Shown here: piece by piece, positions 1 through 64,000 of the stretch
Numbering within the stretch: position 1 is the first letter of the stretch
How the letters are laid out: each line of letters opens with the position of its first letter
Assembly (NCBI GenBank): GCA_023489335.1
Contig: JAMDCP010000007.1
Coordinates: 62,001 to 126,000 of the forward strand
Length of the DNA: 64,000 nucleotides
Direction: 5' to 3'
Source of the DNA: Deltaproteobacteria bacterium
GTDB lineage: Bacteria > SZUA-79 > Acidulodesulfobacterales > Acidulodesulfobacteraceae
The notes under the pieces: generated by a model
Told to the model about the DNA's origin: nothing
The model's input: the letters and a program-made list of their open reading frames with translations, nothing else
Database searches by the model: none
Translations under genes and position numbers: made by a program

Positions 1-1387
1 CGAATTTGAATCCGTCTACACAATTAGTGGACACTATATCTTTTTCAAAGGGTATTTTAAAACTTCCGTTTTTTAAACTTTCGATTAAAAGTTCTTTCTT
101 TCCATCCCTCAGATGTAAATCTTCCCTTTTATATGAGTATGGATAAGGTCCGTTAAAGATATCAGCCAGAAGTTCGTTTAAGTTTTTTTGGCGGACAAGC
201 ATAATCTTGAGTATCATTAATGCGTTAAGTATTCCATCTCTTTCCGGCAGGTGCGAGGTTATTCCGATTCCTCCAGATTCCTCCCCGCCTATAAACACGC
301 CTTTATCTTTTTCGAGCATAAGCGCGGCTATATTTTTGAACCCTATCGGCACCTCAAACAATTTCAAGTTATATTTTTTACAAATATTATCTATGGATTT
401 AGATACGGAAACAGTTTTAACCACGCTTCCGGAATACCCTTCTTCGATAAGAAAATTTAAAATGACGGAAAAAATCTTATGGGAATCGATAAAATTCCCT
501 TTAGAGTCAACAGCTCCAATTCTATCTGCATCCCCGTCGGTGGCAAAACCAACCGCAAATTTATTTTTAACACCCTCTTTTTTCAGAAAAGATTTTAATT
601 CGAATAAGTTATTATCGATCGGTTCAGGATTTAACCCGGGAAATGAAGGGTTAATATTATCGTGTATTAAACGGTATTTAATTGAAAATCTTTTTAATAT
701 CTCTGACAAATATCCGATTCCGGCGCCGAACATCGGGTCTATTATAATTTCCAATTTATCCAATAAATCTTTATCCGCATTGCTTATAACCGCATCGAAA
801 CCCGTGAAGGCTATTATGTGTTCAATATAACCTTTTTTAAAATCGGCATATTCGAAATTATTATAGGAATTAAGGATATTTGGATTAATATAATAACTTT
901 TTCCGGCGGTTTCTTCGCCAAAATTGAAACCGTTGGCAATCTTTTCTATTTTTTTGACTTCCTGCTCGAGCATAGAACTTCCAAAAGGGCTCTTAAATTT
1001 GATGCCGTTAAACATGTACGGGTTATGGCTTGCGGTTATCATTATGCCAAGGCAGCACCTCTTATTTTTGACAAAATAAGATAAAACAGGGGATGGACAA
1101 AAATTATCGCTCAATATGACATTTATACCCGCGGAAGCAAGGGCTTCAGCTGCCGTAATCGCAAATTCTTTCGATAAAAATCTTGTATCGTATCCTATCG
1201 CAACGGCGTTTAATGAACCATTACTCCGGGAAAATTCTTTTTTATCGCTGCTTACTATTAAATTTTCTTTTAGGTATTTACCCAGCGACAAACTTATATG
1301 GTTAACAACCTCGAATGTAAAGTTATCCCCTATAATACCCCTAAAGCCGTCTGTGCCAAAGTTAATCGATATTGGAACCGAAATCAT
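1..1387 (-). CDS. Phosphoglucomutase/phosphomannomutase, partial (C-terminus beyond window)
   Basis: Alpha-D-phosphohexomutase family enzyme, interconverting hexose 1- and 6-phosphates in the cytoplasm. The minus strand is open from an ATG at 1387 to the window edge (462 codons). Family landmarks appear in order: GTDGFRGIIG near the N-terminus, the phosphoserine loop TASHNPYMFNG, the metal-binding TDGDADR loop, and VDGFKF, which opens the fourth domain, just before the edge. Only a short C-terminal part is therefore missing. No strong Shine-Dalgarno precedes the ATG, but no other start lies upstream in frame. The neighbouring mannose-6-phosphate-isomerase-type cupin suggests mannose or GDP-mannose precursor supply (inference). 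Substrate preference, glucose versus mannose, cannot be decided. Confidence 0.93.
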   Translation of the reverse strand, partial: MISVPISINFGTDGFRGIIGDNFTFEVVNHISLSLGKYLKENLIVSSDKKEFSRSNGSLNAVAIGYDTRFLSKEFAITAAEALASAGINVILSDNFCPSPVLSYFVKNKRCCLGIMITASHNPYMFNGIKFKSPFGSSMLEQEVKKIEKIANGFNFGEETAGKSYYINPNILNSYNNFEYADFKKGYIEHIIAFTGFDAVISNADKDLLDKLEIIIDPMFGAGIGYLSEILKRFSIKYRLIHDNINPSFPGLNPEPIDNNLFELKSFLKKEGVKNKFAVGFATDGDADRIGAVDSKGNFIDSHKIFSVILNFLIEEGYSGSVVKTVSVSKSIDNICKKYNLKLFEVPIGFKNIAALMLEKDKGVFIGGEESGGIGITSHLPERDGILNALMILKIMLVRQKNLNELLADIFNGPYPYSYKREDLHLRDGKKELLIESLKNGSFKIPFEKDIVSTNCVDGFKF

Positions 1388-1470
1388 TTTGCTTAGAATA
1401 TTATCTTTAGAATATATGCTATTTTGTTTTGATAAAACCTGTAGAATAACATAGGGGAATTATTAATTAT

Positions 1471-1980
1471 TTATATTAAAGTATTATTTTCCGCAAGAAG
1501 AATATCGTCGTCACCCAAATATTCGCCGCTTTGTATCTCCAATAACACTAAATTGATAACCCCCTGGTTCTCGATACTGTGCAAAGAAAGTTTTGGAATG
1601 TTGATGAATTCGTTGGCAAGTAAATTTGATGCCCCCGATTCGGCAAAGATGATAGCGGCGCCGCTTAAAATATATATAAATTCATTTTTATGGAAGTGTT
1701 TATGAAGCTGCACCTTGTTTTTTGGCAATATCTCTATTTTGCAAATTTTATAATTTTTCCCTTCCCCCAAAAGAAAAATATTGTCTTGCGAAATTATCCC
1801 GTCTTTATTATTTTTTGTGCTTAAGAAAGGCTCTTCGGGAAGATATTGCGAATTCTTTATTTCAATGGTATAATCAGCATTATCGGTGTCTTTAGTGTAA
1901 AAATGGCCATTATTTCGAAGCGCTTCCGAAGATCTCATCTGGTCTATTTTGGAAATAAACTGGTCATCGTTTTGATTCAT
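1471..1980 (-). CDS. Cupin protein, mannose-6-phosphate isomerase type II C-terminal-like
   Basis: Protein of 169 residues. Its C-terminal ~100 residues form a cupin barrel of the kind fused to mannose-1-phosphate guanylyltransferases: a metal-binding HKHFHKNEF motif, a YILSGAA turn, IPKLSLHSIEN, and the diagnostic EIQSGEYLGDDDI ending. The N-terminal ~70 residues are polar and unrecognised, so this is a stand-alone cupin and not the bifunctional guanylyltransferase. It lies 83 bp upstream of the phosphohexomutase on the same strand, suggesting a joint role in mannose-phosphate metabolism (inference). A general sugar-binding cupin is the alternative. Confidence 0.75.
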   Translation of the reverse strand: MNQNDDQFISKIDQMRSSEALRNNGHFYTKDTDNADYTIEIKNSQYLPEEPFLSTKNNKDGIISQDNIFLLGEGKNYKICKIEILPKNKVQLHKHFHKNEFIYILSGAAIIFAESGASNLLANEFINIPKLSLHSIENQGVINLVLLEIQSGEYLGDDDILLAENNTLI

Positions 1981-2028
1981 AATAAAAAATTTTAAATAAT
2001 ATCGGATTAAAATGCAAGAAATATTTAA

Positions 2029-2325
2029 TTAATTTTGCCTTTTATCCTTAATCGTACTTTTCATTTCTTCATACTGCTCTTTGGTTATTTCTCCGTTGGC
2101 ATATCTTTTTTTAAGGATAGAAAGCGCCTCGGCGTCGGCGGTATCTTCATAAAAATGTCCTCTGTAATGCCTTTCTTTTACTATCCATTTTATGAAATAA
2201 ATAAAAACAATTATGGGAAAAATCAAAAATATAAACATCGATACAAACATCCATATTATCCCGATAATGCCGTACCCAATCCCCATCATCGGCCATGGTC
2301 CGCCATATCCCATACCCCAAATCAT
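2029..2325 (-). CDS. SHOCT-domain small membrane protein
   Basis: Protein of 98 residues. The Gly/Met/Trp-rich N-terminus leads into one or two hydrophobic segments (roughly residues 18-48), then a basic stretch, then a C-terminal SHOCT motif: ALSILKKRYANGEITKEQYEEM, in which the L-x-x-R-x-A-x-G-E-I-x-x-E-x-Y/F pattern is plain. SHOCT is a short oligomerisation module commonly C-terminal in small membrane proteins of unknown function. A good ribosome-binding site (GGAGG) precedes the ATG. It sits between tRNA-Arg and the cupin gene, and no specific function can be assigned. Confidence 0.8.
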   Translation of the reverse strand: MIWGMGYGGPWPMMGIGYGIIGIIWMFVSMFIFLIFPIIVFIYFIKWIVKERHYRGHFYEDTADAEALSILKKRYANGEITKEQYEEMKSTIKDKRQN

Positions 2326-2365
2326 AATATTGCCTCCAAAATATTTATTAAATAATGCAATTAAA

Positions 2366-2442
2366 TGGTGTGTCCGGCGGGATTCGAACCCGCTACCTCA
2401 GGAGTCGGAGTCCTGAACTCTGTCCAGATGAGCTACGGACAC
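2366..2442 (-). tRNA. tRNA-Arg (anticodon CCG)
   Basis: Cloverleaf on the minus strand: acceptor GTGTCCG pairs with CGGACAC, the D arm is GCTCATCTGGACAGAGT-like, the anticodon stem is CAGGA/TCCTG with loop CTCCGAC (anticodon CCG, reading CGG), and the T arm is GCGGGTTCGAATCCCGC. Discriminator A and an encoded CCA end the 77-nt gene. Confidence 0.95.
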
Positions 2443-2615
2443 ATTAATCATTAATATTAATAATTTAGATTAATAATTAGCGTTAAATTAAAACTTAATA
2501 TAAGACTTTAATTAATTATAACACGATATTATGTCGAAATTAATAAAATATTAAATTAAAAATAAAAGATGAATATAATATATAAATATAAACTTAATAA
2601 ATTATTTTATGCTTA

Positions 2616-3317
2616 TTGATGATTATATATGAAAATATGAAAGAAAAGAAACTATTAGATATTAAAATAAGTGAATATTCGGATATTATTGAGCAAAACC
2701 TCGAAGAGATATTAAACGAGCTTATATCGAATAATTATAAATTGCGTAATTTAGGCTCTGGCGCCGGATTTAACAACGAGGCAAACGGGATATACGATGA
2801 AATTAATGAACTCGCTATATCTATATTAACATTAACATTGTCCAAAAAGAAAAATGGCCTGCATAAAATATGCCTGTTCCATAAAAACGGGAAGAATAAT
2901 CCCGAAAATTTAGCCGGGGAAATTACACGATTAATCAGATTTACAGGCAATTTAAAATGCATAAATAATTCTATTTCATTAATAAAGTATAACATTAACG
3001 CGCTTTATGAGTATCCGACATTTAAAAAACAAGCGTATATTCCTGATTTCGCACTTATGGTAAGTTCTTTTTTTAAGGAAAGCATAGATATATTTTTTCA
3101 AAATAATAAAAATGATATAAATAAAGAAAAGAGGATGTCTGCCGAATTAAAAAAAATTACATCTTTGTCTCATAAAGCGATAAACGAGTTTTCACGGGAT
3201 ATATCGGATGGAAATATCGATATTAGTTTAAATGAAAATCAGGTGATTTATTATTCCAATATTATTTCTTGTCTGGAGTTAATTGCGATAACCGTCTTTG
3301 ACCTTATTTTTATTTAA
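2616..3317 (+). CDS. PhoU-like helical protein (tentative)
   Basis: Predominantly helical protein of 233 residues without signal peptide or membrane segment. Two stretches, EITRLIRFTGNLKCINNSIS (mid-protein) and the C-terminal YSNIISCLELIAITVFDL, occupy the positions of the two repeated helical motifs of PhoU (hydrophobic helix ending in D/NLxxI), but the usual acidic metal-cluster residues are weak. PhoU proteins tune phosphate uptake and signalling. It sits 136 bp upstream of a chemoreceptor that carries a phosphonate/phosphate-type binding domain, which fits a phosphate-related role. The start is uncertain: a second ATG at residue 8 is equally possible. Identification is tentative and rests on my reading alone. 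Confidence 0.45.
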   Translation: MMIIYENMKEKKLLDIKISEYSDIIEQNLEEILNELISNNYKLRNLGSGAGFNNEANGIYDEINELAISILTLTLSKKKNGLHKICLFHKNGKNNPENLAGEITRLIRFTGNLKCINNSISLIKYNINALYEYPTFKKQAYIPDFALMVSSFFKESIDIFFQNNKNDINKEKRMSAELKKITSLSHKAINEFSRDISDGNIDISLNENQVIYYSNIISCLELIAITVFDLIFI

Positions 3318-3453
3318 TTTCGACTTTAATTTCGAATAATTCCTTGGCAATAATTCCTTTCTATTAACTTTTATAATAATTTAATATATAATTATGACAA
3401 GTTTTTATATTTTATATTAATAACATATTAATATTTAAAAGAGGGCGGCATTT

Positions 3454-5370
3454 ATGAACAAAGATAAATCTTCGTCTATAGCTTATGTAACCCGCATAAA
3501 CAAAAAGGGTATCTTCAATATTACGCTCGACATAATTTTCGGATTAATTGGAATAATTTTTCTCGCAGCAGCGGTAATCAAAACCGATGTCCTTCTTATA
3601 TCCGCAATCGTTATCTTTTTACTTATTTACTATAGTGTTTCCATACTTAAAAACCGTTATGAAAGCAGAAAAATAAAACGGATAAAACTTTTTTTAGATA
3701 ATTTTTTGACAAAAGAAAAAGATATTCGCAAACGCATTACGGACGCTAATTTTTATGGCCTCGAACCAAAAATTAATGAACTATTCGATTCTTTTTATGA
3801 CATTATCGGGTCTGCTCTGGAAATTATTAACATTGTTGCCGTCGATGCCCAATTAGAAAGCTCGTCTATGGAAAAGATAAGCAAAGAAAATGAGTCGCTG
3901 GCAAGTCAAATTGCCTCTATTTCAAGCGCTATAGATGAAATAAGTTCATCTCATAAAGAAATGACAAAAAGCTCAAAAACAGCCAAAGAGTCCTCTATTC
4001 TTGCAGTAAAAAGGGCTAAAGACGGAAACGAGATGATAGAAAACATAATAGAAGAGATAAAAATTGTCTCAAAGTCTATCGAAAATCTTCAGGATACTAT
4101 GTCAAGCCTTAATAACAGGTCAAAAGAGATTGGGGAGGTAATATCGTTAATTAGCGATATAGCCGACCAAACTAATCTTTTAGCATTAAACGCGGCAATC
4201 GAAGCGGCAAGGGCAGGGGAACAGGGGAGGGGATTTGCGGTTGTAGCCGATGAGGTTAGAAAGCTTGCGGAACGAACAAGTAAATCTACCTCGGATACGA
4301 GGCAGATTATCGAAAGGCTTCAGGAAGAAACATCAAAAACTATTAACGCTATTAAAGATTCGGTTGAAAATGTTAAAAATGTATCCGATGAAACGAAGCA
4401 GGCCGAAGAATTTTTTCAAAAAATAATAGATGCGGCAAACGATGAAAAAAGTTCCATGGATATTATATCATCCTCTGCCGAACAGCTGCAAATCGCGGTC
4501 TCCGATGTCGAAAAAAACTTATCCATCGTTCAGAAAGTTTCCGGTGAAACAACAAAAATGACTAAAAAATCACAAAACATCAGCCAATCGCTTTCAAGCC
4601 TATCCCACTCATTAAAAAAAGAGTTATCATCCTTAAAGCTGGATCTGTTTGGAATAGTCCCGTTAGAATCCGCAGTTATTATGAAAAAGAAATTTGAACC
4701 GTTGATAAAATATTTAAATAAATCGCTTGACGCAAAATTTATATCATTCGTGGCAGAATCATATGAGGACTCTATCGAAGAGATAGGCGGCGGCGTTGTT
4801 CAATTGGCTTACATGACTCCGTCAACCTTCCTTGCGGCCAAAAATAAATATGGCGTTATACCATTAGTTTACGCCATTAAAAACGGGTCTCCCACATACA
4901 AAAGCGCAATTGTGGTTTCTAAAAATTCTACAATAAACAGCATTAAAGATTTAAAAGGCAAAAGGATCGCTTTTGGCTCAAAGATGTCCACAGGCTCCAC
5001 TCTTGTTCCGACCGCTATGCTAAAAAAGGATGGCATAGAATTAAAGGATTTAGCTTTGGTAGAATATTTAGGCTCCCACGATGCTGTTGCCAATGGCGTC
5101 ATTCAGGGCGATTTCGACGCAGGCGGATTAATGGATTCGGTGTGCGTTGAATTTAAAGATTCGCTTAAGGTTCTGGAATATTCAACGCCGATACCCCAGT
5201 TTCCAATCTGCGTAAACCCAAAAATTGACCGGGGTTTATTAAATAAAATCAAGGATGTACTCCTGAAGGCAGATAAAGACACACTCACGGCTATCGACCC
5301 GGGATATACCGCATTTACCGCTGCGGCCGCCGGCGATTTCGACGAAATAAAAAAACTCCTTGGATTATAA
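3454..5370 (+). CDS. Methyl-accepting chemotaxis protein with C-terminal PhnD-like binding domain
   Basis: Protein of 638 residues with an unusual domain order. Residues ~20-62 form two closely spaced transmembrane helices with almost no periplasmic loop. Residues ~100-390 are a chemoreceptor signalling coiled coil with the invariant hairpin tip [20 protein letters not shown] and [18 protein letters not shown] at about residues 235-275. Residues ~395-625 are a PhnD-type substrate-binding fold (phosphonate/phosphite ABC binding-protein family), with AYMTPSTFL, the [10 protein letters not shown] motif and [19 protein letters not shown]. There is no membrane segment between the signalling and binding parts, so both should be cytoplasmic. 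GAGGG-type RBS upstream of the ATG. Expected partners are CheA/CheW, not encoded here. The ligand is unknown. Confidence 0.9.
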
Positions 5371-5447
5371 ATGGGGTAATATAAAGCTTTACAGTTAAAA
5401 CAAGGTAATTTCTTTAATCCCCTTTATACGCAATAATGTTCCGCAAT

Positions 5448-5467
5448 AAATGACTTTTTAGTCATTT
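5448..5467. terminator. Hairpin in the gap between the chemoreceptor and the exporter
   Basis: Perfect 8-bp inverted repeat AAATGACT / AGTCATTT around a TTTT loop. It lies 78 bp after the chemoreceptor stop and 66 bp before the exporter start. The downstream sequence is AT-rich but lacks a clean T run, so it is a weak terminator candidate; an operator is possible. Confidence 0.35.
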
Positions 5468-5532
5468 TATGATAAACTTGTATTATAATCCAAATAAAAA
5501 TCCTAACGCGCAAATAATTACAAAGTTTTTCA

Positions 5533-7065
5533 ATGTATTCAAAAGAATATAAAAACCTTGTTTTAATACTTCTTGTCGCTTTTTTCTTTATGGTAATGCT
5601 CGATATGAGCATCGTAACGATTGCCATTCCCAAAATTATGTCAAGCCTCGGGGTTAATCTGGAGGATGTGGACTGGATTATGATTGCTTATAATGTTGCA
5701 ACGGCAATTATAATTATGCCAATAACATTCATCATAAAAAAAATAGGGCTTAAGATTCCTATTGCGTTAAGTATTGTATTTTTTACCATATCCTCGATAG
5801 CTTGTGGATTTGCCTCATCGATAAATATGCTTATATTTTTTCGCATAATTCAGGGATTATCCGGCGGCGGCATAGCCCCGTTAGGCCTTGCCCTTCTGGG
5901 AAAGGTGTTTGAACCAGGTGAAAGAGGCAGGGCAATGGGAATTTGGGGGATAGGGGCAATGGCGGCGCCTGCGATAGGCCCGACTCTCGGCGGATGGATT
6001 ACCGACCATTTGACATGGAGATGGGTATTTTTCGTAAATGTTCCGGTAGCCGTTATGACGCTTATAGGTATTTTGATAATTATGGAAGATGACCGTAAAA
6101 CACAATACTTTAAAGCAAGTTTCGATTTCATAGGGTTTATCTTTTTTGCAATGGCTATAGCCTTTATTCTTGTGGCATTTAACGAAGGGCAGAATAAAGG
6201 CTGGGATTCAAGCTATATTCATATTTGTGAACTCTTAAGCGCTGCGGGCTTTATGCTTTTCTTCCTGTTCGAACCTTTTATACGACATCCGCTAATCGAT
6301 TTTAATATTTTTAAAAATTATAATTTTACCCTGATAACCTTAATTAATGCCGTTAGGGCTATTGCGCTTTTCGGCTCTCTGTTTATAATCCCCGTTTATC
6401 TTGAAAATATCATGGGTTATACGCCTTACACGACCGGGCTTATTATGATGCCGTCGGCTGTTGCGGTTGCGCTATCCGCCCCGATTTTTGGCAAAGGGGC
6501 CGACAAATACGGTCCGAAATATTTTATTATTTTCGGTATGTTAATAACCGCAATATCCCTGTTTTTGTACTGGAATTTATCGCTTCAATCAAGCTTATAC
6601 GATATAATATATCCGTCCATTATCAGGGGGATAGGCCTTGGAATGCTATACTCCCCGATTATGACTACAGGTTTAAATTCGGTCAAAAGAGAACAGATTC
6701 CCGAAGCATCAGGTCTTTTGCCTATAAACATGAGACTCGCTTCCGGCTTTGGAATAGCATATTTCGCAAATTATCTTGCAACGAAGCAGGTTTATTACCT
6801 TGCAAGGTATAGCGAGAAAATTAATGACAAAAATTTTGCGTTTCTTAAGGCAAAATCATATTTCAATTCTAACGGTTTATTTAAAACAAATGTCGGCATA
6901 CTGGCAAACTCGGCAAGAATAGACACCGGTCTTGGTGTAATAAATAATGTCGTTAATATGTTCGCAACGGTTCAATCCTACGATGCCGTGTTTATCATGG
7001 CAGGCGTCATCTGCCTTATGGGCATCGTGCCGGCGATTATGTTAAAAAACACCGTGCATCATTAA
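5533..7065 (+). CDS. MFS exporter, DHA2 (EmrB/QacA) family
   Basis: Integral inner-membrane protein of 510 residues with about 14 hydrophobic segments, the DHA2 drug:H+ antiporter layout. Early in the sequence is the family pattern DMSIVTIAIPKIMSSL (helix 1, with the conserved D), then VDWIMIAYNVATAI (helix 2) and the antiporter motif C in helix 5, MGIWGIGAMAAPAIGPTLGG. The expected role is proton-driven export of toxic organic compounds. No membrane-fusion partner (EmrA) or regulator is adjacent. The substrate is unknown. The gene stands between the chemoreceptor and a small lipoprotein gene. Confidence 0.9.
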   Translation: MYSKEYKNLVLILLVAFFFMVMLDMSIVTIAIPKIMSSLGVNLEDVDWIMIAYNVATAIIIMPITFIIKKIGLKIPIALSIVFFTISSIACGFASSINMLIFFRIIQGLSGGGIAPLGLALLGKVFEPGERGRAMGIWGIGAMAAPAIGPTLGGWITDHLTWRWVFFVNVPVAVMTLIGILIIMEDDRKTQYFKASFDFIGFIFFAMAIAFILVAFNEGQNKGWDSSYIHICELLSAAGFMLFFLFEPFIRHPLIDFNIFKNYNFTLITLINAVRAIALFGSLFIIPVYLENIMGYTPYTTGLIMMPSAVAVALSAPIFGKGADKYGPKYFIIFGMLITAISLFLYWNLSLQSSLYDIIYPSIIRGIGLGMLYSPIMTTGLNSVKREQIPEASGLLPINMRLASGFGIAYFANYLATKQVYYLARYSEKINDKNFAFLKAKSYFNSNGLFKTNVGILANSARIDTGLGVINNVVNMFATVQSYDAVFIMAGVICLMGIVPAIMLKNTVHH

Positions 7066-7118
7066 CGAACAATTGTTATACAATATTTTTGTTTTAATAT
7101 TATCGGGAGATTAAAATT

Positions 7119-7544
7119 ATGGTGCATTATTCAAATGATTTAAAACAAATAATATATTTATTTGTTTTTTCTTTTATAATAATTAGTTTTTCTGTTTTTT
7201 TATCGGGTTGTGCGGCTAAACCAAAGCCGGAGCATATATATTCTTTAAGATACTATAAGTCTCATATAAAAAAGGCAAAAGCCGAAGTATTCAGTTGTAA
7301 TCAAACACTTGTTGCAGCTATGGCGCCTCACATTCCTAAAAGACCTATACGCTGGAAAAATAATATTGGAGACAATTTTAGGCATCTTGCCGATTTATAC
7401 GGGACTCTTCTTGAGCCGGTTCAGGTATATAAACGTATTATAAGGGGCGGGGGATATAGTTTTCAAAATTGCATAAATGCCCTATCAGTGCTATACCATA
7501 AAAGCCAGGCAATATATAAAAAACAGCATCCCTCGATGTTTTAA
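7119..7544 (+). CDS. Small putative lipoprotein, unknown function
   Basis: Protein of 141 residues. An N-terminal hydrophobic helix (about residues 10-29) ends in the lipobox LSGC, so signal peptidase II cleavage and lipidation of Cys31 are expected. The mature part is basic, contains two further cysteines and ends KKQHPSMF. I recognise no family. A GGGAG ribosome-binding site precedes the ATG. It follows the exporter by 53 bp and may be co-transcribed with it. Confidence 0.7.
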   Translation: MVHYSNDLKQIIYLFVFSFIIISFSVFLSGCAAKPKPEHIYSLRYYKSHIKKAKAEVFSCNQTLVAAMAPHIPKRPIRWKNNIGDNFRHLADLYGTLLEPVQVYKRIIRGGGYSFQNCINALSVLYHKSQAIYKKQHPSMF

Positions 7545-7868
7545 TTGTAAATCGGCCTATCATTCCTACTTTGCTTTGCTTTGCTTTAAGCAACTTGATT
7601 TCGTTGCGAAACTCTAAACCAGGGTTGACGAGTCCCTATATTCTATTATGTCAATATATTTGTCCGAAAGGGTTTAAAGCGGGATACGGTAGAACGGTAT
7701 AAAAGTATTATTAAGGAAGACTTATGCGGCACTTTTGCCAGATACCATGATTTGATAATTTTTCAAAAAAATTTTAACATATGATATATAATTTAATTTA
7801 TATGCGATTTTAAGGGGGCAATATGCTATAATATAGCTATCAAAAAATAATTGCCTTGGGGTGTGAAA
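7545..7868. other. Non-coding stretch with short repeat and decayed coding remnant
   Basis: A triplicated 5-mer CTTTG lies at about 7569-7587. From about 7632 to 7781 one plus-strand frame is open without a start codon (LKRDTVERYK...GTFARYHDLIIF) and looks like the tail of a lost gene I do not recognise. A TATAAT hexamer at 7827-7832 could be the -10 box of the following antitoxin gene; no convincing -35 box is seen. Confidence 0.4.
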
Positions 7869-8099
7869 ATGGAAGCAAATTATAAAGACAGGATAGCATC
7901 TAATCCGGATGTAATGCTTGGAAAACCCGTTATTAAGGGAACGAGGATTACCGTAGAATTAATTTTAAGAAAATTATCGGAAGGCGCCGCTATCGATGAA
8001 ATATTGCAGGGTTATCCAAATCTTACCAAAGATGATATACTCGCCTGTTTGTCTTATTCTGCCGATGTAATAGGAGAGGAGGAGCTTATTGCCTCTTAA
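7869..8099 (+). CDS. DUF433 antitoxin-like DNA-binding protein
   Basis: About 76 residues from the ATG at 7869, which has the GGGG of TTGGGGTG just upstream; a start 18 bp earlier is possible. It matches the DUF433 family: RIASNPDVMLGKPVIKGTRI, then ILRKLSEGAAIDEILQGYP and the helix LTKDDILACLSYSAD. DUF433 proteins are small helical antitoxin-like partners of DUF5615 PIN-like toxins. That partner follows directly with an 11-nt overlap (8089-8099), as usual for such pairs. The partner is broken, so this may be an orphan antitoxin. Confidence 0.88.
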   Translation: MEANYKDRIASNPDVMLGKPVIKGTRITVELILRKLSEGAAIDEILQGYPNLTKDDILACLSYSADVIGEEELIAS

Positions 8100-8445
8100 A
8101 ATTATCGCCGACTAAAATATCCATATCCTTATAATAAAAAGTTTAAGAGAATCGGGTTTCGATGTTTATTCGATATCCGAAAAAGCGGGAGGTATTTCCG
8201 ATAAAACGGTTATAGAAATAGCCGAAAACGAAAGCTCTATTATTTTAACGGAGGATAGCGACTTCGGCGAATGGGTATTTGCCCATAAGGAAAAAATTAA
8301 AGGCGTAATTTATCTAAGATATAAATCATCAGAGCTATCCGCTATAATAACCGCACTATTAAAAACCCTTAAAGAACATGAGACGTCGTTGTTCAATAAA
8401 TTTACGGTCATAACCCCGAAAAAAATTAGAATTAGGAGTATTTAA
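8089..8445 (+). pseudogene. DUF5615 PIN-like toxin, interrupted by a nonsense codon
   Basis: The frame starting at TTG 8089, inside the antitoxin end and behind AGGAGAGGAGG, reads LPLKIIAD-stop-NIHILIIKSLRE and continues to 8445. The family normally reads ADEN at this point, so GAA of the conserved acidic residue has become TAA (8113-8115). The rest is intact: SGFDVYSISEKAGG, then ILTEDSDFGEWVF (the second acidic cluster) and GVIYLRY. The full length would be 118 residues. One substitution therefore removes both translation and a presumed active-site acid, which suggests selection for toxin loss (inference). Confidence 0.85.
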
Positions 8446-8746
8446 GATACATCCTTTATATTATTGCCTAAGTCATCCCCCCCCCCTTTTTTTTTCTTTT
8501 TACTCACCAACATTGTCCGCTTTGCGGGTAAGTCGCAATTTTTATTTATTACAATAAATCGTCAACGCTAACATTAATGGCTTTGGCTAATTTTGGAGCG
8601 TATCAAATGTCCTATTTTAGTTACAATTAATAATATTGCCTATTCAAATTGGATGTTTGAAGAATATACAGATTTAATGAATTAAATATTTATAATTGTA
8701 AAAATATAAATATAATAAAACAATTTAAAAAAATAAATAACATAAA
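8446..8746. other. Gene-poor gap with homopolymer run
   Basis: A C10 run followed directly by a T9 run lies at about 8477-8495. The rest is AT-rich and holds the HTH-gene remnant listed separately. A short plus-strand open stretch at about 8600-8685 (...KCPILVTINNIAYSNW...DLMN-stop) looks like the tail of a lost gene that I cannot identify. Confidence 0.35.
8549..8602 (-). pseudogene. Remnant of an XRE-family HTH regulator C-terminus
   Basis: On the minus strand 17 codons read YAPKLAKAINVSVDDLL followed by stop, the typical end of a Cro/C1-type helix-turn-helix domain (KLAKALNVSVDDLL). An in-frame stop precedes it directly and no start is available, so only a fragment remains. Confidence 0.45.
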
Positions 8747-9259
8747 TTAGAACCCTATCTTTCTTACGGGTTTTTCAGGAAGTATCATAAGTTGGCGAAT
8801 AGCGTCGAAAATAGCTTTTATTTCATCATCGTGTTTTTCTATTTTTTGTTCGAGCTGGGTTAATTTATGGGCAAGTTCTTTATTTGACGAGATTATTCCC
8901 CGCAGTTTAACAAATACCCTCATAATTGCAATATTTACCTGAACTGCCCTGTCGCTGTTAAGAATGCCCGATAGCATTGCTACGCCCTATTCGGTAAATG
9001 CCATGACATTTTTAGAGAACTTCAGCGAACTTTTGTCCGAGGATGTCACAATTTGTGATATCCTCATAATCTCTTCCCGCGATAAGGTAAACATGAAGTC
9101 GTCGGGAAATCTTTTAGCGTTTCTTTTGACTGCCTGATTTAAGACTCTCGTTTCCACGCCGTATAATTCAGCTAAATCCTTGTCAAGCATAACCTTTTTA
9201 TTGCGGATTAAATAAATTTTATTTTCTATAAGCTCTACTGAAATAATTGAATCAGGCAC
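8747..9259 (-). pseudogene. ORF6N-domain (KilA-N-type) protein split by an amber codon
   Basis: Residues 1-90 match the ORF6N DNA-binding domain: [20 protein letters not shown], then [15 protein letters not shown] and [10 protein letters not shown]. After KNVMAFTE a TAG (plus-strand 8987-8989) interrupts the frame. Without changing frame it continues GVAMLSGILNSDRAVQVNIA and on to VRKIGF at 8747. The family reads TEQGVAML here, so this is a CAG-to-TAG change. The downstream part holds the usual coiled coil. Full length would be 170 residues. A CCTCCT-type RBS complement precedes the ATG at 9259. ORF6N proteins occur in phage and accessory regions. The N-terminal domain alone could still be made. 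Confidence 0.87.
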
Positions 9260-9440
9260 GGTTCATCCTCCTTTAATTAAATAAATTCTCAATAAGATTA
9301 TAGCAAATCGATTTTATTTTTGTAACCTTTTTCTGGGTAGTTTTATTTCCATAAAAGCATTGGAAATTAGAATATACCAGTCATATTTTTGTTAAAGAAA
9401 TGTCGTAGGGACAACTATGCCTGTTAAGGAAATTTTCGCC

Positions 9441-9546
9441 GAAGGGGCTTATTTACTGCGGTTTTAAGTAGTGCATCCAGCAGGATGAACTTCCCTTTGG
9501 GAAGTTTTAAACCGTACGAACCTGCGACCCACAGCTTAGAAGGCTG
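9441..9546. repeat. Truncated copy of tRNA-Arg(TCT) 3' half and flank (att-like repeat, distal copy)
   Basis: This stretch repeats 12312-12387 in the same orientation: the 3' flank GCTTATTTACTGCGGTTTTAA, acceptor strand, T arm and anticodon region of tRNA-Arg, ending exactly at the anticodon stem (CTTAGAAGGCTG). The T loop is interrupted at 9487-9517 by 31 nt containing a perfect 8-bp hairpin, AACTTCCC-TTT-GGGAAGTT. The 5' half of the tRNA is missing. A partial 3' tRNA copy downstream of an intact tRNA is the usual footprint of site-specific integration. The flanking 9260-9440 and 9547-9742 hold nothing I recognise. Confidence 0.75.
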
Positions 9547-9742
9547 GAAACCTAACTATAAGTTATTAAATTTATTAATTAATTTATCAAGTATTAAAGT
9601 TGGGTGGTAGTAATATGTAGTAAACAGTAATCTTTTTATTTTTTCTATTTTATTGAACACATCCAAAAAAAGCTATATAATTAACATATAACATATTTTA
9701 TTAATAATATCATTAAATCAGGGAAAGGACAAAATAAAAATA

Positions 9743-10060
9743 ATGGCAAGCGAAACTCTGAATACGAAAGATGAGATACTCGGTATATTAAAAAATCATA
9801 AGGCTGAGTTTTATGAAAAATACGGCATTACCGATATCGGCCTTTTCGGCTCTGTCGTGAGAGGGGAAAATAACGAAAATAGTGATATAGACATATTATA
9901 CGAATATAACCCCGATACGCATAAATTAACATTATTCAAGCTTGAGGATTTTAGGCTTTATTTAGAAAGCCTGTTGGGACGGAAGGTTGATATTGCAAAT
10001 AAAAAAAGATTGAAACCTTATATCGGCAGGCATATATTGGAAGAGGTAACATATATTTGA
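9743..10060 (+). CDS. mntA: MntA-type minimal nucleotidyltransferase antitoxin
   Basis: Protein of 105 residues of the MNT superfamily. The signature GLFGSVVRGENNENSDIDIL carries GS-x10-D-x-D and is followed by a third acidic residue in RKVDIA. Such proteins neutralise HEPN toxins by transferring AMP to them. The gene overlaps the following HepT gene by 4 nt (ATATATTTGA, TTG start), typical for the two-gene module. Unlike its neighbours the module is intact. It lies inside the tRNA-repeat-bounded segment, consistent with cargo of a mobile element. Confidence 0.92.
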   Translation: MASETLNTKDEILGILKNHKAEFYEKYGITDIGLFGSVVRGENNENSDIDILYEYNPDTHKLTLFKLEDFRLYLESLLGRKVDIANKKRLKPYIGRHILEEVTYI

Positions 10061-10401
10061 AAAATAAGGATATTCGCGATTATTTAAACGATATTATCGG
10101 CGCCGCGGTAAAAATACAGGAATTTACGCAAGGGATTACTTCTTATAATGAATTTATTAGAAATGATATGTTATTGTCCGCCGTTATAAGGAAATTTGAA
10201 ATCATCGGCGAAGCAATAAAAAAGGTTCCTATTGATATCCGTGAAAAATATAATAATATTTCATGGAAGAATATAGCCGGCGCAAGAGATAGGTTGATTC
10301 ATGGTTATGACGATATAGATTATGAAATTTTATGGGATACCGTTATAAATGATATTCCGCGATTAAAGAGCGATATAGAAAAAATAATAAAAGAGTTATA
10401 A
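10057..10401 (+). CDS. hepT: HepT-type HEPN ribonuclease toxin (DUF86)
   Basis: Protein of 114 residues, mostly helical, with the HEPN catalytic R-x4-H motif in GARDRLIHGYDDIDYEILW near the C-terminus; the tyrosine two residues after the histidine is the AMPylation site in characterised MntA/HepT pairs. The preceding KFEIIGEAIKKVP is also family-typical. It starts at a TTG overlapping the mntA stop. Expected role: RNA-cleaving toxin kept silent by MntA, giving phage defence or element stabilisation (family knowledge). Confidence 0.92.
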   Translation: MKNKDIRDYLNDIIGAAVKIQEFTQGITSYNEFIRNDMLLSAVIRKFEIIGEAIKKVPIDIREKYNNISWKNIAGARDRLIHGYDDIDYEILWDTVINDIPRLKSDIEKIIKEL

Positions 10402-10599
10402 TAAAATTAATTACCCTTTCAAATAACAATCTGCACAAATTCACAAATTTTGTATATACAATTACAAATAGACACCTTTTTCTTTTGTCTACCTAATTTC
10501 TAACAACAAACGAAAGGGAGCCTAAAACAGATTTTAAGGACAAAGGACAATTTTATATCTAAAGTTAAATTGAAGAGTTTTGAAGTTTTAAGATTCCCT

Positions 10600-11223
10600 T
10601 TATTTATCCAAAATAATATCGTTAAAATGTTCTTCGAACTCTTTGGACCTGACTTCGGTTGTCATTTTATAGCGTTTGCCTTTGTCTTCCCAGTCGGCTT
10701 CAACCCCGTATGCGGTTTTAATAAATCCGACCGCCCTTACCGCATCTGCAAGAGCCTCTTTGTCGTCTGAACCGTAAATTTTAACTGGATTGCCTATTGC
10801 AACCGTTTGAGGCGGGACAAGAAAACCTTCGGGAATTACGGTATTGGCATGGACGAAAGCGGAAACCGCAACTACGGCTCCGGAACAAACCACAGAGCCG
10901 TGTAGGATAGTAGCCCCCGTTGCGATGAACGAATAGGATTCGATGGCGCATCCGAGAAGCGTAGCGTGCGGTCCTACATTAACGTTATTTCCGATTATAA
11001 CGGGGTAATATTTATCAGGCAAGGCCGTTGCCCTTATAACGGCATTTTCGCAAACTATAACGCATTCGCCTATTTTCACATGTGAACCCTCGGAATCTAA
11101 TATCGCCCCATACATTATGCGGGAATTTTTCATTATGTCAACATTTCCGCAAACTACCGCTGTGGGAGCGACAAAGACGGAGGGGTCTATTTTAGGTTCA
11201 AAACCACGATGCTTGATTATCAT
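10600..11223 (-). CDS. Hexapeptide-repeat (left-handed beta-helix) protein, gamma-carbonic-anhydrase-like fold
   Basis: Protein of 207 residues. Residues ~12-155 are repeating hexapeptides ([LIV]-G-x4) forming a left-handed beta-helix in the gamma-carbonic anhydrase arrangement, followed by a C-terminal helix. The three zinc histidines of active gamma-carbonic anhydrases are not in place: the usual VGHxxxLHGC reads VGPHATLLGC, and the first histidine position reads VIRATA. It may therefore be an acyltransferase-like or structural homologue, not a carbonic anhydrase. It starts with ATG at 11223 and stands alone between the MntA/HepT module and the AbrB/PIN pair. Confidence 0.8.
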   Translation of the reverse strand: MIIKHRGFEPKIDPSVFVAPTAVVCGNVDIMKNSRIMYGAILDSEGSHVKIGECVIVCENAVIRATALPDKYYPVIIGNNVNVGPHATLLGCAIESYSFIATGATILHGSVVCSGAVVAVSAFVHANTVIPEGFLVPPQTVAIGNPVKIYGSDDKEALADAVRAVGFIKTAYGVEADWEDKGKRYKMTTEVRSKEFEEHFNDIILDK

Positions 11224-11452
11224 TATTAAATGTTTTCTTATGTTAATTTAAGTAGGTAAAAATTAAAATTCTTTTTTATTTTAAACCATTTTTTGCGGCA
11301 AATCAATTTTTTAAAGCACTGCCTGAAACAATAATTGAACGTATCCCAAAAAAGCAGTATAATATTAATAAATTAAATGATATATTTATCAATTAAGTTA
11401 ATTTATTAGAACTAAAAAATTTATAATACCACAATATTAAGAGACATTAAAG

Positions 11453-11659
11453 ATGCGAAATTCGGAATTTGAAGCGGAAATAAAAAACGGCGTAATTAAT
11501 CTGCCCAAGAAGTATCTTAACGCAAAAAAAGCTAAAGTGATAATACTGGATAGCGATTATAGAAACGATAAAGATTTTATTTTCAGGACTGTAAACAACC
11601 CCGTCCATCTTAATAGCGGCGTATCTTTTTTATCCAGGGACGAAGCCAATGAAAGATAA
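11453..11659 (+). CDS. AbrB/VapB-type antitoxin-like protein
   Basis: Protein of 68 residues. The N-terminal ~35 residues (EFEAEIKNGVINLPKKYLN, then AKVIIL) have the swapped-hairpin pattern of short AbrB-like antitoxins, and the C-terminal tail would bind a partner toxin. It overlaps the following PIN-domain gene by 11 nt. An AAGAGA-type purine stretch precedes the ATG. Assignment rests mainly on the pairing with a PIN gene; sequence similarity alone is modest. Confidence 0.7.
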   Translation: MRNSEFEAEIKNGVINLPKKYLNAKKAKVIILDSDYRNDKDFIFRTVNNPVHLNSGVSFLSRDEANER

Positions 11660-12056
11660 CATCTTTCTTGATTCTAATATATTTCTCTACGGTTTTTCGG
11701 ACATAGATTTTAAAAAGCATGAAATTGCAAAAGATATTTTATTAACAGATGATTTCGCCGTCAGCACGCAAGTAATCAATGAGGTCAGCAATAACATGCT
11801 TAAAAAACTTGGATTTGGGGAACACGACGTAATCTAGTTTGTCAATAGCTGTTATAAAAGGTATTCAGTAGTTAATTTTTCCAAGGATGTATTTCTTGCC
11901 GCTTCGACGATTAGGGCGAAATACCGCTATTCTTACTGGGATAGCATGGTAATAGCTTCCGCATTAGAAAATAACTGCGATATTTTGTATTCCGAAGATT
12001 TACATTCGGGACAGGAAATAGAAAAAAGATTAAAAATCATTAATCCCTTTAAATAA
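11649..12056 (+). pseudogene. PIN-domain toxin interrupted by an amber codon
   Basis: The frame reads MKDNIFLDSNIFLYGFSD, then STQVINEVSNNM, then a TAG at 11835-11837, and continues unshifted with FVNSCYKRYSVVNFS, YWDSMVIASAL and ILYSEDLHSG to a TAA at 12056. All four PIN acidic positions (D in LDSN, E in NEV, D in WDS, D in SED) are preserved, but the stop falls between the second and third. Full length would be 135 residues, normal for VapC-like RNases. The truncated 62-residue product cannot complete the active site, so the pair is probably inactive unless read through. Confidence 0.87.
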
Positions 12057-12338
12057 ATATATTTTATTTTTCGATAGTGTAAAATAAACTGTGTAAATCC
12101 CTCCCAGGTTGTTATAAAATTTTATTCAAATTTCGCAGGAGTAGCGGTATTTTGTTTTATTGATAACAAGCCCAGCCCAATAGGTTTTACCTCTTAAATA
12201 TATCCGCGTTTTTTGGAGTCAAAAATGTGCGCGTTTTTGTGTCTAAAATTTCATAATTTTTAGTAAATTTTATCATTCTTTGGGATAATGTCAAAGATAT
12301 GATAGTGCTTAGAAGTGCTTATTTACTGCGGTTTTAAA
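12057..12338. other. Intergenic stretch with possible IS-end remnants
   Basis: No gene is visible. At about 12075-12100 the sequence GTGTAAAATAAACTGTGTAAAT resembles insertion-sequence termini. At about 12213-12245 two imperfect copies of CGCGTTTTTTGG/CGCGTTTTTGTG lie in tandem. No transposase fragment was found. The right end holds the start of the tRNA-Arg flank repeat. Confidence 0.3.
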
Positions 12339-12387
12339 TGGTGCGTCCAGCAGGATTCGAACCTGCGACCCACAGCTTAGAAGGCTG
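12312..12387. repeat. tRNA-Arg 3' half and flank (att-like repeat, tRNA-proximal copy)
   Basis: Direct-repeat partner of 9441-9546. It comprises 27 nt of 3' flank plus the tRNA from CCA end to anticodon stem. Apart from the 31-nt insertion and a few substitutions in the distal copy the two copies match, and homology stops at the anticodon stem. The two bracket about 2.8 kb of accessory genes. Confidence 0.75.
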
Positions 12388-12415
12388 TTGCTCTATCCAA
12401 CTGAGCTATGAACGC
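12339..12415 (-). tRNA. tRNA-Arg (anticodon TCT)
   Basis: Complete minus-strand cloverleaf: acceptor GCGTTCA pairs with TGGACGC (one G-T), D arm GCTCAGTTGGATAGAGC, anticodon stem ACAGC/GCTGT with loop CTTCTAA (anticodon TCT, reading AGA), T arm GCAGGTTCGAATCCTGC, discriminator A, encoded CCA. Its 3' half is duplicated at 9441-9546. Confidence 0.95.
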
Positions 12416-12722
12416 ATAAGGAAATAAGTGTGCTTGTTTAAATAATATCATTTATCCGGAATCCTGTCAAATCTACCGCCCTTTACCTAATTATTTAATT
12501 TCCATGCGGCATTATCTTGATATTCTTAAGGTAAAAATCAATAAATCTTTTTAAAATAAAGGCTTAAAGGCTTTTTGTAACATTATTTTAACAAAAATTT
12601 AATACAGGCGAAACAAAACCGTCATAATATCGAAACATTAAAAAAATATAATTGAATTATGTTAAAAACAAAAAATATAAAAAAATCATAAAAATTAATT
12701 TAATTATAAAAACAAAAATTTT
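12416..12722. other. Promoter-bearing gap before the pilus/secretion operon
   Basis: About 300 bp of very AT-rich sequence between tRNA-Arg and the secretin gene. It must hold the promoter of the plus-strand operon, but I cannot single out convincing -35/-10 boxes. TATTCTTAAGGTA at 12521-12533 equals one arm of the palindrome at 24956-24984. Confidence 0.35.
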
Positions 12723-14384
12723 ATGAAAAATAAATATTTATTATTTTTATTATTTGTAACCCAGCCCCTTTTTTTAACTATAAATTGCGCTTTCGGCATC
12801 GGCAATACGGCATATGGCAATAAAAGCGAAAATCTAAACATTTTGCTTAAAAAATATAATATTAATCTTTCAAAACCCGAAATTATGCCGATAAATAGTA
12901 AAAAAATCTTCAAAAACAAAAGAAAAATAAAACGGCAAAATCATATAAACCATATATCCACTGATATAAAAAATATAAATAAAGATTTTATTTCCGATTT
13001 CCTTAAGCAGAAGGTTTCACTGGCGGGCGATGGAAGCGTAAAATCCGCTTTAATGCTTTTATCCCGGGAAATAGGCGTGCCGATAATTCTTCATCGCGGT
13101 TTCCCAAAAAAATTAAGTAATGATGCCTATTATAAAAACGTCCCTTTATATAAGGTTTTGTATGGGCTCGTAATATCTAACGGTTTTAAATATACCTTCA
13201 AAAACGGCGTGATTTCCGTTTACGCGGTGGAAGAAAAAACATTTCACATTCCCGTGCCGGATCTTTTATCTTCTTTTTCTTCTACCGTCGGAATGGTCGG
13301 TATGAACAGTCAAAATAATAACATAAATAATTCGAATACAGGTAAATTAGGCAGCGGCCAAAGCGCCGGAAATGGCTCGGGGGCGGCGGCGCCAGTAAAT
13401 TCTGGCAGCTTTGCAAATCAAAATATAAATGTTCCTTCCAATCCGTCAGGTTCTTTATCCTTGACGCTTTCCGAATCGGACAGCCTGTACGGCATTATTT
13501 CAAAAAATATAAAGGAAATGCTCACAAAAAAGGGGAAATATTTTATCAATCGAAAAGACGGTTTAATATGGGTTAAGGATAGGGTTTCCAATGTCGCTTC
13601 AATTTCTAAATATATTAAAGCCGTTAATAAATTTCTTTCTAAACAGGTTTTCTTAAAGGTAGAGGTAATAGACGTAAGTCTAAGCAAGGGGTTCCAAACA
13701 GGGATAAACTGGAATTTGCTGTTTAATCAGGCTTTTAAGGCAAATGCCTTCGGGGTAAATACCGTTTCCGTTTCGGCGCAGCTTGCTTCTGGAGATAATA
13801 TTAATAATGCGCCTTACATAGGATTTACAGGCTCCGGAAATAGCGGCGCTATTTTAAATGCGCTGAAAACACAAGGAACGGTTAATGTTATCTCGCAGCC
13901 GAGGCTTGTGTTAATGGACGGACAAACAAGGCTTATATCTTCGGGGACTATTACGCCCTATATCTCAAGTATTCAAACAATGGCTTTAAGCCTGTCCCAA
14001 ACCGAGACTTACCCCGTTATATCTCAAGCGCAAACAGGGCTTTCTATTTCGTTTACACCCCATATTAACTTTAAAAAAGGCTCTGTTTCCGTTACATTAA
14101 GTTTAATAGATAATTCCATAACCGGTTATCAGTCTTTTTCCATTAGCGGCGAAAGTTTTAGCAATCCGGTAATAGAGTCAAAAAGCTTTTCGGACACCGT
14201 TAATGTAAAATCAGGCTCGACAATACTTGTGGGCGGCATATTAACCACGGATAAGTCAAAAAATACTTACGGAATTCCTTTGTTATCCAAAATTCCCTTA
14301 ATCGGCAATTTATTTAAGTCTGTCAATAATACAAGTCAAAAAGAGGATTTGCTTATTATGTTGACGCCTGAAATAACCTCATGA
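12723..14384 (+). CDS. Secretin (MshL/PilQ/GspD-type outer-membrane channel)
   Basis: Protein of 553 residues with a hydrophobic signal sequence (residues ~5-25). An N-terminal secretin/TonB short domain spans about residues 95-180 (VSLAGDGSVKSALMLLSREI). A Gly/Asn/Ser-rich linker follows at ~195-245, then the beta-barrel-forming domain with VFLKVEVIDVSLSKGFQTGI, NVISQPRLVLMDGQ and the family-end motif VGGILTTDKS...IPLLSKIPLIGNLFK. It forms the outer-membrane gate of the machine encoded downstream. Length and architecture resemble MSHA-pilus MshL more than long GspD. First gene of the operon; the ATPase follows after 15 bp. Confidence 0.93.
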   Translation: MKNKYLLFLLFVTQPLFLTINCAFGIGNTAYGNKSENLNILLKKYNINLSKPEIMPINSKKIFKNKRKIKRQNHINHISTDIKNINKDFISDFLKQKVSLAGDGSVKSALMLLSREIGVPIILHRGFPKKLSNDAYYKNVPLYKVLYGLVISNGFKYTFKNGVISVYAVEEKTFHIPVPDLLSSFSSTVGMVGMNSQNNNINNSNTGKLGSGQSAGNGSGAAAPVNSGSFANQNINVPSNPSGSLSLTLSESDSLYGIISKNIKEMLTKKGKYFINRKDGLIWVKDRVSNVASISKYIKAVNKFLSKQVFLKVEVIDVSLSKGFQTGINWNLLFNQAFKANAFGVNTVSVSAQLASGDNINNAPYIGFTGSGNSGAILNALKTQGTVNVISQPRLVLMDGQTRLISSGTITPYISSIQTMALSLSQTETYPVISQAQTGLSISFTPHINFKKGSVSVTLSLIDNSITGYQSFSISGESFSNPVIESKSFSDTVNVKSGSTILVGGILTTDKSKNTYGIPLLSKIPLIGNLFKSVNNTSQKEDLLIMLTPEITS

Positions 14385-14399
14385 GGCCGTGAGACTATT

Positions 14400-16088
14400 A
14401 TGAAAATCGGGGAATATTTAATATCGAAGGGAAAACTGACGGAAGCGCAGATGGAAGACGCTCTTTTTGTTCAGTCTATCAGCGAAAAGAGGCTGGGGGA
14501 CATATTAATCGAAAACGGGTATGTGAACGACACGGATGTTGCAATTTATCTGGCTCAGGATTCTGGCAGGGAGTATTTCGGCGAATTAAACAGCGAAGCC
14601 GTAAACAAAAGCGAAAGCGAGAAATTAGGTTTTAATTTTCTTTATGACAACCCTGCGATAATCATTGAAAAAGACGGCGCAAACTATATAGTTTGCGGTG
14701 GAATTACGGGAAACATATCCGAGAGGACGGCGTTAGATAAAAATTTAAACGGATTTAAAATAGGAATATCGACAAAAAAGAAGATTTACGAAGCTCTGAA
14801 CAAGACTTTTATAAATAAGCCGGGTTCTTCCGAAAAGGAGGTTTTAAACGAGGCGCTGGAGGTTGCCTTATTAAAGGGCTCTCCCAATGTAAGGATTAAA
14901 AGGTCGGAGAACTTTTACCTGATAATTATAGATACGGATAACGGGCAGGAAACGATTAGAATTTTAAGTTTAGAATCGGGCCAAAGAATAATAAACATTA
15001 TAGCGTCAAACTGTCAGCTCACATTAAAAAAGGGCGAAGGATTTGATGCCAAGTTTATATTTGTCTCAAGTGTTTATAAAGGCGTTAAGGCAAATATAAG
15101 AGTTGCTTTTTTACCCATTTCTTCGAAGTTAGACAGGGAATTAGCCCTTTTTGAAGCTGTCCTGAGAATCCACGGGCTTAACAAAGTCTTTGACTTAAGG
15201 TATATCGGGTTTTCGGATAATAAAGCCGAAACATTAAGGAAATCATACACTTATCCTAACGGTTTTATTATCTCTACCGGACCTACAGGCTCCGGTAAAA
15301 CTACGACATTTTACGCAATGTTAAAACTTTTGGCTCAAAAGAAAAGGCCGATTTTAACAATAGAAGACCCCGTTGAAATAGAGCTTAAAGAACCAAATAT
15401 AACCCAGATGAATATATCGGACGATTTTGGATATGCGGAAGCCGTTCGCATTATGTTGAGAAGTGAACCGCATATAATGATGATAGGTGAAATAAGGGAT
15501 GAGATAACGGCAAAACATGCGTTAATTGCGGCGGAAACAGGGCATCTCGTTCTTGCCACCCTTCACACAAATTCTTCGCTCTCGGTGTTTAACAGGTTTA
15601 AATCTTTAAATGTCGATTTAATGCAGTTTTTTTCGCTTTTAAGAATAGTAACCGCTCAAAGGCTATATAGCCCGCTCTGCCCGGCTTGCAAAAAAAGCAT
15701 TTCGGCAGATACGCTGCCTTCTTTATACAGGGCTGCACTGGAGGAAAATTTAAAATTTACACTGGAGAACCCGTCTTTAAAAGATTCGGATTTTATAAAT
15801 TCGGGAAGGTTCACGGAACTTAATTCCGTATGCGTAAGGGGTGAAAGATATTGCGACGATTGCGGAGGAACCGGATATATAAAAAGAAGGCCGATGATTG
15901 AAATTGCGGAGTTTAACGATGCCGTGAAGGAAGAGATATATAACGATTTAAACATACTGCCTAATAACTCTAAATTAGAACAAATTTTAATAAATTTATC
16001 AAACTTCGAGCCTTTAAAGATTCAGGCTTTTCAATCTTTAATTAACGGTGAAATCGATCCGGCAACATATTTTAATTTATCAAGGTAA
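14400..16088 (+). CDS. GspE/PilB/MshE-type assembly ATPase
   Basis: Cytoplasmic hexameric ATPase of 562 residues powering pilin assembly. The N-terminal MshEN-like region (residues 1-~120; ISKGKLTEAQMEDAL, then KRLGDILIENGYV) is of the type that can bind c-di-GMP or the platform. The catalytic half has Walker A STGPTGSGKTTT (~residue 300), the Asp box LTIEDPVEIE, Walker B MMIGEIRDEITA and the His box GHLVLATLHTNSS. Two CxxC pairs (CPACKK and CDDCGG) near the C-terminus form the zinc knuckle typical of GspE/PilB. The platform protein gene starts 7 bp downstream. Confidence 0.94.
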   Translation: MKIGEYLISKGKLTEAQMEDALFVQSISEKRLGDILIENGYVNDTDVAIYLAQDSGREYFGELNSEAVNKSESEKLGFNFLYDNPAIIIEKDGANYIVCGGITGNISERTALDKNLNGFKIGISTKKKIYEALNKTFINKPGSSEKEVLNEALEVALLKGSPNVRIKRSENFYLIIIDTDNGQETIRILSLESGQRIINIIASNCQLTLKKGEGFDAKFIFVSSVYKGVKANIRVAFLPISSKLDRELALFEAVLRIHGLNKVFDLRYIGFSDNKAETLRKSYTYPNGFIISTGPTGSGKTTTFYAMLKLLAQKKRPILTIEDPVEIELKEPNITQMNISDDFGYAEAVRIMLRSEPHIMMIGEIRDEITAKHALIAAETGHLVLATLHTNSSLSVFNRFKSLNVDLMQFFSLLRIVTAQRLYSPLCPACKKSISADTLPSLYRAALEENLKFTLENPSLKDSDFINSGRFTELNSVCVRGERYCDDCGGTGYIKRRPMIEIAEFNDAVKEEIYNDLNILPNNSKLEQILINLSNFEPLKIQAFQSLINGEIDPATYFNLSR

Positions 16089-16095
16089 TTGGTGC

Positions 16096-17376
16096 ATGAT
16101 AAGAAATTTTTTAGTCCGTTATTATACGCCGGAGGGCCGCAGCCTGATGCGAAACATTCAGGGGGAAGGGGCTCAAGAGGTTGGGGAAGGGCTTATGCAG
16201 GACGGCTATATGCCGCTCTTTATAATACCAAATATATTTCTGGATATATTCCGCCCTTTGCAAAATGCTGGAATGGGAGATAAAGAGCTTTCCGTATTTT
16301 TTATGGAACTTTACCAGTTGACGCAATCCGCCGGTTCCGTGGGTAAGGCTTTTAATTATATGAACAAAGAAGCTAAAAAGCCGGCGTATGACGGGAAACA
16401 TGGATTAACGTACGGCTTTAAATGGCTTTACTATAACCACAGGCAGGCAAAATTAAAAAATAAGAAAAAGCTTGTCAAGGATTTCATATTCTTATTGGAT
16501 AAAGGGCAATCAGTCAGAGAGATTTTTGCATTGAACCATTTTGAAGAAATCGTCCTGTCGTTAGTCGATTTGGCGGCTTCCACAGGCGATTACCCGCATA
16601 TTTTTTTGAAAATTTCAGGGTTTTTCGAAACAAAAAATACTTACAAAAAAAGCATCATAAGCGCAATAGCTTATCCTGCGTTCCTTTTCTTTTTATTATT
16701 CGTAGCGTTTGCGGTATTTTTATATTATATAATTCCGACATTTGCCTCATTTTTCAGGCAATTTCCGCATGTGCCCTTATCCACGAAAGACACATTAAAT
16801 CTGTTCGTTTATATAAAAAGCATATTTATCTATATAGCGCTATTTTTGGGAATAGCTGTCCTCTCCTTTTTGTCTAATTTATTCGGGGCAAAAACAAAAT
16901 TAATATCTTTTATCATGGGTATTCCACAGGTAAGAAATATTTTTAATTACAACTATCTTAACTGGTTTTTTTATCAATTTTCTATAATGATTTCATCGGG
17001 GCTTACGATGGCCGCGATATTAAACTACTTCAGAAAAAATGCAAACGACCGGTATTTTAAACATAAATTCGATATAGCTTATGCCGGTTTAATGGAGGGT
17101 TTCACTTTGCATGAATCATTTAATAATGCCGATTTTTTAAACGAAGATGCGGTTGAATCGATAGAATATGCGGAAATTGGGGGATTTTTGCCCGATACTA
17201 TAATGAGGCTATCTAAAGAATTTAAAGAAAAATCAAATTTTTCGATGAAATTATTTGCCAAAGGGTTATTCTTTCTATCTATGGTTTCAGTCGTAGCCTT
17301 TTTGCTGTTAATGTTTTTTGTATTATTTTTACCGCTTATTCAAGGAATGGTTAGTTTGCCGGGAAATTATCAATAA
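16096..17376 (+). CDS. GspF/PilC-type inner-membrane platform protein
   Basis: About 426 residues from the ATG at 16096; an earlier in-frame ATG at 16048 lies inside the ATPase gene and is less likely. Two T2SSF-like domains are each followed by hydrophobic segments: SIISAIAYPAFLFFLLFVAF at ~190-215, a segment at ~245-265, and a C-terminal LFFLSMVSVVAFLLLMFFVL. It lacks a strong N-terminal first repeat, yet the size is near normal for the family. It anchors the ATPase and guides pilin polymerisation. Confidence 0.88.
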   Translation: MIRNFLVRYYTPEGRSLMRNIQGEGAQEVGEGLMQDGYMPLFIIPNIFLDIFRPLQNAGMGDKELSVFFMELYQLTQSAGSVGKAFNYMNKEAKKPAYDGKHGLTYGFKWLYYNHRQAKLKNKKKLVKDFIFLLDKGQSVREIFALNHFEEIVLSLVDLAASTGDYPHIFLKISGFFETKNTYKKSIISAIAYPAFLFFLLFVAFAVFLYYIIPTFASFFRQFPHVPLSTKDTLNLFVYIKSIFIYIALFLGIAVLSFLSNLFGAKTKLISFIMGIPQVRNIFNYNYLNWFFYQFSIMISSGLTMAAILNYFRKNANDRYFKHKFDIAYAGLMEGFTLHESFNNADFLNEDAVESIEYAEIGGFLPDTIMRLSKEFKEKSNFSMKLFAKGLFFLSMVSVVAFLLLMFFVLFLPLIQGMVSLPGNYQ

Positions 17377-17401
17377 ATTTTTAACTAAGGAGATACTGAA
17401 T

Positions 17402-17977
17402 ATGATTAAAAAATTAGAAAACAACGGCGGTTTTACCTTAATGGAGATTATAGTGGCGATGATTGTGGTCGGAATACTCTCCGCAGGCGGATTAATGGTT
17501 TATAACGGACTTATCGGGTCATCTAATGTTACAGCCACTATTCAGTCTATCTCGAAACTCGAATCGGCGGTGAATTCCTATATACAGGTAAATGGGGGAA
17601 GCATTATTCCGCCCACGGGGGTATCGCTTCCTTACGCAATGCAGGAAGATAATTTACTTCCGCCTTCGTGGACGGTGAACGGAAACAATGTGCTCCCGCC
17701 GAACCCGGGCTTTGTGGAATCTTTTTATATCGCAACAGGCGCAAACCCGGGACAGTATAATTATGTTATAGGAATAAGCGCTCCTCAAATGACCAATGCC
17801 CAAGCTCTCGATATTTGCAATTCTTTGGAAAACTCTATTTCGGGGGTTGATGCAAATGGAAATGCAAATTTTAATATAGGCAACGGGCAGACTTGTTTGA
17901 GCGATTTGTTCGGCAACGATGCCAATAATGCAAATAGTTCAATTTTTCAGGGAAATTTGACTTTCACATTTAATTAA
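17402..17977 (+). CDS. Prepilin/pseudopilin, major-type (type IV N-methylation motif)
   Basis: 191 residues from the ATG at 17402, which has AAGGAG 8 bp upstream; an upstream in-frame start inside the platform gene is rejected. The prepilin peptidase site NNGG|FTLMEIIVAMIVVGIL contains the conserved +1 Phe and +5 Glu followed by a hydrophobic helix. The globular part has repeated Asn/Gly-rich stretches and two cysteines near the C-terminus (ICNSL and QTCLSDLFG), suggesting a disulfide loop. Probably the principal fibre subunit of this system. Confidence 0.9.
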   Translation: MIKKLENNGGFTLMEIIVAMIVVGILSAGGLMVYNGLIGSSNVTATIQSISKLESAVNSYIQVNGGSIIPPTGVSLPYAMQEDNLLPPSWTVNGNNVLPPNPGFVESFYIATGANPGQYNYVIGISAPQMTNAQALDICNSLENSISGVDANGNANFNIGNGQTCLSDLFGNDANNANSSIFQGNLTFTFN

Positions 17978-17999
17978 AAAAATAAAAACTTAAAAGTTA

Positions 18000-18677
18000 A
18001 TGTTTCAAAGAATAACTATGAACGTTTTTTCGCGCAGGCGTAAGCCGGGCAAATATTACCGTATATCAATTGTTATAGTCTTGATTTATTTATCCGCTTT
18101 TCCAAAATTATGTTATGGGCTTAGTAGCGGACAGATTTACGATAAAGAAGCCCAAAATATAGTAAACACGGCTGATTTGGTAATAAAGGCGGAGCATGCG
18201 CATTTGCAAAACACGGGAGGTTTTACCGGTTTAATAAATCTTGAACAAAATAGTCCGCCGTATCTAAGCCCAATGGCCGTTTATGCTTATAACAATGACG
18301 AATGTGTTAAAAAAATATTATTTTTAAATAATATTTATATCTGCGTGAGCCTTCAAAACGACACGCTAAATGTTTTTATGCCGGGCAATTTCGCCTCCTT
18401 CAACATAGTGGTTCAGGAAATCAGCAAAGGCATCACCGGAGAGGCGGGGCAAATCTCTTATTATAATGGTTTAGCCGATATTTCTTTTAATCTCAACAAT
18501 AGTCCGCCTTCTTTTGCATCTAATCCCGATACTGCATCCACTGATGGTTCCGCGCTTGTCAGCCCGGACGCAAACGGCGGAATGAGTTATGTAAATACGG
18601 AAAATAAAAGTAGCTTTATAAATAAAGCAATGCAGGCTGTCATCGGTTTTTTTACAGCCATACTAAACCTTTTTTAA
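18000..18677 (+). CDS. Secreted protein of unknown function within the pilus operon
   Basis: 225 residues (or 219 if the ATG at 18018 is used). A basic N-terminus RRRKPGKYYR precedes a hydrophobic segment ISIVIVLIYLSAFP ending in YG, a plausible Sec signal peptide. There is no prepilin G|F motif. The mature part contains two cysteines around CVKKILFLNNIYICVSL, an Asn/Ser/Pro-rich stretch and a hydrophobic C-terminal helix (MQAVIGFFTAILNLF). I recognise no family. Position between two prepilin genes suggests an accessory or export factor of the fibre. Confidence 0.6.
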   Translation: MFQRITMNVFSRRRKPGKYYRISIVIVLIYLSAFPKLCYGLSSGQIYDKEAQNIVNTADLVIKAEHAHLQNTGGFTGLINLEQNSPPYLSPMAVYAYNNDECVKKILFLNNIYICVSLQNDTLNVFMPGNFASFNIVVQEISKGITGEAGQISYYNGLADISFNLNNSPPSFASNPDTASTDGSALVSPDANGGMSYVNTENKSSFINKAMQAVIGFFTAILNLF

Positions 18678-18696
18678 TCTAAAGAGGGCGAATTTT

Positions 18697-19662
18697 ATGC
18701 AGATTGTTAAAAATAATAAAGGGTTTTCGCTTATAGGGGTTCTTATTTCCATGGTTGCGCTTGCAATAATGGCAACCGCTGCGATACCCTCGCTTAAAGG
18801 AATGTTTTTTGACGCTCAGGCGAATAATGTTTCCATCTTAGCTAACAGTTTGATAAATGCGGAAAGCACTTATGTAAACAATAATAACCGGTTTAGCAGT
18901 ATTGCGCAGCTTCAAACGGCGGGTTATTTGGCCAGCGGCCTGGGAATAAACTTTGTGGATAATAATCCTTCCACCGATTGCCTATATGGGAGTATAACGG
19001 CAAAGAACGACACCAAAATATGCCTCGGCGTTAATGATGCCTCCCAAAACGGAACTCCACGGGAAATAAGCTACACCCTGACAATAATGCCTGCCGTGAC
19101 CGGCCTGCCCGCCGCTTATTATAATTATTATGCCGAAATCAGGCATAACATACCGGGAAGCGGGGTTATTAACGGGAACGAGATAGAATATGTGGATCCG
19201 ATAGCCGTGAGTGATGCGGGCGGCGCTTACAATAGTTACATAGGGAAGAGTTTTTATATAACAGGAGCAATTTGCTATATTACCGAATCGGCTTATATAA
19301 ATTCCGGCAGGGGGCACACATCCAGCAGGATATGGAACGGGGGCGGGCTGCAGTTATATTTCATAGTCGAGGCTGTATCAGGGAATAGCGCAATTCTGAG
19401 TTATGCCAATAACCCTGCTTCTTCATGTAATTTCAACTCAAATTATACTAATAATGCGGGGGATTCATATTCTTACAGTTCATGGGTTGGAGGGGCGTTT
19501 CAAAGTCCTTATCTGCCGCAGGTTTGGGGAACGGTAAAATATTCATATTGGGAGGGAGGCATGGACTATGTTCCCGTGGAGCCTCCCGGATATGAAATAG
19601 AGATACAGGCAAGTTCGTTACCGCATCTGATAAATTTAAATCAATTAAACACAGCCAATTAA
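18697..19662 (+). CDS. Minor prepilin-like protein lacking Glu5
   Basis: 321 residues. The N-terminus NNKG|FSLIGVLISMVALAIM has a prepilin cleavage site (G before F) and the hydrophobic N-helix, but the +5 residue is Gly, where Glu is normally found. Absence of Glu5 is known for tip pseudopilins such as GspK. The globular part is large and rich in Tyr, Asn and Ser with four cysteines (TDCLYG, KICLG, AICYI, SSCNF). The size and missing Glu fit a tip or minor subunit. A GAGGG RBS precedes the ATG by 8 bp. Confidence 0.82.
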   Translation: MQIVKNNKGFSLIGVLISMVALAIMATAAIPSLKGMFFDAQANNVSILANSLINAESTYVNNNNRFSSIAQLQTAGYLASGLGINFVDNNPSTDCLYGSITAKNDTKICLGVNDASQNGTPREISYTLTIMPAVTGLPAAYYNYYAEIRHNIPGSGVINGNEIEYVDPIAVSDAGGAYNSYIGKSFYITGAICYITESAYINSGRGHTSSRIWNGGGLQLYFIVEAVSGNSAILSYANNPASSCNFNSNYTNNAGDSYSYSSWVGGAFQSPYLPQVWGTVKYSYWEGGMDYVPVEPPGYEIEIQASSLPHLINLNQLNTAN

Positions 19663-19694
19663 TTATCTATAAAGTATAAAGGAAAAAATAATAA

Positions 19695-20906
19695 ATGAAA
19701 ACTTTAATTTACATCGAAGAGTATGAAATTTATCAGGAATTTGACGGCAGACAATCAATCTTTTTAAACGGCAATCCATGCAAAGAGGAAAATGCCAAAG
19801 TTGCCGTAATATCCAAAAATATAAATTTTTCCGTAATTACCCCGGAAAACGGCAGGCAGGTTAAAAAATCAAGGTTTAATAAATATCTTAACGGATATTA
19901 CAAAAACGAGTCTTATTTTGCGGCAGGCGGCAACGGCACAAAATTCGGAATTTATCATGCGCTTACCAAAAATATTAAAAAATACTATTCATTGTGCGCC
20001 GTGGATTTTGTCATTCCTTACGATTACTTGGTAATATTGTTTTTAAATAAAAAAATGAAGGTAGAGGATGGGACATCCTTGTTATTTATCGAGGCTGCCG
20101 CCGATCGGCAAAGCGAAGCGGGGAGCATTTATAAAGCCATGGCAATTTCAAACGGATTCAATATATTCCCCGTGATTAGTTTTAAAGAAGATATGTTTAA
20201 TGAAAATTTAAACTTCCTGCAAACAAAACTTAACTCCAAAGGGATTAAAATAGGTAAAATTTTCACTAACAAAGGTAATGAAAAATTAAGCATTTTATTT
20301 CCGGAAGCGGAAGTCGTTAAGTTTGATACAAAAGAATTTTTTGATTTCTTTGGCAGCATCGAAAATTCAACCCCGCATTTTGAAAATCCGGATGTTAAAT
20401 TTAAGAAATTGGATGCCAGGAAAAACAGGTTAAGAAATATGTATATTGCAGCGCTGATTCTTTTTATAGCCGTAATGCAATTGTGGATTATATTTTTAAA
20501 TAATAATATACGCAACGAAAAGAAAAGAATAAATTTTTTGAATAACAATATCGCAAATCTTTCCCAAAAAATTGGGAAAGATAAGGAGAAACTCGCTTTT
20601 AATAAGCATTTTAGTTCTTTTCATATCGTTAATTATTTAAAATGGCTTATATCAGTATTTCCAAAAGACGCAAAAATCAAAAATATTATTTTAACCAAAT
20701 CGAAAAACCATTATATGCTTTACGGGCATGGTTTTATTGAAGGCGGATACAAGAAATTCGTCGGAGATTATAATTTACTGATGCTTAACGGCAACGAGCC
20801 GCAACCGCATTTAAACCATGCGCCTGCCGTTAAAATTCTTCATATTTCTTATGACCTGGATAAATTTGACAAACCGAGCTTTAATTTTTACGAAAGTTTA
20901 AAATGA
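19695..20906 (+). CDS. GspL/PilM-PilN-like inner-membrane assembly protein
   Basis: 403 residues. A soluble N-terminal ~250 residues (actin-fold-like position, weak sequence conservation) is followed by one transmembrane helix (NMYIAALILFIAVMQLWIIF, ~250-270), a coiled coil (~275-305) and a small periplasmic domain. This matches GspL, or a PilM-PilN fusion, which couples the ATPase to the periplasmic ring. Its stop overlaps the next gene by 4 nt (ATGA), indicating translational coupling. Assignment rests on topology and operon position more than on residues. Confidence 0.6.
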   Translation: MKTLIYIEEYEIYQEFDGRQSIFLNGNPCKEENAKVAVISKNINFSVITPENGRQVKKSRFNKYLNGYYKNESYFAAGGNGTKFGIYHALTKNIKKYYSLCAVDFVIPYDYLVILFLNKKMKVEDGTSLLFIEAAADRQSEAGSIYKAMAISNGFNIFPVISFKEDMFNENLNFLQTKLNSKGIKIGKIFTNKGNEKLSILFPEAEVVKFDTKEFFDFFGSIENSTPHFENPDVKFKKLDARKNRLRNMYIAALILFIAVMQLWIIFLNNNIRNEKKRINFLNNNIANLSQKIGKDKEKLAFNKHFSSFHIVNYLKWLISVFPKDAKIKNIILTKSKNHYMLYGHGFIEGGYKKFVGDYNLLMLNGNEPQPHLNHAPAVKILHISYDLDKFDKPSFNFYESLK

Positions 20907-21532
20907 AAAATTTTAAAAACAAAAAACCGCTTGCAATATTTCTTCTATTTTTAGCGGCGATTTACCTTTTTTCTTTTATACTTGTACCTCTGATTCACAG
21001 ATATTACAGCTTGAATACGATTTATGCGGGCAAAGTTAATGCGGTAAAATTGCTGAAAATTAAGCTGATTAATACAAAAAAGGTAAAGATTATAAAATTC
21101 AGGGCCGGCTGCCACAGGCTTTCGACAAATCTTTTAACCATATTATCTTATATAAATTATTTAAATAAACTCGGCTGGAATATTAATGTTAAAATCTCGC
21201 ATAAAAGATTTAAACATATAAATTCCGGCAAAAATGTAATACAAAATGCGCCAAGGTTCAAGCTGGCGTTTGGCCATTCAAATTTTACCGGCGGTAATAA
21301 GTATGAGCAAAAAAACCGGGATAAAATAACTAAATCCGTAATGTCCAAAGGAATAACCGTTAGCTTAAATAAAGTTTCGAATGTGGGCGTCATATTTTCA
21401 TTAATAAAAACATTCAGGGAATTTCCGGTGGAGATTAAAAAAATATCTATAAATACAAATAATACAAATAAAAATATTAGCGTCGTCATGAATCTGAAAT
21501 TAATCAGTTTAAAAGGATTTTATAAAAAATAA
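20903..21532 (+). CDS. GspM/PilO-like inner-membrane protein
   Basis: 209 residues: a short cytoplasmic N-terminus, one membrane helix (LAIFLLFLAAIYLFSFILVP, ~10-29), then a basic periplasmic region and a C-terminal domain with a ferredoxin-like pattern (GVIFSLIKTFREFPVEIKKI ... ISVVMNLKLIS) as in PilO/GspM. It is translationally coupled to the GspL-like gene and 2 bp before the GspC-like gene. Order L-M-C supports the call. Sequence identity to named members is not visible. Confidence 0.6.
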   Translation: MKNFKNKKPLAIFLLFLAAIYLFSFILVPLIHRYYSLNTIYAGKVNAVKLLKIKLINTKKVKIIKFRAGCHRLSTNLLTILSYINYLNKLGWNINVKISHKRFKHINSGKNVIQNAPRFKLAFGHSNFTGGNKYEQKNRDKITKSVMSKGITVSLNKVSNVGVIFSLIKTFREFPVEIKKISINTNNTNKNISVVMNLKLISLKGFYKK

Positions 21533-21534
21533 AT

Positions 21535-22119
21535 ATGGGTGCAATTAAATATTTTGTAAAAATAGTTAAGTCGGCGGTATTTGTCCTTGCGGGTATTTTT
21601 TTATTTGTGCTGGTTTTAAATCTTATCGGAAATAGATTTATTACGGAACCTGCTCATAGAAGTAAAAGCAAAAAAGATTTGATTCATGGGATTTTTCGGG
21701 CGGGCAACATAACTGCTTCGGCTAAACCTTCAAAACCTGCCGGATTAAAAGACCTTTTTTACCTTCCCTCTAAATTTGATAAAAGATTTAATTCACCGTT
21801 TGTTTTTCCTGCTAAAAATAAACCGGTTAATTCTACCGGCGGTCAGGGTAATATTGATTTTAACAGATCAAATGCGAATCTGCCCGATTTTCTAAAAAAT
21901 ATAAAATTCAAGGGGTTCCGGAACAAAAAGAATTCGCATTTATCCGTGATATTTACAGCCGGTAAAATTGCATTAATTGAAATCGGCGGAAGAAGATATT
22001 ATGTTCATTCCGGAGAAAATATAAAAGGCGCATTTATATTAAGAATTAATCTATCAGGCATTAGCTATTCCAGAAATGGAAAAATAAAAGTAAAGCATCT
22101 ATGTTTCAATAATTTTTAA
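21535..22119 (+). CDS. GspC/PilP-like periplasmic connector
   Basis: 194 residues: N-terminal membrane helix (VFVLAGIFLFVLVLNLI), a Pro/Lys/Ser-rich linker of ~100 residues, and a C-terminal beta-rich homology region ALIEIGGRRYYVHSGENIKG followed by ILRINLSGISYSRNGK. That is the pattern of GspC HR and PilP domains, which bind the secretin N0 domain. Last gene of the operon. Its 3' end overlaps the convergent outer-membrane protein gene by 14 nt. Confidence 0.72.
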   Translation: MGAIKYFVKIVKSAVFVLAGIFLFVLVLNLIGNRFITEPAHRSKSKKDLIHGIFRAGNITASAKPSKPAGLKDLFYLPSKFDKRFNSPFVFPAKNKPVNSTGGQGNIDFNRSNANLPDFLKNIKFKGFRNKKNSHLSVIFTAGKIALIEIGGRRYYVHSGENIKGAFILRINLSGISYSRNGKIKVKHLCFNNF

Positions 22120-23479
22120 AAGTATAAACAACCATGGTGTTTACGGTGTTTTGAGCGCTATTGCCGTTTCCGTAAACCCTATGATTTGCAATTTGATTTT
22201 CAAATTCAAGCCTGAACTGAACATTCTTGAATATCTTCATGGCAGGCCTATATCCAAAAGTTAATGTCGAATCGAAATAATGATAAGCTATGCCGGGCGT
22301 GCTTGCCATTTCCCACATACCGTTAGGGTCAGAGACGCTGACTTCCCTTAAGGTTTGCGAAAATCTGCCTATGCTTAAGTTATTATAGTGATGAATATAA
22401 AAGGCTATGCCCGAGAAATGCGACTTATTAAAAGTCGAATCCGAAGTAGAAATTAAATAAGGCGGATAGTTATTTATAGAAGAATTAAACTGCTGGACAT
22501 TTATATTGGAATCATAAACTATGGATTTATTTATTCCTCCGTTTAAACCGACTTCGTAATCCAATACCGCAGTCCAGTATTTCCAAAACGAATATTTAGC
22601 GTCTATAAAATTATAAAAAAATCTATCTAAATTATCCTGGTAAAGATTGTTATCGTGTATGATAAAATTTTCGGCTCCGTAAACAATACCTTCATGAAAC
22701 TTCAAAAATTTAAACGGTTTATACGAAGCTATATATTCGAATGTCGGGTATCTATTTAAAGGAACCATGGCGTTATCGGTTAACGCAACACCGAAAACCA
22801 TTTTTAACTGCCTTGTAAAGGGATACTTTAAAAATATTCCTGTAAGTTCTCCCGGTTCTATTGCCGTTATCGGCGAGTATGTATTTTCCCATAATCTTGA
22901 TAAATTATAAGATTCAAAGCCTATAAGATAATTTTTTTCGCCTAAGTCGATTTTTAACCCGTTTCCGATTGGAATGCCAAAAGAAACATAAATTTGCCTA
23001 AACCCGTATAACGGCCTATTATATATCGGCTCCGTGTAATAAGAATAACTGCCTGTATAAGGTCCGACAGCCTGAATGTTTTCCCCCGTATCCAAGGATA
23101 TTTTAAAACCGGCGCCGAATCTATTCCTGCCGTTCGAAAAAGGATTTTTTGACACGGTAATATCAATTTCATTGATTGTAGCGCCGTTTACCTTGTAATT
23201 ATCGATATAGTTTCCGTTAAAATTGCCGAAAGGGTATGCTTCGTCCGCATAAGGCCCGGCAAAATTATAAGTGTAAGATGCGGCAAAAGTTCCGAACAGT
23301 TTTATTTGGGATAAAAAAGAATTATCCCGACTTGCGGCAAAAGTTTCTTTTTGCTTTAACGGGGTAAATTGCGCCCCCTGCGCCGTACTTAGTTTATAAT
23401 AATTTTCGGCATTCGAAACCCCGGTAAAAATAAAAATATCGAGAAATAAAATGTAAATTATAATTAAGATTATCCGCAT
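22106..23479 (-). CDS. Outer-membrane beta-barrel protein (BBP2/porin-like)
   Basis: 457 residues with a signal peptide (residues ~1-24, ending SNA). Alternating aromatic beta-strands run along the whole length (e.g. KLFGTFAASYTYNFAG, then NEIDITVSKNPF and RFGAGFKISLDTG), and the protein ends with an aromatic residue (VYTFKNY), as outer-membrane barrels do. The strand pattern and GENIQAVGPYTG-like turns resemble the beta-barrel porin-2 family. Convergent with the pilus operon. Substrate unknown. Confidence 0.8.
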   Translation of the reverse strand: MRIILIIIYILFLDIFIFTGVSNAENYYKLSTAQGAQFTPLKQKETFAASRDNSFLSQIKLFGTFAASYTYNFAGPYADEAYPFGNFNGNYIDNYKVNGATINEIDITVSKNPFSNGRNRFGAGFKISLDTGENIQAVGPYTGSYSYYTEPIYNRPLYGFRQIYVSFGIPIGNGLKIDLGEKNYLIGFESYNLSRLWENTYSPITAIEPGELTGIFLKYPFTRQLKMVFGVALTDNAMVPLNRYPTFEYIASYKPFKFLKFHEGIVYGAENFIIHDNNLYQDNLDRFFYNFIDAKYSFWKYWTAVLDYEVGLNGGINKSIVYDSNINVQQFNSSINNYPPYLISTSDSTFNKSHFSGIAFYIHHYNNLSIGRFSQTLREVSVSDPNGMWEMASTPGIAYHYFDSTLTFGYRPAMKIFKNVQFRLEFENQIANHRVYGNGNSAQNTVNTMVVYTFKNY

Positions 23480-23520
23480 ATAAAAATTTTTAATTAAGAC
23501 AGGCTTGCAACCGTAAAAAT

Positions 23521-23548
23521 TTGGAATTCTACTGTTTCAGGATATAAT
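23521..23548 (+). promoter_or_regulatory. Candidate sigma-70 promoter for the phosphoribosyltransferase gene
   Basis: TTGGAA (23521-23526) and TATAAT (23543-23548) with 16-bp spacing, about 55 bp before the ATG at 23604. It lies in the divergent gap after the barrel gene start. Confidence 0.5.
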
Positions 23549-23603
23549 ATAATTAAAGGGACTATTTATGCAATTATATTTTAAAAATTTAACGGTGTTT
23601 TAA

Positions 23604-24227
23604 ATGTTTAAAAATAGACGGGAAGCAGGAGAAAAACTTGCAATCGCTTTAGAAAAATATAAAAACAAAGAGGATATAATCGTCCTTGCCCTTCCAAAAG
23701 GCGGAATAGAAGTTGCTTTTGAGGTTGCAAAATATTTGAACGCAAAATTCTCGCTTTTAATCGTAAGAAAACTGCCATTTCCCGATAACCCCGAAGCCGG
23801 TTTCGGAGCTATAGCGGAAGACGGCAGCATGTATATAAACAAACAATCATCATGGTATCTTTCGGAAAAAGAAATAAACGACATAATATTTTCTCAAAGT
23901 CAGGAAATTAAAAGAAGGATTTCTATTTTAAGAAAAGGGGAACCCTTGCCCAATCTTACTAATAAAACCGTTATTTTAATAGACGATGGAATTGCCGCCG
24001 GTTCAACAATGCGCGCAGCAATAATGCTATGCAAAAAACAGGGGGTAAAAAAGATTATAGTAGCCGCCCCCGTTGCGGGAAAAGATGTTGCCGGGCGGCT
24101 AAAGGAATTAGTGGACGAACTGGTAATACTTGAAATGCCATATAATTTTCGTGCCGTTGCGCAGGTTTATGGGGACTGGTATGATGTTTCCGACGAAGAG
24201 GCTTTAGAAATAATGGGCCGCCCGTAG
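23604..24227 (+). CDS. Phosphoribosyltransferase-family protein
   Basis: 207 residues. The PRPP-binding loop VILIDDGIAAGSTMRAAIM (~residues 125-143) is the type I PRTase signature. The N-terminal VLALPKGGIEVAFEVAKYL and LIVRKLPFPDNPEAGFGAI are typical of the uncharacterised PRTase family often found beside stress and hydrolase genes. The base specificity is unknown, and a regulatory role is possible. It ends in TAG, showing that TAG is a genuine stop in this genome. Confidence 0.88.
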   Translation: MFKNRREAGEKLAIALEKYKNKEDIIVLALPKGGIEVAFEVAKYLNAKFSLLIVRKLPFPDNPEAGFGAIAEDGSMYINKQSSWYLSEKEINDIIFSQSQEIKRRISILRKGEPLPNLTNKTVILIDDGIAAGSTMRAAIMLCKKQGVKKIIVAAPVAGKDVAGRLKELVDELVILEMPYNFRAVAQVYGDWYDVSDEEALEIMGRP

Positions 24228-24338
24228 CGCTTTTATTTATACGCTTGTTATACGCGTGCAAAGGCTGCCCAGGGGCTATTTTGTTATTACATGAAGATTC
24301 TAAAATTAATCTTGAAGAAAAAGTTTTCGGAGGTTTTT

Positions 24339-24857
24339 ATGAAAAAATGGAATACTACTAAAGCCAAAGTAAAAAAACAACAGGCGGACGATTTAAGGGA
24401 TCCTTATTTAAGCGCTATAGAATATAAAGATATGTCGGTTTGCAGCAAATGCCGCAGCATATACCACGACAAAAGATGGGTTGAAGATAAGGAATTGTAT
24501 GATTCGCTTATGAAAGACCCTAAAAAAGTAGTATTTACCGTATGTCCGGCATGCAAAAAAATCGAGACCGAATATATGGAGGGGGTGGTTCAGCTTAAAG
24601 GCGATTTTTTGTTCGAGCATAAGGACGAGATTATCAGCCTTATAAAAAATACGGTTGAAAGAGCGGATTATATCAATCCTCTCGAAAAGATAGAAAATAT
24701 AAATATAGACGAGAAAAATAAAACAATAGAAATTATTACTACGGACGATAAACTTGCGCAAAGAATCGGAAGAAATATCGAGAAAGCTTATAAGGGCAAG
24801 GTTGAATATTCCTTTTCAAAAGAAGACAGACTGACAAGGGTTTATTGGAAAAGGTGA
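24339..24857 (+). CDS. BCAM0308-like zinc-ribbon protein
   Basis: About 172 residues from the ATG at 24339 (CGGAGG 8 bp upstream; an ATG 48 bp earlier is less likely). A C4 zinc ribbon is formed by CSKCRSIYH and FTVCPACKK. The rest (VVQLKGDFLFEHKDEIISLI, then ENINIDEKNKTIEIITTDDK) matches the BCAM0308/NMD3-like family of small ORFs of unknown function. Followed by a strong terminator. Not clearly linked functionally to the preceding phosphoribosyltransferase. Confidence 0.72.
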   Translation: MKKWNTTKAKVKKQQADDLRDPYLSAIEYKDMSVCSKCRSIYHDKRWVEDKELYDSLMKDPKKVVFTVCPACKKIETEYMEGVVQLKGDFLFEHKDEIISLIKNTVERADYINPLEKIENINIDEKNKTIEIITTDDKLAQRIGRNIEKAYKGKVEYSFSKEDRLTRVYWKR

Positions 24858-24874
24858 AGCGCAAAGGCTTATTT

Positions 24875-24925
24875 TCAACATCAAAGCAGAGCCGGTCTGC
24901 TTTGATGTTGATTTTTATTTTCATT
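24875..24925 (+). terminator. Intrinsic terminator after the zinc-ribbon gene
   Basis: Perfect 16-bp inverted repeat TCAACATCAAAGCAGA / TCTGCTTTGATGTTGA around loop GCCGG, followed by a T-rich tract (TTTTTATTTTCATTTTT). It begins 18 bp after the stop codon. Confidence 0.88.
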
Positions 24926-24950
24926 TTTGATATGATGTAAATGTCGAACA

Positions 24951-24984
24951 AAGAATACCTTAAGAATAAGGTATTCTTAAGGTA
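24951..24984. repeat. Perfect palindrome with two alternative foldings
   Basis: TACCTTAAGAATA (24956-24968) and its exact reverse complement (24972-24984) flank a 3-nt loop. An overlapping alternative pairs AAGAATACCTT (24951-24961) with AAGGTATTCTT (24968-24978) across 6 nt. There is no T run on either side, so it is not a standard terminator. Confidence 0.6.
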
Positions 24985-25067
24985 AATCCACCGGTAAGCT
25001 CGTTAATCTTCTTTGTTTATTAATTTATTAAATTCAATTTATACCTTTGGTTTTAATCTTTCTTGCC

Positions 25068-26494
25068 ATGAATAAAAAAAGAAACAGCGACAAAGCTACT
25101 TTTTTGATTCTAATACCCGCTCTCTTAACGGTAATATTTTTGAGTTATCCAAACCCCTCTTTTGCTTTTAAAAATTTAAAAAAAAACTTCATTTTTTAGC
25201 AATTAACAATAAAAAGCCCCTTAATTTAGAATTAAAACAGCCTCTTAATACCCTTATAATAAATAAAAAAGATAATAAAAAACCTAAAAAGATTTTATCC
25301 TTAGAATGGTTAATTAAGAGTTCCCTTGGAAATTATAACCTGATGTCTTTAAGAAAGAAAGCCGATGCCTTAAAAGAAAACATCACAATAGACAAAAGCC
25401 TGCCTAATCCCAGAATTGCTTTCGGCTATAACGACTCCGACGGTTTTAATAATTTCATGATAGGAAATCATGAGTATCAGGGAAGCAAGGTAAGATTTAC
25501 TTTTACCCAGCTTATACCGTTCCCGACTAAACTATTTTTAAAAAGTAAAATCGCAAAAATTTATTACGGATACAGTAAAGAAATTACAAAATCGGAGGCG
25601 GTTTCAACGGTTGCAAATGTTAAAAACTATTATTACAGGCTTGCGCAATTAGAAAATGACATTTCAATAATAAAAAGCGACTCTTCGCTGTTAAAGCTAT
25701 TAGAAAAAAATACCGACGATAGTTACGCAATAGGAGAAGCTAAAGAAACCGATGTTATAAGAATCGAGTTAAAAATGATAGCCCTGAAAAACCAATTAAT
25801 CAGCCTGAAAAAAGACAGGCTAAAAATATTATACGATCTGTCGAGGCTTTCGGGGATTAAACTGAACAAACTTAAAGGAACCGCTGTGCTTCCGCATATA
25901 GCAAAATTAAAAGCTAAAAAATTTAGAAATATTATTAAGACGGCTTTTAAGAATAATCCCTTACTCAAAGCTGCTAATTTTTTATATAAGAGGTCAAAAT
26001 ATGAGAAAAAATTAGCCGACCAGGGGCTATACCCAAATATTATTTTTCATGTAAAATATGGTTATAGATATGACATACAGCCGGCTTTAGGCGGTTCAAT
26101 CGGGCTTGAAATCCCCTTATACTTTAATCAAAGGCAGTTTCCGGAAATGGATAAGGCTAAAAAGAATATGATTTCATCAATGTTTGCAAGAAACTGGGAG
26201 TATAGCGGGGTTGCCAGGGATATTATGGCATACGCAGTAAAAATTAAAAAATATTATAAACTTTACGAAACCGAAAAAAAGATTTATCTCCCCGAATCCT
26301 CGCTTCTTTTAAAATTATATATAAGCAGGTATATATTTGGAAAAACTTCCGCCTTTGAACTCCTTAATTCATTCAAAAAAATGGTAAAAGCGGAACTCCT
26401 ATCCAATAGTTATGAGGTTAATTTCTTAATAAACAGAAGCGATTTATTGGCATCTTTGGGAAAAATAAGCCCCATTAATACTAATAATTATTAA
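25068..26494 (+). CDS. TolC/CusC-family outer-membrane efflux protein, frame broken at an A9 run
   Basis: The frame from ATG 25068 encodes a signal peptide (FLILIPALLTVIFLSYP...SFAF) and then meets TAG at 25197. The frame entered by adding one A to the A9 run at 25178-25186 is open through to 26494 and gives about 475 residues, normal for the family. The downstream part shows the outer-membrane-factor pattern: SLPNPRIAFGYND, FTQLIPFPTKL, long periplasmic coiled coils, GGSIGLEIPLYFNQRQ. A 383-residue product from the ATG at 25343 would lack export. Either transcriptional slippage, a real mutation or an assembly error explains the break. The CusB-like gene follows after 30 bp. Confidence 0.8.
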
Positions 26495-26524
26495 TAATAA
26501 TATTGCGAAAAATGGAAAATTAAA

Positions 26525-27748
26525 ATGAAAAAATTCTTTAACGCCGTTAAAAAGGCTGCTCTGAACAATAAGTTTTTTATTCCGGTTATTTTATTTATAG
26601 CGGTAGTAATATTTTTAATTATTTACAGGTTTTTTATCCTGCCGGTAAATTTTTACTACAATAAGGAATTATACAATCTGAGTAATTATAACATCAGGAT
26701 AGGCGTAAGTAAAAAGATACGGCTATTAAGGCTTAGCCATATAAAAAAATTAAAACCCTATTTCCGAACAGTAAAAACCATAAAGGTATCTCCACGAATT
26801 AGGGCAAGGGGCAGGACCACATTTGCCACTCCGTTGGCAAGAACTATTTCATTGAAATTCGGCGGTTATATTTCTAAGATATACGCCGATAAAACCGGAA
26901 TTAAAGTTCGCAAGGGAATGCCTTTATTTTCGCTATACAGCCCATCCTTAATCGACGCGGAAAACGATTATAACCTTGCATATAAAAATTATCAAAGACT
27001 TAAAAACACTTCATTTAAGTCGGAAGCCGAAACAATTTATTTATCCGCCGAAAAAAAACTTTTATTCTGGGGGATAAACAAAAAACAGCTTAAAAAGATA
27101 AAAAAAGATAAAAAATTTATTAAACATATATCTATATATTCCCCCATAAATGGAATAGTGGTTAAAAAATTCATTACTCAGGGCAGTTACATTAAGCCGA
27201 GCAAAAGACTTTACGAGCTTGCAAACATATCAAAACTCTGGATGAAAATATTTATAAATGTTCGCGATTTAAAATTTATCAATATAGGAAAGCAGGTTTC
27301 TTTAAGATTTGCGTATTATAAAAAAAGAATTTTTCACGGCACAATCTCATATGTTTACCCATATACCTATAAGAATGGAAAATTTATTAAAGTAAGAATA
27401 TCTATAGCAAATACAAAACATGCATTAAAGATTAATTCTTACGGAGATGCGTACATAAAAATGCCTTTTACCGAGCGCTTGGTTGTGCCGGCCTCTTCCG
27501 TAGCGCATATAGGTTATAAAGATGTTGTGTTAATTTACGATAAAAATAAAAACGCGTTTAAAGCAAAAAGCATCCTTATAGGCGCAAGGGACGGCAATTA
27601 TTATCCCGTCATAGAAGGCTTAAAACCGAAAGAAATCGTTCTTAAATTAAAAAATTTAAGCAAGACAAACATAAATGATTTAAGAAAAATAAATCATTAT
27701 CTTATTTTATCTTCCGTAAAAATAAATTCTTTTAAGCCGCAGAAGTGA
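26525..27748 (+). CDS. CusB/HlyD-family periplasmic adaptor (membrane fusion protein)
   Basis: 407 residues with an N-terminal membrane anchor (IPVILFIAVVIFLIIYRFFI). The lipoyl halves ISLKFGGYISKIYADKTGIK and HISIYSPINGIVVKKFITQG flank a helical hairpin (~residues 145-185). The beta-barrel and membrane-proximal domains follow (LANISKLWMKIFINVRDLKF is the typical CusB stretch). It would join the TolC-like channel to an RND pump, but no pump gene is present; a convergent H+-ATPase follows. Metal-binding methionines of CusB are not evident, so the substrate is open. Confidence 0.85.
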   Translation: MKKFFNAVKKAALNNKFFIPVILFIAVVIFLIIYRFFILPVNFYYNKELYNLSNYNIRIGVSKKIRLLRLSHIKKLKPYFRTVKTIKVSPRIRARGRTTFATPLARTISLKFGGYISKIYADKTGIKVRKGMPLFSLYSPSLIDAENDYNLAYKNYQRLKNTSFKSEAETIYLSAEKKLLFWGINKKQLKKIKKDKKFIKHISIYSPINGIVVKKFITQGSYIKPSKRLYELANISKLWMKIFINVRDLKFINIGKQVSLRFAYYKKRIFHGTISYVYPYTYKNGKFIKVRISIANTKHALKINSYGDAYIKMPFTERLVVPASSVAHIGYKDVVLIYDKNKNAFKAKSILIGARDGNYYPVIEGLKPKEIVLKLKNLSKTNINDLRKINHYLILSSVKINSFKPQK

Positions 27749-27757
27749 AATTTTTAG

Positions 27758-27808
27758 GCATATAAGGACTAAACGGCCATGGCTTTTCGCCGGTTAGTCC
27801 TTATATGC
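27758..27808. terminator. Bidirectional hairpin between convergent efflux and ATPase genes
   Basis: A 15-bp inverted repeat GCATATAAGGACTAA / TTAGTCCTTATATGC has an inner CGGC/GCCG extension. It lies 10 bp after the adaptor stop and 28 bp from the ATPase stop. Only short A/T runs follow on either side, but the position between convergent genes supports a terminator role. Confidence 0.7.
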
Positions 27809-27835
27809 AAAACAGTGCAAGACGGTATTATATTA

Positions 27836-30181
27836 TTAAACGTATCTTTTTAAAAGGGGTACTTTTATAAAGTCTAACACCACCATAAAAATTAATGTGA
27901 AAATTATCAGATATAAAATCATCATTAGCGGAACCGGCGCAATTAGCCATCCGTATATTGCCATTAGCGTAGCTAAAAGAAGTCCGCCGAATTCTGCTAT
28001 TAAAAGTGGTTTCGACGGCATAGAGTGCCATAAAAACGATTTCTCGCGAACCAAAAATATATTGGCGTGACCAGAATAGACAAGCCCTAAGAATATAAAA
28101 GAATCCAACGCAGATTTCGATAAACCAAGCAGTTTCCAACCCCAAATATAGATGCCGAATATATACACAAGCCAGCCGATAGAAAATGCTAACGAAATTT
28201 CCATAAGTTCCTTTATATTCCATTTATTAGGTTTCTTCGAGTATCTGACATTATCCGTCGATAATGACATTGTTACAAAATCATTTGTAAAAATAAGCAA
28301 AAGAATTATAAGCGGCATGGCTTTGACATCAAAGTTTTTAATTCCAAATATTAATAGCCCAAGGGCTAAAAATAAGCCTACTTGTATGGTCTTTACTATC
28401 TTATTCGATATGTAAGAAAACAGCCTCTGATAAACGCGTCTTCCTGTTTCTACCGCGGCCAGCATACCTGAGAGCCCCGGACTAGTCAGAACAAGGCTTG
28501 CCGAAGCCTTTGCCACATCGGTAGCCGTCGATACCGCAATACCGACCTGAGCCTGTTTAAGAGCGGGAGCATCGTTTACACCGTCCCCCGTCATGCCTAT
28601 AACCTCTTTTCCCCCTCTTTGCAAAGCCTGAACAAGATTATATTTATCTTCGGGAAAAATACCGGCATATACTTCGCAGTTCAATACTTCCGGCTTTAAT
28701 TCGATTTTGCCTCCTTTTTTCAAAGCATTGTAATCGCAAACTTCTCCATTTATACCTAATTTTTCGCCTATGTGAATCGCCGTTGCCGAGTTATCGCCCG
28801 TAAGCATTTTGACATTGACATTAAGGTCTTTAAGCTTGGCTATAACTTCTTTAGAATCGGGGCGAACAGGATCGGATAGCGCCAGTAATCCATAAAATTT
28901 TGGGGTGGTTCCCTCTTCACCGCCCAGTACCGCTATAGTTCTTTCGCCTCTCTTTGCAAATTCTGCCGATTCTTTTTCCCAATCTATAGTCGGGTCAAAT
29001 TCCTTTATGATTAACGGAGAACCTTTTATAGCCGCATAACTCTTTCCGTTTTCTTCGTATCTGGCTTCCGAACGCTTAGTGGCGGGATCAAACGGGATAA
29101 ATTTGGTTTTCTTGGGGATGCTTACATTCAGTTCCTTGGTTTTATCTAAGATAACTTTATCTATAGCATCCATGGTGGATTCTTCCGATGCAATCGAAGC
29201 CATTTTTAATAAATCCTGTTCCGTAAAATTACCGTGAGGCCGAACTGTGGATAGCGTAAGTTCGTTAAGCGTCAATGTTCCGGTTTTATCGCTGCATAAA
29301 ATCTCCATTGCGGCAGAATCTTGAACGGCGCTCAACCTGGTGGTGAGGACGCCTTCTTTTGACAGCGCCAAAGACCCGACGGCATTCGATAGGGTAAATG
29401 TCGGCGGAAGAGCAACCGGAACAGAGGCAATAAGTAATATCAGCGCAAAGGGCAGCATATCTTGCATCGGTATCCCGGTTATAGCCGCATATATAAGTAT
29501 AGCTACCACAAGCACGCCGTCCATGACAAGAAGATATTTAATTATGGACATAATTAACATTTCTGCCTGGGACGGCACTTTGGCTAATTTTACAAGTTCG
29601 GTTGTTTTTCCGAAATAACTTTTGGCGCCGGTTGCCGTAACCGTGCCGCTCACTTCTCCTCTCCTGATTATAGAACCGGAATATATGGTATCCTTTACGC
29701 TCTTTTCTACAGGTAAGGATTCCCCCGTCAAAGCGGATTGGTCAACATCGACATGACCCTCTTCTATTTCCATATCGGCAGGAGCAAAATCTCCCATCCG
29801 CAGACGGACATAATCTCCCGGAACCAGCTCCCTTGCGGGCATCATAGTCCAGTTGCCGTTTCTTAAAACCCTTGCCATAACCTGTAGTTTCTTTTTTAAA
29901 AGCTCTACCGCGCCATGGGCTTTTTGCTCATGGAAAAAACCTAAGACTGCGTTAAATGTGAGTAGAAATGCAATAATCACGGCATTAAGAGTTTTTCCGA
30001 AAGCCCATTCCAACAAAAGCGCAGCCTCAAGCATCCATGCGATAGGCCCCCAAAACTTTTTTAAAAAAAGCAAAAAGGGATTGACATGCTCTTCGACAAT
30101 CTCATTTGGACCGTACTGTTCCAAAAGCCTTTTTGCTTCTTCATTACTTAATCCCTTAGAAGAATTCTGGCTTGTTGACAT
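27836..30181 (-). CDS. Plasma-membrane-type (P3A) proton-pumping P-type ATPase
   Basis: 781 residues. The N-terminal cation-ATPase domain (GLSNEEAKRLLEQYGPNEI) is followed by VDQSALTGESLPV (actuator TGES), IASVPVALPPTFTL in helix 4, the phosphorylation site CSDKTGTLTLNEL (Asp ~298), MLTGDNSATAIHIG, and the hinge GDGVNDAPALKQAQVGIAV. A short, non-extended C-terminus after ~10 membrane helices is typical of prokaryotic P3A H+-ATPases. It should export protons at the cost of ATP, useful in acidic habitats (inference). AAGGAGG RBS before the ATG. Transcribed alone, convergent with the efflux genes. Confidence 0.93.
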   Translation of the reverse strand: MSTSQNSSKGLSNEEAKRLLEQYGPNEIVEEHVNPFLLFLKKFWGPIAWMLEAALLLEWAFGKTLNAVIIAFLLTFNAVLGFFHEQKAHGAVELLKKKLQVMARVLRNGNWTMMPARELVPGDYVRLRMGDFAPADMEIEEGHVDVDQSALTGESLPVEKSVKDTIYSGSIIRRGEVSGTVTATGAKSYFGKTTELVKLAKVPSQAEMLIMSIIKYLLVMDGVLVVAILIYAAITGIPMQDMLPFALILLIASVPVALPPTFTLSNAVGSLALSKEGVLTTRLSAVQDSAAMEILCSDKTGTLTLNELTLSTVRPHGNFTEQDLLKMASIASEESTMDAIDKVILDKTKELNVSIPKKTKFIPFDPATKRSEARYEENGKSYAAIKGSPLIIKEFDPTIDWEKESAEFAKRGERTIAVLGGEEGTTPKFYGLLALSDPVRPDSKEVIAKLKDLNVNVKMLTGDNSATAIHIGEKLGINGEVCDYNALKKGGKIELKPEVLNCEVYAGIFPEDKYNLVQALQRGGKEVIGMTGDGVNDAPALKQAQVGIAVSTATDVAKASASLVLTSPGLSGMLAAVETGRRVYQRLFSYISNKIVKTIQVGLFLALGLLIFGIKNFDVKAMPLIILLLIFTNDFVTMSLSTDNVRYSKKPNKWNIKELMEISLAFSIGWLVYIFGIYIWGWKLLGLSKSALDSFIFLGLVYSGHANIFLVREKSFLWHSMPSKPLLIAEFGGLLLATLMAIYGWLIAPVPLMMILYLIIFTLIFMVVLDFIKVPLLKRYV

Positions 30182-30544
30182 AAATCGAACCTCCTTTAAA
30201 AATAAGTTTTATTATTAAATAAACTGCGGCGGATGATAAATATTATTAAATATAATATTGCCGCCTCTTTGACTTTAATCATAATTTTTAAATTATTGCA
30301 ATAGTTTTTTAAAAAAATGTTTTATTTTGCATAAACCCGTTACAGCGATATCAAAAAAGGATTTACTTGAAATTTTCAGAAAAAGTGATATACCATAATT
30401 ATAGAAACAAACAACGCACAATCACCATTAATCTATACGATGCAATAGCTTTAATGGCAAGCAATCGATATTATGCGCGGGATTAAGGGAAATTTTTGTT
30501 TAGAAATATTAATCTAACATTTTTAACAGGAGGAAAAACATTAA
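30182..30544. other. Divergent intergenic region between H+-ATPase and cytochrome c
   Basis: About 360 bp without a gene, containing the promoters for two divergent genes. It is AT-rich, and no repeat or convincing operator was recognised. AGGAGG for the cytochrome gene lies at 30529-30534. Confidence 0.5.
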
Positions 30545-31204
30545 ATGAAAATGAAAAAGGTATTTCTAATTTTAACATTTGCCCTTGGAATTATTGTGTT
30601 TTATTTTTCACCGGCTTATTCCGCTGCTATTAATAAGACGGGCATGAGTTTATTTGTTTCGGAAGGATGCATTACCTGCCATCGTATTAACGGCATCGGG
30701 GGAACCGCCGGCCCGAATCTTTCCAACATCGGCTCTAAAAGAAGCTTTACATGGATAAAAGAACAGATATCGCATCCTTCAAGACATTTTATGCTTGGAA
30801 CCGGCTTTACTCAAAATAATAAGACCTATGTGGTTATGATGCCGAGTTTTCAACCAATCCCGCCTTCTAAGATTAATGCGCTGGCAGAATACCTTGAATC
30901 ATTAAAAGGCGCAACAAAGCAACAAAAACTGACAGGAAAACAACTGTTTATTTCCGAGCATTGTATAGCGTGCCACACTATTAACGGTGCAGGAGGAACC
31001 GCCGGCCCGAATCTTTCCAACATCGGCTCTAAAAAAAGTCTTGCATGGATAAAAGAACAAATTATGTATCCTGCAGGCCATTATATTTCTCATCATAAAG
31101 TAAAAATAAGCGGTAAAATATATTATGTCATTATGCCTGCTCATCCAAGAATGTCACCTTTAAAAGTCAATAAAATAGCAAGCTATCTTAAATCTCTAAA
31201 GTAA
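30545..31204 (+). CDS. Diheme cytochrome c, internally duplicated
   Basis: 219 residues with a signal peptide (~1-27). Two class-I cytochrome c domains in tandem each have a CxxCH (CITCH at ~42, CIACH at ~140), the same following segment GGTAGPNLSNIGSK, and a C-terminal Met-Pro (VMMPSF; VIMPAH) as the probable sixth ligand. The two halves are near-repeats, so the gene arose by internal duplication. A periplasmic electron carrier; its partners are not in the window. RBS AGGAGG. Confidence 0.92.
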   Translation: MKMKKVFLILTFALGIIVFYFSPAYSAAINKTGMSLFVSEGCITCHRINGIGGTAGPNLSNIGSKRSFTWIKEQISHPSRHFMLGTGFTQNNKTYVVMMPSFQPIPPSKINALAEYLESLKGATKQQKLTGKQLFISEHCIACHTINGAGGTAGPNLSNIGSKKSLAWIKEQIMYPAGHYISHHKVKISGKIYYVIMPAHPRMSPLKVNKIASYLKSLK

Positions 31205-31205
31205 T

Positions 31206-31315
31206 AAGAAAAGGTGTTCGATTTATTTTATAAATACCCCGTCATTTTGCCTTAAGGCAAAATGAAACCCCTTTTAAAAAAGGGGAATTAAAAAATAAAT
31301 CGGACGCCTTTTCTT
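31206..31315. repeat. ~110-bp long palindrome, copy 1
   Basis: Left arm from AAGAAAAGGTGTTCGATTT pairs with AAATCGGACGCCTTTTCTT at the right end. Inside are a perfect 22-nt hairpin (CATTTTGCCTT/AAGGCAAAATG) and a CCCCTTTT/AAAAGGGG hairpin. It starts 1 nt after the cytochrome stop and ends 3 nt before the stop of the convergent yifB gene, so it probably serves both as a bidirectional terminator. Related to 47034-47143 and 48972-49078. Confidence 0.85.
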
Positions 31316-31318
31316 GCC

Positions 31319-32899
31319 CTAAGCCCTGAGAAATTTAGTATTTCTGTAATTTAATGCCTCAAGAATGGAATCTTCGTCTAATTTATCTTTTCCCTCGATA
31401 TCTGCGATAGTCCTTGCGACTTTCAGGGTTTTATGATAAGCCCTCGACGATATGTTTAATTTTTGGCAGATATTGTAATAAAAACTTAAGGTTGAATCCG
31501 GTATATTAATATATTTCTTGATACCGGAACTATTTAACGAGGAATTAAATCTAATATCCGTTCCTATATATCTTTTACCTTGAAATTTTCCAGTTCGTTC
31601 AATCCTTTCTTTTACTTCTTTAGAACTTTCGCCTGTTTTGTTATCCATAAGTTTTTCTAAATTAACGGAATATACCTCAATAAATATATCGAATCTATCG
31701 AGTATAGGCCCCGATAATTTATTATAAAACCTGTAAATTTCAGCGCTTGAACACCTGCATTCATGATTTTCGTCGCCGTAATAACCGCAGGGACATGGAT
31801 TCATTGCGGCAATAAGCATAAAATCGCATGGAAAAAGGATAGAAAAACGGCTTCTCGACAGGTTAACCATTTTGTCCTCCAACGGCTGCCTGAGGGAGTC
31901 CAATGTTTTTTTACTTAACTCGGAAAACTCGTCTATAAATAAAACTCCGTTGTGGGCAAGGCTAATATCGCCGGGCGCCGGGTTAGCGCTTCCTCCTCCG
32001 ATTAATCCTGCCGTTGTTATAGTATGATGAACCGAAATAAAAGGCCTTTTTGAAATAAGGATGCCCTCTTCTTTAAATTTTTTGTTTGAAAAACTGCGGA
32101 TATTCGATGTCTCGATAGATTCCTCTAACGATATATCCGGCAATATTCCCGCTGCGCTTTTGGCGAGCATCGTTTTTCCGCTGCCTGGAGGCCCTATCAT
32201 GAGAATATTATGATGGCCGGAAACCGCTACTTCAAGCGCTCTTTTGGCAAGTTCGTGCCCTTTTATATCCAAAAAATCGGGGCAGTCATTATTTTTATTT
32301 TCCCATGGTTCCCTTTGTTTTACATAAAAGTTAAAATATTCATGATTCGGCAAATAGTTTTCTTTAAAAACTGCTTGAATTAATTCTCCATCTTCTCCGC
32401 TTATGAATTTGCACACATCCATTAATGTGCCGAAGGACTTAAAATTAACCCCAAAAAATTCCGCGGTTTCTTTATTTTCATCCGGTATTATGATAGCTTT
32501 ATTTAACTTTTTGGCTAATATCCCCAGGGCTATTACACCGTTAACCTTATTTAATCTTCCGTTTAAGGATAATTCTCCCGCAATAATATAGTCGTCAAGA
32601 TTAATTTTGCATTTAAGCAGCTTAGCCGAAATTAAAATACCTATAGCAAACGGCAAGTCAAAGGTGGAGCCTGCCTTCCGCATATCGGCTGGCGCCAGAT
32701 TTATGGTTATCTTTTTAACGGGATAATCAAAACCGGAGTTTTTAATTGCCGCCTTGACCCGGTCCTTTGCCTCCTTGGTAGAAGTGTCGGGAAGGCCTAC
32801 AATCATAATACCGGGAATGCCTGTCGTTATAAATACTTCGACATCCACAGGGATAGCGTTAATACCTATAAATGTAGCGCTTTTTAGACGGGTAATCAT
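31319..32899 (-). CDS. YifB/ComM-family Mg-chelatase-like AAA+ ATPase
   Basis: 526 residues. The N-terminal Lon-protease-like ChlI domain starts SATFIGINAIPVDVEVFITT with GLPDTSTKEAKDRVKAAIKN. The AAA+ core has Walker A IGPPGSGKTMLAKS and Walker B GVLFIDEFSELSK, then MNPCPCGYYGDENHECRCS, and a C-terminal helical domain. ComM is a hexameric helicase promoting branch migration during integration of transformed DNA. It is ordinary in length and stands alone; the stop is TAG beside the long palindrome. Confidence 0.93.
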   Translation of the reverse strand: MITRLKSATFIGINAIPVDVEVFITTGIPGIMIVGLPDTSTKEAKDRVKAAIKNSGFDYPVKKITINLAPADMRKAGSTFDLPFAIGILISAKLLKCKINLDDYIIAGELSLNGRLNKVNGVIALGILAKKLNKAIIIPDENKETAEFFGVNFKSFGTLMDVCKFISGEDGELIQAVFKENYLPNHEYFNFYVKQREPWENKNNDCPDFLDIKGHELAKRALEVAVSGHHNILMIGPPGSGKTMLAKSAAGILPDISLEESIETSNIRSFSNKKFKEEGILISKRPFISVHHTITTAGLIGGGSANPAPGDISLAHNGVLFIDEFSELSKKTLDSLRQPLEDKMVNLSRSRFSILFPCDFMLIAAMNPCPCGYYGDENHECRCSSAEIYRFYNKLSGPILDRFDIFIEVYSVNLEKLMDNKTGESSKEVKERIERTGKFQGKRYIGTDIRFNSSLNSSGIKKYINIPDSTLSFYYNICQKLNISSRAYHKTLKVARTIADIEGKDKLDEDSILEALNYRNTKFLRA

Positions 32900-33081
32900 A
32901 AAACAATACCTGATATAATAGTCGTTATTTTTAAATAAATATTATATCAACCTATTGTGAAGGTATTATGAAGGAAATGTTAAAAAGAGGTTAAACTTTT
33001 ATTACGATTTAATGAAATTAAATCAAGGAGATAAATGCATACTACCTTTGCCTTTCTTGTCGGAAACAACTTAGCCTGCTT

Positions 33082-34488
33082 TTAATTTTCTTGCAGGGAT
33101 GCGATTTTTAAACTATTATGTTTAAAAAAGTATGCAAAAAGGGTTTTTTCCGCAACTCCGCCTCCGGTGATTCTCCACACGGGTTTTTCTATAACAAGGG
33201 TCGATAAGGCAATTTTTTTGCCGTTACTTTCGCCGAATCCGGCAAACCATTGATATAACCCTTCAGGATTATTGCCCGAAATAGTTCCCGTTTTGCCTCC
33301 TGCAATAACGCCGGGAAGCATATATTGATTATAAGCATTATAAAAATCCGGACGGCCTATGCCGCTTGTAATAGTTTTAATCATCATTTGTTTTAAAATA
33401 AACGCGGTTTTTACCGTTATAGGATCGTCTAACACTTTAATTCCTCGATGGGTATATAAAGTATGCCCGTCCGGACCGATAATTTTTTCAATAATGTAAG
33501 GCTCTACCAGCTTGCCTCCGTTTATTATAGCAGCGGAAATTAAAGCGGCCTGAAGAGGAGTAACTTTCACATTTTCAAAGCCGGCGCCCGTAAGTTCTAA
33601 TCGATAAAAGTTATTCGGAACATCCGCTCTGCTTTCTTGAAGATTTAAAATAAAAGGTATATTTTTATTGAAATAAAATTTATTAAAATAATTCATTAGC
33701 AATCTCTTTCCGACATAAAATCCTGCAACTTTGCCGAATGCCACATCGCAAGATTTTGCAAATGCCAGACTAAAAGATATTCTGTTTAATCCCGTGCTTA
33801 TATTTTGTTTCCAGTAAGATTTATTGGTTCCGTAAATTCCGCCGTTATAGCAAATATTAAATCCGGGATAAAAGCCCTTTGATTCTATAGCTGCCGATGC
33901 CGTTATTATCTTGGTTAATGAACCCGGGGGGTAAGGGATAAGACCTGAAATCTCGTTCATCCTTTTTTTGTTACGCGAATAAGAAACTAAACCCAAAACC
34001 GCACCGGTATCGGGGTTTACGGCTGCCATAACTCCAAAAGGAACGGCATATTCCTTAAAAGTCTTTTCCGTCTCTTTTTGAATTACGGGTTTTATAGTAT
34101 AAACAATGGTATAGCCGCCTATTTTTTGAATGTAGCGGCCGTCCTTAATTTCATTAAAGACGGGAGCATTATGTTTAAAATATGTTTTTAAAGATTTAAT
34201 AGAAAAACCTGCGTCTAAAAAGGGGTTAAAATCCATTATGGCAGATTTTACCGCCCCGTCTTTATCTTTGATGGAATTAATCGGCCTTATTCCTGTCCCT
34301 TGAAACTGCTTGCTGCGGATTAGAATATACGATTTACCTAAGTAAAACATTCTAACCGAGCCGTAAGCTAATAAAATAACGAAAATTAAAAACCCGATTA
34401 ATTTTATTGAAGATGCAAAATTATTTTTTTTCCTTTTTTGTCTGTTAAGTATTTTTTGATACGACTTCCAATCCTTTATTCTTTCCAT
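33082..34488 (-). CDS. Penicillin-binding transpeptidase (PBP2/PbpA-like)
   Basis: 468 residues: one N-terminal membrane helix (LIGFLIFVILLAYGSVRMFY), a short dimerisation region, then a transpeptidase domain with the active-site SxxK in PPGSLTKIITASAAI, the second motif AKSCDVAFG (SxD where SxN is usual) and the KTG triad GGKTGTISG. It cross-links peptidoglycan in the periplasm. It lacks the transglycosylase domain and the long pedestal of FtsI, resembling PbpA-type proteins. It follows tldD by 3 bp on the minus strand, so the two are co-transcribed. Confidence 0.88.
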   Translation of the reverse strand: MERIKDWKSYQKILNRQKRKKNNFASSIKLIGFLIFVILLAYGSVRMFYLGKSYILIRSKQFQGTGIRPINSIKDKDGAVKSAIMDFNPFLDAGFSIKSLKTYFKHNAPVFNEIKDGRYIQKIGGYTIVYTIKPVIQKETEKTFKEYAVPFGVMAAVNPDTGAVLGLVSYSRNKKRMNEISGLIPYPPGSLTKIITASAAIESKGFYPGFNICYNGGIYGTNKSYWKQNISTGLNRISFSLAFAKSCDVAFGKVAGFYVGKRLLMNYFNKFYFNKNIPFILNLQESRADVPNNFYRLELTGAGFENVKVTPLQAALISAAIINGGKLVEPYIIEKIIGPDGHTLYTHRGIKVLDDPITVKTAFILKQMMIKTITSGIGRPDFYNAYNQYMLPGVIAGGKTGTISGNNPEGLYQWFAGFGESNGKKIALSTLVIEKPVWRITGGGVAEKTLFAYFFKHNSLKIASLQEN

Positions 34489-34491
34489 TTA

Positions 34492-35895
34492 TCACCCGTT
34501 ACTTTTTCCGCCGACAACAATCTGTGGAATTCTGAGCGTGGGTTGCGCATCAGATACCGGAACACCCTGTCCGTCTTTACCGCATGTTCCAATGCCAAAC
34601 CCCAAATCATTCCCTACCATATCTATATTTCTTAAAACTTCGGGTCCGTTTCCCATAAGGGTTGCCCCGCTGACGGCTTCACCCACAGCCCCGTTTTTTA
34701 TGATATAACCCTCCATGACATCGAATACGAAATCGCCCGTAACGGTATTTACCTGTCCCCCGCCCATTTTTTTAACAAAAATGCCGTCCTCTACGCTCTT
34801 TATTATGTCTTCCGGCATGGATTTGCCGGGAGCAATAATAGTGTTGGACATTCTAACTATAGGGTGGTGTTCGTACGACTGCCTTCTGCCGTTTCCCGTG
34901 AGTTCATACCCATATTTAATATTGGATAACCTGTCGGACATATATTGTTTTAATATCCCATCTTCCACAAGCACATTTTTATTCGAGAATGTTCCCTCAT
35001 CGTCAAATCTATAAAATCCTCGTTTTCCTGCCAAAGAAGAGTCGTCTATAACCGTTATTAACTTCGAAGCTACCTGTTCCCCAATTTTGTCCGAATAAAC
35101 GCTTAAGCCATTTCCCGCAATATCGGCTTCCAACCCATGGCCTATAGCCTCATGTATCATTGTTCCGCCGGCCTCGCTCGATAATACCACGGGCATAGTT
35201 CCGGAAGGCGCAAAGGGGGCGTCAAGCTGGGTTATAGCCCTGTTTAAAGCCTTCTTAGCAATATCTTCCGGGTCAACATTATCAAAAAATTCAAAGCCGG
35301 TAAAGCCTCCCGCCACTTCATATCCAACTTCAGTTTTTTTGCCGTTAGATACGACAACATGCGCTAAAAAAGCCAAATTTTCTCTAAAATCTTTTACAAA
35401 ATCCCCCAGCGAATTCACAATTATAACATCCTGTTTATAGTCGGAATAGGTGATATTTACCTGGACGGCTCTTTTATCAAAGTCCCATGCAAATTTTACG
35501 ACAGGCTCTATTTTTTTTAGTTTTTCGGAGGTTGAGGTCTCTGCCACATCCTTTAGGATTTGAAAATGGGTTTTTGGCTTCTTCTCGTTAAAATTAAGCG
35601 CCGCAATCTTATAGGTACCGTTTCGGTCATAGTATGCCGCCTCTTTTAAACTTTTCCCGATTTGCATCAGATTTTTTTCATCCAGATTATTCGTGTAAGC
35701 GTAATATGTTTTTTTATTTGAAATAAGCCTGATGCCCGCCCCCTGGATTATTCCGCTAATTGCCTTTTCAAGTCTTTTCCCCTCGTTCGATAACAAAGTG
35801 GAGACTTTAGATTCTATAAATATATCTACAAAATCATCTTCATTATTCGATGCGTTTGCAAAAATTTTACTAAAATCCAAATTTGTTATATCCAT
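34492..35895 (-). CDS. tldD: TldD-family metalloprotease
   Basis: 467 residues of the TldD/PmbA (modulator of gyrase) family. The zinc site is HEAIGHGLEADI (HExxxH) in GGTMIHEAIGHGLEADI, with the C-terminal GTCGKDGQGVPVSDAQPTLR region. The family degrades peptides (microcin maturation, CcdA turnover) in a TldD/TldE heterodimer. The TldE partner is not in this window. ATG at 35895; the penicillin-binding protein gene follows at once. Confidence 0.92.
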   Translation of the reverse strand: MDITNLDFSKIFANASNNEDDFVDIFIESKVSTLLSNEGKRLEKAISGIIQGAGIRLISNKKTYYAYTNNLDEKNLMQIGKSLKEAAYYDRNGTYKIAALNFNEKKPKTHFQILKDVAETSTSEKLKKIEPVVKFAWDFDKRAVQVNITYSDYKQDVIIVNSLGDFVKDFRENLAFLAHVVVSNGKKTEVGYEVAGGFTGFEFFDNVDPEDIAKKALNRAITQLDAPFAPSGTMPVVLSSEAGGTMIHEAIGHGLEADIAGNGLSVYSDKIGEQVASKLITVIDDSSLAGKRGFYRFDDEGTFSNKNVLVEDGILKQYMSDRLSNIKYGYELTGNGRRQSYEHHPIVRMSNTIIAPGKSMPEDIIKSVEDGIFVKKMGGGQVNTVTGDFVFDVMEGYIIKNGAVGEAVSGATLMGNGPEVLRNIDMVGNDLGFGIGTCGKDGQGVPVSDAQPTLRIPQIVVGGKSNG

Positions 35896-35959
35896 TTTGC
35901 CCTCAATGATTACACTTATTATTTTTTTTATTTATAACTTCATAAATTTTAACATAAGA

Positions 35960-35988
35960 TTGTTTATTTATAAAGATTTTTATATAAT
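35960..35988 (+). promoter_or_regulatory. Candidate promoter for alanine racemase
   Basis: TTGTTT (35960-35965), 17 bp, TATAAT (35983-35988), about 44 bp before the alr ATG, in the divergent gap with tldD. The -10 box is a perfect match, the -35 box is partial. Confidence 0.5.
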
Positions 35989-36032
35989 TTATACATTGCC
36001 AATTAAAACTAAAATTAAAACCTTAATTTTCG

Positions 36033-37160
36033 ATGAATGATACCACGCTCTTTATAAATCTAAAAAACTTAGAAAATAATATCAATCAAATAAAATCCCT
36101 TAAATTAGCTAAAAATAAAACTATAATCGCTATTTTAAAATCCGATGCTTACGGTCATGGAATCCTCCCTATAGCCGACACCCTCATGAATAACGGCGTG
36201 AACTTTTTTGGAATCGTTAAAATGAGCGAGGCAATCTCCCTTCACAAAAAACATCCCGGGGCAAAACTTTTAATGCTCATGGGCGTCTCCGAAAGCGACA
36301 TAAAGGAAGCCTTAAAGATGAATTTAAGCATTGCCGCCTTTAGTTTAGATTACATTAAATTTCTTTTAAATAAAGCAAAGGAACTTAAGCCGCCGCTCCC
36401 TTTGAACCTGCATATAAAATATGATTCGGGAATGAATAGATTAGGATTAAACGATGTCGAAATAAAAAAAGCAATAGAAATTATAAAAAAAAACAAAAAT
36501 TTATTAAATATCGAGGGAATTTTCAGCCATTTGTCATCTGCCGGAAACGACTTAGAATATACGAATTTTCAGCTTAAAAACTATAAAAAGATATTGTCCG
36601 AATTTAAAAGCGGGGGTATTATACCTCAATTTACACATATAAGCGCAAGCTCTTCGCTCGCGAATAATAAAATAGAACAGGATTTTTCTAATGCGATAAG
36701 ACCGGGAATATCGCTTTACGGCATAAATCCAAATCCGGATAATTATAAAAATCTAAATCTTAAGCCATTGATGGCTTTAAAATCATCTATTATTCAAATA
36801 AAAAAAATAAAAAGGGGCTCGTTTATATCCTACAACAATACATTTAAGGCGCCTTATGATATGCTCGCCGCTATTATACCCGCAGGTTATGATAACGGTA
36901 TCCCAAGGCTTTTATCTAATAGCGGCAGATTTTTGATTATGGATAATTTCTCAAATATTGTGGGAATAGTAACTATGAATATGACAATAGTCGATATTAC
37001 AAAAATAGAAGGGGTAAATGTGGGAGGCGAAGTGATAATTGCGGGGGAAAGCCTTACAAAACGGATTGGCATAGAGGAAATTGCCTTAAAAGCCCAAACC
37101 ATCCCTTATGAAATATGCCTTAACTTAGGGAAATCAAATCAAAAAACTTATATTTATTAA
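36033..37160 (+). CDS. alr: Alanine racemase
   Basis: 375 residues. The PLP lysine lies in AILKSDAYGHG near the N-terminus of the TIM barrel. The phosphate/substrate region HIKYDSGMNRLGL, the RPGISLYGINP motif and the catalytic tyrosine stretch FISYNNTF (usually VSYGGT) are all present. It supplies D-alanine for peptidoglycan, which fits the nearby PBP and amidase genes. Monocistronic, diverging from tldD and ending at a terminator shared with the opposite operon. Confidence 0.95.
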   Translation: MNDTTLFINLKNLENNINQIKSLKLAKNKTIIAILKSDAYGHGILPIADTLMNNGVNFFGIVKMSEAISLHKKHPGAKLLMLMGVSESDIKEALKMNLSIAAFSLDYIKFLLNKAKELKPPLPLNLHIKYDSGMNRLGLNDVEIKKAIEIIKKNKNLLNIEGIFSHLSSAGNDLEYTNFQLKNYKKILSEFKSGGIIPQFTHISASSSLANNKIEQDFSNAIRPGISLYGINPNPDNYKNLNLKPLMALKSSIIQIKKIKRGSFISYNNTFKAPYDMLAAIIPAGYDNGIPRLLSNSGRFLIMDNFSNIVGIVTMNMTIVDITKIEGVNVGGEVIIAGESLTKRIGIEEIALKAQTIPYEICLNLGKSNQKTYIY

Positions 37161-37162
37161 AT

Positions 37163-37190
37163 AAAAAAAGCCCACTGGAAAGTGGGCTTA
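37163..37190 (-). terminator. Intrinsic terminator of the nfu-greA-car-pyr operon (also ends alr)
   Basis: AAGCCCACT / AGTGGGCTT around GGAA at 37168-37189. On the minus strand the hairpin is followed by a T7 run (A run at 37163-37169 on the plus strand), 32 bp after the nfu stop. Confidence 0.88.
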
Positions 37191-37221
37191 ATTGCCAAAA
37201 AAATATCGGCAGAAATTTAAC

Positions 37222-37452
37222 TCAAACCGCATTGACCTCTTTCACGCCCGGCACGCGTTCCTTCAGCAGGCGTTCGATGCCGCCCTTAAGCGTCATTATA
37301 GAACCCATGCAACCGGCGCAGGCGCCTTTAAGTCTAACATTAACGGTTCCGTCGTCTAAAATGTTCACCAACTCCACATCACCTCCGTCAAATTGTAAAG
37401 ACGGTCTGATTTCATCTAAAACTTTCGTTACTTGAACTTTATCTAAAGCCAT
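37222..37452 (-). CDS. NifU C-terminal-like Fe-S scaffold protein (Nfu)
   Basis: 76 residues, essentially only the Nfu domain: VLDEIRPSLQFDGGDVELVN, the cluster-binding CxxC in LKGACAGCMGS, and TLKGGIERLLKERVPGV. It carries a 4Fe-4S cluster for delivery to apo-proteins in the cytoplasm. RBS AAAGGAGG. Last gene of the minus-strand operon, 72 bp after greA. The radical SAM enzyme upstream in the operon could be a client (inference). Confidence 0.93.
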   Translation of the reverse strand: MALDKVQVTKVLDEIRPSLQFDGGDVELVNILDDGTVNVRLKGACAGCMGSIMTLKGGIERLLKERVPGVKEVNAV

Positions 37453-37524
37453 TATTAAGTCCTCCTTTTATTTTACCTGTTTTGTCTCATCTTCTCTATA
37501 AACAATACTATATAAATAGTATCA

Positions 37525-38010
37525 TCAAATATATTTAATGTCAAGGATTTCAAACTCTTTAACCCCCTTAGGAACATTTATGGTTACCTCATCTCCCACG
37601 CATTTGCCTATTAATGCTTTAGCGATAGGGGAACTTATGGAAATTTTACATTCTTTTATATTTGATTCGAGGTCCCCGACTATCTGATACTCTACCTCGC
37701 AATCCGCGTTTAAATCCAGCAGTTTTACAAATGCGCCAAACACGACCTTTTCTTCGCAAATTTTAGAGATATCTATTACCTGAGCCCTTGCTATCTTATC
37801 CTCGAGCTCCATAATCTTACCCTCAAGAAAGCTCTGTCTTTCTTTTGCGGCGTGATACTCCGCATTCTCGGATAAATCCCCGTGAGCCCTTGCCTCTTCG
37901 ATTGCTTTGATATTTGCAGGTCTTTCGACGGATTTTAACCTCTTTAATTCTTTAACCATACTGCTGTAACCTTCTTTTGTAATAGGAAAAGATTTTTCTG
38001 TCCCTGCCAA
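37525..38010 (-). CDS. greA: Transcription elongation factor GreA
   Basis: 161 residues: an N-terminal coiled coil (ITKEGYSSMVKELKRLKSVE, then EARAHGDLSENAEYHAAKER with the acidic tip) and a C-terminal FKBP-like domain (KISISSPIAKALIGKCVGDE). It rescues backtracked RNA polymerase by stimulating transcript cleavage. It begins at a TTG behind AGGGGGTGAG, 14 bp after carB; carB-greA linkage is common in bacteria. Confidence 0.95.
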   Translation of the reverse strand: MAGTEKSFPITKEGYSSMVKELKRLKSVERPANIKAIEEARAHGDLSENAEYHAAKERQSFLEGKIMELEDKIARAQVIDISKICEEKVVFGAFVKLLDLNADCEVEYQIVGDLESNIKECKISISSPIAKALIGKCVGDEVTINVPKGVKEFEILDIKYI

Positions 38011-38024
38011 TAAAACTCACCCCC

Positions 38025-41000
38025 TTATACTCCTTTATAGTAATCCTGCAATGCCTTAACCGATATATTATGCTCCTTCAACGCCTTTATTGCCATGCAT
38101 GCGGCGGTAGCACCCCTGATTGTCGTATAATAAGGCAAAGAAAATTCAATGGCGCTTCTTCTTATTATATATGAATCCTCTAAGGATTTCATCCCCCTCG
38201 GCGTGTTAAAAATCATTGAAATTTCCTTGTTTTTAAGGGCGTCTATTATGTGCGGCCTGCCTTCTTTTACCTTATTTATCTTTTGATTTTTAATGTTTAA
38301 TCCGTTTAAATACTCCGATGTTCCCTTTGTGGCGAGTATATGGAAACCCATATCTATTAAAGGTTTGCAAATACCGCTTAAATATTTTTTGTCCTCGTCT
38401 TTAACGCTTATCAAAACCGCGCCAGATAATGGAAGGTTTTGGCCGGCTGCTATCTGCGATTTGGCATAAGCCATTCCGAAATTTACATCTATTCCCATTA
38501 CCTCGCCCGTCGAACGCATTTCCGGTCCAAGCATAGGATCGACATTAGAAAATTTCGAAAACGGAAAAACGGCTTCCTTCACGCAATAATAATCGATATT
38601 AAACGACCTTCCAAGTTTGAAAGAATCAAGCTCTTCTCCCAGAAGAATCTTTGTCGCAAGCTTGGCAATGGGAACGCCGGTCGCCTTGCCTACAAACGGC
38701 ACGGTTCTCGATGCCCGCGGATTAACTTCTATAACATATATATCGTTATTTTTAACGGCATATTGAATATTGATAAGTCCCTTAACTTTAAACTCAAGAC
38801 AAATCGTTACGGTTATTTCTTCTATCCTGGAGGTAATATCCCTGTCTAAAGAAAATACCGGCATCGAACATGCGCTGTCCCCGGAATGAACGCCCGCTTC
38901 TTCTATATGCTCCATTATTCCCGCTATATAAACGGACTTGGAGTCGCTTAATGCGTCAACATCTACCTCGATGGCATCTTCTAAAAATTTATCTATCAGG
39001 ATAGGAAAAGAAATATCCTGCTTGGATATCTTTTCGATATATTGCCGTAAATTATTTTCATTATGGATAATTTCCATTGCCCTTCCACCCAGGACATAAG
39101 AAGGCCTCAGTAAAACAGGAAAACCGATCCGGGTAGAATTATTATAAACCTCTTCATCGTTAAACGCCATTGAACTATTTGGCTGCAGGAGATTTAATTT
39201 TTCGATCACCCTTTTGAACTTTTCCCGATCCTCGGCGGTGTCAATGTCTTTAAAAGATGTCCCCAGTATTTTAATGCCGCTTGAATCAAATTCTTTTGCC
39301 AGCTTAAGCGGCGTTTGACCGCCAAATTGCAATATAATAGGCGGGCGGTCCTCGATATTTTCGATGCTCATAACATCTTCGGAAGTTAACGGTTCAAAAT
39401 ATAATCTGGACGAGGTATCATAATCGGTAGAAACAGTTTCAGGGTTACAGTTGACCATTATCGAAGAATAACCGTTTTCTTTTAAAGCTAAGGCGCAGTG
39501 AACGCAGCAATAGTCAAATTCTATTCCCTGCCCGATCCTATTCGGACCGCTGCCAAGAATAACTATTTTATTGTTTTCTAACGGTTTAACCTCGTTAAAT
39601 TTATCATAAGATGAATACATATAAGGTGTGGCGGCTTCAAATTCGGCGGCGCAGGTATCGACCTTCTTATAAACCCTTAATATATTATTCTTTTTGCAAA
39701 TGTCCGCTATATACCTCTCAGTTTCTTTAATTAATGCGATTGCCCTTTCGTCTTTTTTTAAATAATCTTCGGGGGCAATATGTTTTCCGTCTCTACATCT
39801 TGCGGTCAGCTTTGCAATAACCCAATTAGAAAAATCAAATTCTTTAGCTTCCCTTAAGAGCGGAATATTCCCTTCCAAATCCTGAATGGAAAATAGTTTT
39901 TTTTCAAGTTCTATGATGAGTTTAATTTGATTTAAAAACCACTTATCGATTTTGGACAATTCATTAATCTCGTCAACCGTAAGATTTATCCTTAGGGCAT
40001 CAGCTATTAAAAACAGCCTCCTATAATCGTTATTTTTTATCAGCGACCTTATTTCTTCTTTAATTATAGGGATATCTTGTTCGCTTCTGCTCCCTTCGTA
40101 AGATAAATCCAATCCGTAAAGGGATTCAATCCCGTGATTCCCGTTTTCTAACGACCTGGCGGCCTTTTGAATCGAACCAATAAATGTTCTGCCTATTGCC
40201 ATAACTTCACCGACCGATTTCATATGGGTTGTCAAGGTATTATCGGTTTGAGGAAATTTTTCGAATGTAAAACGGGGTATTTTCGTAACGACATAATCTA
40301 TCGACGGCTCAAAACATGCAAGTGTTTTTTTAGTAATATCGTTCGTAATTTCATCTAAAGTATAACCGACCGCCAACTTTGCGGCAATCTTGGCTATTGC
40401 GAACCCGGTCGCCTTCGAGGCTAAACTCGAGCTTCTCGAAACCCTGGGATTCATCTCGATAACATATACCTTATCGGAATTAGGGTCTAAAGCAAATTGA
40501 ATATTAGAGCCTCCGGTTTCGACTCCTATCTCGTTCATTATCTTAATGGAATAGTCGCGAAGTTTCTGTAAATCTTTATCGTTCAAGGTTTGAACGGGCG
40601 CAACGGTGATAGAGTCTCCCGTATGAATCCCCATAGGGTCAAAGTTTTCGATAGAGCATATTATTATAGTATTTCGATTTTTATCCGTCATTACCTCAAG
40701 CTCGACCTCTTTGAATCCTATAGCGGATTTTTCGATTAATATCTCGTTAATCGGGCTTGCATTTATACCGTTTGAGGCAAACTCCGCAAATTCTTCGATA
40801 TTATATGCTATGCCTCCCCCTGTGCCGCCCAGCGTAAAAGAAGGCCTTATAATTACGGGAAAACCGATGCTCTTTTGAACCTCGTAAGCCTCATCCATAT
40901 TGGTGGCAAAACCGCCCTGCAAAACCGGAATACCTATCTTTTCCATACTTTTTTTAAAATATTCCCTATCCTCGGCTTTTTTAATTGCGTCAATATTTGC

Positions 41001-41351
41001 GCCTAAAATTTTTAATCCGTATTTTTGTAAAACTCCGTTTTCGTGAAGTTCCAAGGTTAGATTAAGGGCGGTCTGCCCGCCAAGCGTCGGCAATATGCTA
41101 TCCGGCTTTTCCTTTTCTATGATTTTTGTAATAAATTCCTTTGTTAATGGTTCAATGTAAGTTTTACTCGCATAACCGGGGTCTGTCATAATAGTAGCGG
41201 GATTAGAATTTACAAGTATGACCTCATAGCCTTCCTCGGCTAAGGCTTTTGCCCCCTGTGTACCCGAATAATCAAACTCGGCCGCCTGCCCTATTACGAT
41301 AGGACCGGAGCCTACTATTAGAATTCTTTTAATATCGGTTCTTTTAGGCAT
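38025..41351 (-). CDS. carB: Carbamoyl-phosphate synthase large subunit
   Basis: 1108 residues with two homologous ATP-grasp halves: [20 protein letters not shown] near residue 8 and [20 protein letters not shown] near 590. The C-terminal MGS-like allosteric domain begins at ~955 ([18 protein letters not shown]). It makes carbamoyl phosphate from bicarbonate, ATP and the ammonia channelled from CarA, for pyrimidine and arginine synthesis. Slightly longer than E. coli CarB. The radical SAM gene separates it from carA. Confidence 0.97.
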
Positions 41352-41377
41352 AATTTTATTAAATGGTTAATTTTTGA

Positions 41378-42310
41378 TTAAAATATTAAAGAATTATCTT
41401 CCTGAAAATATCCCGTTAAATTTGCATTTGCCAGGTCTGAAATGGCTTCCGCATATTCCACTGCGGTTATTTTTCGATTGATTTTAGAATCATACCGGGC
41501 TTTATATGCGGGAAAATATTGGCTCATAAGGCTTACAGGAACATTTTCGCCAAGCTCGCCCGCGATAAATTTAAAAGAATCTTTATGTCCGCTTATTCCT
41601 TCCGGTAAAACGAGGTGCCTGACCATAAGACCAGAAACGGCAACCCCTTGAGCATCCGCAACAAGTTCTTTAACCTGGTTATACATAATCTTTAAAGCCG
41701 CTCTATTAATTTCGACATAATCTTTTATTCCCGAATACCTTAAAGCATCCTCATTACTTGAATACTTAATATCGGGAAGATATATGCCTACAATTTTATC
41801 TAATAAGTTAAGCGTTGTTTCCGATTCATAACCCGAACTGTTATAAACAATCGGTATGGAAAGCCCTTCTTGTTTTGCCAAAAATATGGATTCCGCAACG
41901 AACGGCATATAATGCGAAGATGAAACTAAATTAATGTTGCAGGCGCCCTTTTCCTGAAGTTTAAGCATACCCGCTGCAAGCTCCGCGGCATCATATAAAT
42001 TGCCTGCGCAATATCTGCTAATCGGATAATTCTGGCAAAATTTGCATTTAAGCGGACATCCGCTAAAAAAAATTGTCCCTGAACCGGTTTTCCCCGATAT
42101 AGGCGGTTCCTCGCCAAAATGAAGGTTTATGCTTGCGATTCTTAATTTACCCTCTGCGCCGCACAGGCCTTTTTCACCGCTTAATCTTTTGGCTTTACAT
42201 TTTCTCGGGCAAAGCCCGCACTCGCGGGCCAACTCGTAAAGCCCGTCAATTTTGGACAAAAACTCTTTGTTCGAAAGGCTTAAATATGACGGTAAATGTT
42301 TTGATTTCAT
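41378..42310 (-). CDS. Radical SAM protein, PflX-like (COG1313 type)
   Basis: 310 residues. An N-terminal cysteine cluster ARECGLCPRKCKAKR with GLCGAEG is followed by the radical SAM motif FFSGCPLKCKFCQNYPIS (CxxxCxxC), then GACNINLVSSSHYMPF and the C-terminal YFPAYKA. This is the PflA-like uncharacterised family. The function is unknown; members are thought to act as activating or peptide-modifying enzymes. Its place between carA and carB within the pyrimidine operon is uncommon. Confidence 0.85.
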   Translation of the reverse strand: MKSKHLPSYLSLSNKEFLSKIDGLYELARECGLCPRKCKAKRLSGEKGLCGAEGKLRIASINLHFGEEPPISGKTGSGTIFFSGCPLKCKFCQNYPISRYCAGNLYDAAELAAGMLKLQEKGACNINLVSSSHYMPFVAESIFLAKQEGLSIPIVYNSSGYESETTLNLLDKIVGIYLPDIKYSSNEDALRYSGIKDYVEINRAALKIMYNQVKELVADAQGVAVSGLMVRHLVLPEGISGHKDSFKFIAGELGENVPVSLMSQYFPAYKARYDSKINRKITAVEYAEAISDLANANLTGYFQEDNSLIF

Positions 42311-42326
42311 TTATTAAAAATATAAA

Positions 42327-43454
42327 CTAAGCCTTAAAAATTCTTTTTTTATTATTCAAGCATAGCTCTTTAAATTCGGAAAAAAGATACCTTGAATCTC
42401 TGGGCCCCGGCGAGCTCTCGGGGTGGTATTGGACCGAAAATGCTTTTAATCCGGCATTTTTAAGACCTTCTACGGTATTATCGTTAAGGCTTATATGGGT
42501 TAATTCGGTATTCTTTGATATACGGCCGCCGACAGAAGACAAATCGACGCAAAAGCCATGATTTTGGGAGGTTATTTCTATCTTTGAGGTTTTAAGGTTT
42601 TTAACCGGATGGTTTATTCCGTGATGGCCAAATTTAAGCTTGTATGTATTAAAACCTAAAGACAAAGCCAATAACTGGTGTCCCAAACATATTCCAAAAA
42701 TCGGTTTTTCACCAATCAGGCTTTTTATGGTTTCGGTTTCTTCTTTCATAGTTTTAGGGTCTCCAGGCCCGTTGGACAAAAGAATTCCGTCAGGGTCGGT
42801 TTTAAGTATCTCCTGTTTGGAAAAATTATGCGGAACAACGGTTACGCAGGCATTTAAATCATTAAGGCATCGTATCGTGTTATACTTAACGCCGTAATCG
42901 ATAATAGTTACATTAAACTCGGGGGACTTAACCCTTTTCTCGTAAACCTCGCCCGTAGAAACATTTTTGACAAGATTTAAGCCTTCCATTTTGGGCAAAC
43001 AGGTTAGCTTGCTTTTTATATATGTAATTCCCGATTCCTTTGGGGCGATATACGCATTAATCGAACCTTCATTTCTTAAATCTATAGTTAAATATCTCGT
43101 GTCAATCCCTGAAATTACGGGAAAACCATAAGCATTAACAAATTCGGATAAACTTTTTGAAGCGCTAAAATGGGAAAACATCCGGACATAGTTTTTTGTT
43201 ACAAGTCCCGATATCCATACCCTTTCCGATTCAAAATCCGTATCGTTTATCCCGTAATTACCGATCATCGGGTATGTCATAAGAACAATCTGTCCGTTAT
43301 AAGAAGGGTCCGTAATTAATTCCTGGTAACCGTTCATGGCCGTATTAAAAACGATTTCGCCGCCTGATTCTATCGCCTTTCCCTCGTAATAACCCTCGTA
43401 ATATTTCCCGTTATCAAGCAGAAGCAGCGCTTTTTCTTTGCTTAGATTGCCCAT
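42327..43454 (-). CDS. carA: Carbamoyl-phosphate synthase small subunit
   Basis: 375 residues: the N-terminal CarA domain (LLLDNGKYYEGYYEGK, GEIVFNTAMNGYQEL) and a C-terminal class I glutaminase with the nucleophile GICLGHQLLAL and the His/Glu pair SVQYHPESSPGPRDS. It hydrolyses glutamine and passes ammonia to CarB. It follows pyrC by 18 bp in the operon. Confidence 0.97.
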   Translation of the reverse strand: MGNLSKEKALLLLDNGKYYEGYYEGKAIESGGEIVFNTAMNGYQELITDPSYNGQIVLMTYPMIGNYGINDTDFESERVWISGLVTKNYVRMFSHFSASKSLSEFVNAYGFPVISGIDTRYLTIDLRNEGSINAYIAPKESGITYIKSKLTCLPKMEGLNLVKNVSTGEVYEKRVKSPEFNVTIIDYGVKYNTIRCLNDLNACVTVVPHNFSKQEILKTDPDGILLSNGPGDPKTMKEETETIKSLIGEKPIFGICLGHQLLALSLGFNTYKLKFGHHGINHPVKNLKTSKIEITSQNHGFCVDLSSVGGRISKNTELTHISLNDNTVEGLKNAGLKAFSVQYHPESSPGPRDSRYLFSEFKELCLNNKKRIFKA

Positions 43455-43472
43455 ATTTATAATTTGGAATAA

Positions 43473-44750
43473 TTAATTTGCCTTAATTAAATTGGCATTA
43501 ACAACAATATATAATGGAAGCCCGACAAAATCCATATCGATAAAAGGAGAATTTTTACTTAACGATTTAATCCTATCCTTTGTAAACACCCACTTTTTAT
43601 TAATATCCACAATCGTGATATCCCCGGCAAACCCATTTTTTATGCCCCCTCTGTTGCCAAGATTTAAAATATTTGCCGGATTTAAAGACATAAGCATAGC
43701 TATATCCGTTAGCGTCAGCCTTTTTTCTCTATATAACTTTAGCGTTAAAGGGAGCGATGTTTGAAGCCCTATAATTCCAAACGGTGCATCGTCCAATGTC
43801 GTATCCTTTTCGTCTTCGCTATGCGGGGCGTGATCCGAGGCTATAACATCGATTGTCCCGTCTAACAGCGCCTCTTTGATAGCAAGGACATCATCTTTTG
43901 CCCTCAGAGGCGGGTTCATTTTTGCATTGGTATTATAATTTAAAAGCGAGTCTTCGGAAAGGGTAAAATAGTGGGGGCATGTTTCGCATGTAATATTTGC
44001 GCCTTCCTTTTTTGCCCGCCTTATGATATTAACCGAACCTTTGGTGGAAACATGCGCTATATGAAGCCTTGCATCGTAATATTTCGCAAGCAACACATCC
44101 CTTGCTACGGCTATTTCTTCGGCGATATTCGGAATCCCCGCAACTCCAAGCCTTTGGGAAACCGCCCCTTCGTTCATTACCCCTTTGCCCCGCAATTTTA
44201 TATCCTCGCTGTGGGATATAACGGGTAAATCAAATGTTTTGGCATACAAAAGCGCCCTTGCCATAAGCGAGCTGTCATCTACGGGATTTCCGTCATCGCT
44301 TATTGCAACCGCTCCCGATTCTTTTAATTCGCCGATATTAGCTAAAGATGCCCCGTTTAAACCTTTTGATACGGCGCCAATGGTAAAAAGATTAATCAGA
44401 TTAATGGATTTTGCCTTATTCAATAAAAAACTGTTTACGGATTTAGAGTCATTTGGAGGATTAGTATTTGGCATACAGCAAATAGAAGTGAATCCACCCG
44501 CTACCCCTGCCTCCATTCCGGACTTAATATTTTCTTTATATTCAAAACCGGGCTCCCTTAAATGGACATGCATATCTATAAGCCCCGGCAGAACGATTAA
44601 GCCCTTTGCATCTAATGTTTCGGCGCCTTTTATAGTTTTTTCCCGTGGAAAGTCTTTTATTACGCCATTTTCTATATAGATATCCCTTTTAATCTCTGTT
44701 TTGGTAACCGGGTCAACGACTATCCCGTTTTTTATTATAAGTTTCCGCAT
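43473..44750 (-). CDS. pyrC: Dihydroorotase (type I)
   Basis: 425 residues of the amidohydrolase superfamily. The metal ligands are DMHVHLREPG (HxH) near residue 60, the later HVSTKGSVNIIRR and the ASDHAPHSEDEK aspartate. Length and the GFEYKENIKSGMEAGVAGGF motif are those of class I dihydroorotase, the third step of UMP synthesis. It is 4 bp downstream of pyrB, so the two are tightly coupled. Confidence 0.96.
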   Translation of the reverse strand: MRKLIIKNGIVVDPVTKTEIKRDIYIENGVIKDFPREKTIKGAETLDAKGLIVLPGLIDMHVHLREPGFEYKENIKSGMEAGVAGGFTSICCMPNTNPPNDSKSVNSFLLNKAKSINLINLFTIGAVSKGLNGASLANIGELKESGAVAISDDGNPVDDSSLMARALLYAKTFDLPVISHSEDIKLRGKGVMNEGAVSQRLGVAGIPNIAEEIAVARDVLLAKYYDARLHIAHVSTKGSVNIIRRAKKEGANITCETCPHYFTLSEDSLLNYNTNAKMNPPLRAKDDVLAIKEALLDGTIDVIASDHAPHSEDEKDTTLDDAPFGIIGLQTSLPLTLKLYREKRLTLTDIAMLMSLNPANILNLGNRGGIKNGFAGDITIVDINKKWVFTKDRIKSLSKNSPFIDMDFVGLPLYIVVNANLIKAN

Positions 44751-44754
44751 ACTT

Positions 44755-45681
44755 TTAATTTTTTTGAACGCCGAGCAAAATATAAAGGCAAGCCATCCTC
44801 ACTGCCACCCCATTTTCAACCTGCTTTAAAATGCGGGTTTTATTTTCGTTTATTATACTGCCCGCTATTTCGACATCACGGTTCACAGGACCGGGGTGAA
44901 GCACTATAACATCTTTTGAAGCTAAAGATAACAAATTTGGCGTTAATTTGAAAAAATTTCTGTATTCTTCTATGGACGGTATAAAATAATAACTTGCTCT
45001 TTCTTTTTGAATCCTGAGCATTATTATAACATCGGCATTTTTAACCGCTTCTTCCATACTGCGCGCGATTTTTACATTTCGCGAGTCTTTAAATCTCGGC
45101 AAAAGTGAATACGGACCGTATAAATAAATCTCTGCGCCAAGTTTAGATAACCCATAAATATTTGACCTTGCTACCCTTGAATGGTAAATGTCTCCGATAA
45201 TTGCCACCTTAAGAGAACCGATATCGCTCTTTTCCTCCATTATGGTCATAATATCTAAAAGGCATTGGGTCGGGTGTTCGTTCATCCCGTCGCCCGCATT
45301 TATGGTTGAGGCTTTTGTTATTTTCGATATAAAATAGGATGCCCCAGATTCATGATGCCTCACAATAAAGGCATCCGGTTTCATAGATTCTAAATTTAGT
45401 ATAGTGTCCTTTAAACTCTCTCCTTTAGTAACCGAACTTTGTGAAATACTGATGTTTAGCGAATCTGCGCTTAACCTTTTTTGGGCGATCTCAAAGGATG
45501 ACCTCGTTCTTGTAGAGGGTTCGTAAAAAAGATTTACGACGGTTTTACCCCTCAAAGTCGGAACCTTCTTTATATCCTTTAATGATATTTTTTTAAATTC
45601 CTTCGCTGTTTCTATAAAGTAATAAATATCGGATTTAGTCAGGTCGTTAATCGAAATGAGGTCTTTTTTATCGAAGCTCAT
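44755..45681 (-). CDS. pyrB: Aspartate carbamoyltransferase catalytic subunit
   Basis: 308 residues. The carbamoyl-phosphate site FYEPSTRTRSSFEIA, the HESGASY loop, HPTQCLLDIMTIMEE and HPGPVNRDVEI are present. It condenses carbamoyl phosphate with aspartate. No pyrI regulatory subunit is adjacent, so this is a pyrR-linked, unregulated-type ATCase. 14 bp separate it from pyrR. Confidence 0.97.
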   Translation of the reverse strand: MSFDKKDLISINDLTKSDIYYFIETAKEFKKISLKDIKKVPTLRGKTVVNLFYEPSTRTRSSFEIAQKRLSADSLNISISQSSVTKGESLKDTILNLESMKPDAFIVRHHESGASYFISKITKASTINAGDGMNEHPTQCLLDIMTIMEEKSDIGSLKVAIIGDIYHSRVARSNIYGLSKLGAEIYLYGPYSLLPRFKDSRNVKIARSMEEAVKNADVIIMLRIQKERASYYFIPSIEEYRNFFKLTPNLLSLASKDVIVLHPGPVNRDVEIAGSIINENKTRILKQVENGVAVRMACLYILLGVQKN

Positions 45682-45695
45682 TGAAAATTAAAATA

Positions 45696-46274
45696 TTATG
45701 TTTTAATAATTTTATCAACGCGTTTTTCTTTGCTTATAATATCGACATGGATTATCTCATCTTTACCTGCCTCAATTTTTTTTCCGACAAAGTCGGGACA
45801 TATCGGCAGTTCCCTTCCTCCTTTATCGATAAAAACGGCAAGCCTAATGCTCTTAGGCCTTCCAAAATCAAAAATCTCATCTATTGCCGCCCTGACCGTC
45901 CTTCCGCTGCTTATAACATCGTCAACCAGAATGACATCTTTATCCCCTATGTCAAACGGCAATTCCGTCGATTTGATAGGCTTTTTTACAGTAAACGGGT
46001 CGTCCCGGTAAAGCGTCATATCGACATAGCCTATTTCACAGTCTATTTTAAAATGGTTTTTAATATTTTTTTTTATTAAACCGGCTAAAGGAACCCCTCC
46101 TTCCTTTATGCCGATTATAACGGTATTGCTAAAACCAACGGCTTTAGCGCTCCGAGCTTGCGTTTCAATCGATTTTAAAACTGAGCCTATAAAATCGTTC
46201 AGAATATCATTTGTCGCTGAATCGTTAAAAAGTAAGATTTTGTCCAATTTTTTAAAATCATCCGAACTAACCAT
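45696..46274 (-). CDS. pyrR: PyrR, bifunctional pyrimidine operon regulator/uracil phosphoribosyltransferase
   Basis: 192 residues. The PRPP loop DVILVDDVISSGRTVRAAID and the N-terminal TVIIGIKEGGVPLAGLI, then YVDMTLYRDD, are the PyrR pattern. In Bacillus PyrR binds pyr mRNA when UMP is high and causes attenuation. Here no anti-terminator/terminator pair was recognised in front of the operon, so its regulatory role is open. Its start overlaps the lepB end by 8 nt. Confidence 0.93.
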   Translation of the reverse strand: MVSSDDFKKLDKILLFNDSATNDILNDFIGSVLKSIETQARSAKAVGFSNTVIIGIKEGGVPLAGLIKKNIKNHFKIDCEIGYVDMTLYRDDPFTVKKPIKSTELPFDIGDKDVILVDDVISSGRTVRAAIDEIFDFGRPKSIRLAVFIDKGGRELPICPDFVGKKIEAGKDEIIHVDIISKEKRVDKIIKT

Positions 46275-46932
46275 TTTTCATTTTACCTTCCCCGTATTTA
46301 AAAGGACACTCCGGAACCATCTTAAAAAATCTTTTATAATAAATATCGAAATGATTTTTGGGATTCCATGAAAAGTAAATCATAAATGCCTGCCCTATTA
46401 TATCCTTATACGGCACAAAGCCCCAATATCTTGAGTCTAAGCTGTTATCCCTGTTATCTCCCATAACAAAAAGCTCGCCTTTAGGAACGGTTATCGGACC
46501 AAAATTATCCCTTGGGGAATCATAGGCGGGCAAATTCTTTTTTGATGTCCATACGGCGTATTTGCAAGCGTATAGATGATTATTAATATAAACATTGTTA
46601 TCGATAATCTGAACTTTATCTCCGGGCGTTCCGACCACTCTTTTTATAAAATCTATCCCCGGATGTAAATTATATTTTTTTGCGTAAGGAAATTTAAAAA
46701 CTATGACCTGTCCCGTTTTAGGATGAGATACGGGAATAACGGTATTTGTGAAGGGAATATGAATGCCGTAGATAAACTTGTTGACCAATATATGGTCACC
46801 GGGTATAAGATCGGGTTCCATAGAACCGGACGGTATTTTAAATGCCTGTACCACAAATGCTCTAAAGAAAAGGGCGATAATTATCGCTATAATAATCGCT
46901 TTAAAATAGTCCCATAAAGTATGTTTACTCAT
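46267..46932 (-). CDS. lepB: Signal peptidase I
   Basis: 221 residues: N-terminal membrane helix (FKAIIIAIIIALFFRAFVV), catalytic serine in IPSGSMEPDLIPGD, catalytic lysine in FIKRVVGTPGD, and box E FVMGDNRDNSLDSRYWG. It removes Sec signal peptides on the periplasmic face. First gene of the lepB-pyr-car operon. Separated from lepA by the long palindrome at 47034-47143. Confidence 0.96.
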   Translation of the reverse strand: MSKHTLWDYFKAIIIAIIIALFFRAFVVQAFKIPSGSMEPDLIPGDHILVNKFIYGIHIPFTNTVIPVSHPKTGQVIVFKFPYAKKYNLHPGIDFIKRVVGTPGDKVQIIDNNVYINNHLYACKYAVWTSKKNLPAYDSPRDNFGPITVPKGELFVMGDNRDNSLDSRYWGFVPYKDIIGQAFMIYFSWNPKNHFDIYYKRFFKMVPECPFKYGEGKMKNG

Positions 46933-47033
46933 AAAAATAAATCGATAATAAATTAAATTAAATTAATAAGCAAGTAAGATAGGTTGGTTCGCATTTTCTT
47001 GATTATATCAATTTTTTTGCTTAAAGTCTATCC

Positions 47034-47143
47034 GCAAAAAGGTATCCGATTTATTTTTTAATTCCCCTTTTTTAAAAGGGGTGGCGGTCCGCCTTTAGGC
47101 GGACTGACGGGGTATTTATAAAATAAATCGGATACCTTTTTGC
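47034..47143. repeat. ~110-bp long palindrome, copy 2 (inverted relative to copies 1 and 3)
   Basis: Arms GCAAAAAGGTATCCGATTT and AAATCGGATACCTTTTTGC pair perfectly. Inside are the hairpins CCCCTTTT/AAAAGGGG and GTCCGCC/GGCGGAC. It lies 5 nt after the lepA stop and 101 bp before the lepB start, so it can act as a terminator or processing site between the two genes. Confidence 0.85.
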
Positions 47144-47148
47144 CAGAT

Positions 47149-48957
47149 TTAGGAAACCTTAAGTATTGAAAGAAACGCCTCCTGCGGAATTTCAACCGAC
47201 CCGATGTTCTTCATCTTTTTTTTACCCTCTTTTTGTTTTTCAAGAAGTTTTCTTTTCCTTGTAATATCCCCGCCATAGCACTTGGCGAGAACATTCTTTC
47301 TTAATGCCTTGATTTCTTCTCTTGCTATGATTTTAGACCCTATTTGAGCCTGAAGGACGACCTCGAACAATTGCCTCGGTATCAGGGTTCTTAGCTTTTC
47401 CACGATATTTCTTCCGCGGGCATAAGCCTTATCCTTGTGGACAATAACGGAAAGCGCATCGACCGGCTCCTTATTAACAAGTATTTCAAGCTTTATCATA
47501 TCGGAAGCCCTGTATCCGTTGAGTTCGTAATCAAAAGACGCATAGCCTTTCGACAATGATTTGAGCTGGTCGTAAAAATCAAGGACTATTTCCGATAGCG
47601 GCAGGTCATAAATAAGCTGGACCCTGTTTTTTGTTATGTACTTTAACTCGACCTGATGCCCCCTTTTTTCGACGCAAAGGTTTATTATCTTTCCTAAAAA
47701 TTCCGAAGGAACATAAATATTTGCTCTAATAAACGGCTCTTCGATGTAGTCCACCTCCTGCGCTGGTATTTCCTTCGACGGCGGAAATTTCATAGGATTA
47801 AGCGCGGATTTTACTTCTCCCGTTTTTGTAACGATATTATAAAGAACGGTAGGGGATGTCGATATCAGGCTAAGATTATATTCCCTTTCCAATCTTTCTA
47901 CTATTATTTCCATATGCAAAAGCCCCAAAAATCCGCACCTGAATCCAAAACCTAAGGCAAGGGAGTTCTCAGGCTCGTAAGAAAATGAAGGATCGTTAAG
48001 CTTAAGTTTTTCGATGGAATCCTTAAGCTCGGGATAATCGTTTGCATCTATCGGATAAATCCCCGCAAATACCATTGGCTTTGGTTCTTTAAAACCGGGA
48101 AGCGGATTTTTAGCTTGATTATCTTTTAATGTAACGGTATCGCCGATTTTAAATCTGCCGGCATCTTTTATATTTGCTATAATAAAGCCGACCTCGCCGG
48201 CGCTTAAACAATTAAGTTCTTTCATATAGGGACTATAAACGCCGACTTTTTGAACCTCGTAAGAGGCGCCAGAATTCATCAGGAGTATGTTGTTCCCCGG
48301 AACCACTTTACCGTCGAATATTCTAACAAGCGCAACAACGCCCTGGTATGCATCGAACCATGAATCAAAAATTAAAGCCTTGAGGGGGGCGGACGGGTCT
48401 CCTTTCGGCGCAGGAATTTTATTTATAACGGCCTCAAGTATCTCCTTTATCCCTATGCCTTCCTTAGCGCTTGCCAAAATAGCGTCATCCGCTTCGAGGC
48501 CGACAACTTCCTCTATCTCTTTTTTTGTCTTTTCGGGATCTGCGCTGGGTAAATCGATCTTATTTATAACCGGAACAATGGCTAAGTTCATATCGGAAGC
48601 AATATAAACATTGGCAAGCGTCTGCGCCTCGACGCCCTGGGTGGCATCGACCACAAGAAGCGCGCCTTCGCATGCGGCTAACGACTTTGAAACCTCGTAA
48701 GAAAAATCCACATGCCCCGGGGTATCGATTAGATTAAGGGCATAATTAATGCCGTTATAATTATAATTTAACCTGACGGTTTGGGCCTTTATGGTGATTC
48801 CTCTTTCGCGTTCAAGTTCCATATTGTCGAGAAACTGGGAAACCTTTTCCCTTTCGGTTATCGCCCCTGTAAAGTCTAAAAATCTGTCCGCAAGCGTAGA
48901 TTTCCCATGGTCTATATGGGCTATGATAGAAAAATTTCTTATGTTTTTGATTTCCAT
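47149..48957 (-). CDS. lepA: Elongation factor 4 (LepA)
   Basis: 602 residues, the normal length. GTPase motifs are [15 protein letters not shown] (G1), [14 protein letters not shown] (G3) and NKIDLP (G4). The LepA-specific C-terminal domain includes [11 protein letters not shown] and [20 protein letters not shown], ending with the basic [17 protein letters not shown] region. A ribosome-associated GTPase. No Shine-Dalgarno-like sequence is visible before the ATG; palindrome copy 3 begins 14 nt upstream instead. Confidence 0.97.
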
Positions 48958-48971
48958 TGATTGATATTAAT

Positions 48972-49078
48972 AAAAAGGTATCCGATTTATTTTATAAATA
49001 CCCCATCAGTCCGCCTTTAGGCGGGACTGACACCCCTTTTAAAAAAGGGGAATTAAAAAATAAATCGGATACCTTTTT
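48972..49078. repeat. ~107-bp long palindrome, copy 3
   Basis: Arms AAAAAGGTATCCGATTTATTTT and its reverse complement at 49057-49078 flank CCGCC-TTTA-GGCGG and CCCCTTTT/AAAAGGGG hairpins. It lies between the 3' end of rnpB and the lepA start, same orientation as copy 1. Confidence 0.85.
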
Positions 49079-49087
49079 GTAAGCAAA

Positions 49088-49438
49088 AAATCGCAAGCAA
49101 ACCCATAAGCCGGGTTCTGTATAAATCAGTCATTTCTCTATGCGAACAACCCGAAAACCATCAAAGGCGAGCAGCCTTAAAGTCTTCCTATTTGTTCTTG
49201 CTCCTAACGGGGCTTGCCATAGACACTATTTACATAATGCCTAAGTGAGCTCTTACCTCACCATTTCACCCTTGCTATAATAAATTAATTATTATAGCGG
49301 TATATTTTCTGTTGCGCTTTCCTTAAAGTTACCTTCACCGATATAAAGCGGCGTTATGCTCTGCGGAGCCCGGACTTTCCTCAAAAACCTAATTATTATT
49401 AAAAAGGTTTTCGCGACTGACTGTTTTTGCTTGCGGCT
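49088..49438 (-). ncRNA. rnpB: RNase P RNA
   Basis: Read on the minus strand: a P1 stem formed by CGCAAGCAAA at the 5' end and TTTGCTTGCG at the 3' end, the universally conserved GAGGAAAGTCCGGGCT (P4 strand), GGTGAAGGTAACTTTAAGG, and the 3' consensus ACAGAACCCGGCTTAT. Ends are estimated from P1. The length of about 350 nt is that of a type A RNase P RNA. It sits upstream of lepA, separated by palindrome copy 3. Confidence 0.93.
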
Positions 49439-49470
49439 TACTTTTTTATTTTAACAATTTATTTAATAAT

Positions 49471-49941
49471 TTACAATACCAGCGGTGAGCCCCGCCGGGC
49501 TAACGCCTCATCTATTGCCAAATTTGCCAATCTATCCGCCTGCTTATTAAACTCTCTTGAAATATATGTAAAAGAACAATCTATCCTTCTATTCTTCAAT
49601 ATTTTTTTTACTTCAAGATAAAGCGGTAATATATTTGGGCTTTTAACCGAATATTCACCGTTCATTTGCTTTACCAAAAGTTGCGAGTCCGAAAAGAAGG
49701 TTATTTTAAGAGTACCCTCGCTTGCGGTCATTTTACTTAAATAGTTTAAGGCAATTATTAATGCCTTATATTCGGCTTCGTTATTGGTTGTAATTCCAAG
49801 ATATTCCTTTAACTCCGCTATCACGACCCCTGCCCCGTCCTCGATAAGGATTCCTGCTCCGGCATTACCCGGGTTATTCCTTGAAGCCCCGTCTATATGC
49901 ACATTTATAACCATAAAATTATTTATTTCTCCTTCTCGCAA
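49471..49941 (-). CDS. Ribonuclease HI family protein
   Basis: 156 residues from the ATG at 49941, or 147 from the ATG at 49914 (VINVHIDGASRNNPGNAG), which begins the fold directly. The catalytic acids D (HIDGAS), E (NNEAEYKALI), D (FSDSQLLV) and D (KQADRLAN) are all in place. It cleaves RNA in RNA:DNA hybrids. The Rnh-like family lacks the basic protrusion of E. coli RnhA. Neighbouring the coiled-coil zinc-ribbon and Nif3 genes is a common order. Confidence 0.9.
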   Translation of the reverse strand: MREGEINNFMVINVHIDGASRNNPGNAGAGILIEDGAGVVIAELKEYLGITTNNEAEYKALIIALNYLSKMTASEGTLKITFFSDSQLLVKQMNGEYSVKSPNILPLYLEVKKILKNRRIDCSFTYISREFNKQADRLANLAIDEALARRGSPLVL

Positions 49942-49990
49942 TATACTTACATGTATAGTAGCATATGTGCGGAATTGTCCTTCCGTTTCT

Positions 49991-50713
49991 TCACGCAGCG
50001 CTATTATTCTGCTCTATGTATAATATTCTTGAGCATATCGGACATTGCATAAATAATTTTTCCGATAAAAGTTCATTAAACTGCTGAGGGGGGAGCATTC
50101 TATAGCATCCTGTGCAGGCGCCCGACTTTGTTACGGAGGCTACGGCAGGTAATTTTTTGTTTCTTTTTATCGTTTCATATACCGCATAATACTCTTTTTT
50201 TATTTTGTCCACAAGTAAAGCTCTCTTGCCGGCAAAATCCTTTTTTGCCGCTTCAAGCTCTTTTTCATTTTTTTTATAACTGTCCCTTTTTTCCGACAAA
50301 CTATGGGTTAGTTCATCCGCCTCTTTTTGAACCTGCAATACTTTATTGTCCAGTTCATCTTTACCGCTCAAATACGACAATATATCATCCTCGGACTTCT
50401 TTTTTAAAGATTCGTTATCTTTTATGGATTTTTGCATTGCGTTGTATTCTTTATTGGTCTGGATAAGTTTTTGAGCATCCTTCATTTTAGCAATTCTTTC
50501 TTCATACGATTTTATATTAAGCTCTTCCATGCCGATTTTCTTACTTAACTCCAGTAATTCTTCTTTTAGTTTTCCAAGCCTTTCTTCTTTCGCCTTAAGA
50601 ACATTTTCCGTTTCTTTGATGCCTTTAAATGCCTCTTTTGACGACTCTTCCAATTTTAACAAATCCATATCGATATTCTGAATCTCGATTATAAATGCAA
50701 TCTGCTGGTTCAA
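49991..50713 (-). CDS. Coiled-coil zinc-ribbon protein (C4-type, DUF164)
   Basis: 240 residues. About 170 N-terminal residues are a long Glu/Lys-rich coiled coil. A C-terminal C4 zinc ribbon is CTGCYRMLPPQQFNELL and MQCPICSRILY. The family is widespread and poorly characterised (some members bind RNA or ribosomes). Its start overlaps the Nif3-family gene end by 4 nt. Confidence 0.88.
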   Translation of the reverse strand: MNQQIAFIIEIQNIDMDLLKLEESSKEAFKGIKETENVLKAKEERLGKLKEELLELSKKIGMEELNIKSYEERIAKMKDAQKLIQTNKEYNAMQKSIKDNESLKKKSEDDILSYLSGKDELDNKVLQVQKEADELTHSLSEKRDSYKKNEKELEAAKKDFAGKRALLVDKIKKEYYAVYETIKRNKKLPAVASVTKSGACTGCYRMLPPQQFNELLSEKLFMQCPICSRILYIEQNNSAA

Positions 50714-51831
50714 ATCTTCCCTCCTTTATATTTAAAAAACGGATTATTTTCATTATTATTTTCTATTACCGGAATATCAAATTCCTTTATCAATATATCT
50801 TTGGTAAGCGAAGTAAAATACTTTTCCATATCGAAATGGGGAAGCTCCGCCAAACATATGCCGCTTTTATTGGCTTTAATAGCCTTGCTATGCGTTAATT
50901 CGGAAGATATTAAAATGTCGCAGTTATTTTTAACTGCCTCGTCTATGAATGAAAAACCGCTTCCGGAAACGACGGCAATTTTTTTTATCATGCTGTTTAA
51001 TTTTCCGCAATAGTGGATAAATAAAGGATCGAATAGCATGTCGATTTTATTTAGAAGATTTTCAAGAAGGGTTGGGGGGTCTAAATTTCCCATAGCCCCC
51101 ATGCCGTCCGGGAAACTGCCCCCGAAGTCATATAAAGGATATAAATCAAAAGCGGCCTCTTCATAAGGGTGAACCCTTTTTAATTCGTCTATTGCCTTGT
51201 TTACGGCTCTTTCTTCGATTATGACCTCGAGCTTGGATTCATCCGCAAAAGAGGTTTTTTCAAGGCTGCCTATAAACGGATTTGCCCCTGAAAGCGGTTT
51301 AAATGAACCCTTTCCCTTAGTTTCGAAGGAGCAATTTTCATAGTTCCCGATTTTAGGGTTTGCATAGGCAAAAAGAATGTCTCTTACAGGCTTTACATAG
51401 CCCTTTGGAATAAAAACCGAAAGTTTGTATAATTTTCTTTTATGCGGTATAAGAGGGACGCTTTCTTTAATGCCAAGTTTATTTGCGATATAATGATTCA
51501 TCGAATGCCGCGAAGAATCAAAATTCGTATGCATCGAATAGACGCATATCCCCTGTTTAACGAGAAGATTAAAGGTGTTTCCGGCGCCTGTTCCTAAATC
51601 TACCGACCGTAAGGGATGAAAAAAGAAAGGATGATGAATTAAAATGAGATTAAAACCTTTCTTAGCCGCAAGATTTGCGCATTTATCCGTAAGGTCTAAA
51701 GATGTTACGATACCTGAAAGAGGTTCATCGGTTAATTTTATTTGATACCCCGAGTTATCCCATTCTTCTTGAAAGCTTAGCGGGATTAAACTCTCTAATT
51801 TATCGATAACATCTTTTATTAATAACGGCAT
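50710..51831 (-). CDS. Nif3-like dinuclear metal-centre protein (GTP cyclohydrolase I type 2 family)
   Basis: 373 residues: an N-terminal half with LILIHHPFFFHPLRSVD and HTNFDSSRHSMNHYIA (metal-binding histidines), an inserted PII-like domain (KLSVFIPKGYVKPVRDIL), and a C-terminal half GILISSELTHSKAI, the second part of the metal site. Forms hexamers; the enzymatic role is unclear despite the family name. Situated between tRNA(CAU) and the zinc-ribbon gene on the minus strand. Confidence 0.9.
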   Translation of the reverse strand: MPLLIKDVIDKLESLIPLSFQEEWDNSGYQIKLTDEPLSGIVTSLDLTDKCANLAAKKGFNLILIHHPFFFHPLRSVDLGTGAGNTFNLLVKQGICVYSMHTNFDSSRHSMNHYIANKLGIKESVPLIPHKRKLYKLSVFIPKGYVKPVRDILFAYANPKIGNYENCSFETKGKGSFKPLSGANPFIGSLEKTSFADESKLEVIIEERAVNKAIDELKRVHPYEEAAFDLYPLYDFGGSFPDGMGAMGNLDPPTLLENLLNKIDMLFDPLFIHYCGKLNSMIKKIAVVSGSGFSFIDEAVKNNCDILISSELTHSKAIKANKSGICLAELPHFDMEKYFTSLTKDILIKEFDIPVIENNNENNPFFKYKGGKI

Positions 51832-51838
51832 TTTAAAA

Positions 51839-51914
51839 TGGTGGGCCCACCCGGGTTCGAACCAGGGACCAACCGGTTATGAGCCGGCCGCTCTACCAGC
51901 TGAGCTATAGGCCC
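51839..51914 (-). tRNA. tRNA with anticodon CAT (probably Ile2, else elongator Met)
   Basis: Acceptor GGGCCTA pairs with TGGGCCC, D arm GCTCAGCTGGTAGAGC, anticodon stem GCCGG/CCGGT with loop CTCATAA, T arm CTGGTTCGAACCCGG-like, discriminator A, encoded CCA. It is not the initiator (G1-C72 pair, no three G-C pairs in the anticodon stem). The GGGCCTATAGCTCAG 5' half favours lysidine-modified tRNA-Ile2, but elongator Met cannot be excluded by eye. Confidence 0.9.
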
Positions 51915-51922
51915 TTAATGCA

Positions 51923-53842
51923 TTACTTTACAAATGTTTTAAGTCTTTTGGAGCGGCTCGGGTGTCTAAGTTTTCTTAATGCCTTAGCCTCTATCTGCCT
52001 AATTCTTTCCCTTGTAACACCAAACTCCTGACCGACTTCTTCTAATGTATGATCCGATTTTATTCCAATGCCAAACCGCATCCGGAGTACCTTTTCCTCC
52101 CTATCGGTAAGAGTGGACAGAACTTTTCCCGTTTGCTCTTCAAGGTCTGTATTAATGGCCGCTTCTAAAGGTAGAACGGTAGTTTTATCCTCGATAAAGT
52201 CGCCCAGATGACTATCCTCCTCTTCGCCAATCGGAGTCTCTAAGGATATCGGCTCCTTGGCTATTTTTAAAACCTTTCTAACCTTATCTATGGGAAGATC
52301 CATTCTTTCGGCAATCTCTTCAGGCGCGGGCTCTCTTCCAATCTCCTGAACTAAAGCGCGTGAAGTCCGTATTAATTTATTGATCGTTTCAATCATATGG
52401 ACCGGAATCCTAATGGTTCTAGCCTGATCGGCGATCGCCCGGGTTATTGCCTGCCTTATCCACCATGTCGCATATGTCGAAAATTTATATCCCCTTTGAT
52501 ATTGGAATTTCTCGACAGCCTTCATAAGGCCGATGTTGCCTTCCTGGATAAGGTCAAGAAATTGAAGCCCCCTATTTGAATACTTCTTGGCAATAGATAC
52601 CACAAGCCTTAAATTGGCTTCGACAAGTTCGGTTTTTGCAGTTTTTGATTTTTCTTCCCCTTTTTTTATCGATTCGACAATATTTTTAAGTTCGTCTTTG
52701 GAGACGCCAACCTCGTCTTCTATCAATGCTATTTTAGATTTGTATTCATTGATAAGTTTGTTAATGCTGTCCATTCGCTTATGCTCTTGAGACCTTGCAG
52801 GATGAAACACATCCGTTTTATGCCTTAATGCGCTTTCAAGCTCTTTTATGTTTTCCTCATATTCCAGTATTTTTAAATTTTGATTCTTAAGTTTCGTTAT
52901 AACTTTATCGGTTATTTTCTTCTTAAGTCCTAATTCTCTAAAATAAGAAAGTATCTTTTTCTTGGTAGCCTCGGATTGATTTTTACGGTTTATTCTGGGT
53001 ATCCGGCTTACGATATCTTCGTTATCCATACCTCCTTCTAACTCGCTGGCGGCGGAATAATCTTTAACCTGTCCCTCTGTGCCGCTTTTATCAAAAACAA
53101 TGGCGGTTTTTTTGCTTTTTTTATTTAAATAGTCATGTTTTTTCTTATTGCCGCCGTTAACCTCTTTTGCCTCCGAAGAAGTATAACCCACTTCTTTTTT
53201 AATTTTTTCGATAATGGACAAAACCCTGCTTACCGCTTTTTCAATCTCTTTTTCACTTGGAAATTCCTCATCGTCAAAATCGGAAATAAGGCTTGCAACG
53301 CTTATCTCTTGATTTTTTAATTTTTCCCCCATCGAGATGATCCACTTTATCGGAATGTCGGAATTTAAAACGGAAGAAAAAATTTCCTCTTCGCCTTCCT
53401 CGATGCTTTTGGCTATTTCTATTTCTCTTTCGCGGTTAAGAAGAGAAACGGAACCCATCTCTTTCAGGTACATCCTGACAGGATCGTTTGTTCTGAGCGC
53501 AATATCTTCTTCCTCTTCCATTTCCTCGTTGTATAATTCGTTTACATGCTTTGTTTTAGGAACAAACACGGCAGACGAATCTCCGCTAAGGTCAATATCT
53601 TTTTCGCCGAGCATGCTTATTAAATCATCGATTTGGTCAGGCGATACTATCTCCTGGGGAAGAACATCGTTAAAATCGTCGTAAGACAACCTGCCAACCT
53701 GTTCTTTGGCTTTTTCCATGCTTTTCTTAATTATCTGGTTATCGATGTCTTTATTTTTACCCTCCAATTTTAAATTATCTTTAGTATCCCTAAAAGTAAC
53801 CTTATTTTTATTTTCTGTATTTTTTTTATTCATTTTATTCAT
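51923..53842 (-). CDS. rpoD: RNA polymerase sigma-70 factor (primary)
   Basis: 639 residues. Region 1.1 is near [20 protein letters not shown], then [19 protein letters not shown] (1.2), a long non-conserved insert (~200-400), [20 protein letters not shown] with [16 protein letters not shown] (2), and [14 protein letters not shown]. Region 3 follows, and then region 4, [27 protein letters not shown]. Promoter recognition subunit of the housekeeping holoenzyme. It lies directly after dnaG, the classical order. Confidence 0.97.
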
Positions 53843-53877
53843 ATATTATATTTTATATTTTCACCTATCATTTTAAA

Positions 53878-55884
53878 TTAAAAACTACAAATTTTCTTTT
53901 GTAATTCTTTTGATAAGTATTTTAATTTATTAAGTTCTTTAAACTTTAACAATCGGACGCTTTCATCTAATTTGCCGCTTTTAAGTTCATCCAATAAACA
54001 TCCGCAGGCTTTGTTGATATTATCTATTTTGAGCTTAATAAGAAGCCTTTTAATATCTCTTCTTTCATCTTCTAAACTTCTTTTGTTATAGCCTGATGAA
54101 AATGGCATAGAATAATAAATACGGCTCCATTTTGATTTATTTTCCGTATTAGAAATTATTTCTTCTATTATCCTGCTGTTTCCCCCATTAAAATCGCTGG
54201 ATGCTTCGCTGCCCCTTAATTCGTCCAGCGCATTTTTTATCGCTTTTATTATATAAACAGCATCTTTATCGGAAAATTCGTTTATTATATCATCGTTAAT
54301 ATAATCCGTCAAGGGCAAATTGTAAAATAACTTTGCGATGGCTAAATCCTGGATATTTAAATCTTTTTCGTAATTTTCAACAGGAAAACCGGCTTCGTCT
54401 TTTGAATCACCGCCAATTAAAGCTATTTTCTTCGAAGAAACATAATCTCTTACAATATCTTCTTTTAATCCGAGTTTGTTCGAGACTAAATTTATATAAT
54501 GGGAAAGTATTATATTATTATCTATCTTTTTTATAAAAGGTGCCACATCTGTTAATATAGCTATCTTCTTCTTAAGCTCCCTTATATCGTCCTCATTATA
54601 TAGTGTACCATATTTTTTATTATTTTCAATTAAAGCCTCATCATTTTTCCCGTTGTCATCTTCGGCAATTTCGCCAGATAAATTATTCATATAATAATCT
54701 ATAATAAAACTTATCGGTGATTTTTTATTATCCGAAATTAATTTGATAAGCCTTTCCTTTCCGTATTTTCTAGCAAAGTTATCAGGATCATCCCCCCCGC
54801 TTAATGTTACCGCATATATATTTTTATCGGAATTATCCATAAAACCTTGAAAAAGTTCGATGCCTCTATTAATGGCATTTATACCCGCCTTATCCCCGTC
54901 GAAAAGTAAAATAATATCATCGCACAACCTTGACAGAGTAATAATGTGATTTTTGGAAAGCGCGGTCCCCATAGTTGCGACCACATTTTTAATACCCCTT
55001 GAATAAAGCGTTATCATATCAAAATAGCCCTCAACCACGATAACGCTATTTTCTTTTTTTATAAACGGTAAAGACTTGTTTAAGCCAAATAGGGTGTTGT
55101 TCTTAATAAAAATCGCCGAATTATTGGTGTTGATATACTTTGGCCCGTTAGAATCCTGCAAAACCGATCTGGAGGCAAAGGCTATAGGCTCATTATTCCT
55201 ATCGAATATAGGGATAATGAGTTTATTTGTAAAACGGTCAAAATATTGATTGCCGGGACCTGCTTTTCTAACCAATAATCCAGCATCAGCACAAATATCG
55301 AGATCGGCTTTATTATTCGACAGGAGTTTGGTTAACCCGTTTCCGTGTCCCGCAAATCCTAATTTGAATTCTTTTGCGGTATTTTCATCTATGCCTCTTT
55401 CTTGAAGGTATTTAATTATATGGCGGCTGTTCGAAAGATAAACGAAAAGATTTTCGTAATAAAAATTTAAAGAAAGGTTAAGAATTTTTTTAAGCGGCTC
55501 TTCGTCTTTTTGACTGTTATTTGTTTTATAATATTTTGTATCTTCGAGCGGGATATTATATTTCTGTTTAAGGTAGCGGACAACCTCGCCGAACGATTCC
55601 CCTCTTATATCCTTTAGAAAGCCGATAACATTGCCGCCTTTGCCGCATCCAAAACAATAGTAAAGCCCTTTTGATTCATTAACATAAAAAGAAGGGGTTT
55701 TTTCCGAATGAAACGGGCATAACCCGGAGTAATTATTACCGGCCTTTTTTAATTTAACGAATCCGGAAACTTCGTCAACTATATTTGCGTATGATAAAAT
55801 GAGTTCCGTTGAAGCGAAGTTGTCTCTGCCGGCCTGGCGTCCCGCCCGACTTGCATCCTGTTTTGCTTCCATATTCCTATCCAT
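53878..55884 (-). CDS. dnaG: DNA primase
   Basis: 668 residues. A CHC2 zinc site, CPFHSEKTPSFYVNESKGLY followed by CFGCGKGG, lies at ~57-85. The Toprim core has VVEGYFDMITLYSRGIKNVV and LLFDGDKAG. The C-terminal helicase-binding part is divergent. It synthesises RNA primers at the replication fork. The N-terminal ~22 residues (MDRNMEAKQDASRAG...) precede the usual start; a later ATG (residue 5) is possible. Confidence 0.95.
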   Translation of the reverse strand: MDRNMEAKQDASRAGRQAGRDNFASTELILSYANIVDEVSGFVKLKKAGNNYSGLCPFHSEKTPSFYVNESKGLYYCFGCGKGGNVIGFLKDIRGESFGEVVRYLKQKYNIPLEDTKYYKTNNSQKDEEPLKKILNLSLNFYYENLFVYLSNSRHIIKYLQERGIDENTAKEFKLGFAGHGNGLTKLLSNNKADLDICADAGLLVRKAGPGNQYFDRFTNKLIIPIFDRNNEPIAFASRSVLQDSNGPKYINTNNSAIFIKNNTLFGLNKSLPFIKKENSVIVVEGYFDMITLYSRGIKNVVATMGTALSKNHIITLSRLCDDIILLFDGDKAGINAINRGIELFQGFMDNSDKNIYAVTLSGGDDPDNFARKYGKERLIKLISDNKKSPISFIIDYYMNNLSGEIAEDDNGKNDEALIENNKKYGTLYNEDDIRELKKKIAILTDVAPFIKKIDNNIILSHYINLVSNKLGLKEDIVRDYVSSKKIALIGGDSKDEAGFPVENYEKDLNIQDLAIAKLFYNLPLTDYINDDIINEFSDKDAVYIIKAIKNALDELRGSEASSDFNGGNSRIIEEIISNTENKSKWSRIYYSMPFSSGYNKRSLEDERRDIKRLLIKLKIDNINKACGCLLDELKSGKLDESVRLLKFKELNKLKYLSKELQKKICSF

Positions 55885-55923
55885 GGCTCATCTTATATTA
55901 ATCGCATGCCTTAAGACAAGACT

Positions 55924-56402
55924 TTAATAAAATTTATTAATGTGTGATGCCAAGAACCTGCCGGCTTCAAGAAGGTAAGGAAAAATATTATGATATTTAT
56001 AATATCCGTAATATTTATTTACTAAAGAAAAGGAAAACAGAAAATATACGGCTAAACTTAAAAATACAAAAGTTTTAATTCCCGCAAAAAAAAACCGCCG
56101 AACCTGTTGCAGACCCCGAGTTGAAGCAAATTTAAAATTTTAGTGATTATTATCGAAATGACGGCAAAAACAATTACTACCAAAATAAATACGCCGGTAA
56201 AAATAATAATTTTCCCCGCTTCCTCATTGTGAAACATTTTAAGATAATAAGAACCGCTTACCTTCGATATAGCGTACATGCCGCCAAAATAAGCAAAAAA
56301 AAGCCCCGCTATGGATATAGCCTCTTTAACAAAGCCCCTAAAAAAACCCCTTATCATGATTACCGCAAATAAAATTAAAAAGGCTATATCTATATAATTC
56401 AT
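55924..56402 (-). CDS. cvpA: CvpA-family membrane protein, frame broken at a T9 run
   Basis: The start at 56402 opens NYIDIAFLILFAVIMIRGFF with the CvpA hallmark RGFFRGFVKEAIS and three hydrophobic segments. After CNRFGGF the T9 run (plus-strand A9 at 56086-56094) leads to an early stop at 56058, giving 114 residues. With one extra T the frame continues FFFAGIKTFVFLSLAVYFLF to a stop at 55924, giving about 160 residues, the normal CvpA length with the fourth helix. It lies between rpsU and dnaG. Confidence 0.82.
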
Positions 56403-56411
56403 AAAAATAAA

Positions 56412-56606
56412 TTAATAGTTAAAATAATTTTTTTTCGAATTTCTTTTCCTTGCAGCCGCAGCCTTTTTCTTTTTCTTTACGCTCGGTTTTTCGTAATGTT
56501 CCCTTTTTCTAATCTCTGAAAGAATTCCGGCTCGTTCGCAGGATTTTTTAAATCTTCTTAACGCATTTTCAAAAGATTCGTTTTCTTTAATTTTTACGAT
56601 AGACAA
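56412..56606 (-). CDS. rpsU: Ribosomal protein S21
   Basis: 64 residues: [20 protein letters not shown], then [20 protein letters not shown], and a basic tail of Lys/Ala/Arg, as in bS21. It starts at TTG 56606 behind AGGAGG (11-nt spacing). First gene of the rpsU-cvpA-dnaG-rpoD macromolecular-synthesis operon. Confidence 0.95.
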
Positions 56607-56710
56607 TGCTTATTTCGCCTCCTTTTATCGACAATCCGCCCATTTTATTTATATTTTTATATTATATATAGTATCTTATATTTTTTATTACTTTGTCAAT
56701 CAATAATTTT

Positions 56711-57475
56711 TTATCTTAAATTTTTTTCATCTATGCCGGAAATTCCTTCCCTTCTTTTTAACTCGTCAATTATTAAAGAAAAATCAACGCCCGCGAACAC
56801 TAAAAAAACCATATAAAAAAACATTAGATCCGCGGCTTCGTAAATTATCCCGTTCTTTTCCTTGTTTTTCGGGGTAGCGGATAAAATAAGTTCAAGCGAT
56901 TCCTCCTGGAGCTTTTTTCCAATTTTCTCCGGACCGGCTTGCAATAGCTTTGCAACATACGATTTATCCGGATCCGAATCCTTCCTGCTTTTTATAAGGT
57001 CAAAAATTAGTTTAAGCGAATAAAACTTATCGTATTCCCGCTTTTCATCTATAACCCCGCCGGCGCTTTTATATATTTTTGCCAAACTATTATTTACTTT
57101 TGAATAAAAGCATGTTTTATGGCCGGTATGGCAGGCGGGGCCTTTTTGGATTACCTTAAGCAAAATACTGTCGTTATCGCAATCAAAAAAAATATCTTTT
57201 ATCTCCTGAACATTGCCCGATGTTTCCCCTTTTTTCCAGAGTTTATTCCTCGACCTTGAAAAGTAATGGGCATAGCCGCTTTCGACGGATTTTCTCAATG
57301 CCTCTTCATTCATAAACGCCAGCATCAATATCTCTTTTGAAAAGTAATCCTGGGCTATTGCGGGGATAAGCCCACCCTGTTTGGAAAAATCGATTTTTTT
57401 TAAAAATAGGGCGAGGGTCTCCTCGTTAAAAATATCAAAAGTTATATCGCCTGAATCATTTTCTTTTTCATCCAT
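56711..57475 (-). CDS. hisIE: Bifunctional phosphoribosyl-AMP cyclohydrolase / phosphoribosyl-ATP pyrophosphatase
   Basis: 254 residues. The HisI domain (residues ~25-130) contains [20 protein letters not shown], then [17 protein letters not shown] and a zinc site in DCDND with [10 protein letters not shown]. The HisE domain (~145-250) contains [20 protein letters not shown] and [12 protein letters not shown], the MazG-type helical pyrophosphatase. It carries out the second and third steps of histidine synthesis in one polypeptide. Last his gene of the operon. Confidence 0.96.
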
Positions 57476-57506
57476 AGCCTTTAATCCTTAGCGGGTTTTA
57501 ATCCTG

Positions 57507-58262
57507 TTATAATCTTACATTTATTCCTTTCGATTTTAGATATCTTTTTATTGGAATAATACCCGTCTCCTCATAGTGAAATATAGATGCGGCTAAAGCG
57601 GCGCTCACACCTGTCTTAACAAAGACCTCTTCCATATCTTCGGCATTCCTTGCCCCTCCGGATGCGATTACCGGAATCTTAACGCTCCTTACAACTAAAG
57701 ATGTCAGATTTATTTCGTAGCCGTTTTTAGTTCCATCCCTATCCATGCTTGTTAAAAGTATCTCTCCCGCACCCCGGTTGTAAACCTCTTTTGCCCAATT
57801 TATAGCATCTATTCCAGAATTATTTCTTCCGCCATGCGTAAAAACGATATAACCTTCGCCGAGCTTTTTTGCGTCTATTGCTATAACTATCGTGGATGAA
57901 CCGAATTTCTTTGCCGCAGAATCTATTAAACCAGGGTTAAGAACCGCCGCCGTATTGATTGAAACCTTATCTGCCCCGCTGTTTAACAAATTTCTTATGT
58001 CTTCTAAATCGGAAACGCCGCCGCCGACGCTGAAAGGAATGAAAATATTTTCCGAAATCTTTTTAACGAGTTCGAGAATAGTTTTTCTTTTTTCGTGCGA
58101 AGCGGTAATATCCAAAAACATAAGCTCGTCGGCAAGCTCGTCATTGTATCTTTTTGCAAGTTCAAGAGGGTCCCCTGCGCCCCGCAATCCTTCAAAATGA
58201 ATGCCTTTAACAACCTCGTTGTTTTTAATATCTAGACACGGTATTATTCTTTTTGCAAGCAT
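57507..58262 (-). CDS. hisF: Imidazole glycerol phosphate synthase, cyclase subunit
   Basis: 251 residues of the (beta/alpha)8 barrel: [20 protein letters not shown] with the catalytic D11 position, [29 protein letters not shown] with the second catalytic Asp, and [17 protein letters not shown]. With HisH it makes IGP and AICAR. 32 bp from hisA. Confidence 0.97.
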
Positions 58263-58294
58263 AAAAATTTATTTGGTTTAGTTTATTGTCCTAA

Positions 58295-59017
58295 TTATGA
58301 TAATAAAGCATTTGCCTTTTCCAAATCGAGCCTTCCGTCATATAAAGCCTTTCCGACTATTACCCCTTTGAGGTTGGAAAGATTTAGTTCTTTAAGTTTA
58401 ATGATATCGTCTAAAGCGGAAACGCCTCCTGATGCTATAAGGCTTATATTTAATTTTGCAAGCCCCGATATAAGGCCTAAATTAACCCCCGAGAGCATCC
58501 CGTCTTTTTTAATATCGGTAAATATAAAGGTTTCTATTCCGTAATTACCACTCAATCTGCTTATCGCTTCAATTAGCGGTATGTCGATAAACTCTTTCCA
58601 GCCCGATACCGCAATTTTTTCATCATATAAATCTATTCCGGCTATTATTTTACCTTTATATTTTAACAAAGATGAACTCACGGAATCTATATCCTTAAAC
58701 AATATAGAGCCTAAAACAATATAAGAGGCGCCCACATCTAAATAGCTTTCTATCGTTTTGTTATCCCTGATTCCACCGCCCACTTCCACGGGGATTTTCA
58801 CGGATTTTATAATATCCCTTATAACATCAAAATTATCTGGATTTCCTGATTTGGCACCGTCCAAATCGACCAAATGAAGCCTTTTTGCCCCCAGCTTTTG
58901 CCAGTTAAGGGCGGCTTCCAGCGGCGAAAGTTCGTACTCCTTTTTAAGGCCGTAATCCCCCATAGTTAATCTCACGCATTTTGAACCCAATATATCGACG
59001 GCAGGTATTATAACCAT
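58295..59017 (-). CDS. hisA: Phosphoribosylformimino-AICAR-P isomerase
   Basis: 240 residues, barrel homologous to HisF: IIPAVDILGSKCVRLTMGDY, VEVGGGIRDNKTIESYLDV, FTDIKKDGMLSGVNLGLI and LIASGGVSALDDI. The catalytic Asp pair (D8 in AVDI, D in TDIKKDG) is retained. It catalyses the Amadori-type isomerisation preceding HisHF. Confidence 0.97.
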   Translation of the reverse strand: MVIIPAVDILGSKCVRLTMGDYGLKKEYELSPLEAALNWQKLGAKRLHLVDLDGAKSGNPDNFDVIRDIIKSVKIPVEVGGGIRDNKTIESYLDVGASYIVLGSILFKDIDSVSSSLLKYKGKIIAGIDLYDEKIAVSGWKEFIDIPLIEAISRLSGNYGIETFIFTDIKKDGMLSGVNLGLISGLAKLNISLIASGGVSALDDIIKLKELNLSNLKGVIVGKALYDGRLDLEKANALLS

Positions 59018-59045
59018 AATTTTTTAATTCTAAATTATTTAATTA

Positions 59046-59651
59046 TTAATTATTGATAAAATTTTTTAATAATGTTAAGCCGCCGATATGGCTTTTTTCA
59101 GGATGAAACTGGCATGCAAAAATATTATTCTTTTTTACGCAGGCGGCAAATCTTTCGTAATAAGAACAGGTTGCAACGGTAATATCCTCATCGGGTACGC
59201 AATAATACGAGTGGAGAAAATAAAAAAAGGCGTTATTTTTTATTCCGTTAAACTCGCTTGCCTGTTTCAATATTTCTATATCGTTCCACCCGATATGGGG
59301 TATTAAAGGGGTATTGTCTTCGTTAAATTTTACCACCTTTCCTTTTAAAACGGCCAATCCCTCGCTCTGCCCAAACTCTTCGGAAGTCTCGAATAAAAGC
59401 TGCATGCCAAGGCAAATCCCCAAAAAATGCTTTCCGCCGCTTATGGCCGCTTTAATGGGTTCAACTAAGCCTTTTTGCTTGAGGGTAAGCATGGCGTCTT
59501 TAAATCCGCCGACGCCCGGCAGTATAAGGTGCGAAGCATGTCCGATATCACCATAATCGCCGGTAATTTTTGCATCAAATCCTAAATAATTAAAAGCATT
59601 TTGGACATTTTTAAGGTTTCCCATTCCGTAATCTATTATAACAATGTTCAT
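59046..59651 (-). CDS. hisH: Imidazole glycerol phosphate synthase, glutaminase subunit
   Basis: 201 residues, class I glutaminase: IVIIDYGMGNLKNVQNAF, LILPGVGGFKDAML, nucleophile GICLGMQLLFE and the catalytic pair in CQFHPEKSHIGGLTLLKNF. It provides ammonia to HisF. Spaced 28 bp from hisA and 11 bp from the upstream amidase gene. Confidence 0.97.
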   Translation of the reverse strand: MNIVIIDYGMGNLKNVQNAFNYLGFDAKITGDYGDIGHASHLILPGVGGFKDAMLTLKQKGLVEPIKAAISGGKHFLGICLGMQLLFETSEEFGQSEGLAVLKGKVVKFNEDNTPLIPHIGWNDIEILKQASEFNGIKNNAFFYFLHSYYCVPDEDITVATCSYYERFAACVKKNNIFACQFHPEKSHIGGLTLLKNFINN

Positions 59652-59662
59652 AATTATTTTTT

Positions 59663-60679
59663 CTATTTTAGATTATAATATTTAAGAACCGCGTTCGCGA
59701 TTCCGTTAGCGATTAGCTGCCTGAAAGTCGAAGAAGCCAGCAAATGTTCCTCATACGGGTTGGAAATATAAGCATATTCGATTATAACGGCCGGCATCGT
59801 CGTGAACCTCAAAACATAAAGGTCGTCTTTTAAAGTACCGTCATATTTAAGATTTAAGTGCAATGAAATATAGTGTTCCAGATAATTGGCAAATTGGTAT
59901 GAGTTTTTATGAAAATAGTAAGTCGTGGTTCCATAAAGGTAAGGAACTACGACGGAATTGCAATATAGCCCTATAAATAAATTTGCCCCGCTCCTATTTG
60001 CCTCCGCCGCCCTTTGCTGCAGGCTGACATTTATATTGGAGGCCCTATCTATCTCCGTTTTTATCCCCTTAGCCTCCAGAATTTTTCTTAATTTTAACGC
60101 AATGCTTAAGTTTACAAAGCTTTCAGGAAGACCCATAGGCCCGATGCCCCCCGGGTCGTCTCCGCCGTGGCCGGCATCTATAAAAACATTGAATTCAGGA
60201 TGCCTTGCTATAATTTTTTTGAATTTCTTTGTAATCTTTAAGATATATATGACGGTATCATAACGGTTATTTCCAAGATTCACCGTCCTTATTCGCGGCT
60301 TTGCCGGTAAACTTTGCCTGATTACAATATGAACGGAATACTCGGGACTTGTGCTGAATTGTGAATATGAAACCGAAAATACATTTTTAAAAGGCCTGGC
60401 TATCTTTTTTCCGGTTCCGTATAAAATTGAATGCCCAAAAGCTAATATAAAAAAATTTTTATGCCCTTTCTTAAATAAATACCCCTTATAAAAAGGGCTG
60501 CCTATAGTATAAACATTTATGGTTCCGTTTGCATTATTTACGGAAACGCCTGTTATTTTCGTTATATTGTTGCTATAAGCATAAGCGCTTTTTATTGTTG
60601 CGGCTAAGGCTAAGTAATATATAAGTAAAAAAAACGAAACAACAAATGCCTTTCTTTTGCAATAAAATGACCCCTTCAT
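59663..60679 (-). CDS. N-acetylmuramoyl-L-alanine amidase (AMIN + Amidase_3)
   Basis: 338 residues: signal peptide (FVVSFFLLIYYLALAATI), an AMIN-like localisation domain (~35-145), and a zinc amidase domain with FIDAGHGGDDPGGIGPMG (first His), the Glu in KGIKTEIDRASN and a C-terminal VIIEYAYISNPYEEHLL glutamate. It cleaves septal peptidoglycan. It interrupts the his operon between hisB and hisH, a placement without an obvious metabolic reason. Confidence 0.93.
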   Translation of the reverse strand: MKGSFYCKRKAFVVSFFLLIYYLALAATIKSAYAYSNNITKITGVSVNNANGTINVYTIGSPFYKGYLFKKGHKNFFILAFGHSILYGTGKKIARPFKNVFSVSYSQFSTSPEYSVHIVIRQSLPAKPRIRTVNLGNNRYDTVIYILKITKKFKKIIARHPEFNVFIDAGHGGDDPGGIGPMGLPESFVNLSIALKLRKILEAKGIKTEIDRASNINVSLQQRAAEANRSGANLFIGLYCNSVVVPYLYGTTTYYFHKNSYQFANYLEHYISLHLNLKYDGTLKDDLYVLRFTTMPAVIIEYAYISNPYEEHLLASSTFRQLIANGIANAVLKYYNLK

Positions 60680-60718
60680 TTTTATATTTATTATTTCTAT
60701 ATATTATATGTATTAGTA

Positions 60719-61465
60719 TTAAATACTCCCCTTTGTGGACGGTATTCCGTAATTGCCGACAACTTTCAGGGCATCGGATATGGCTATTCCCGTAGATTTA
60801 AATATTGCCTCGACCATATGATGCGTGTTGTTACCGTATGCAACATTGATATGCAAATTTATAAGGGCGTTTTTGCACAATGCTTCAAAAAAAATATTCG
60901 AATAAGTATAAAAAAATTTATCTACAAGGACTTCTCTTGCGCCTTCTTCATCAAAATTGCTATATTTACCTTTAAGCCCTTCAAAGGATTTTATTAAATG
61001 AAAAGAACCCGGAACATCGCTGGTATCTTTATATACAAAAAAAGCCCTTCCCGAAAAATCGGCAACCGAGTGAACTAATGCCTCATCCATTGGGACAAAA
61101 GCGCTGCCAAACCTCCGAATGCCTTTTTTATCGCCTGCAAGTTCTTTTAATGCGCTGCCTATAACGATGCCTGTATCTTCGATAAGGTGGTGGAGATCGA
61201 CCTCTATATCGCCCTTTGCCTTAAGGGTCATATCGAAACGGGAATGTTTTGAAAATTGCTCAAGCATATGGTTAAAAAACGGAACGCCGGTTTTTATGAC
61301 ATATTTGCCTTTTCCGTCAAGATTTAATGAAAGTTTTATATCGGTTTCGGTTGTTTTTCTTGTAAAATCGCCCTTGCGTTCTTTTGGACCGCCTTTCTTA
61401 ACCTTAGCGTTCTTGTTTTCAGTTTTAGGATTCCCCATCTTTTTCCTTTTGAAACCTCTTAACAT
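60719..61465 (-). CDS. hisB: Imidazoleglycerol-phosphate dehydratase
   Basis: 248 residues from the ATG at 61465; the enzyme proper (RKTTETDIKLSLNLDG onward) begins at ~residue 40. The basic N-terminal extension KGGPKERKGD is unusual; an ATG at residue 10 shortens it. Diagnostic manganese motifs HHLIEDTGIVIG and GNNTHHMVEAIFKSTGI are present. Monofunctional, without a phosphatase domain. Start overlaps the hisC stop by one nt (TAATG). Confidence 0.95.
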   Translation of the reverse strand: MLRGFKRKKMGNPKTENKNAKVKKGGPKERKGDFTRKTTETDIKLSLNLDGKGKYVIKTGVPFFNHMLEQFSKHSRFDMTLKAKGDIEVDLHHLIEDTGIVIGSALKELAGDKKGIRRFGSAFVPMDEALVHSVADFSGRAFFVYKDTSDVPGSFHLIKSFEGLKGKYSNFDEEGAREVLVDKFFYTYSNIFFEALCKNALINLHINVAYGNNTHHMVEAIFKSTGIAISDALKVVGNYGIPSTKGSI

Positions 61466-62550
61466 TATAGCATATTTTCCTGAAAATCTTTGAAATAATC
61501 GATTAATTTTTTGTTCTCGGCGGGCGTGCCGATGGTTATTCTATAAAATAACTCCATATCGCCCTCAAAACTTCTTATAATTATTTTGTTATATTTAAGG
61601 AACTTATTGAATTTGATTTTAGATTTATTATCTTTAAGCATTATCAAAATAAAATTGGCATCAGAAGGATAAGCCGTAATAAAATCCAGCTTTTTTAACG
61701 CAGAGTATAATTTATCCCTTTGGCTAATCGTCTTTTTTATATTTTTCTCGAATTCGGTAAAATTATTCAAAAAAAATTCGATAGAGCTTAATGTCAGGGA
61801 ATTAATATTAAAAGGCAATTTTATTTTTTTAAATTCGTTTATAAGCTTATCGCCTGCAAAAAGCATTCCGAACCTTAATCCTGCAAGTCCTATTTTGGAA
61901 AAAGTTCTTAAAACGATTAAGTTATCGTAAACGGGAATATATTTTATAAAAGACTCTTTGTTTGAAAAATATATATAGGCCTCATCGACCACGACGATGT
62001 TATTTTTGTTTTCCAAAAGATTTTTTATAATATCGCGGTCAAAATGATTTCCGGTAGGATTGTTCGGATAACTGAAAAAATATATATTATTGCCGGAATT
62101 TTTATTTATGCCTGTGTTTTTTGGCAGGTCAAAAGATTTTTCGTCGAGTTTTATATGATTAATCTTCAAATCATTGTATCTTGCAATGATATCGTACATG
62201 GAAAAAGACGGCGCCGGAATGTTCACGGCAACGTCTTTTTTAAGGCTGAGCAAAATAATAGAGATAAGTTCGTCCGAACCGTTGCCGAAAATGAAATTTT
62301 TAGCCGGCGTATTATAAAATGCTTCGAGCAGTTTGAGAAGATTTTTTGAACTTGAATCCGGATAGAGATTTATAAGCGTATCTTTTATAAAATTTGCGTA
62401 TCTTCGTCTGGTCTCCTTGCTTAGAATATAGTTAGATTCATTTGCGTCGAGCTTCAAAGCTCCCTGCGGCTCAACAACCTCGCTTACTTTATAGGCGCTA
62501 AGCCCAAGGACGCTGTTTTTAATAAAATGCTCTATTTTAAATGAAGACAT
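61465..62550 (-). CDS. hisC: Histidinol-phosphate aminotransferase
   Basis: 361 residues, fold type I PLP enzyme. KLDANESNYILS near the N-terminus, FGNGSDELISIILLSL, the SYPNPTGNHFD loop, VVDEAYIYFS and the PLP-lysine segment RTFSKIGLAGLRFG. Converts imidazole acetol phosphate to histidinol phosphate. Located between hisD and hisB. Confidence 0.96.
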   Translation of the reverse strand: MSSFKIEHFIKNSVLGLSAYKVSEVVEPQGALKLDANESNYILSKETRRRYANFIKDTLINLYPDSSSKNLLKLLEAFYNTPAKNFIFGNGSDELISIILLSLKKDVAVNIPAPSFSMYDIIARYNDLKINHIKLDEKSFDLPKNTGINKNSGNNIYFFSYPNNPTGNHFDRDIIKNLLENKNNIVVVDEAYIYFSNKESFIKYIPVYDNLIVLRTFSKIGLAGLRFGMLFAGDKLINEFKKIKLPFNINSLTLSSIEFFLNNFTEFEKNIKKTISQRDKLYSALKKLDFITAYPSDANFILIMLKDNKSKIKFNKFLKYNKIIIRSFEGDMELFYRITIGTPAENKKLIDYFKDFQENML

Positions 62551-62562
62551 AATTAATTATTA

Positions 62563-63855
62563 TTAATTGTTTATCTTTTTAACGCGGAAACTTACAGATT
62601 CGCCGTGAGCGTTTAATCCCTCGATATTCGAGAAAAATGCCACATCCTTTGCTTTTTTCGCTAAAAACTCCTTGCTTGACGAAATAACGCTCGTTCTTTT
62701 AAGGAAAGACAGCGTATCTAAAGGGGAAAAAAATCTTGCGGTGCCGCCCGTAGGTAAAACATGGCTGGGACCGGCAACATAATCCCCTATCGCCTCGGGA
62801 GTATTCCCGCCCAGAAAAACAGCTCCGGCATTTTTTATTAAAAATAATTTTTCGAACGGGTCTTTTATATAAAGCTCTAAATGTTCGGGCGCCAATTCAT
62901 TGGCAAGCTCTATGGATTCGTTTACGGAAGCCGTCAATACTAAAGAAGCGTTGGAATTTATGGACTTTTCGATTATATCTTTCCTGTCTTCCTTTTTTAT
63001 AAGTCCTGGTAAAACATGCTCGACTTCTTCGATAAGTTTAGCCGAACTGCTTATAAGGGTCGAAACGGCCATTTCGTCATGTTCCGCCTGACTGAGCATA
63101 TCGATTGCGACAAGTTCCGGATCGGCAAATTCATCGCATATTATTGCAATCTCGCTTGGCCCCGCAATCATATCTATATCGACATCGCCGTAAACCATTC
63201 TCTTGGCGGTAGCGACATATATATTGCCCGGTCCGACTATCTTGTCAACCTGAGGGATAGTATTCGTCCCGTAAGCAAGGGCAAATATAGCCTGAGGACC
63301 TCCAACACCGTATATTTTCCCGATGCCGCACAATACGGCTGCGGCAATGACATAATCGTTTAACTTTTCGGTAGGAGGGGTAACCATTATAATTTCTTTT
63401 ACCCCTGCGGCTTTAGCAGGAACGGCATTCATTATAACGGAGGAAGGATAGCTTGCTTTGCCGCCGGGAACATAAACCCCTACCCTGTTTAAAGGTGATA
63501 TTAACTGGCCAGTAATAATAGAATCATCATGACTTAACCAGGTCTGCAATCTTTGTTTCGAATGGTAATCGTAAACCCTTTCGATTGTTTTTTCTATTAT
63601 GGTTCTTTCTTCTTTATTAAGCGAATTAAGCGCTCTATCCCTTTCATTATTTGTAATTAAAAAATCTGCGGGAGAAAGCTTAATTTTATCGAATTTTTCC
63701 GTATAAAACGATAATGCTTCGTCGCCTTTTTCCATAATATCTAAGCGAATAATTTTAAGTTCCTGCTGAATTTTGTCTGTAAAATCTACCTGTTTAAGCC
63801 TTCTTTTTTTTAAAAATTCCTTAAAATCATCCCTTTTTGAATCAAATATCTGCAT
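62563..63855 (-). CDS. hisD: Histidinol dehydrogenase
   Basis: About 430 residues from the ATG at 63855 (an alternative TTG at 63864 adds three). NAD-dependent oxidation of histidinol to histidine. Motifs: LNRVGVYVPGGKASYPSSVI, VDKIVGPGNIYVATAKR, GPSEIAIICD, DMLSQAEHDEMA and GNTPEAIGDYVAGPSHVLPT, with the zinc and catalytic His/Glu residues in place. Overlaps the end of hisG. Confidence 0.97.
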   Translation of the reverse strand: MQIFDSKRDDFKEFLKKRRLKQVDFTDKIQQELKIIRLDIMEKGDEALSFYTEKFDKIKLSPADFLITNNERDRALNSLNKEERTIIEKTIERVYDYHSKQRLQTWLSHDDSIITGQLISPLNRVGVYVPGGKASYPSSVIMNAVPAKAAGVKEIIMVTPPTEKLNDYVIAAAVLCGIGKIYGVGGPQAIFALAYGTNTIPQVDKIVGPGNIYVATAKRMVYGDVDIDMIAGPSEIAIICDEFADPELVAIDMLSQAEHDEMAVSTLISSSAKLIEEVEHVLPGLIKKEDRKDIIEKSINSNASLVLTASVNESIELANELAPEHLELYIKDPFEKLFLIKNAGAVFLGGNTPEAIGDYVAGPSHVLPTGGTARFFSPLDTLSFLKRTSVISSSKEFLAKKAKDVAFFSNIEGLNAHGESVSFRVKKINN

Positions 63856-64000
63856 TTTTTTCAACCTGCCGCTTTAAATTATCTATCAGGGATGCAATCC
63901 CGCCGGGGTTAATTTTAAGGCTCGCCCTGTTCACTATAAGCCTCGAGGTAACGACGGCGACATCTTCAATCTCCGCCAGATCATTCTGCCTCAGTGTTTC
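63842..64000 (-). CDS. hisG: ATP phosphoribosyltransferase HisG, C-terminal part (partial)
   Basis: The last 52 codons read ETLRQNDLAEIEDVAVVTSR, then LIVNRASLKINPGGIASLID and end NADI-stop. VTSRLIVNRASLK is the terminal helix/strand of the HisG catalytic domain (short form, lacking the ACT-like domain). A short HisG needs a HisZ partner, which is not in the window. The stop overlaps the hisD start region by 14 nt. The N-terminal part lies beyond the right edge. Confidence 0.85.
   Translation of the reverse strand, partial: ETLRQNDLAEIEDVAVVTSRLIVNRASLKINPGGIASLIDNLKRQVEKNADI

Follow-up and report, generated by a model that had tools for sequence, protein, structure and literature searches.

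The terminal repeats (TIRs) of TIRYTs, which carry the motif GGGGWSAS, flank genes of the RAYT class (Di Nocera et al. 2013, PMC3733652), and TIRYTs have been assigned to TnpAREP subclass 2.1 (HUH, Y and a C-terminal HTH), which equals RAYT group 1 (PMC6006769). A pair of REP units in inverted orientation makes up the extragenic hairpin of REPINs and BIMEs, in the arms of which concerted or compensatory change is common (Bertels & Rainey 2011, PMC3116915). For CGTC-tagged REPs, which have an unpaired CGTC tag, a stem of 8-9 bp, a loop of 4-5 nt and the tail CCA, no transposase is known; CGTC-1 dimers lie inside 41-bp palindromes in H. neapolitanus, and mobile REPs are already known to prefer positions at the 3' ends of genes (PMC3733652). 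The order that holds Candidatus Acididesulfobacter diazotrophicus has been described (PMC6776010), and the family of genomes analysed here belongs to it.

The window, a stretch of 64,000 nt corresponding to C8:62001-126000, belongs to the genome of an acid-mine-drainage bacterium from a family of Ca. Acidulodesulfobacterales (G000; 1.80 Mb in 21 contigs, 92% complete) and contains three palindromes of 107-110 nt, referred to as c1, c2 and c3 (Table 1). Their original prediction, including the inverted orientation of one copy, was borne out by both sequence and fold: the RNA minimum free energies are -43 to -58 kcal/mol, compared with shuffled means of -18 to -25, giving z values of -7.7 to -10.7 on either strand, with none of 200 shuffles equally stable. 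The differences described among the copies are also correct, both in the arms (GGTATCCG/CGGATACC versus GGTGTTCG/CGGACGCC) and in the inner hairpin, where AGTCCGCC is swapped against ATTTTGCC with pairing kept. The supposed swap of AAG against GCA at the outermost positions is no trait of the family, since complementarity outside the A-run/T-run differs between copies. It also holds that no more than 15 nt separate each of the three palindromes from the start or stop of a gene; in sharper wording, they lie directly past a 3' end: c1 is flanked by two convergent stop codons, c2 lies immediately 3' of the lepA stop, and c3 is located 12 nt past the 3' end of the RNase P RNA. RNase P and tRNAs are the sole Rfam matches in the window.

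Table 1 Palindromes and arm-like sites of the window (positions in the window; C8 coordinates in the description)
Feature	Position	Strand	Description
Copy c1	31206..31315	+	Arm-core-inverted arm composite palindrome, CATTTTGCC-type core hairpin; match C8:93209-93312
c1 left arm AAAAGGTGTTCGATTTATTTTA	31209..31230	+	Terminal repeat of apparent RAYT/TIRYT type
c1 core	31231..31291	+	ATAAATACCCC-GTCATTTTGCC hairpin, then CCCCTTTT..GGGG hairpin; limits approximate; covariance-model match C8:93232-93288
c1 right arm, inverted	31293..31312	-	
Copy c2	47034..47143	-	Composite palindrome, lepA stop to signal peptidase I promoter; match C8:109036-109141
c2 core	47061..47117	-	Covariance-model match C8:109061-109117
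Copy c3	48972..49078	+	Composite palindrome, RNase P RNA 3' end to lepA start; C8:110972-111078
c3 core	48996..49053	+	Covariance-model match C8:110996-111053
Weak lone arm-like site AAGATGTCAGATTTATTT	57698..57715	+	Two mismatches; possibly a decayed single arm; C8:119698-119715

The three palindromes are members of a dispersed family with about 40-55 copies in this bacterium. With c3 as a blastn query, 113 aligned pieces were obtained from G000, and the central part was located at ~40 distinct places, whereas the covariance model of the core (R1) yielded 71 matches at E <= 0.01, a number in which some hairpins count more than once through overlaps or hits on the opposite strand. The 18-nt arm AAGGTRTCCGATTTATTT has 55 copies in the genome at no more than one mismatch (backward control, 0) and 80 at no more than three mismatches (backward control, 8). 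Across 30 genomes of the family, the outer arm AAAAAGGTATCCGATTTATTT is present in 28 (backward control, 0) and the core, as detected by the covariance model, in 15, its sequence diverged and its layout unchanged (AACCACCCCGTCGGCCTTTGGCCGACACCCCTCCTTAAAAGGAGGGG). When 60 relatives were searched with c3, the matches outside G000 consisted almost exclusively of the arm. The phage and plasmid collections contained no match to c3, and an exact pattern scan of the genome-contig collection, from which close records may be missing, returned nothing. At L043, L046, L047 and L058, in genomes of two genera, a single arm closely precedes the same PhzF-like gene; it is either ancient or was co-transferred with the gene.

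Both the arms and the central part proved to be repeats in their own right. The composite consists of an outer arm of ~20 nt (AAAAAGGTATCCGATTTATTTT), a central core and the inverted arm. The core, with the layout ATAAATACCCC-GTCA-stem-loop-TGACA-CCCCTTTT-AAAAGGGG-AATTAA (in short form CCCCGTC-stem-GACACCCC...GGGG), opens with CGTC, forms a stem of 8 bp with a loop of 4, and has C runs on both sides; it constitutes a second repeat family that is also found alone. Armless cores occur, for example, at L020, L022, L026, L029, L035 and L036, and arm-to-arm palindromes of 44-51 nt devoid of a core at L011, L085, L088, L108 and L303; arms and core are two separable repeat families joined in a composite unit. 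The own-genome loci that were fetched contain 17 inverted arm pairs, and the same arm-core-arm order and junctions are common to at least nine G000 copies (L001-L005, L013, L018, L019, L028), an agreement that points to copying of the composite as such. At yet another level, several copies have an additional hairpin in place of a portion of the core stem, either CATCTTTGCCTGC...GCAGGCAAAGATA (L013, L018, L019, L021, L033) or CATATTCACC...GGTGAATAT (L024, L028, L030, L037), with L030 carrying both types. Repeats of the GTCATTGCGAG...CAATCTC type, a further palindromic repeat family, interleave with the core at L007, L008, L014, L021 and L194.

The outer arm could be placed with the help of 80 RAYT loci in named genomes, the majority of them Pseudomonas. 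The arm motif AAGG[TG][AG][TA]C[ACT]GATTTATTT has 267 matches at 73 of these loci (backward control, 0), where the homologue reads AAGGGGACAGATTTATTT with variants, and its density at the loci is 3.2 per kb near the RAYT ORF versus 0.37 per kb far from it. At 61 of the 80 loci, an inverted arm pair brackets the RAYT ORF (plus-strand arm upstream and minus-strand arm downstream, within 350 nt), the distance to the gene being mostly 45-66 nt upstream and 16 nt downstream; because the homologue forms this inverted pair, the arm is best read as a terminal repeat, that is, a TIR of TIRYTs. Within the family studied here, there are 0.72 arms per kb around RAYT genes compared with 0.08 around IS200/605 TnpA genes, and genomes with a complete RAYT contain more arms (P 0.012). 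G000 itself, with its 55 arms, is an exception, and the association is made less clear by three arm-rich genomes without a RAYT and, conversely, by G019, which has a RAYT and 2 arms. The RAYT proteins, encoded by family genomes of two genera, match Y1_Tnp with HVH/HIH and the conserved Y visible, show no C-terminal Pfam domain, and score 75 bits against REP_Tyr_transpos (NF047646), slightly below the cut-off of 80. One family genome, G009, contains contig SGBB01000036.1 of Candidatus Acididesulfobacter diazotrophicus, with the same RAYT gene, which is the basis for placing the family in the order of that organism. The loci L061-L069 of G009 harbor elements of ~285-300 nt with the ends TATCCGATTTATTTTATCTYYTACTCCTG, whose first four bases differ between the two ends; they represent another large family of arm-bounded repeats, this one in Ca. 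Acididesulfobacter.

The resident RAYT that the original prediction had led us to look for was not found in G000 at 92% completeness, nor in G001 or G002, and G003 has only a stretch of 36 residues; the PF01797 matches in G000 correspond to IS605 TnpA and one fragment and hence to no RAYT. With no RAYT in the genome, the palindrome family looks orphaned in G000. The proposal of RAYT/MITE-type mobile palindromes thus stands as far as the many copies, the empty sites in congeners (see below) and the homology of the arm to RAYT-flanking repeats are concerned, and has to be qualified in that the own genome lacks a RAYT and the unit is a composite of two families.

The arm resembles the TIRs of TIRYTs, which as inverted repeats flank a RAYT-class Y1 gene and are also dispersed singly, as dimers and in clusters. 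The homologues AAGGGGACAGATTTATTT and GGGGACAG of Pseudomonas and relatives fit GGGGWSAS, whereas the G000 arm GGTATCCG/GGTGTCCG has no literal fit; drift within this order has turned the motif into GGTGTCAG/GGTATCCG, and the G000 arm is probably a drifted member of the TIRYT TIR repeats. Unlike in TIRYTs, the 55 arms of the own genome are present without a transposase and the dimers enclose another repeat. As in REPINs and BIMEs, an inverted pair forms one extragenic, dispersed hairpin with frequent compensatory changes, but the arms of ~20 nt lack a GTAG-tagged stem-loop, the spacer is a second repeat of ~60 nt, and no cognate RAYT is resident. The core, a candidate CGTC REP, recalls this group in the initial CGTC, the 8-bp stem, the 4-nt loop, the nesting within a palindrome and the lack of a known dedicated transposase; it differs in that the GTC of its tag pairs with GAC in about half of the copies, in its tail CACCCC and in the fixed second hairpin CCCC..GGGG that follows. 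As to the ends of IS200/IS605 elements and PATE-like palindromes, a hairpin upstream of an IS605-type gene pair (L042:1662-1712) looks similar in layout, on inspection by eye, to the third-level hairpins that have entered the core; IS605 TnpA loci lack surrounding arms. Mobile palindromes of this kind are already known, and the nesting is a variation on the known kind.

None of the relatives examined has the element at the c1-c3 sites. The element is absent from the lepA and RNase P ends in all 13 relatives with an intact neighbourhood, as it is from the yifB ends of the relatives examined; among the congeners, G001-G003 lack it at the c2 and c3 sites, and G002 and G003 at the c1 site. The flanks of the relatives at these empty sites are too diverged for the exact insertion points to be fixed. 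Target-site duplications were sought by eye and by flank complementarity, and no consistent direct repeats were seen at the ends of the elements, the orthologous empty sites being too diverged for a nucleotide-exact comparison. In the sister species G002, the regions downstream of lepA (L190; c2 site) and yifB (L204; c1 site) contain different palindromes, of ATTCC...GGAAT types, so that both gene ends appear to be occupied by unrelated repeats there. Of 40 copies in G000, 39 are intergenic and one lies inside a called ORF; 24 are in unidirectional, 12 in convergent and 3 in divergent context. Among the 36 convergent and unidirectional intergenic copies, 26 have a stop codon no farther than 20 nt away, compared with 18.0 expected (P 0.00045) under a null in which each copy was shifted at random inside its own gap and ORFs were called by length alone. 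Since the same preference is known from REPs, this bias is compatible with tolerance as well as with function.

The covarying arms of the original prediction were substantiated genome-wide. Over 17 inverted pairs taken together, 15 differences separate the two arms of the same element, as against 25.4 after shuffling (P 0.0009); the single A/G arm position that had been stressed is borderline (Fisher P 0.053). Among 24 distinct core hairpins, 92.4% of cells are paired and both sides have changed at 7 of 11 pairs, with 25 both-side-changed cells versus 6.0 in shuffled data; the covariation score of the core is 0.312, compared with 0.132 when shuffled and at most 0.125 with the partner slid. The further claim that this pattern signals selection on RNA does not follow, because the spread of subfamilies and hairpin-templated correction predict covariation too.

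We consider it likely that the palindromes are non-autonomous mobile elements of REPIN/TIR type that enclose a second palindromic repeat and were formerly moved by a RAYT that is now missing. Transposases of the RAYT/TIRYT-class Y1 (HUH) group would recognise the outer arm as their terminal repeat, and the inverted arm pair would form a hairpin in single-stranded DNA. By analogy with RAYTs and IS200/IS605 elements, and in line with proposals made for REPINs, a trans-acting RAYT could cut out this hairpin and insert it with no target duplication, carrying along the CGTC-REP-like core, which may spread, or may once have spread, by itself. The RAYT would then have been lost in the lineage or has not been assembled, which probably makes the copies either relics or substrates of some other enzyme. 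They may persist directly past genes as the least harmful insertions and may be transcribed as 3' hairpins; RAYT transposition, RAYT loss and any RNA role are steps that we infer.

The palindromes had also been proposed to be bidirectional intrinsic terminators, and, as such or as mRNA-stabilising hairpins at 3' ends, they would be selected as RNA, with AAAAAGG...CCTTTTT providing a U-tract on both strands. What keeps this reading alive is the 3'-end bias, along with the scarcity of copies in divergent gaps, the placement of c1 exactly amid convergent stops and of c3 just past RNase P RNA, the other palindromes at two of these gene ends in G002, and the covariation of the core. Yet an intrinsic terminator should have an unpaired U-run behind a GC-rich stem, and a canonical scan makes no call at c2 or c3 and at c1 picks up only the inner CCCC/GGGG hairpin; the U-tract is itself paired in the predicted fold. 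Moreover, known mobile REPs are equally biased in position (PMC3733652), the ends of the lepA, RNase P and yifB orthologues in 13 relatives manage without the element, and a terminator would not need an arm sequence that is conserved across phyla beside RAYT genes. Selection as RNA is thus an unlikely origin, and terminator function of the palindromes is possible but unsupported. As doubtful is the notion that arms and core have no common history and that two repeat families with separate movers came together by chance in the few tolerant gaps past genes: arms-only and core-only copies are known, core hairpins have been swapped further and the core occurs in half of the family genomes without constant arms, but the identical order and junctions of at least nine copies speak against it. 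Dispersed copies, inverted arms and empty sites in relatives would also fit a classical MITE of a DDE transposase with the 22-nt arms as terminal inverted repeats; this is very improbable, given that a conserved direct target duplication is absent at the copies, that arms are often single or directly oriented, and that the sole gene repeatedly bracketed by arms is a Y1 transposase.

Arms also stand between genes. In several relatives and in the own genome (L300; C9:127-4424), arms of the same orientation, each followed by a short hairpin, separate unrelated single-gene units (L138-L150, L152, L164, L165, L300) with genes for pilin-like proteins, Rpn nuclease, MazF, PIN and RAYT. Near-identical units recur in different species and have their breakpoints at the arms (such as L138:6777-7594 and L140:3374-2567, 96.7%), and 10 of 19 ends of interspecies homology blocks (>=90% identity) lie within 20 bp of an arm versus 1.6 expected, although these ends are not independent. 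An integron reading of the arrays was rejected: TIGR02249 gave many tyrosine recombinases, none above the cut-off, and no attC consensus was apparent by eye. It is conceivable, if rather improbable, that the arm marks the borders of gene cassettes in a non-integron system of this order, where arm-separated single-gene units are exchanged between species and break at the arms and the window palindromes are empty units; the cassettes would then include the RAYT itself, and the window palindromes would be arm-to-arm units bearing a second repeat. The arrays in relatives may perhaps be a more interesting lead than the palindromes.

Under the favored reading, in which RAYT-type elements carry a nested repeat, the TIR/RAYT repeat system would extend to an uncultivated order of acid-mine-drainage bacteria; the arm motif can be recognised across the range that runs from Pseudomonas to Acidulodesulfobacterales. 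The family would also provide a clear example of one palindromic repeat inside another, both keeping their pairing, in a genome without the presumed enzyme. It thereby makes two questions testable, namely, whether repeats outlive their RAYT, and whether CGTC-like REPs, for which no transposase is known, may travel as cargo of RAYT-type repeats.
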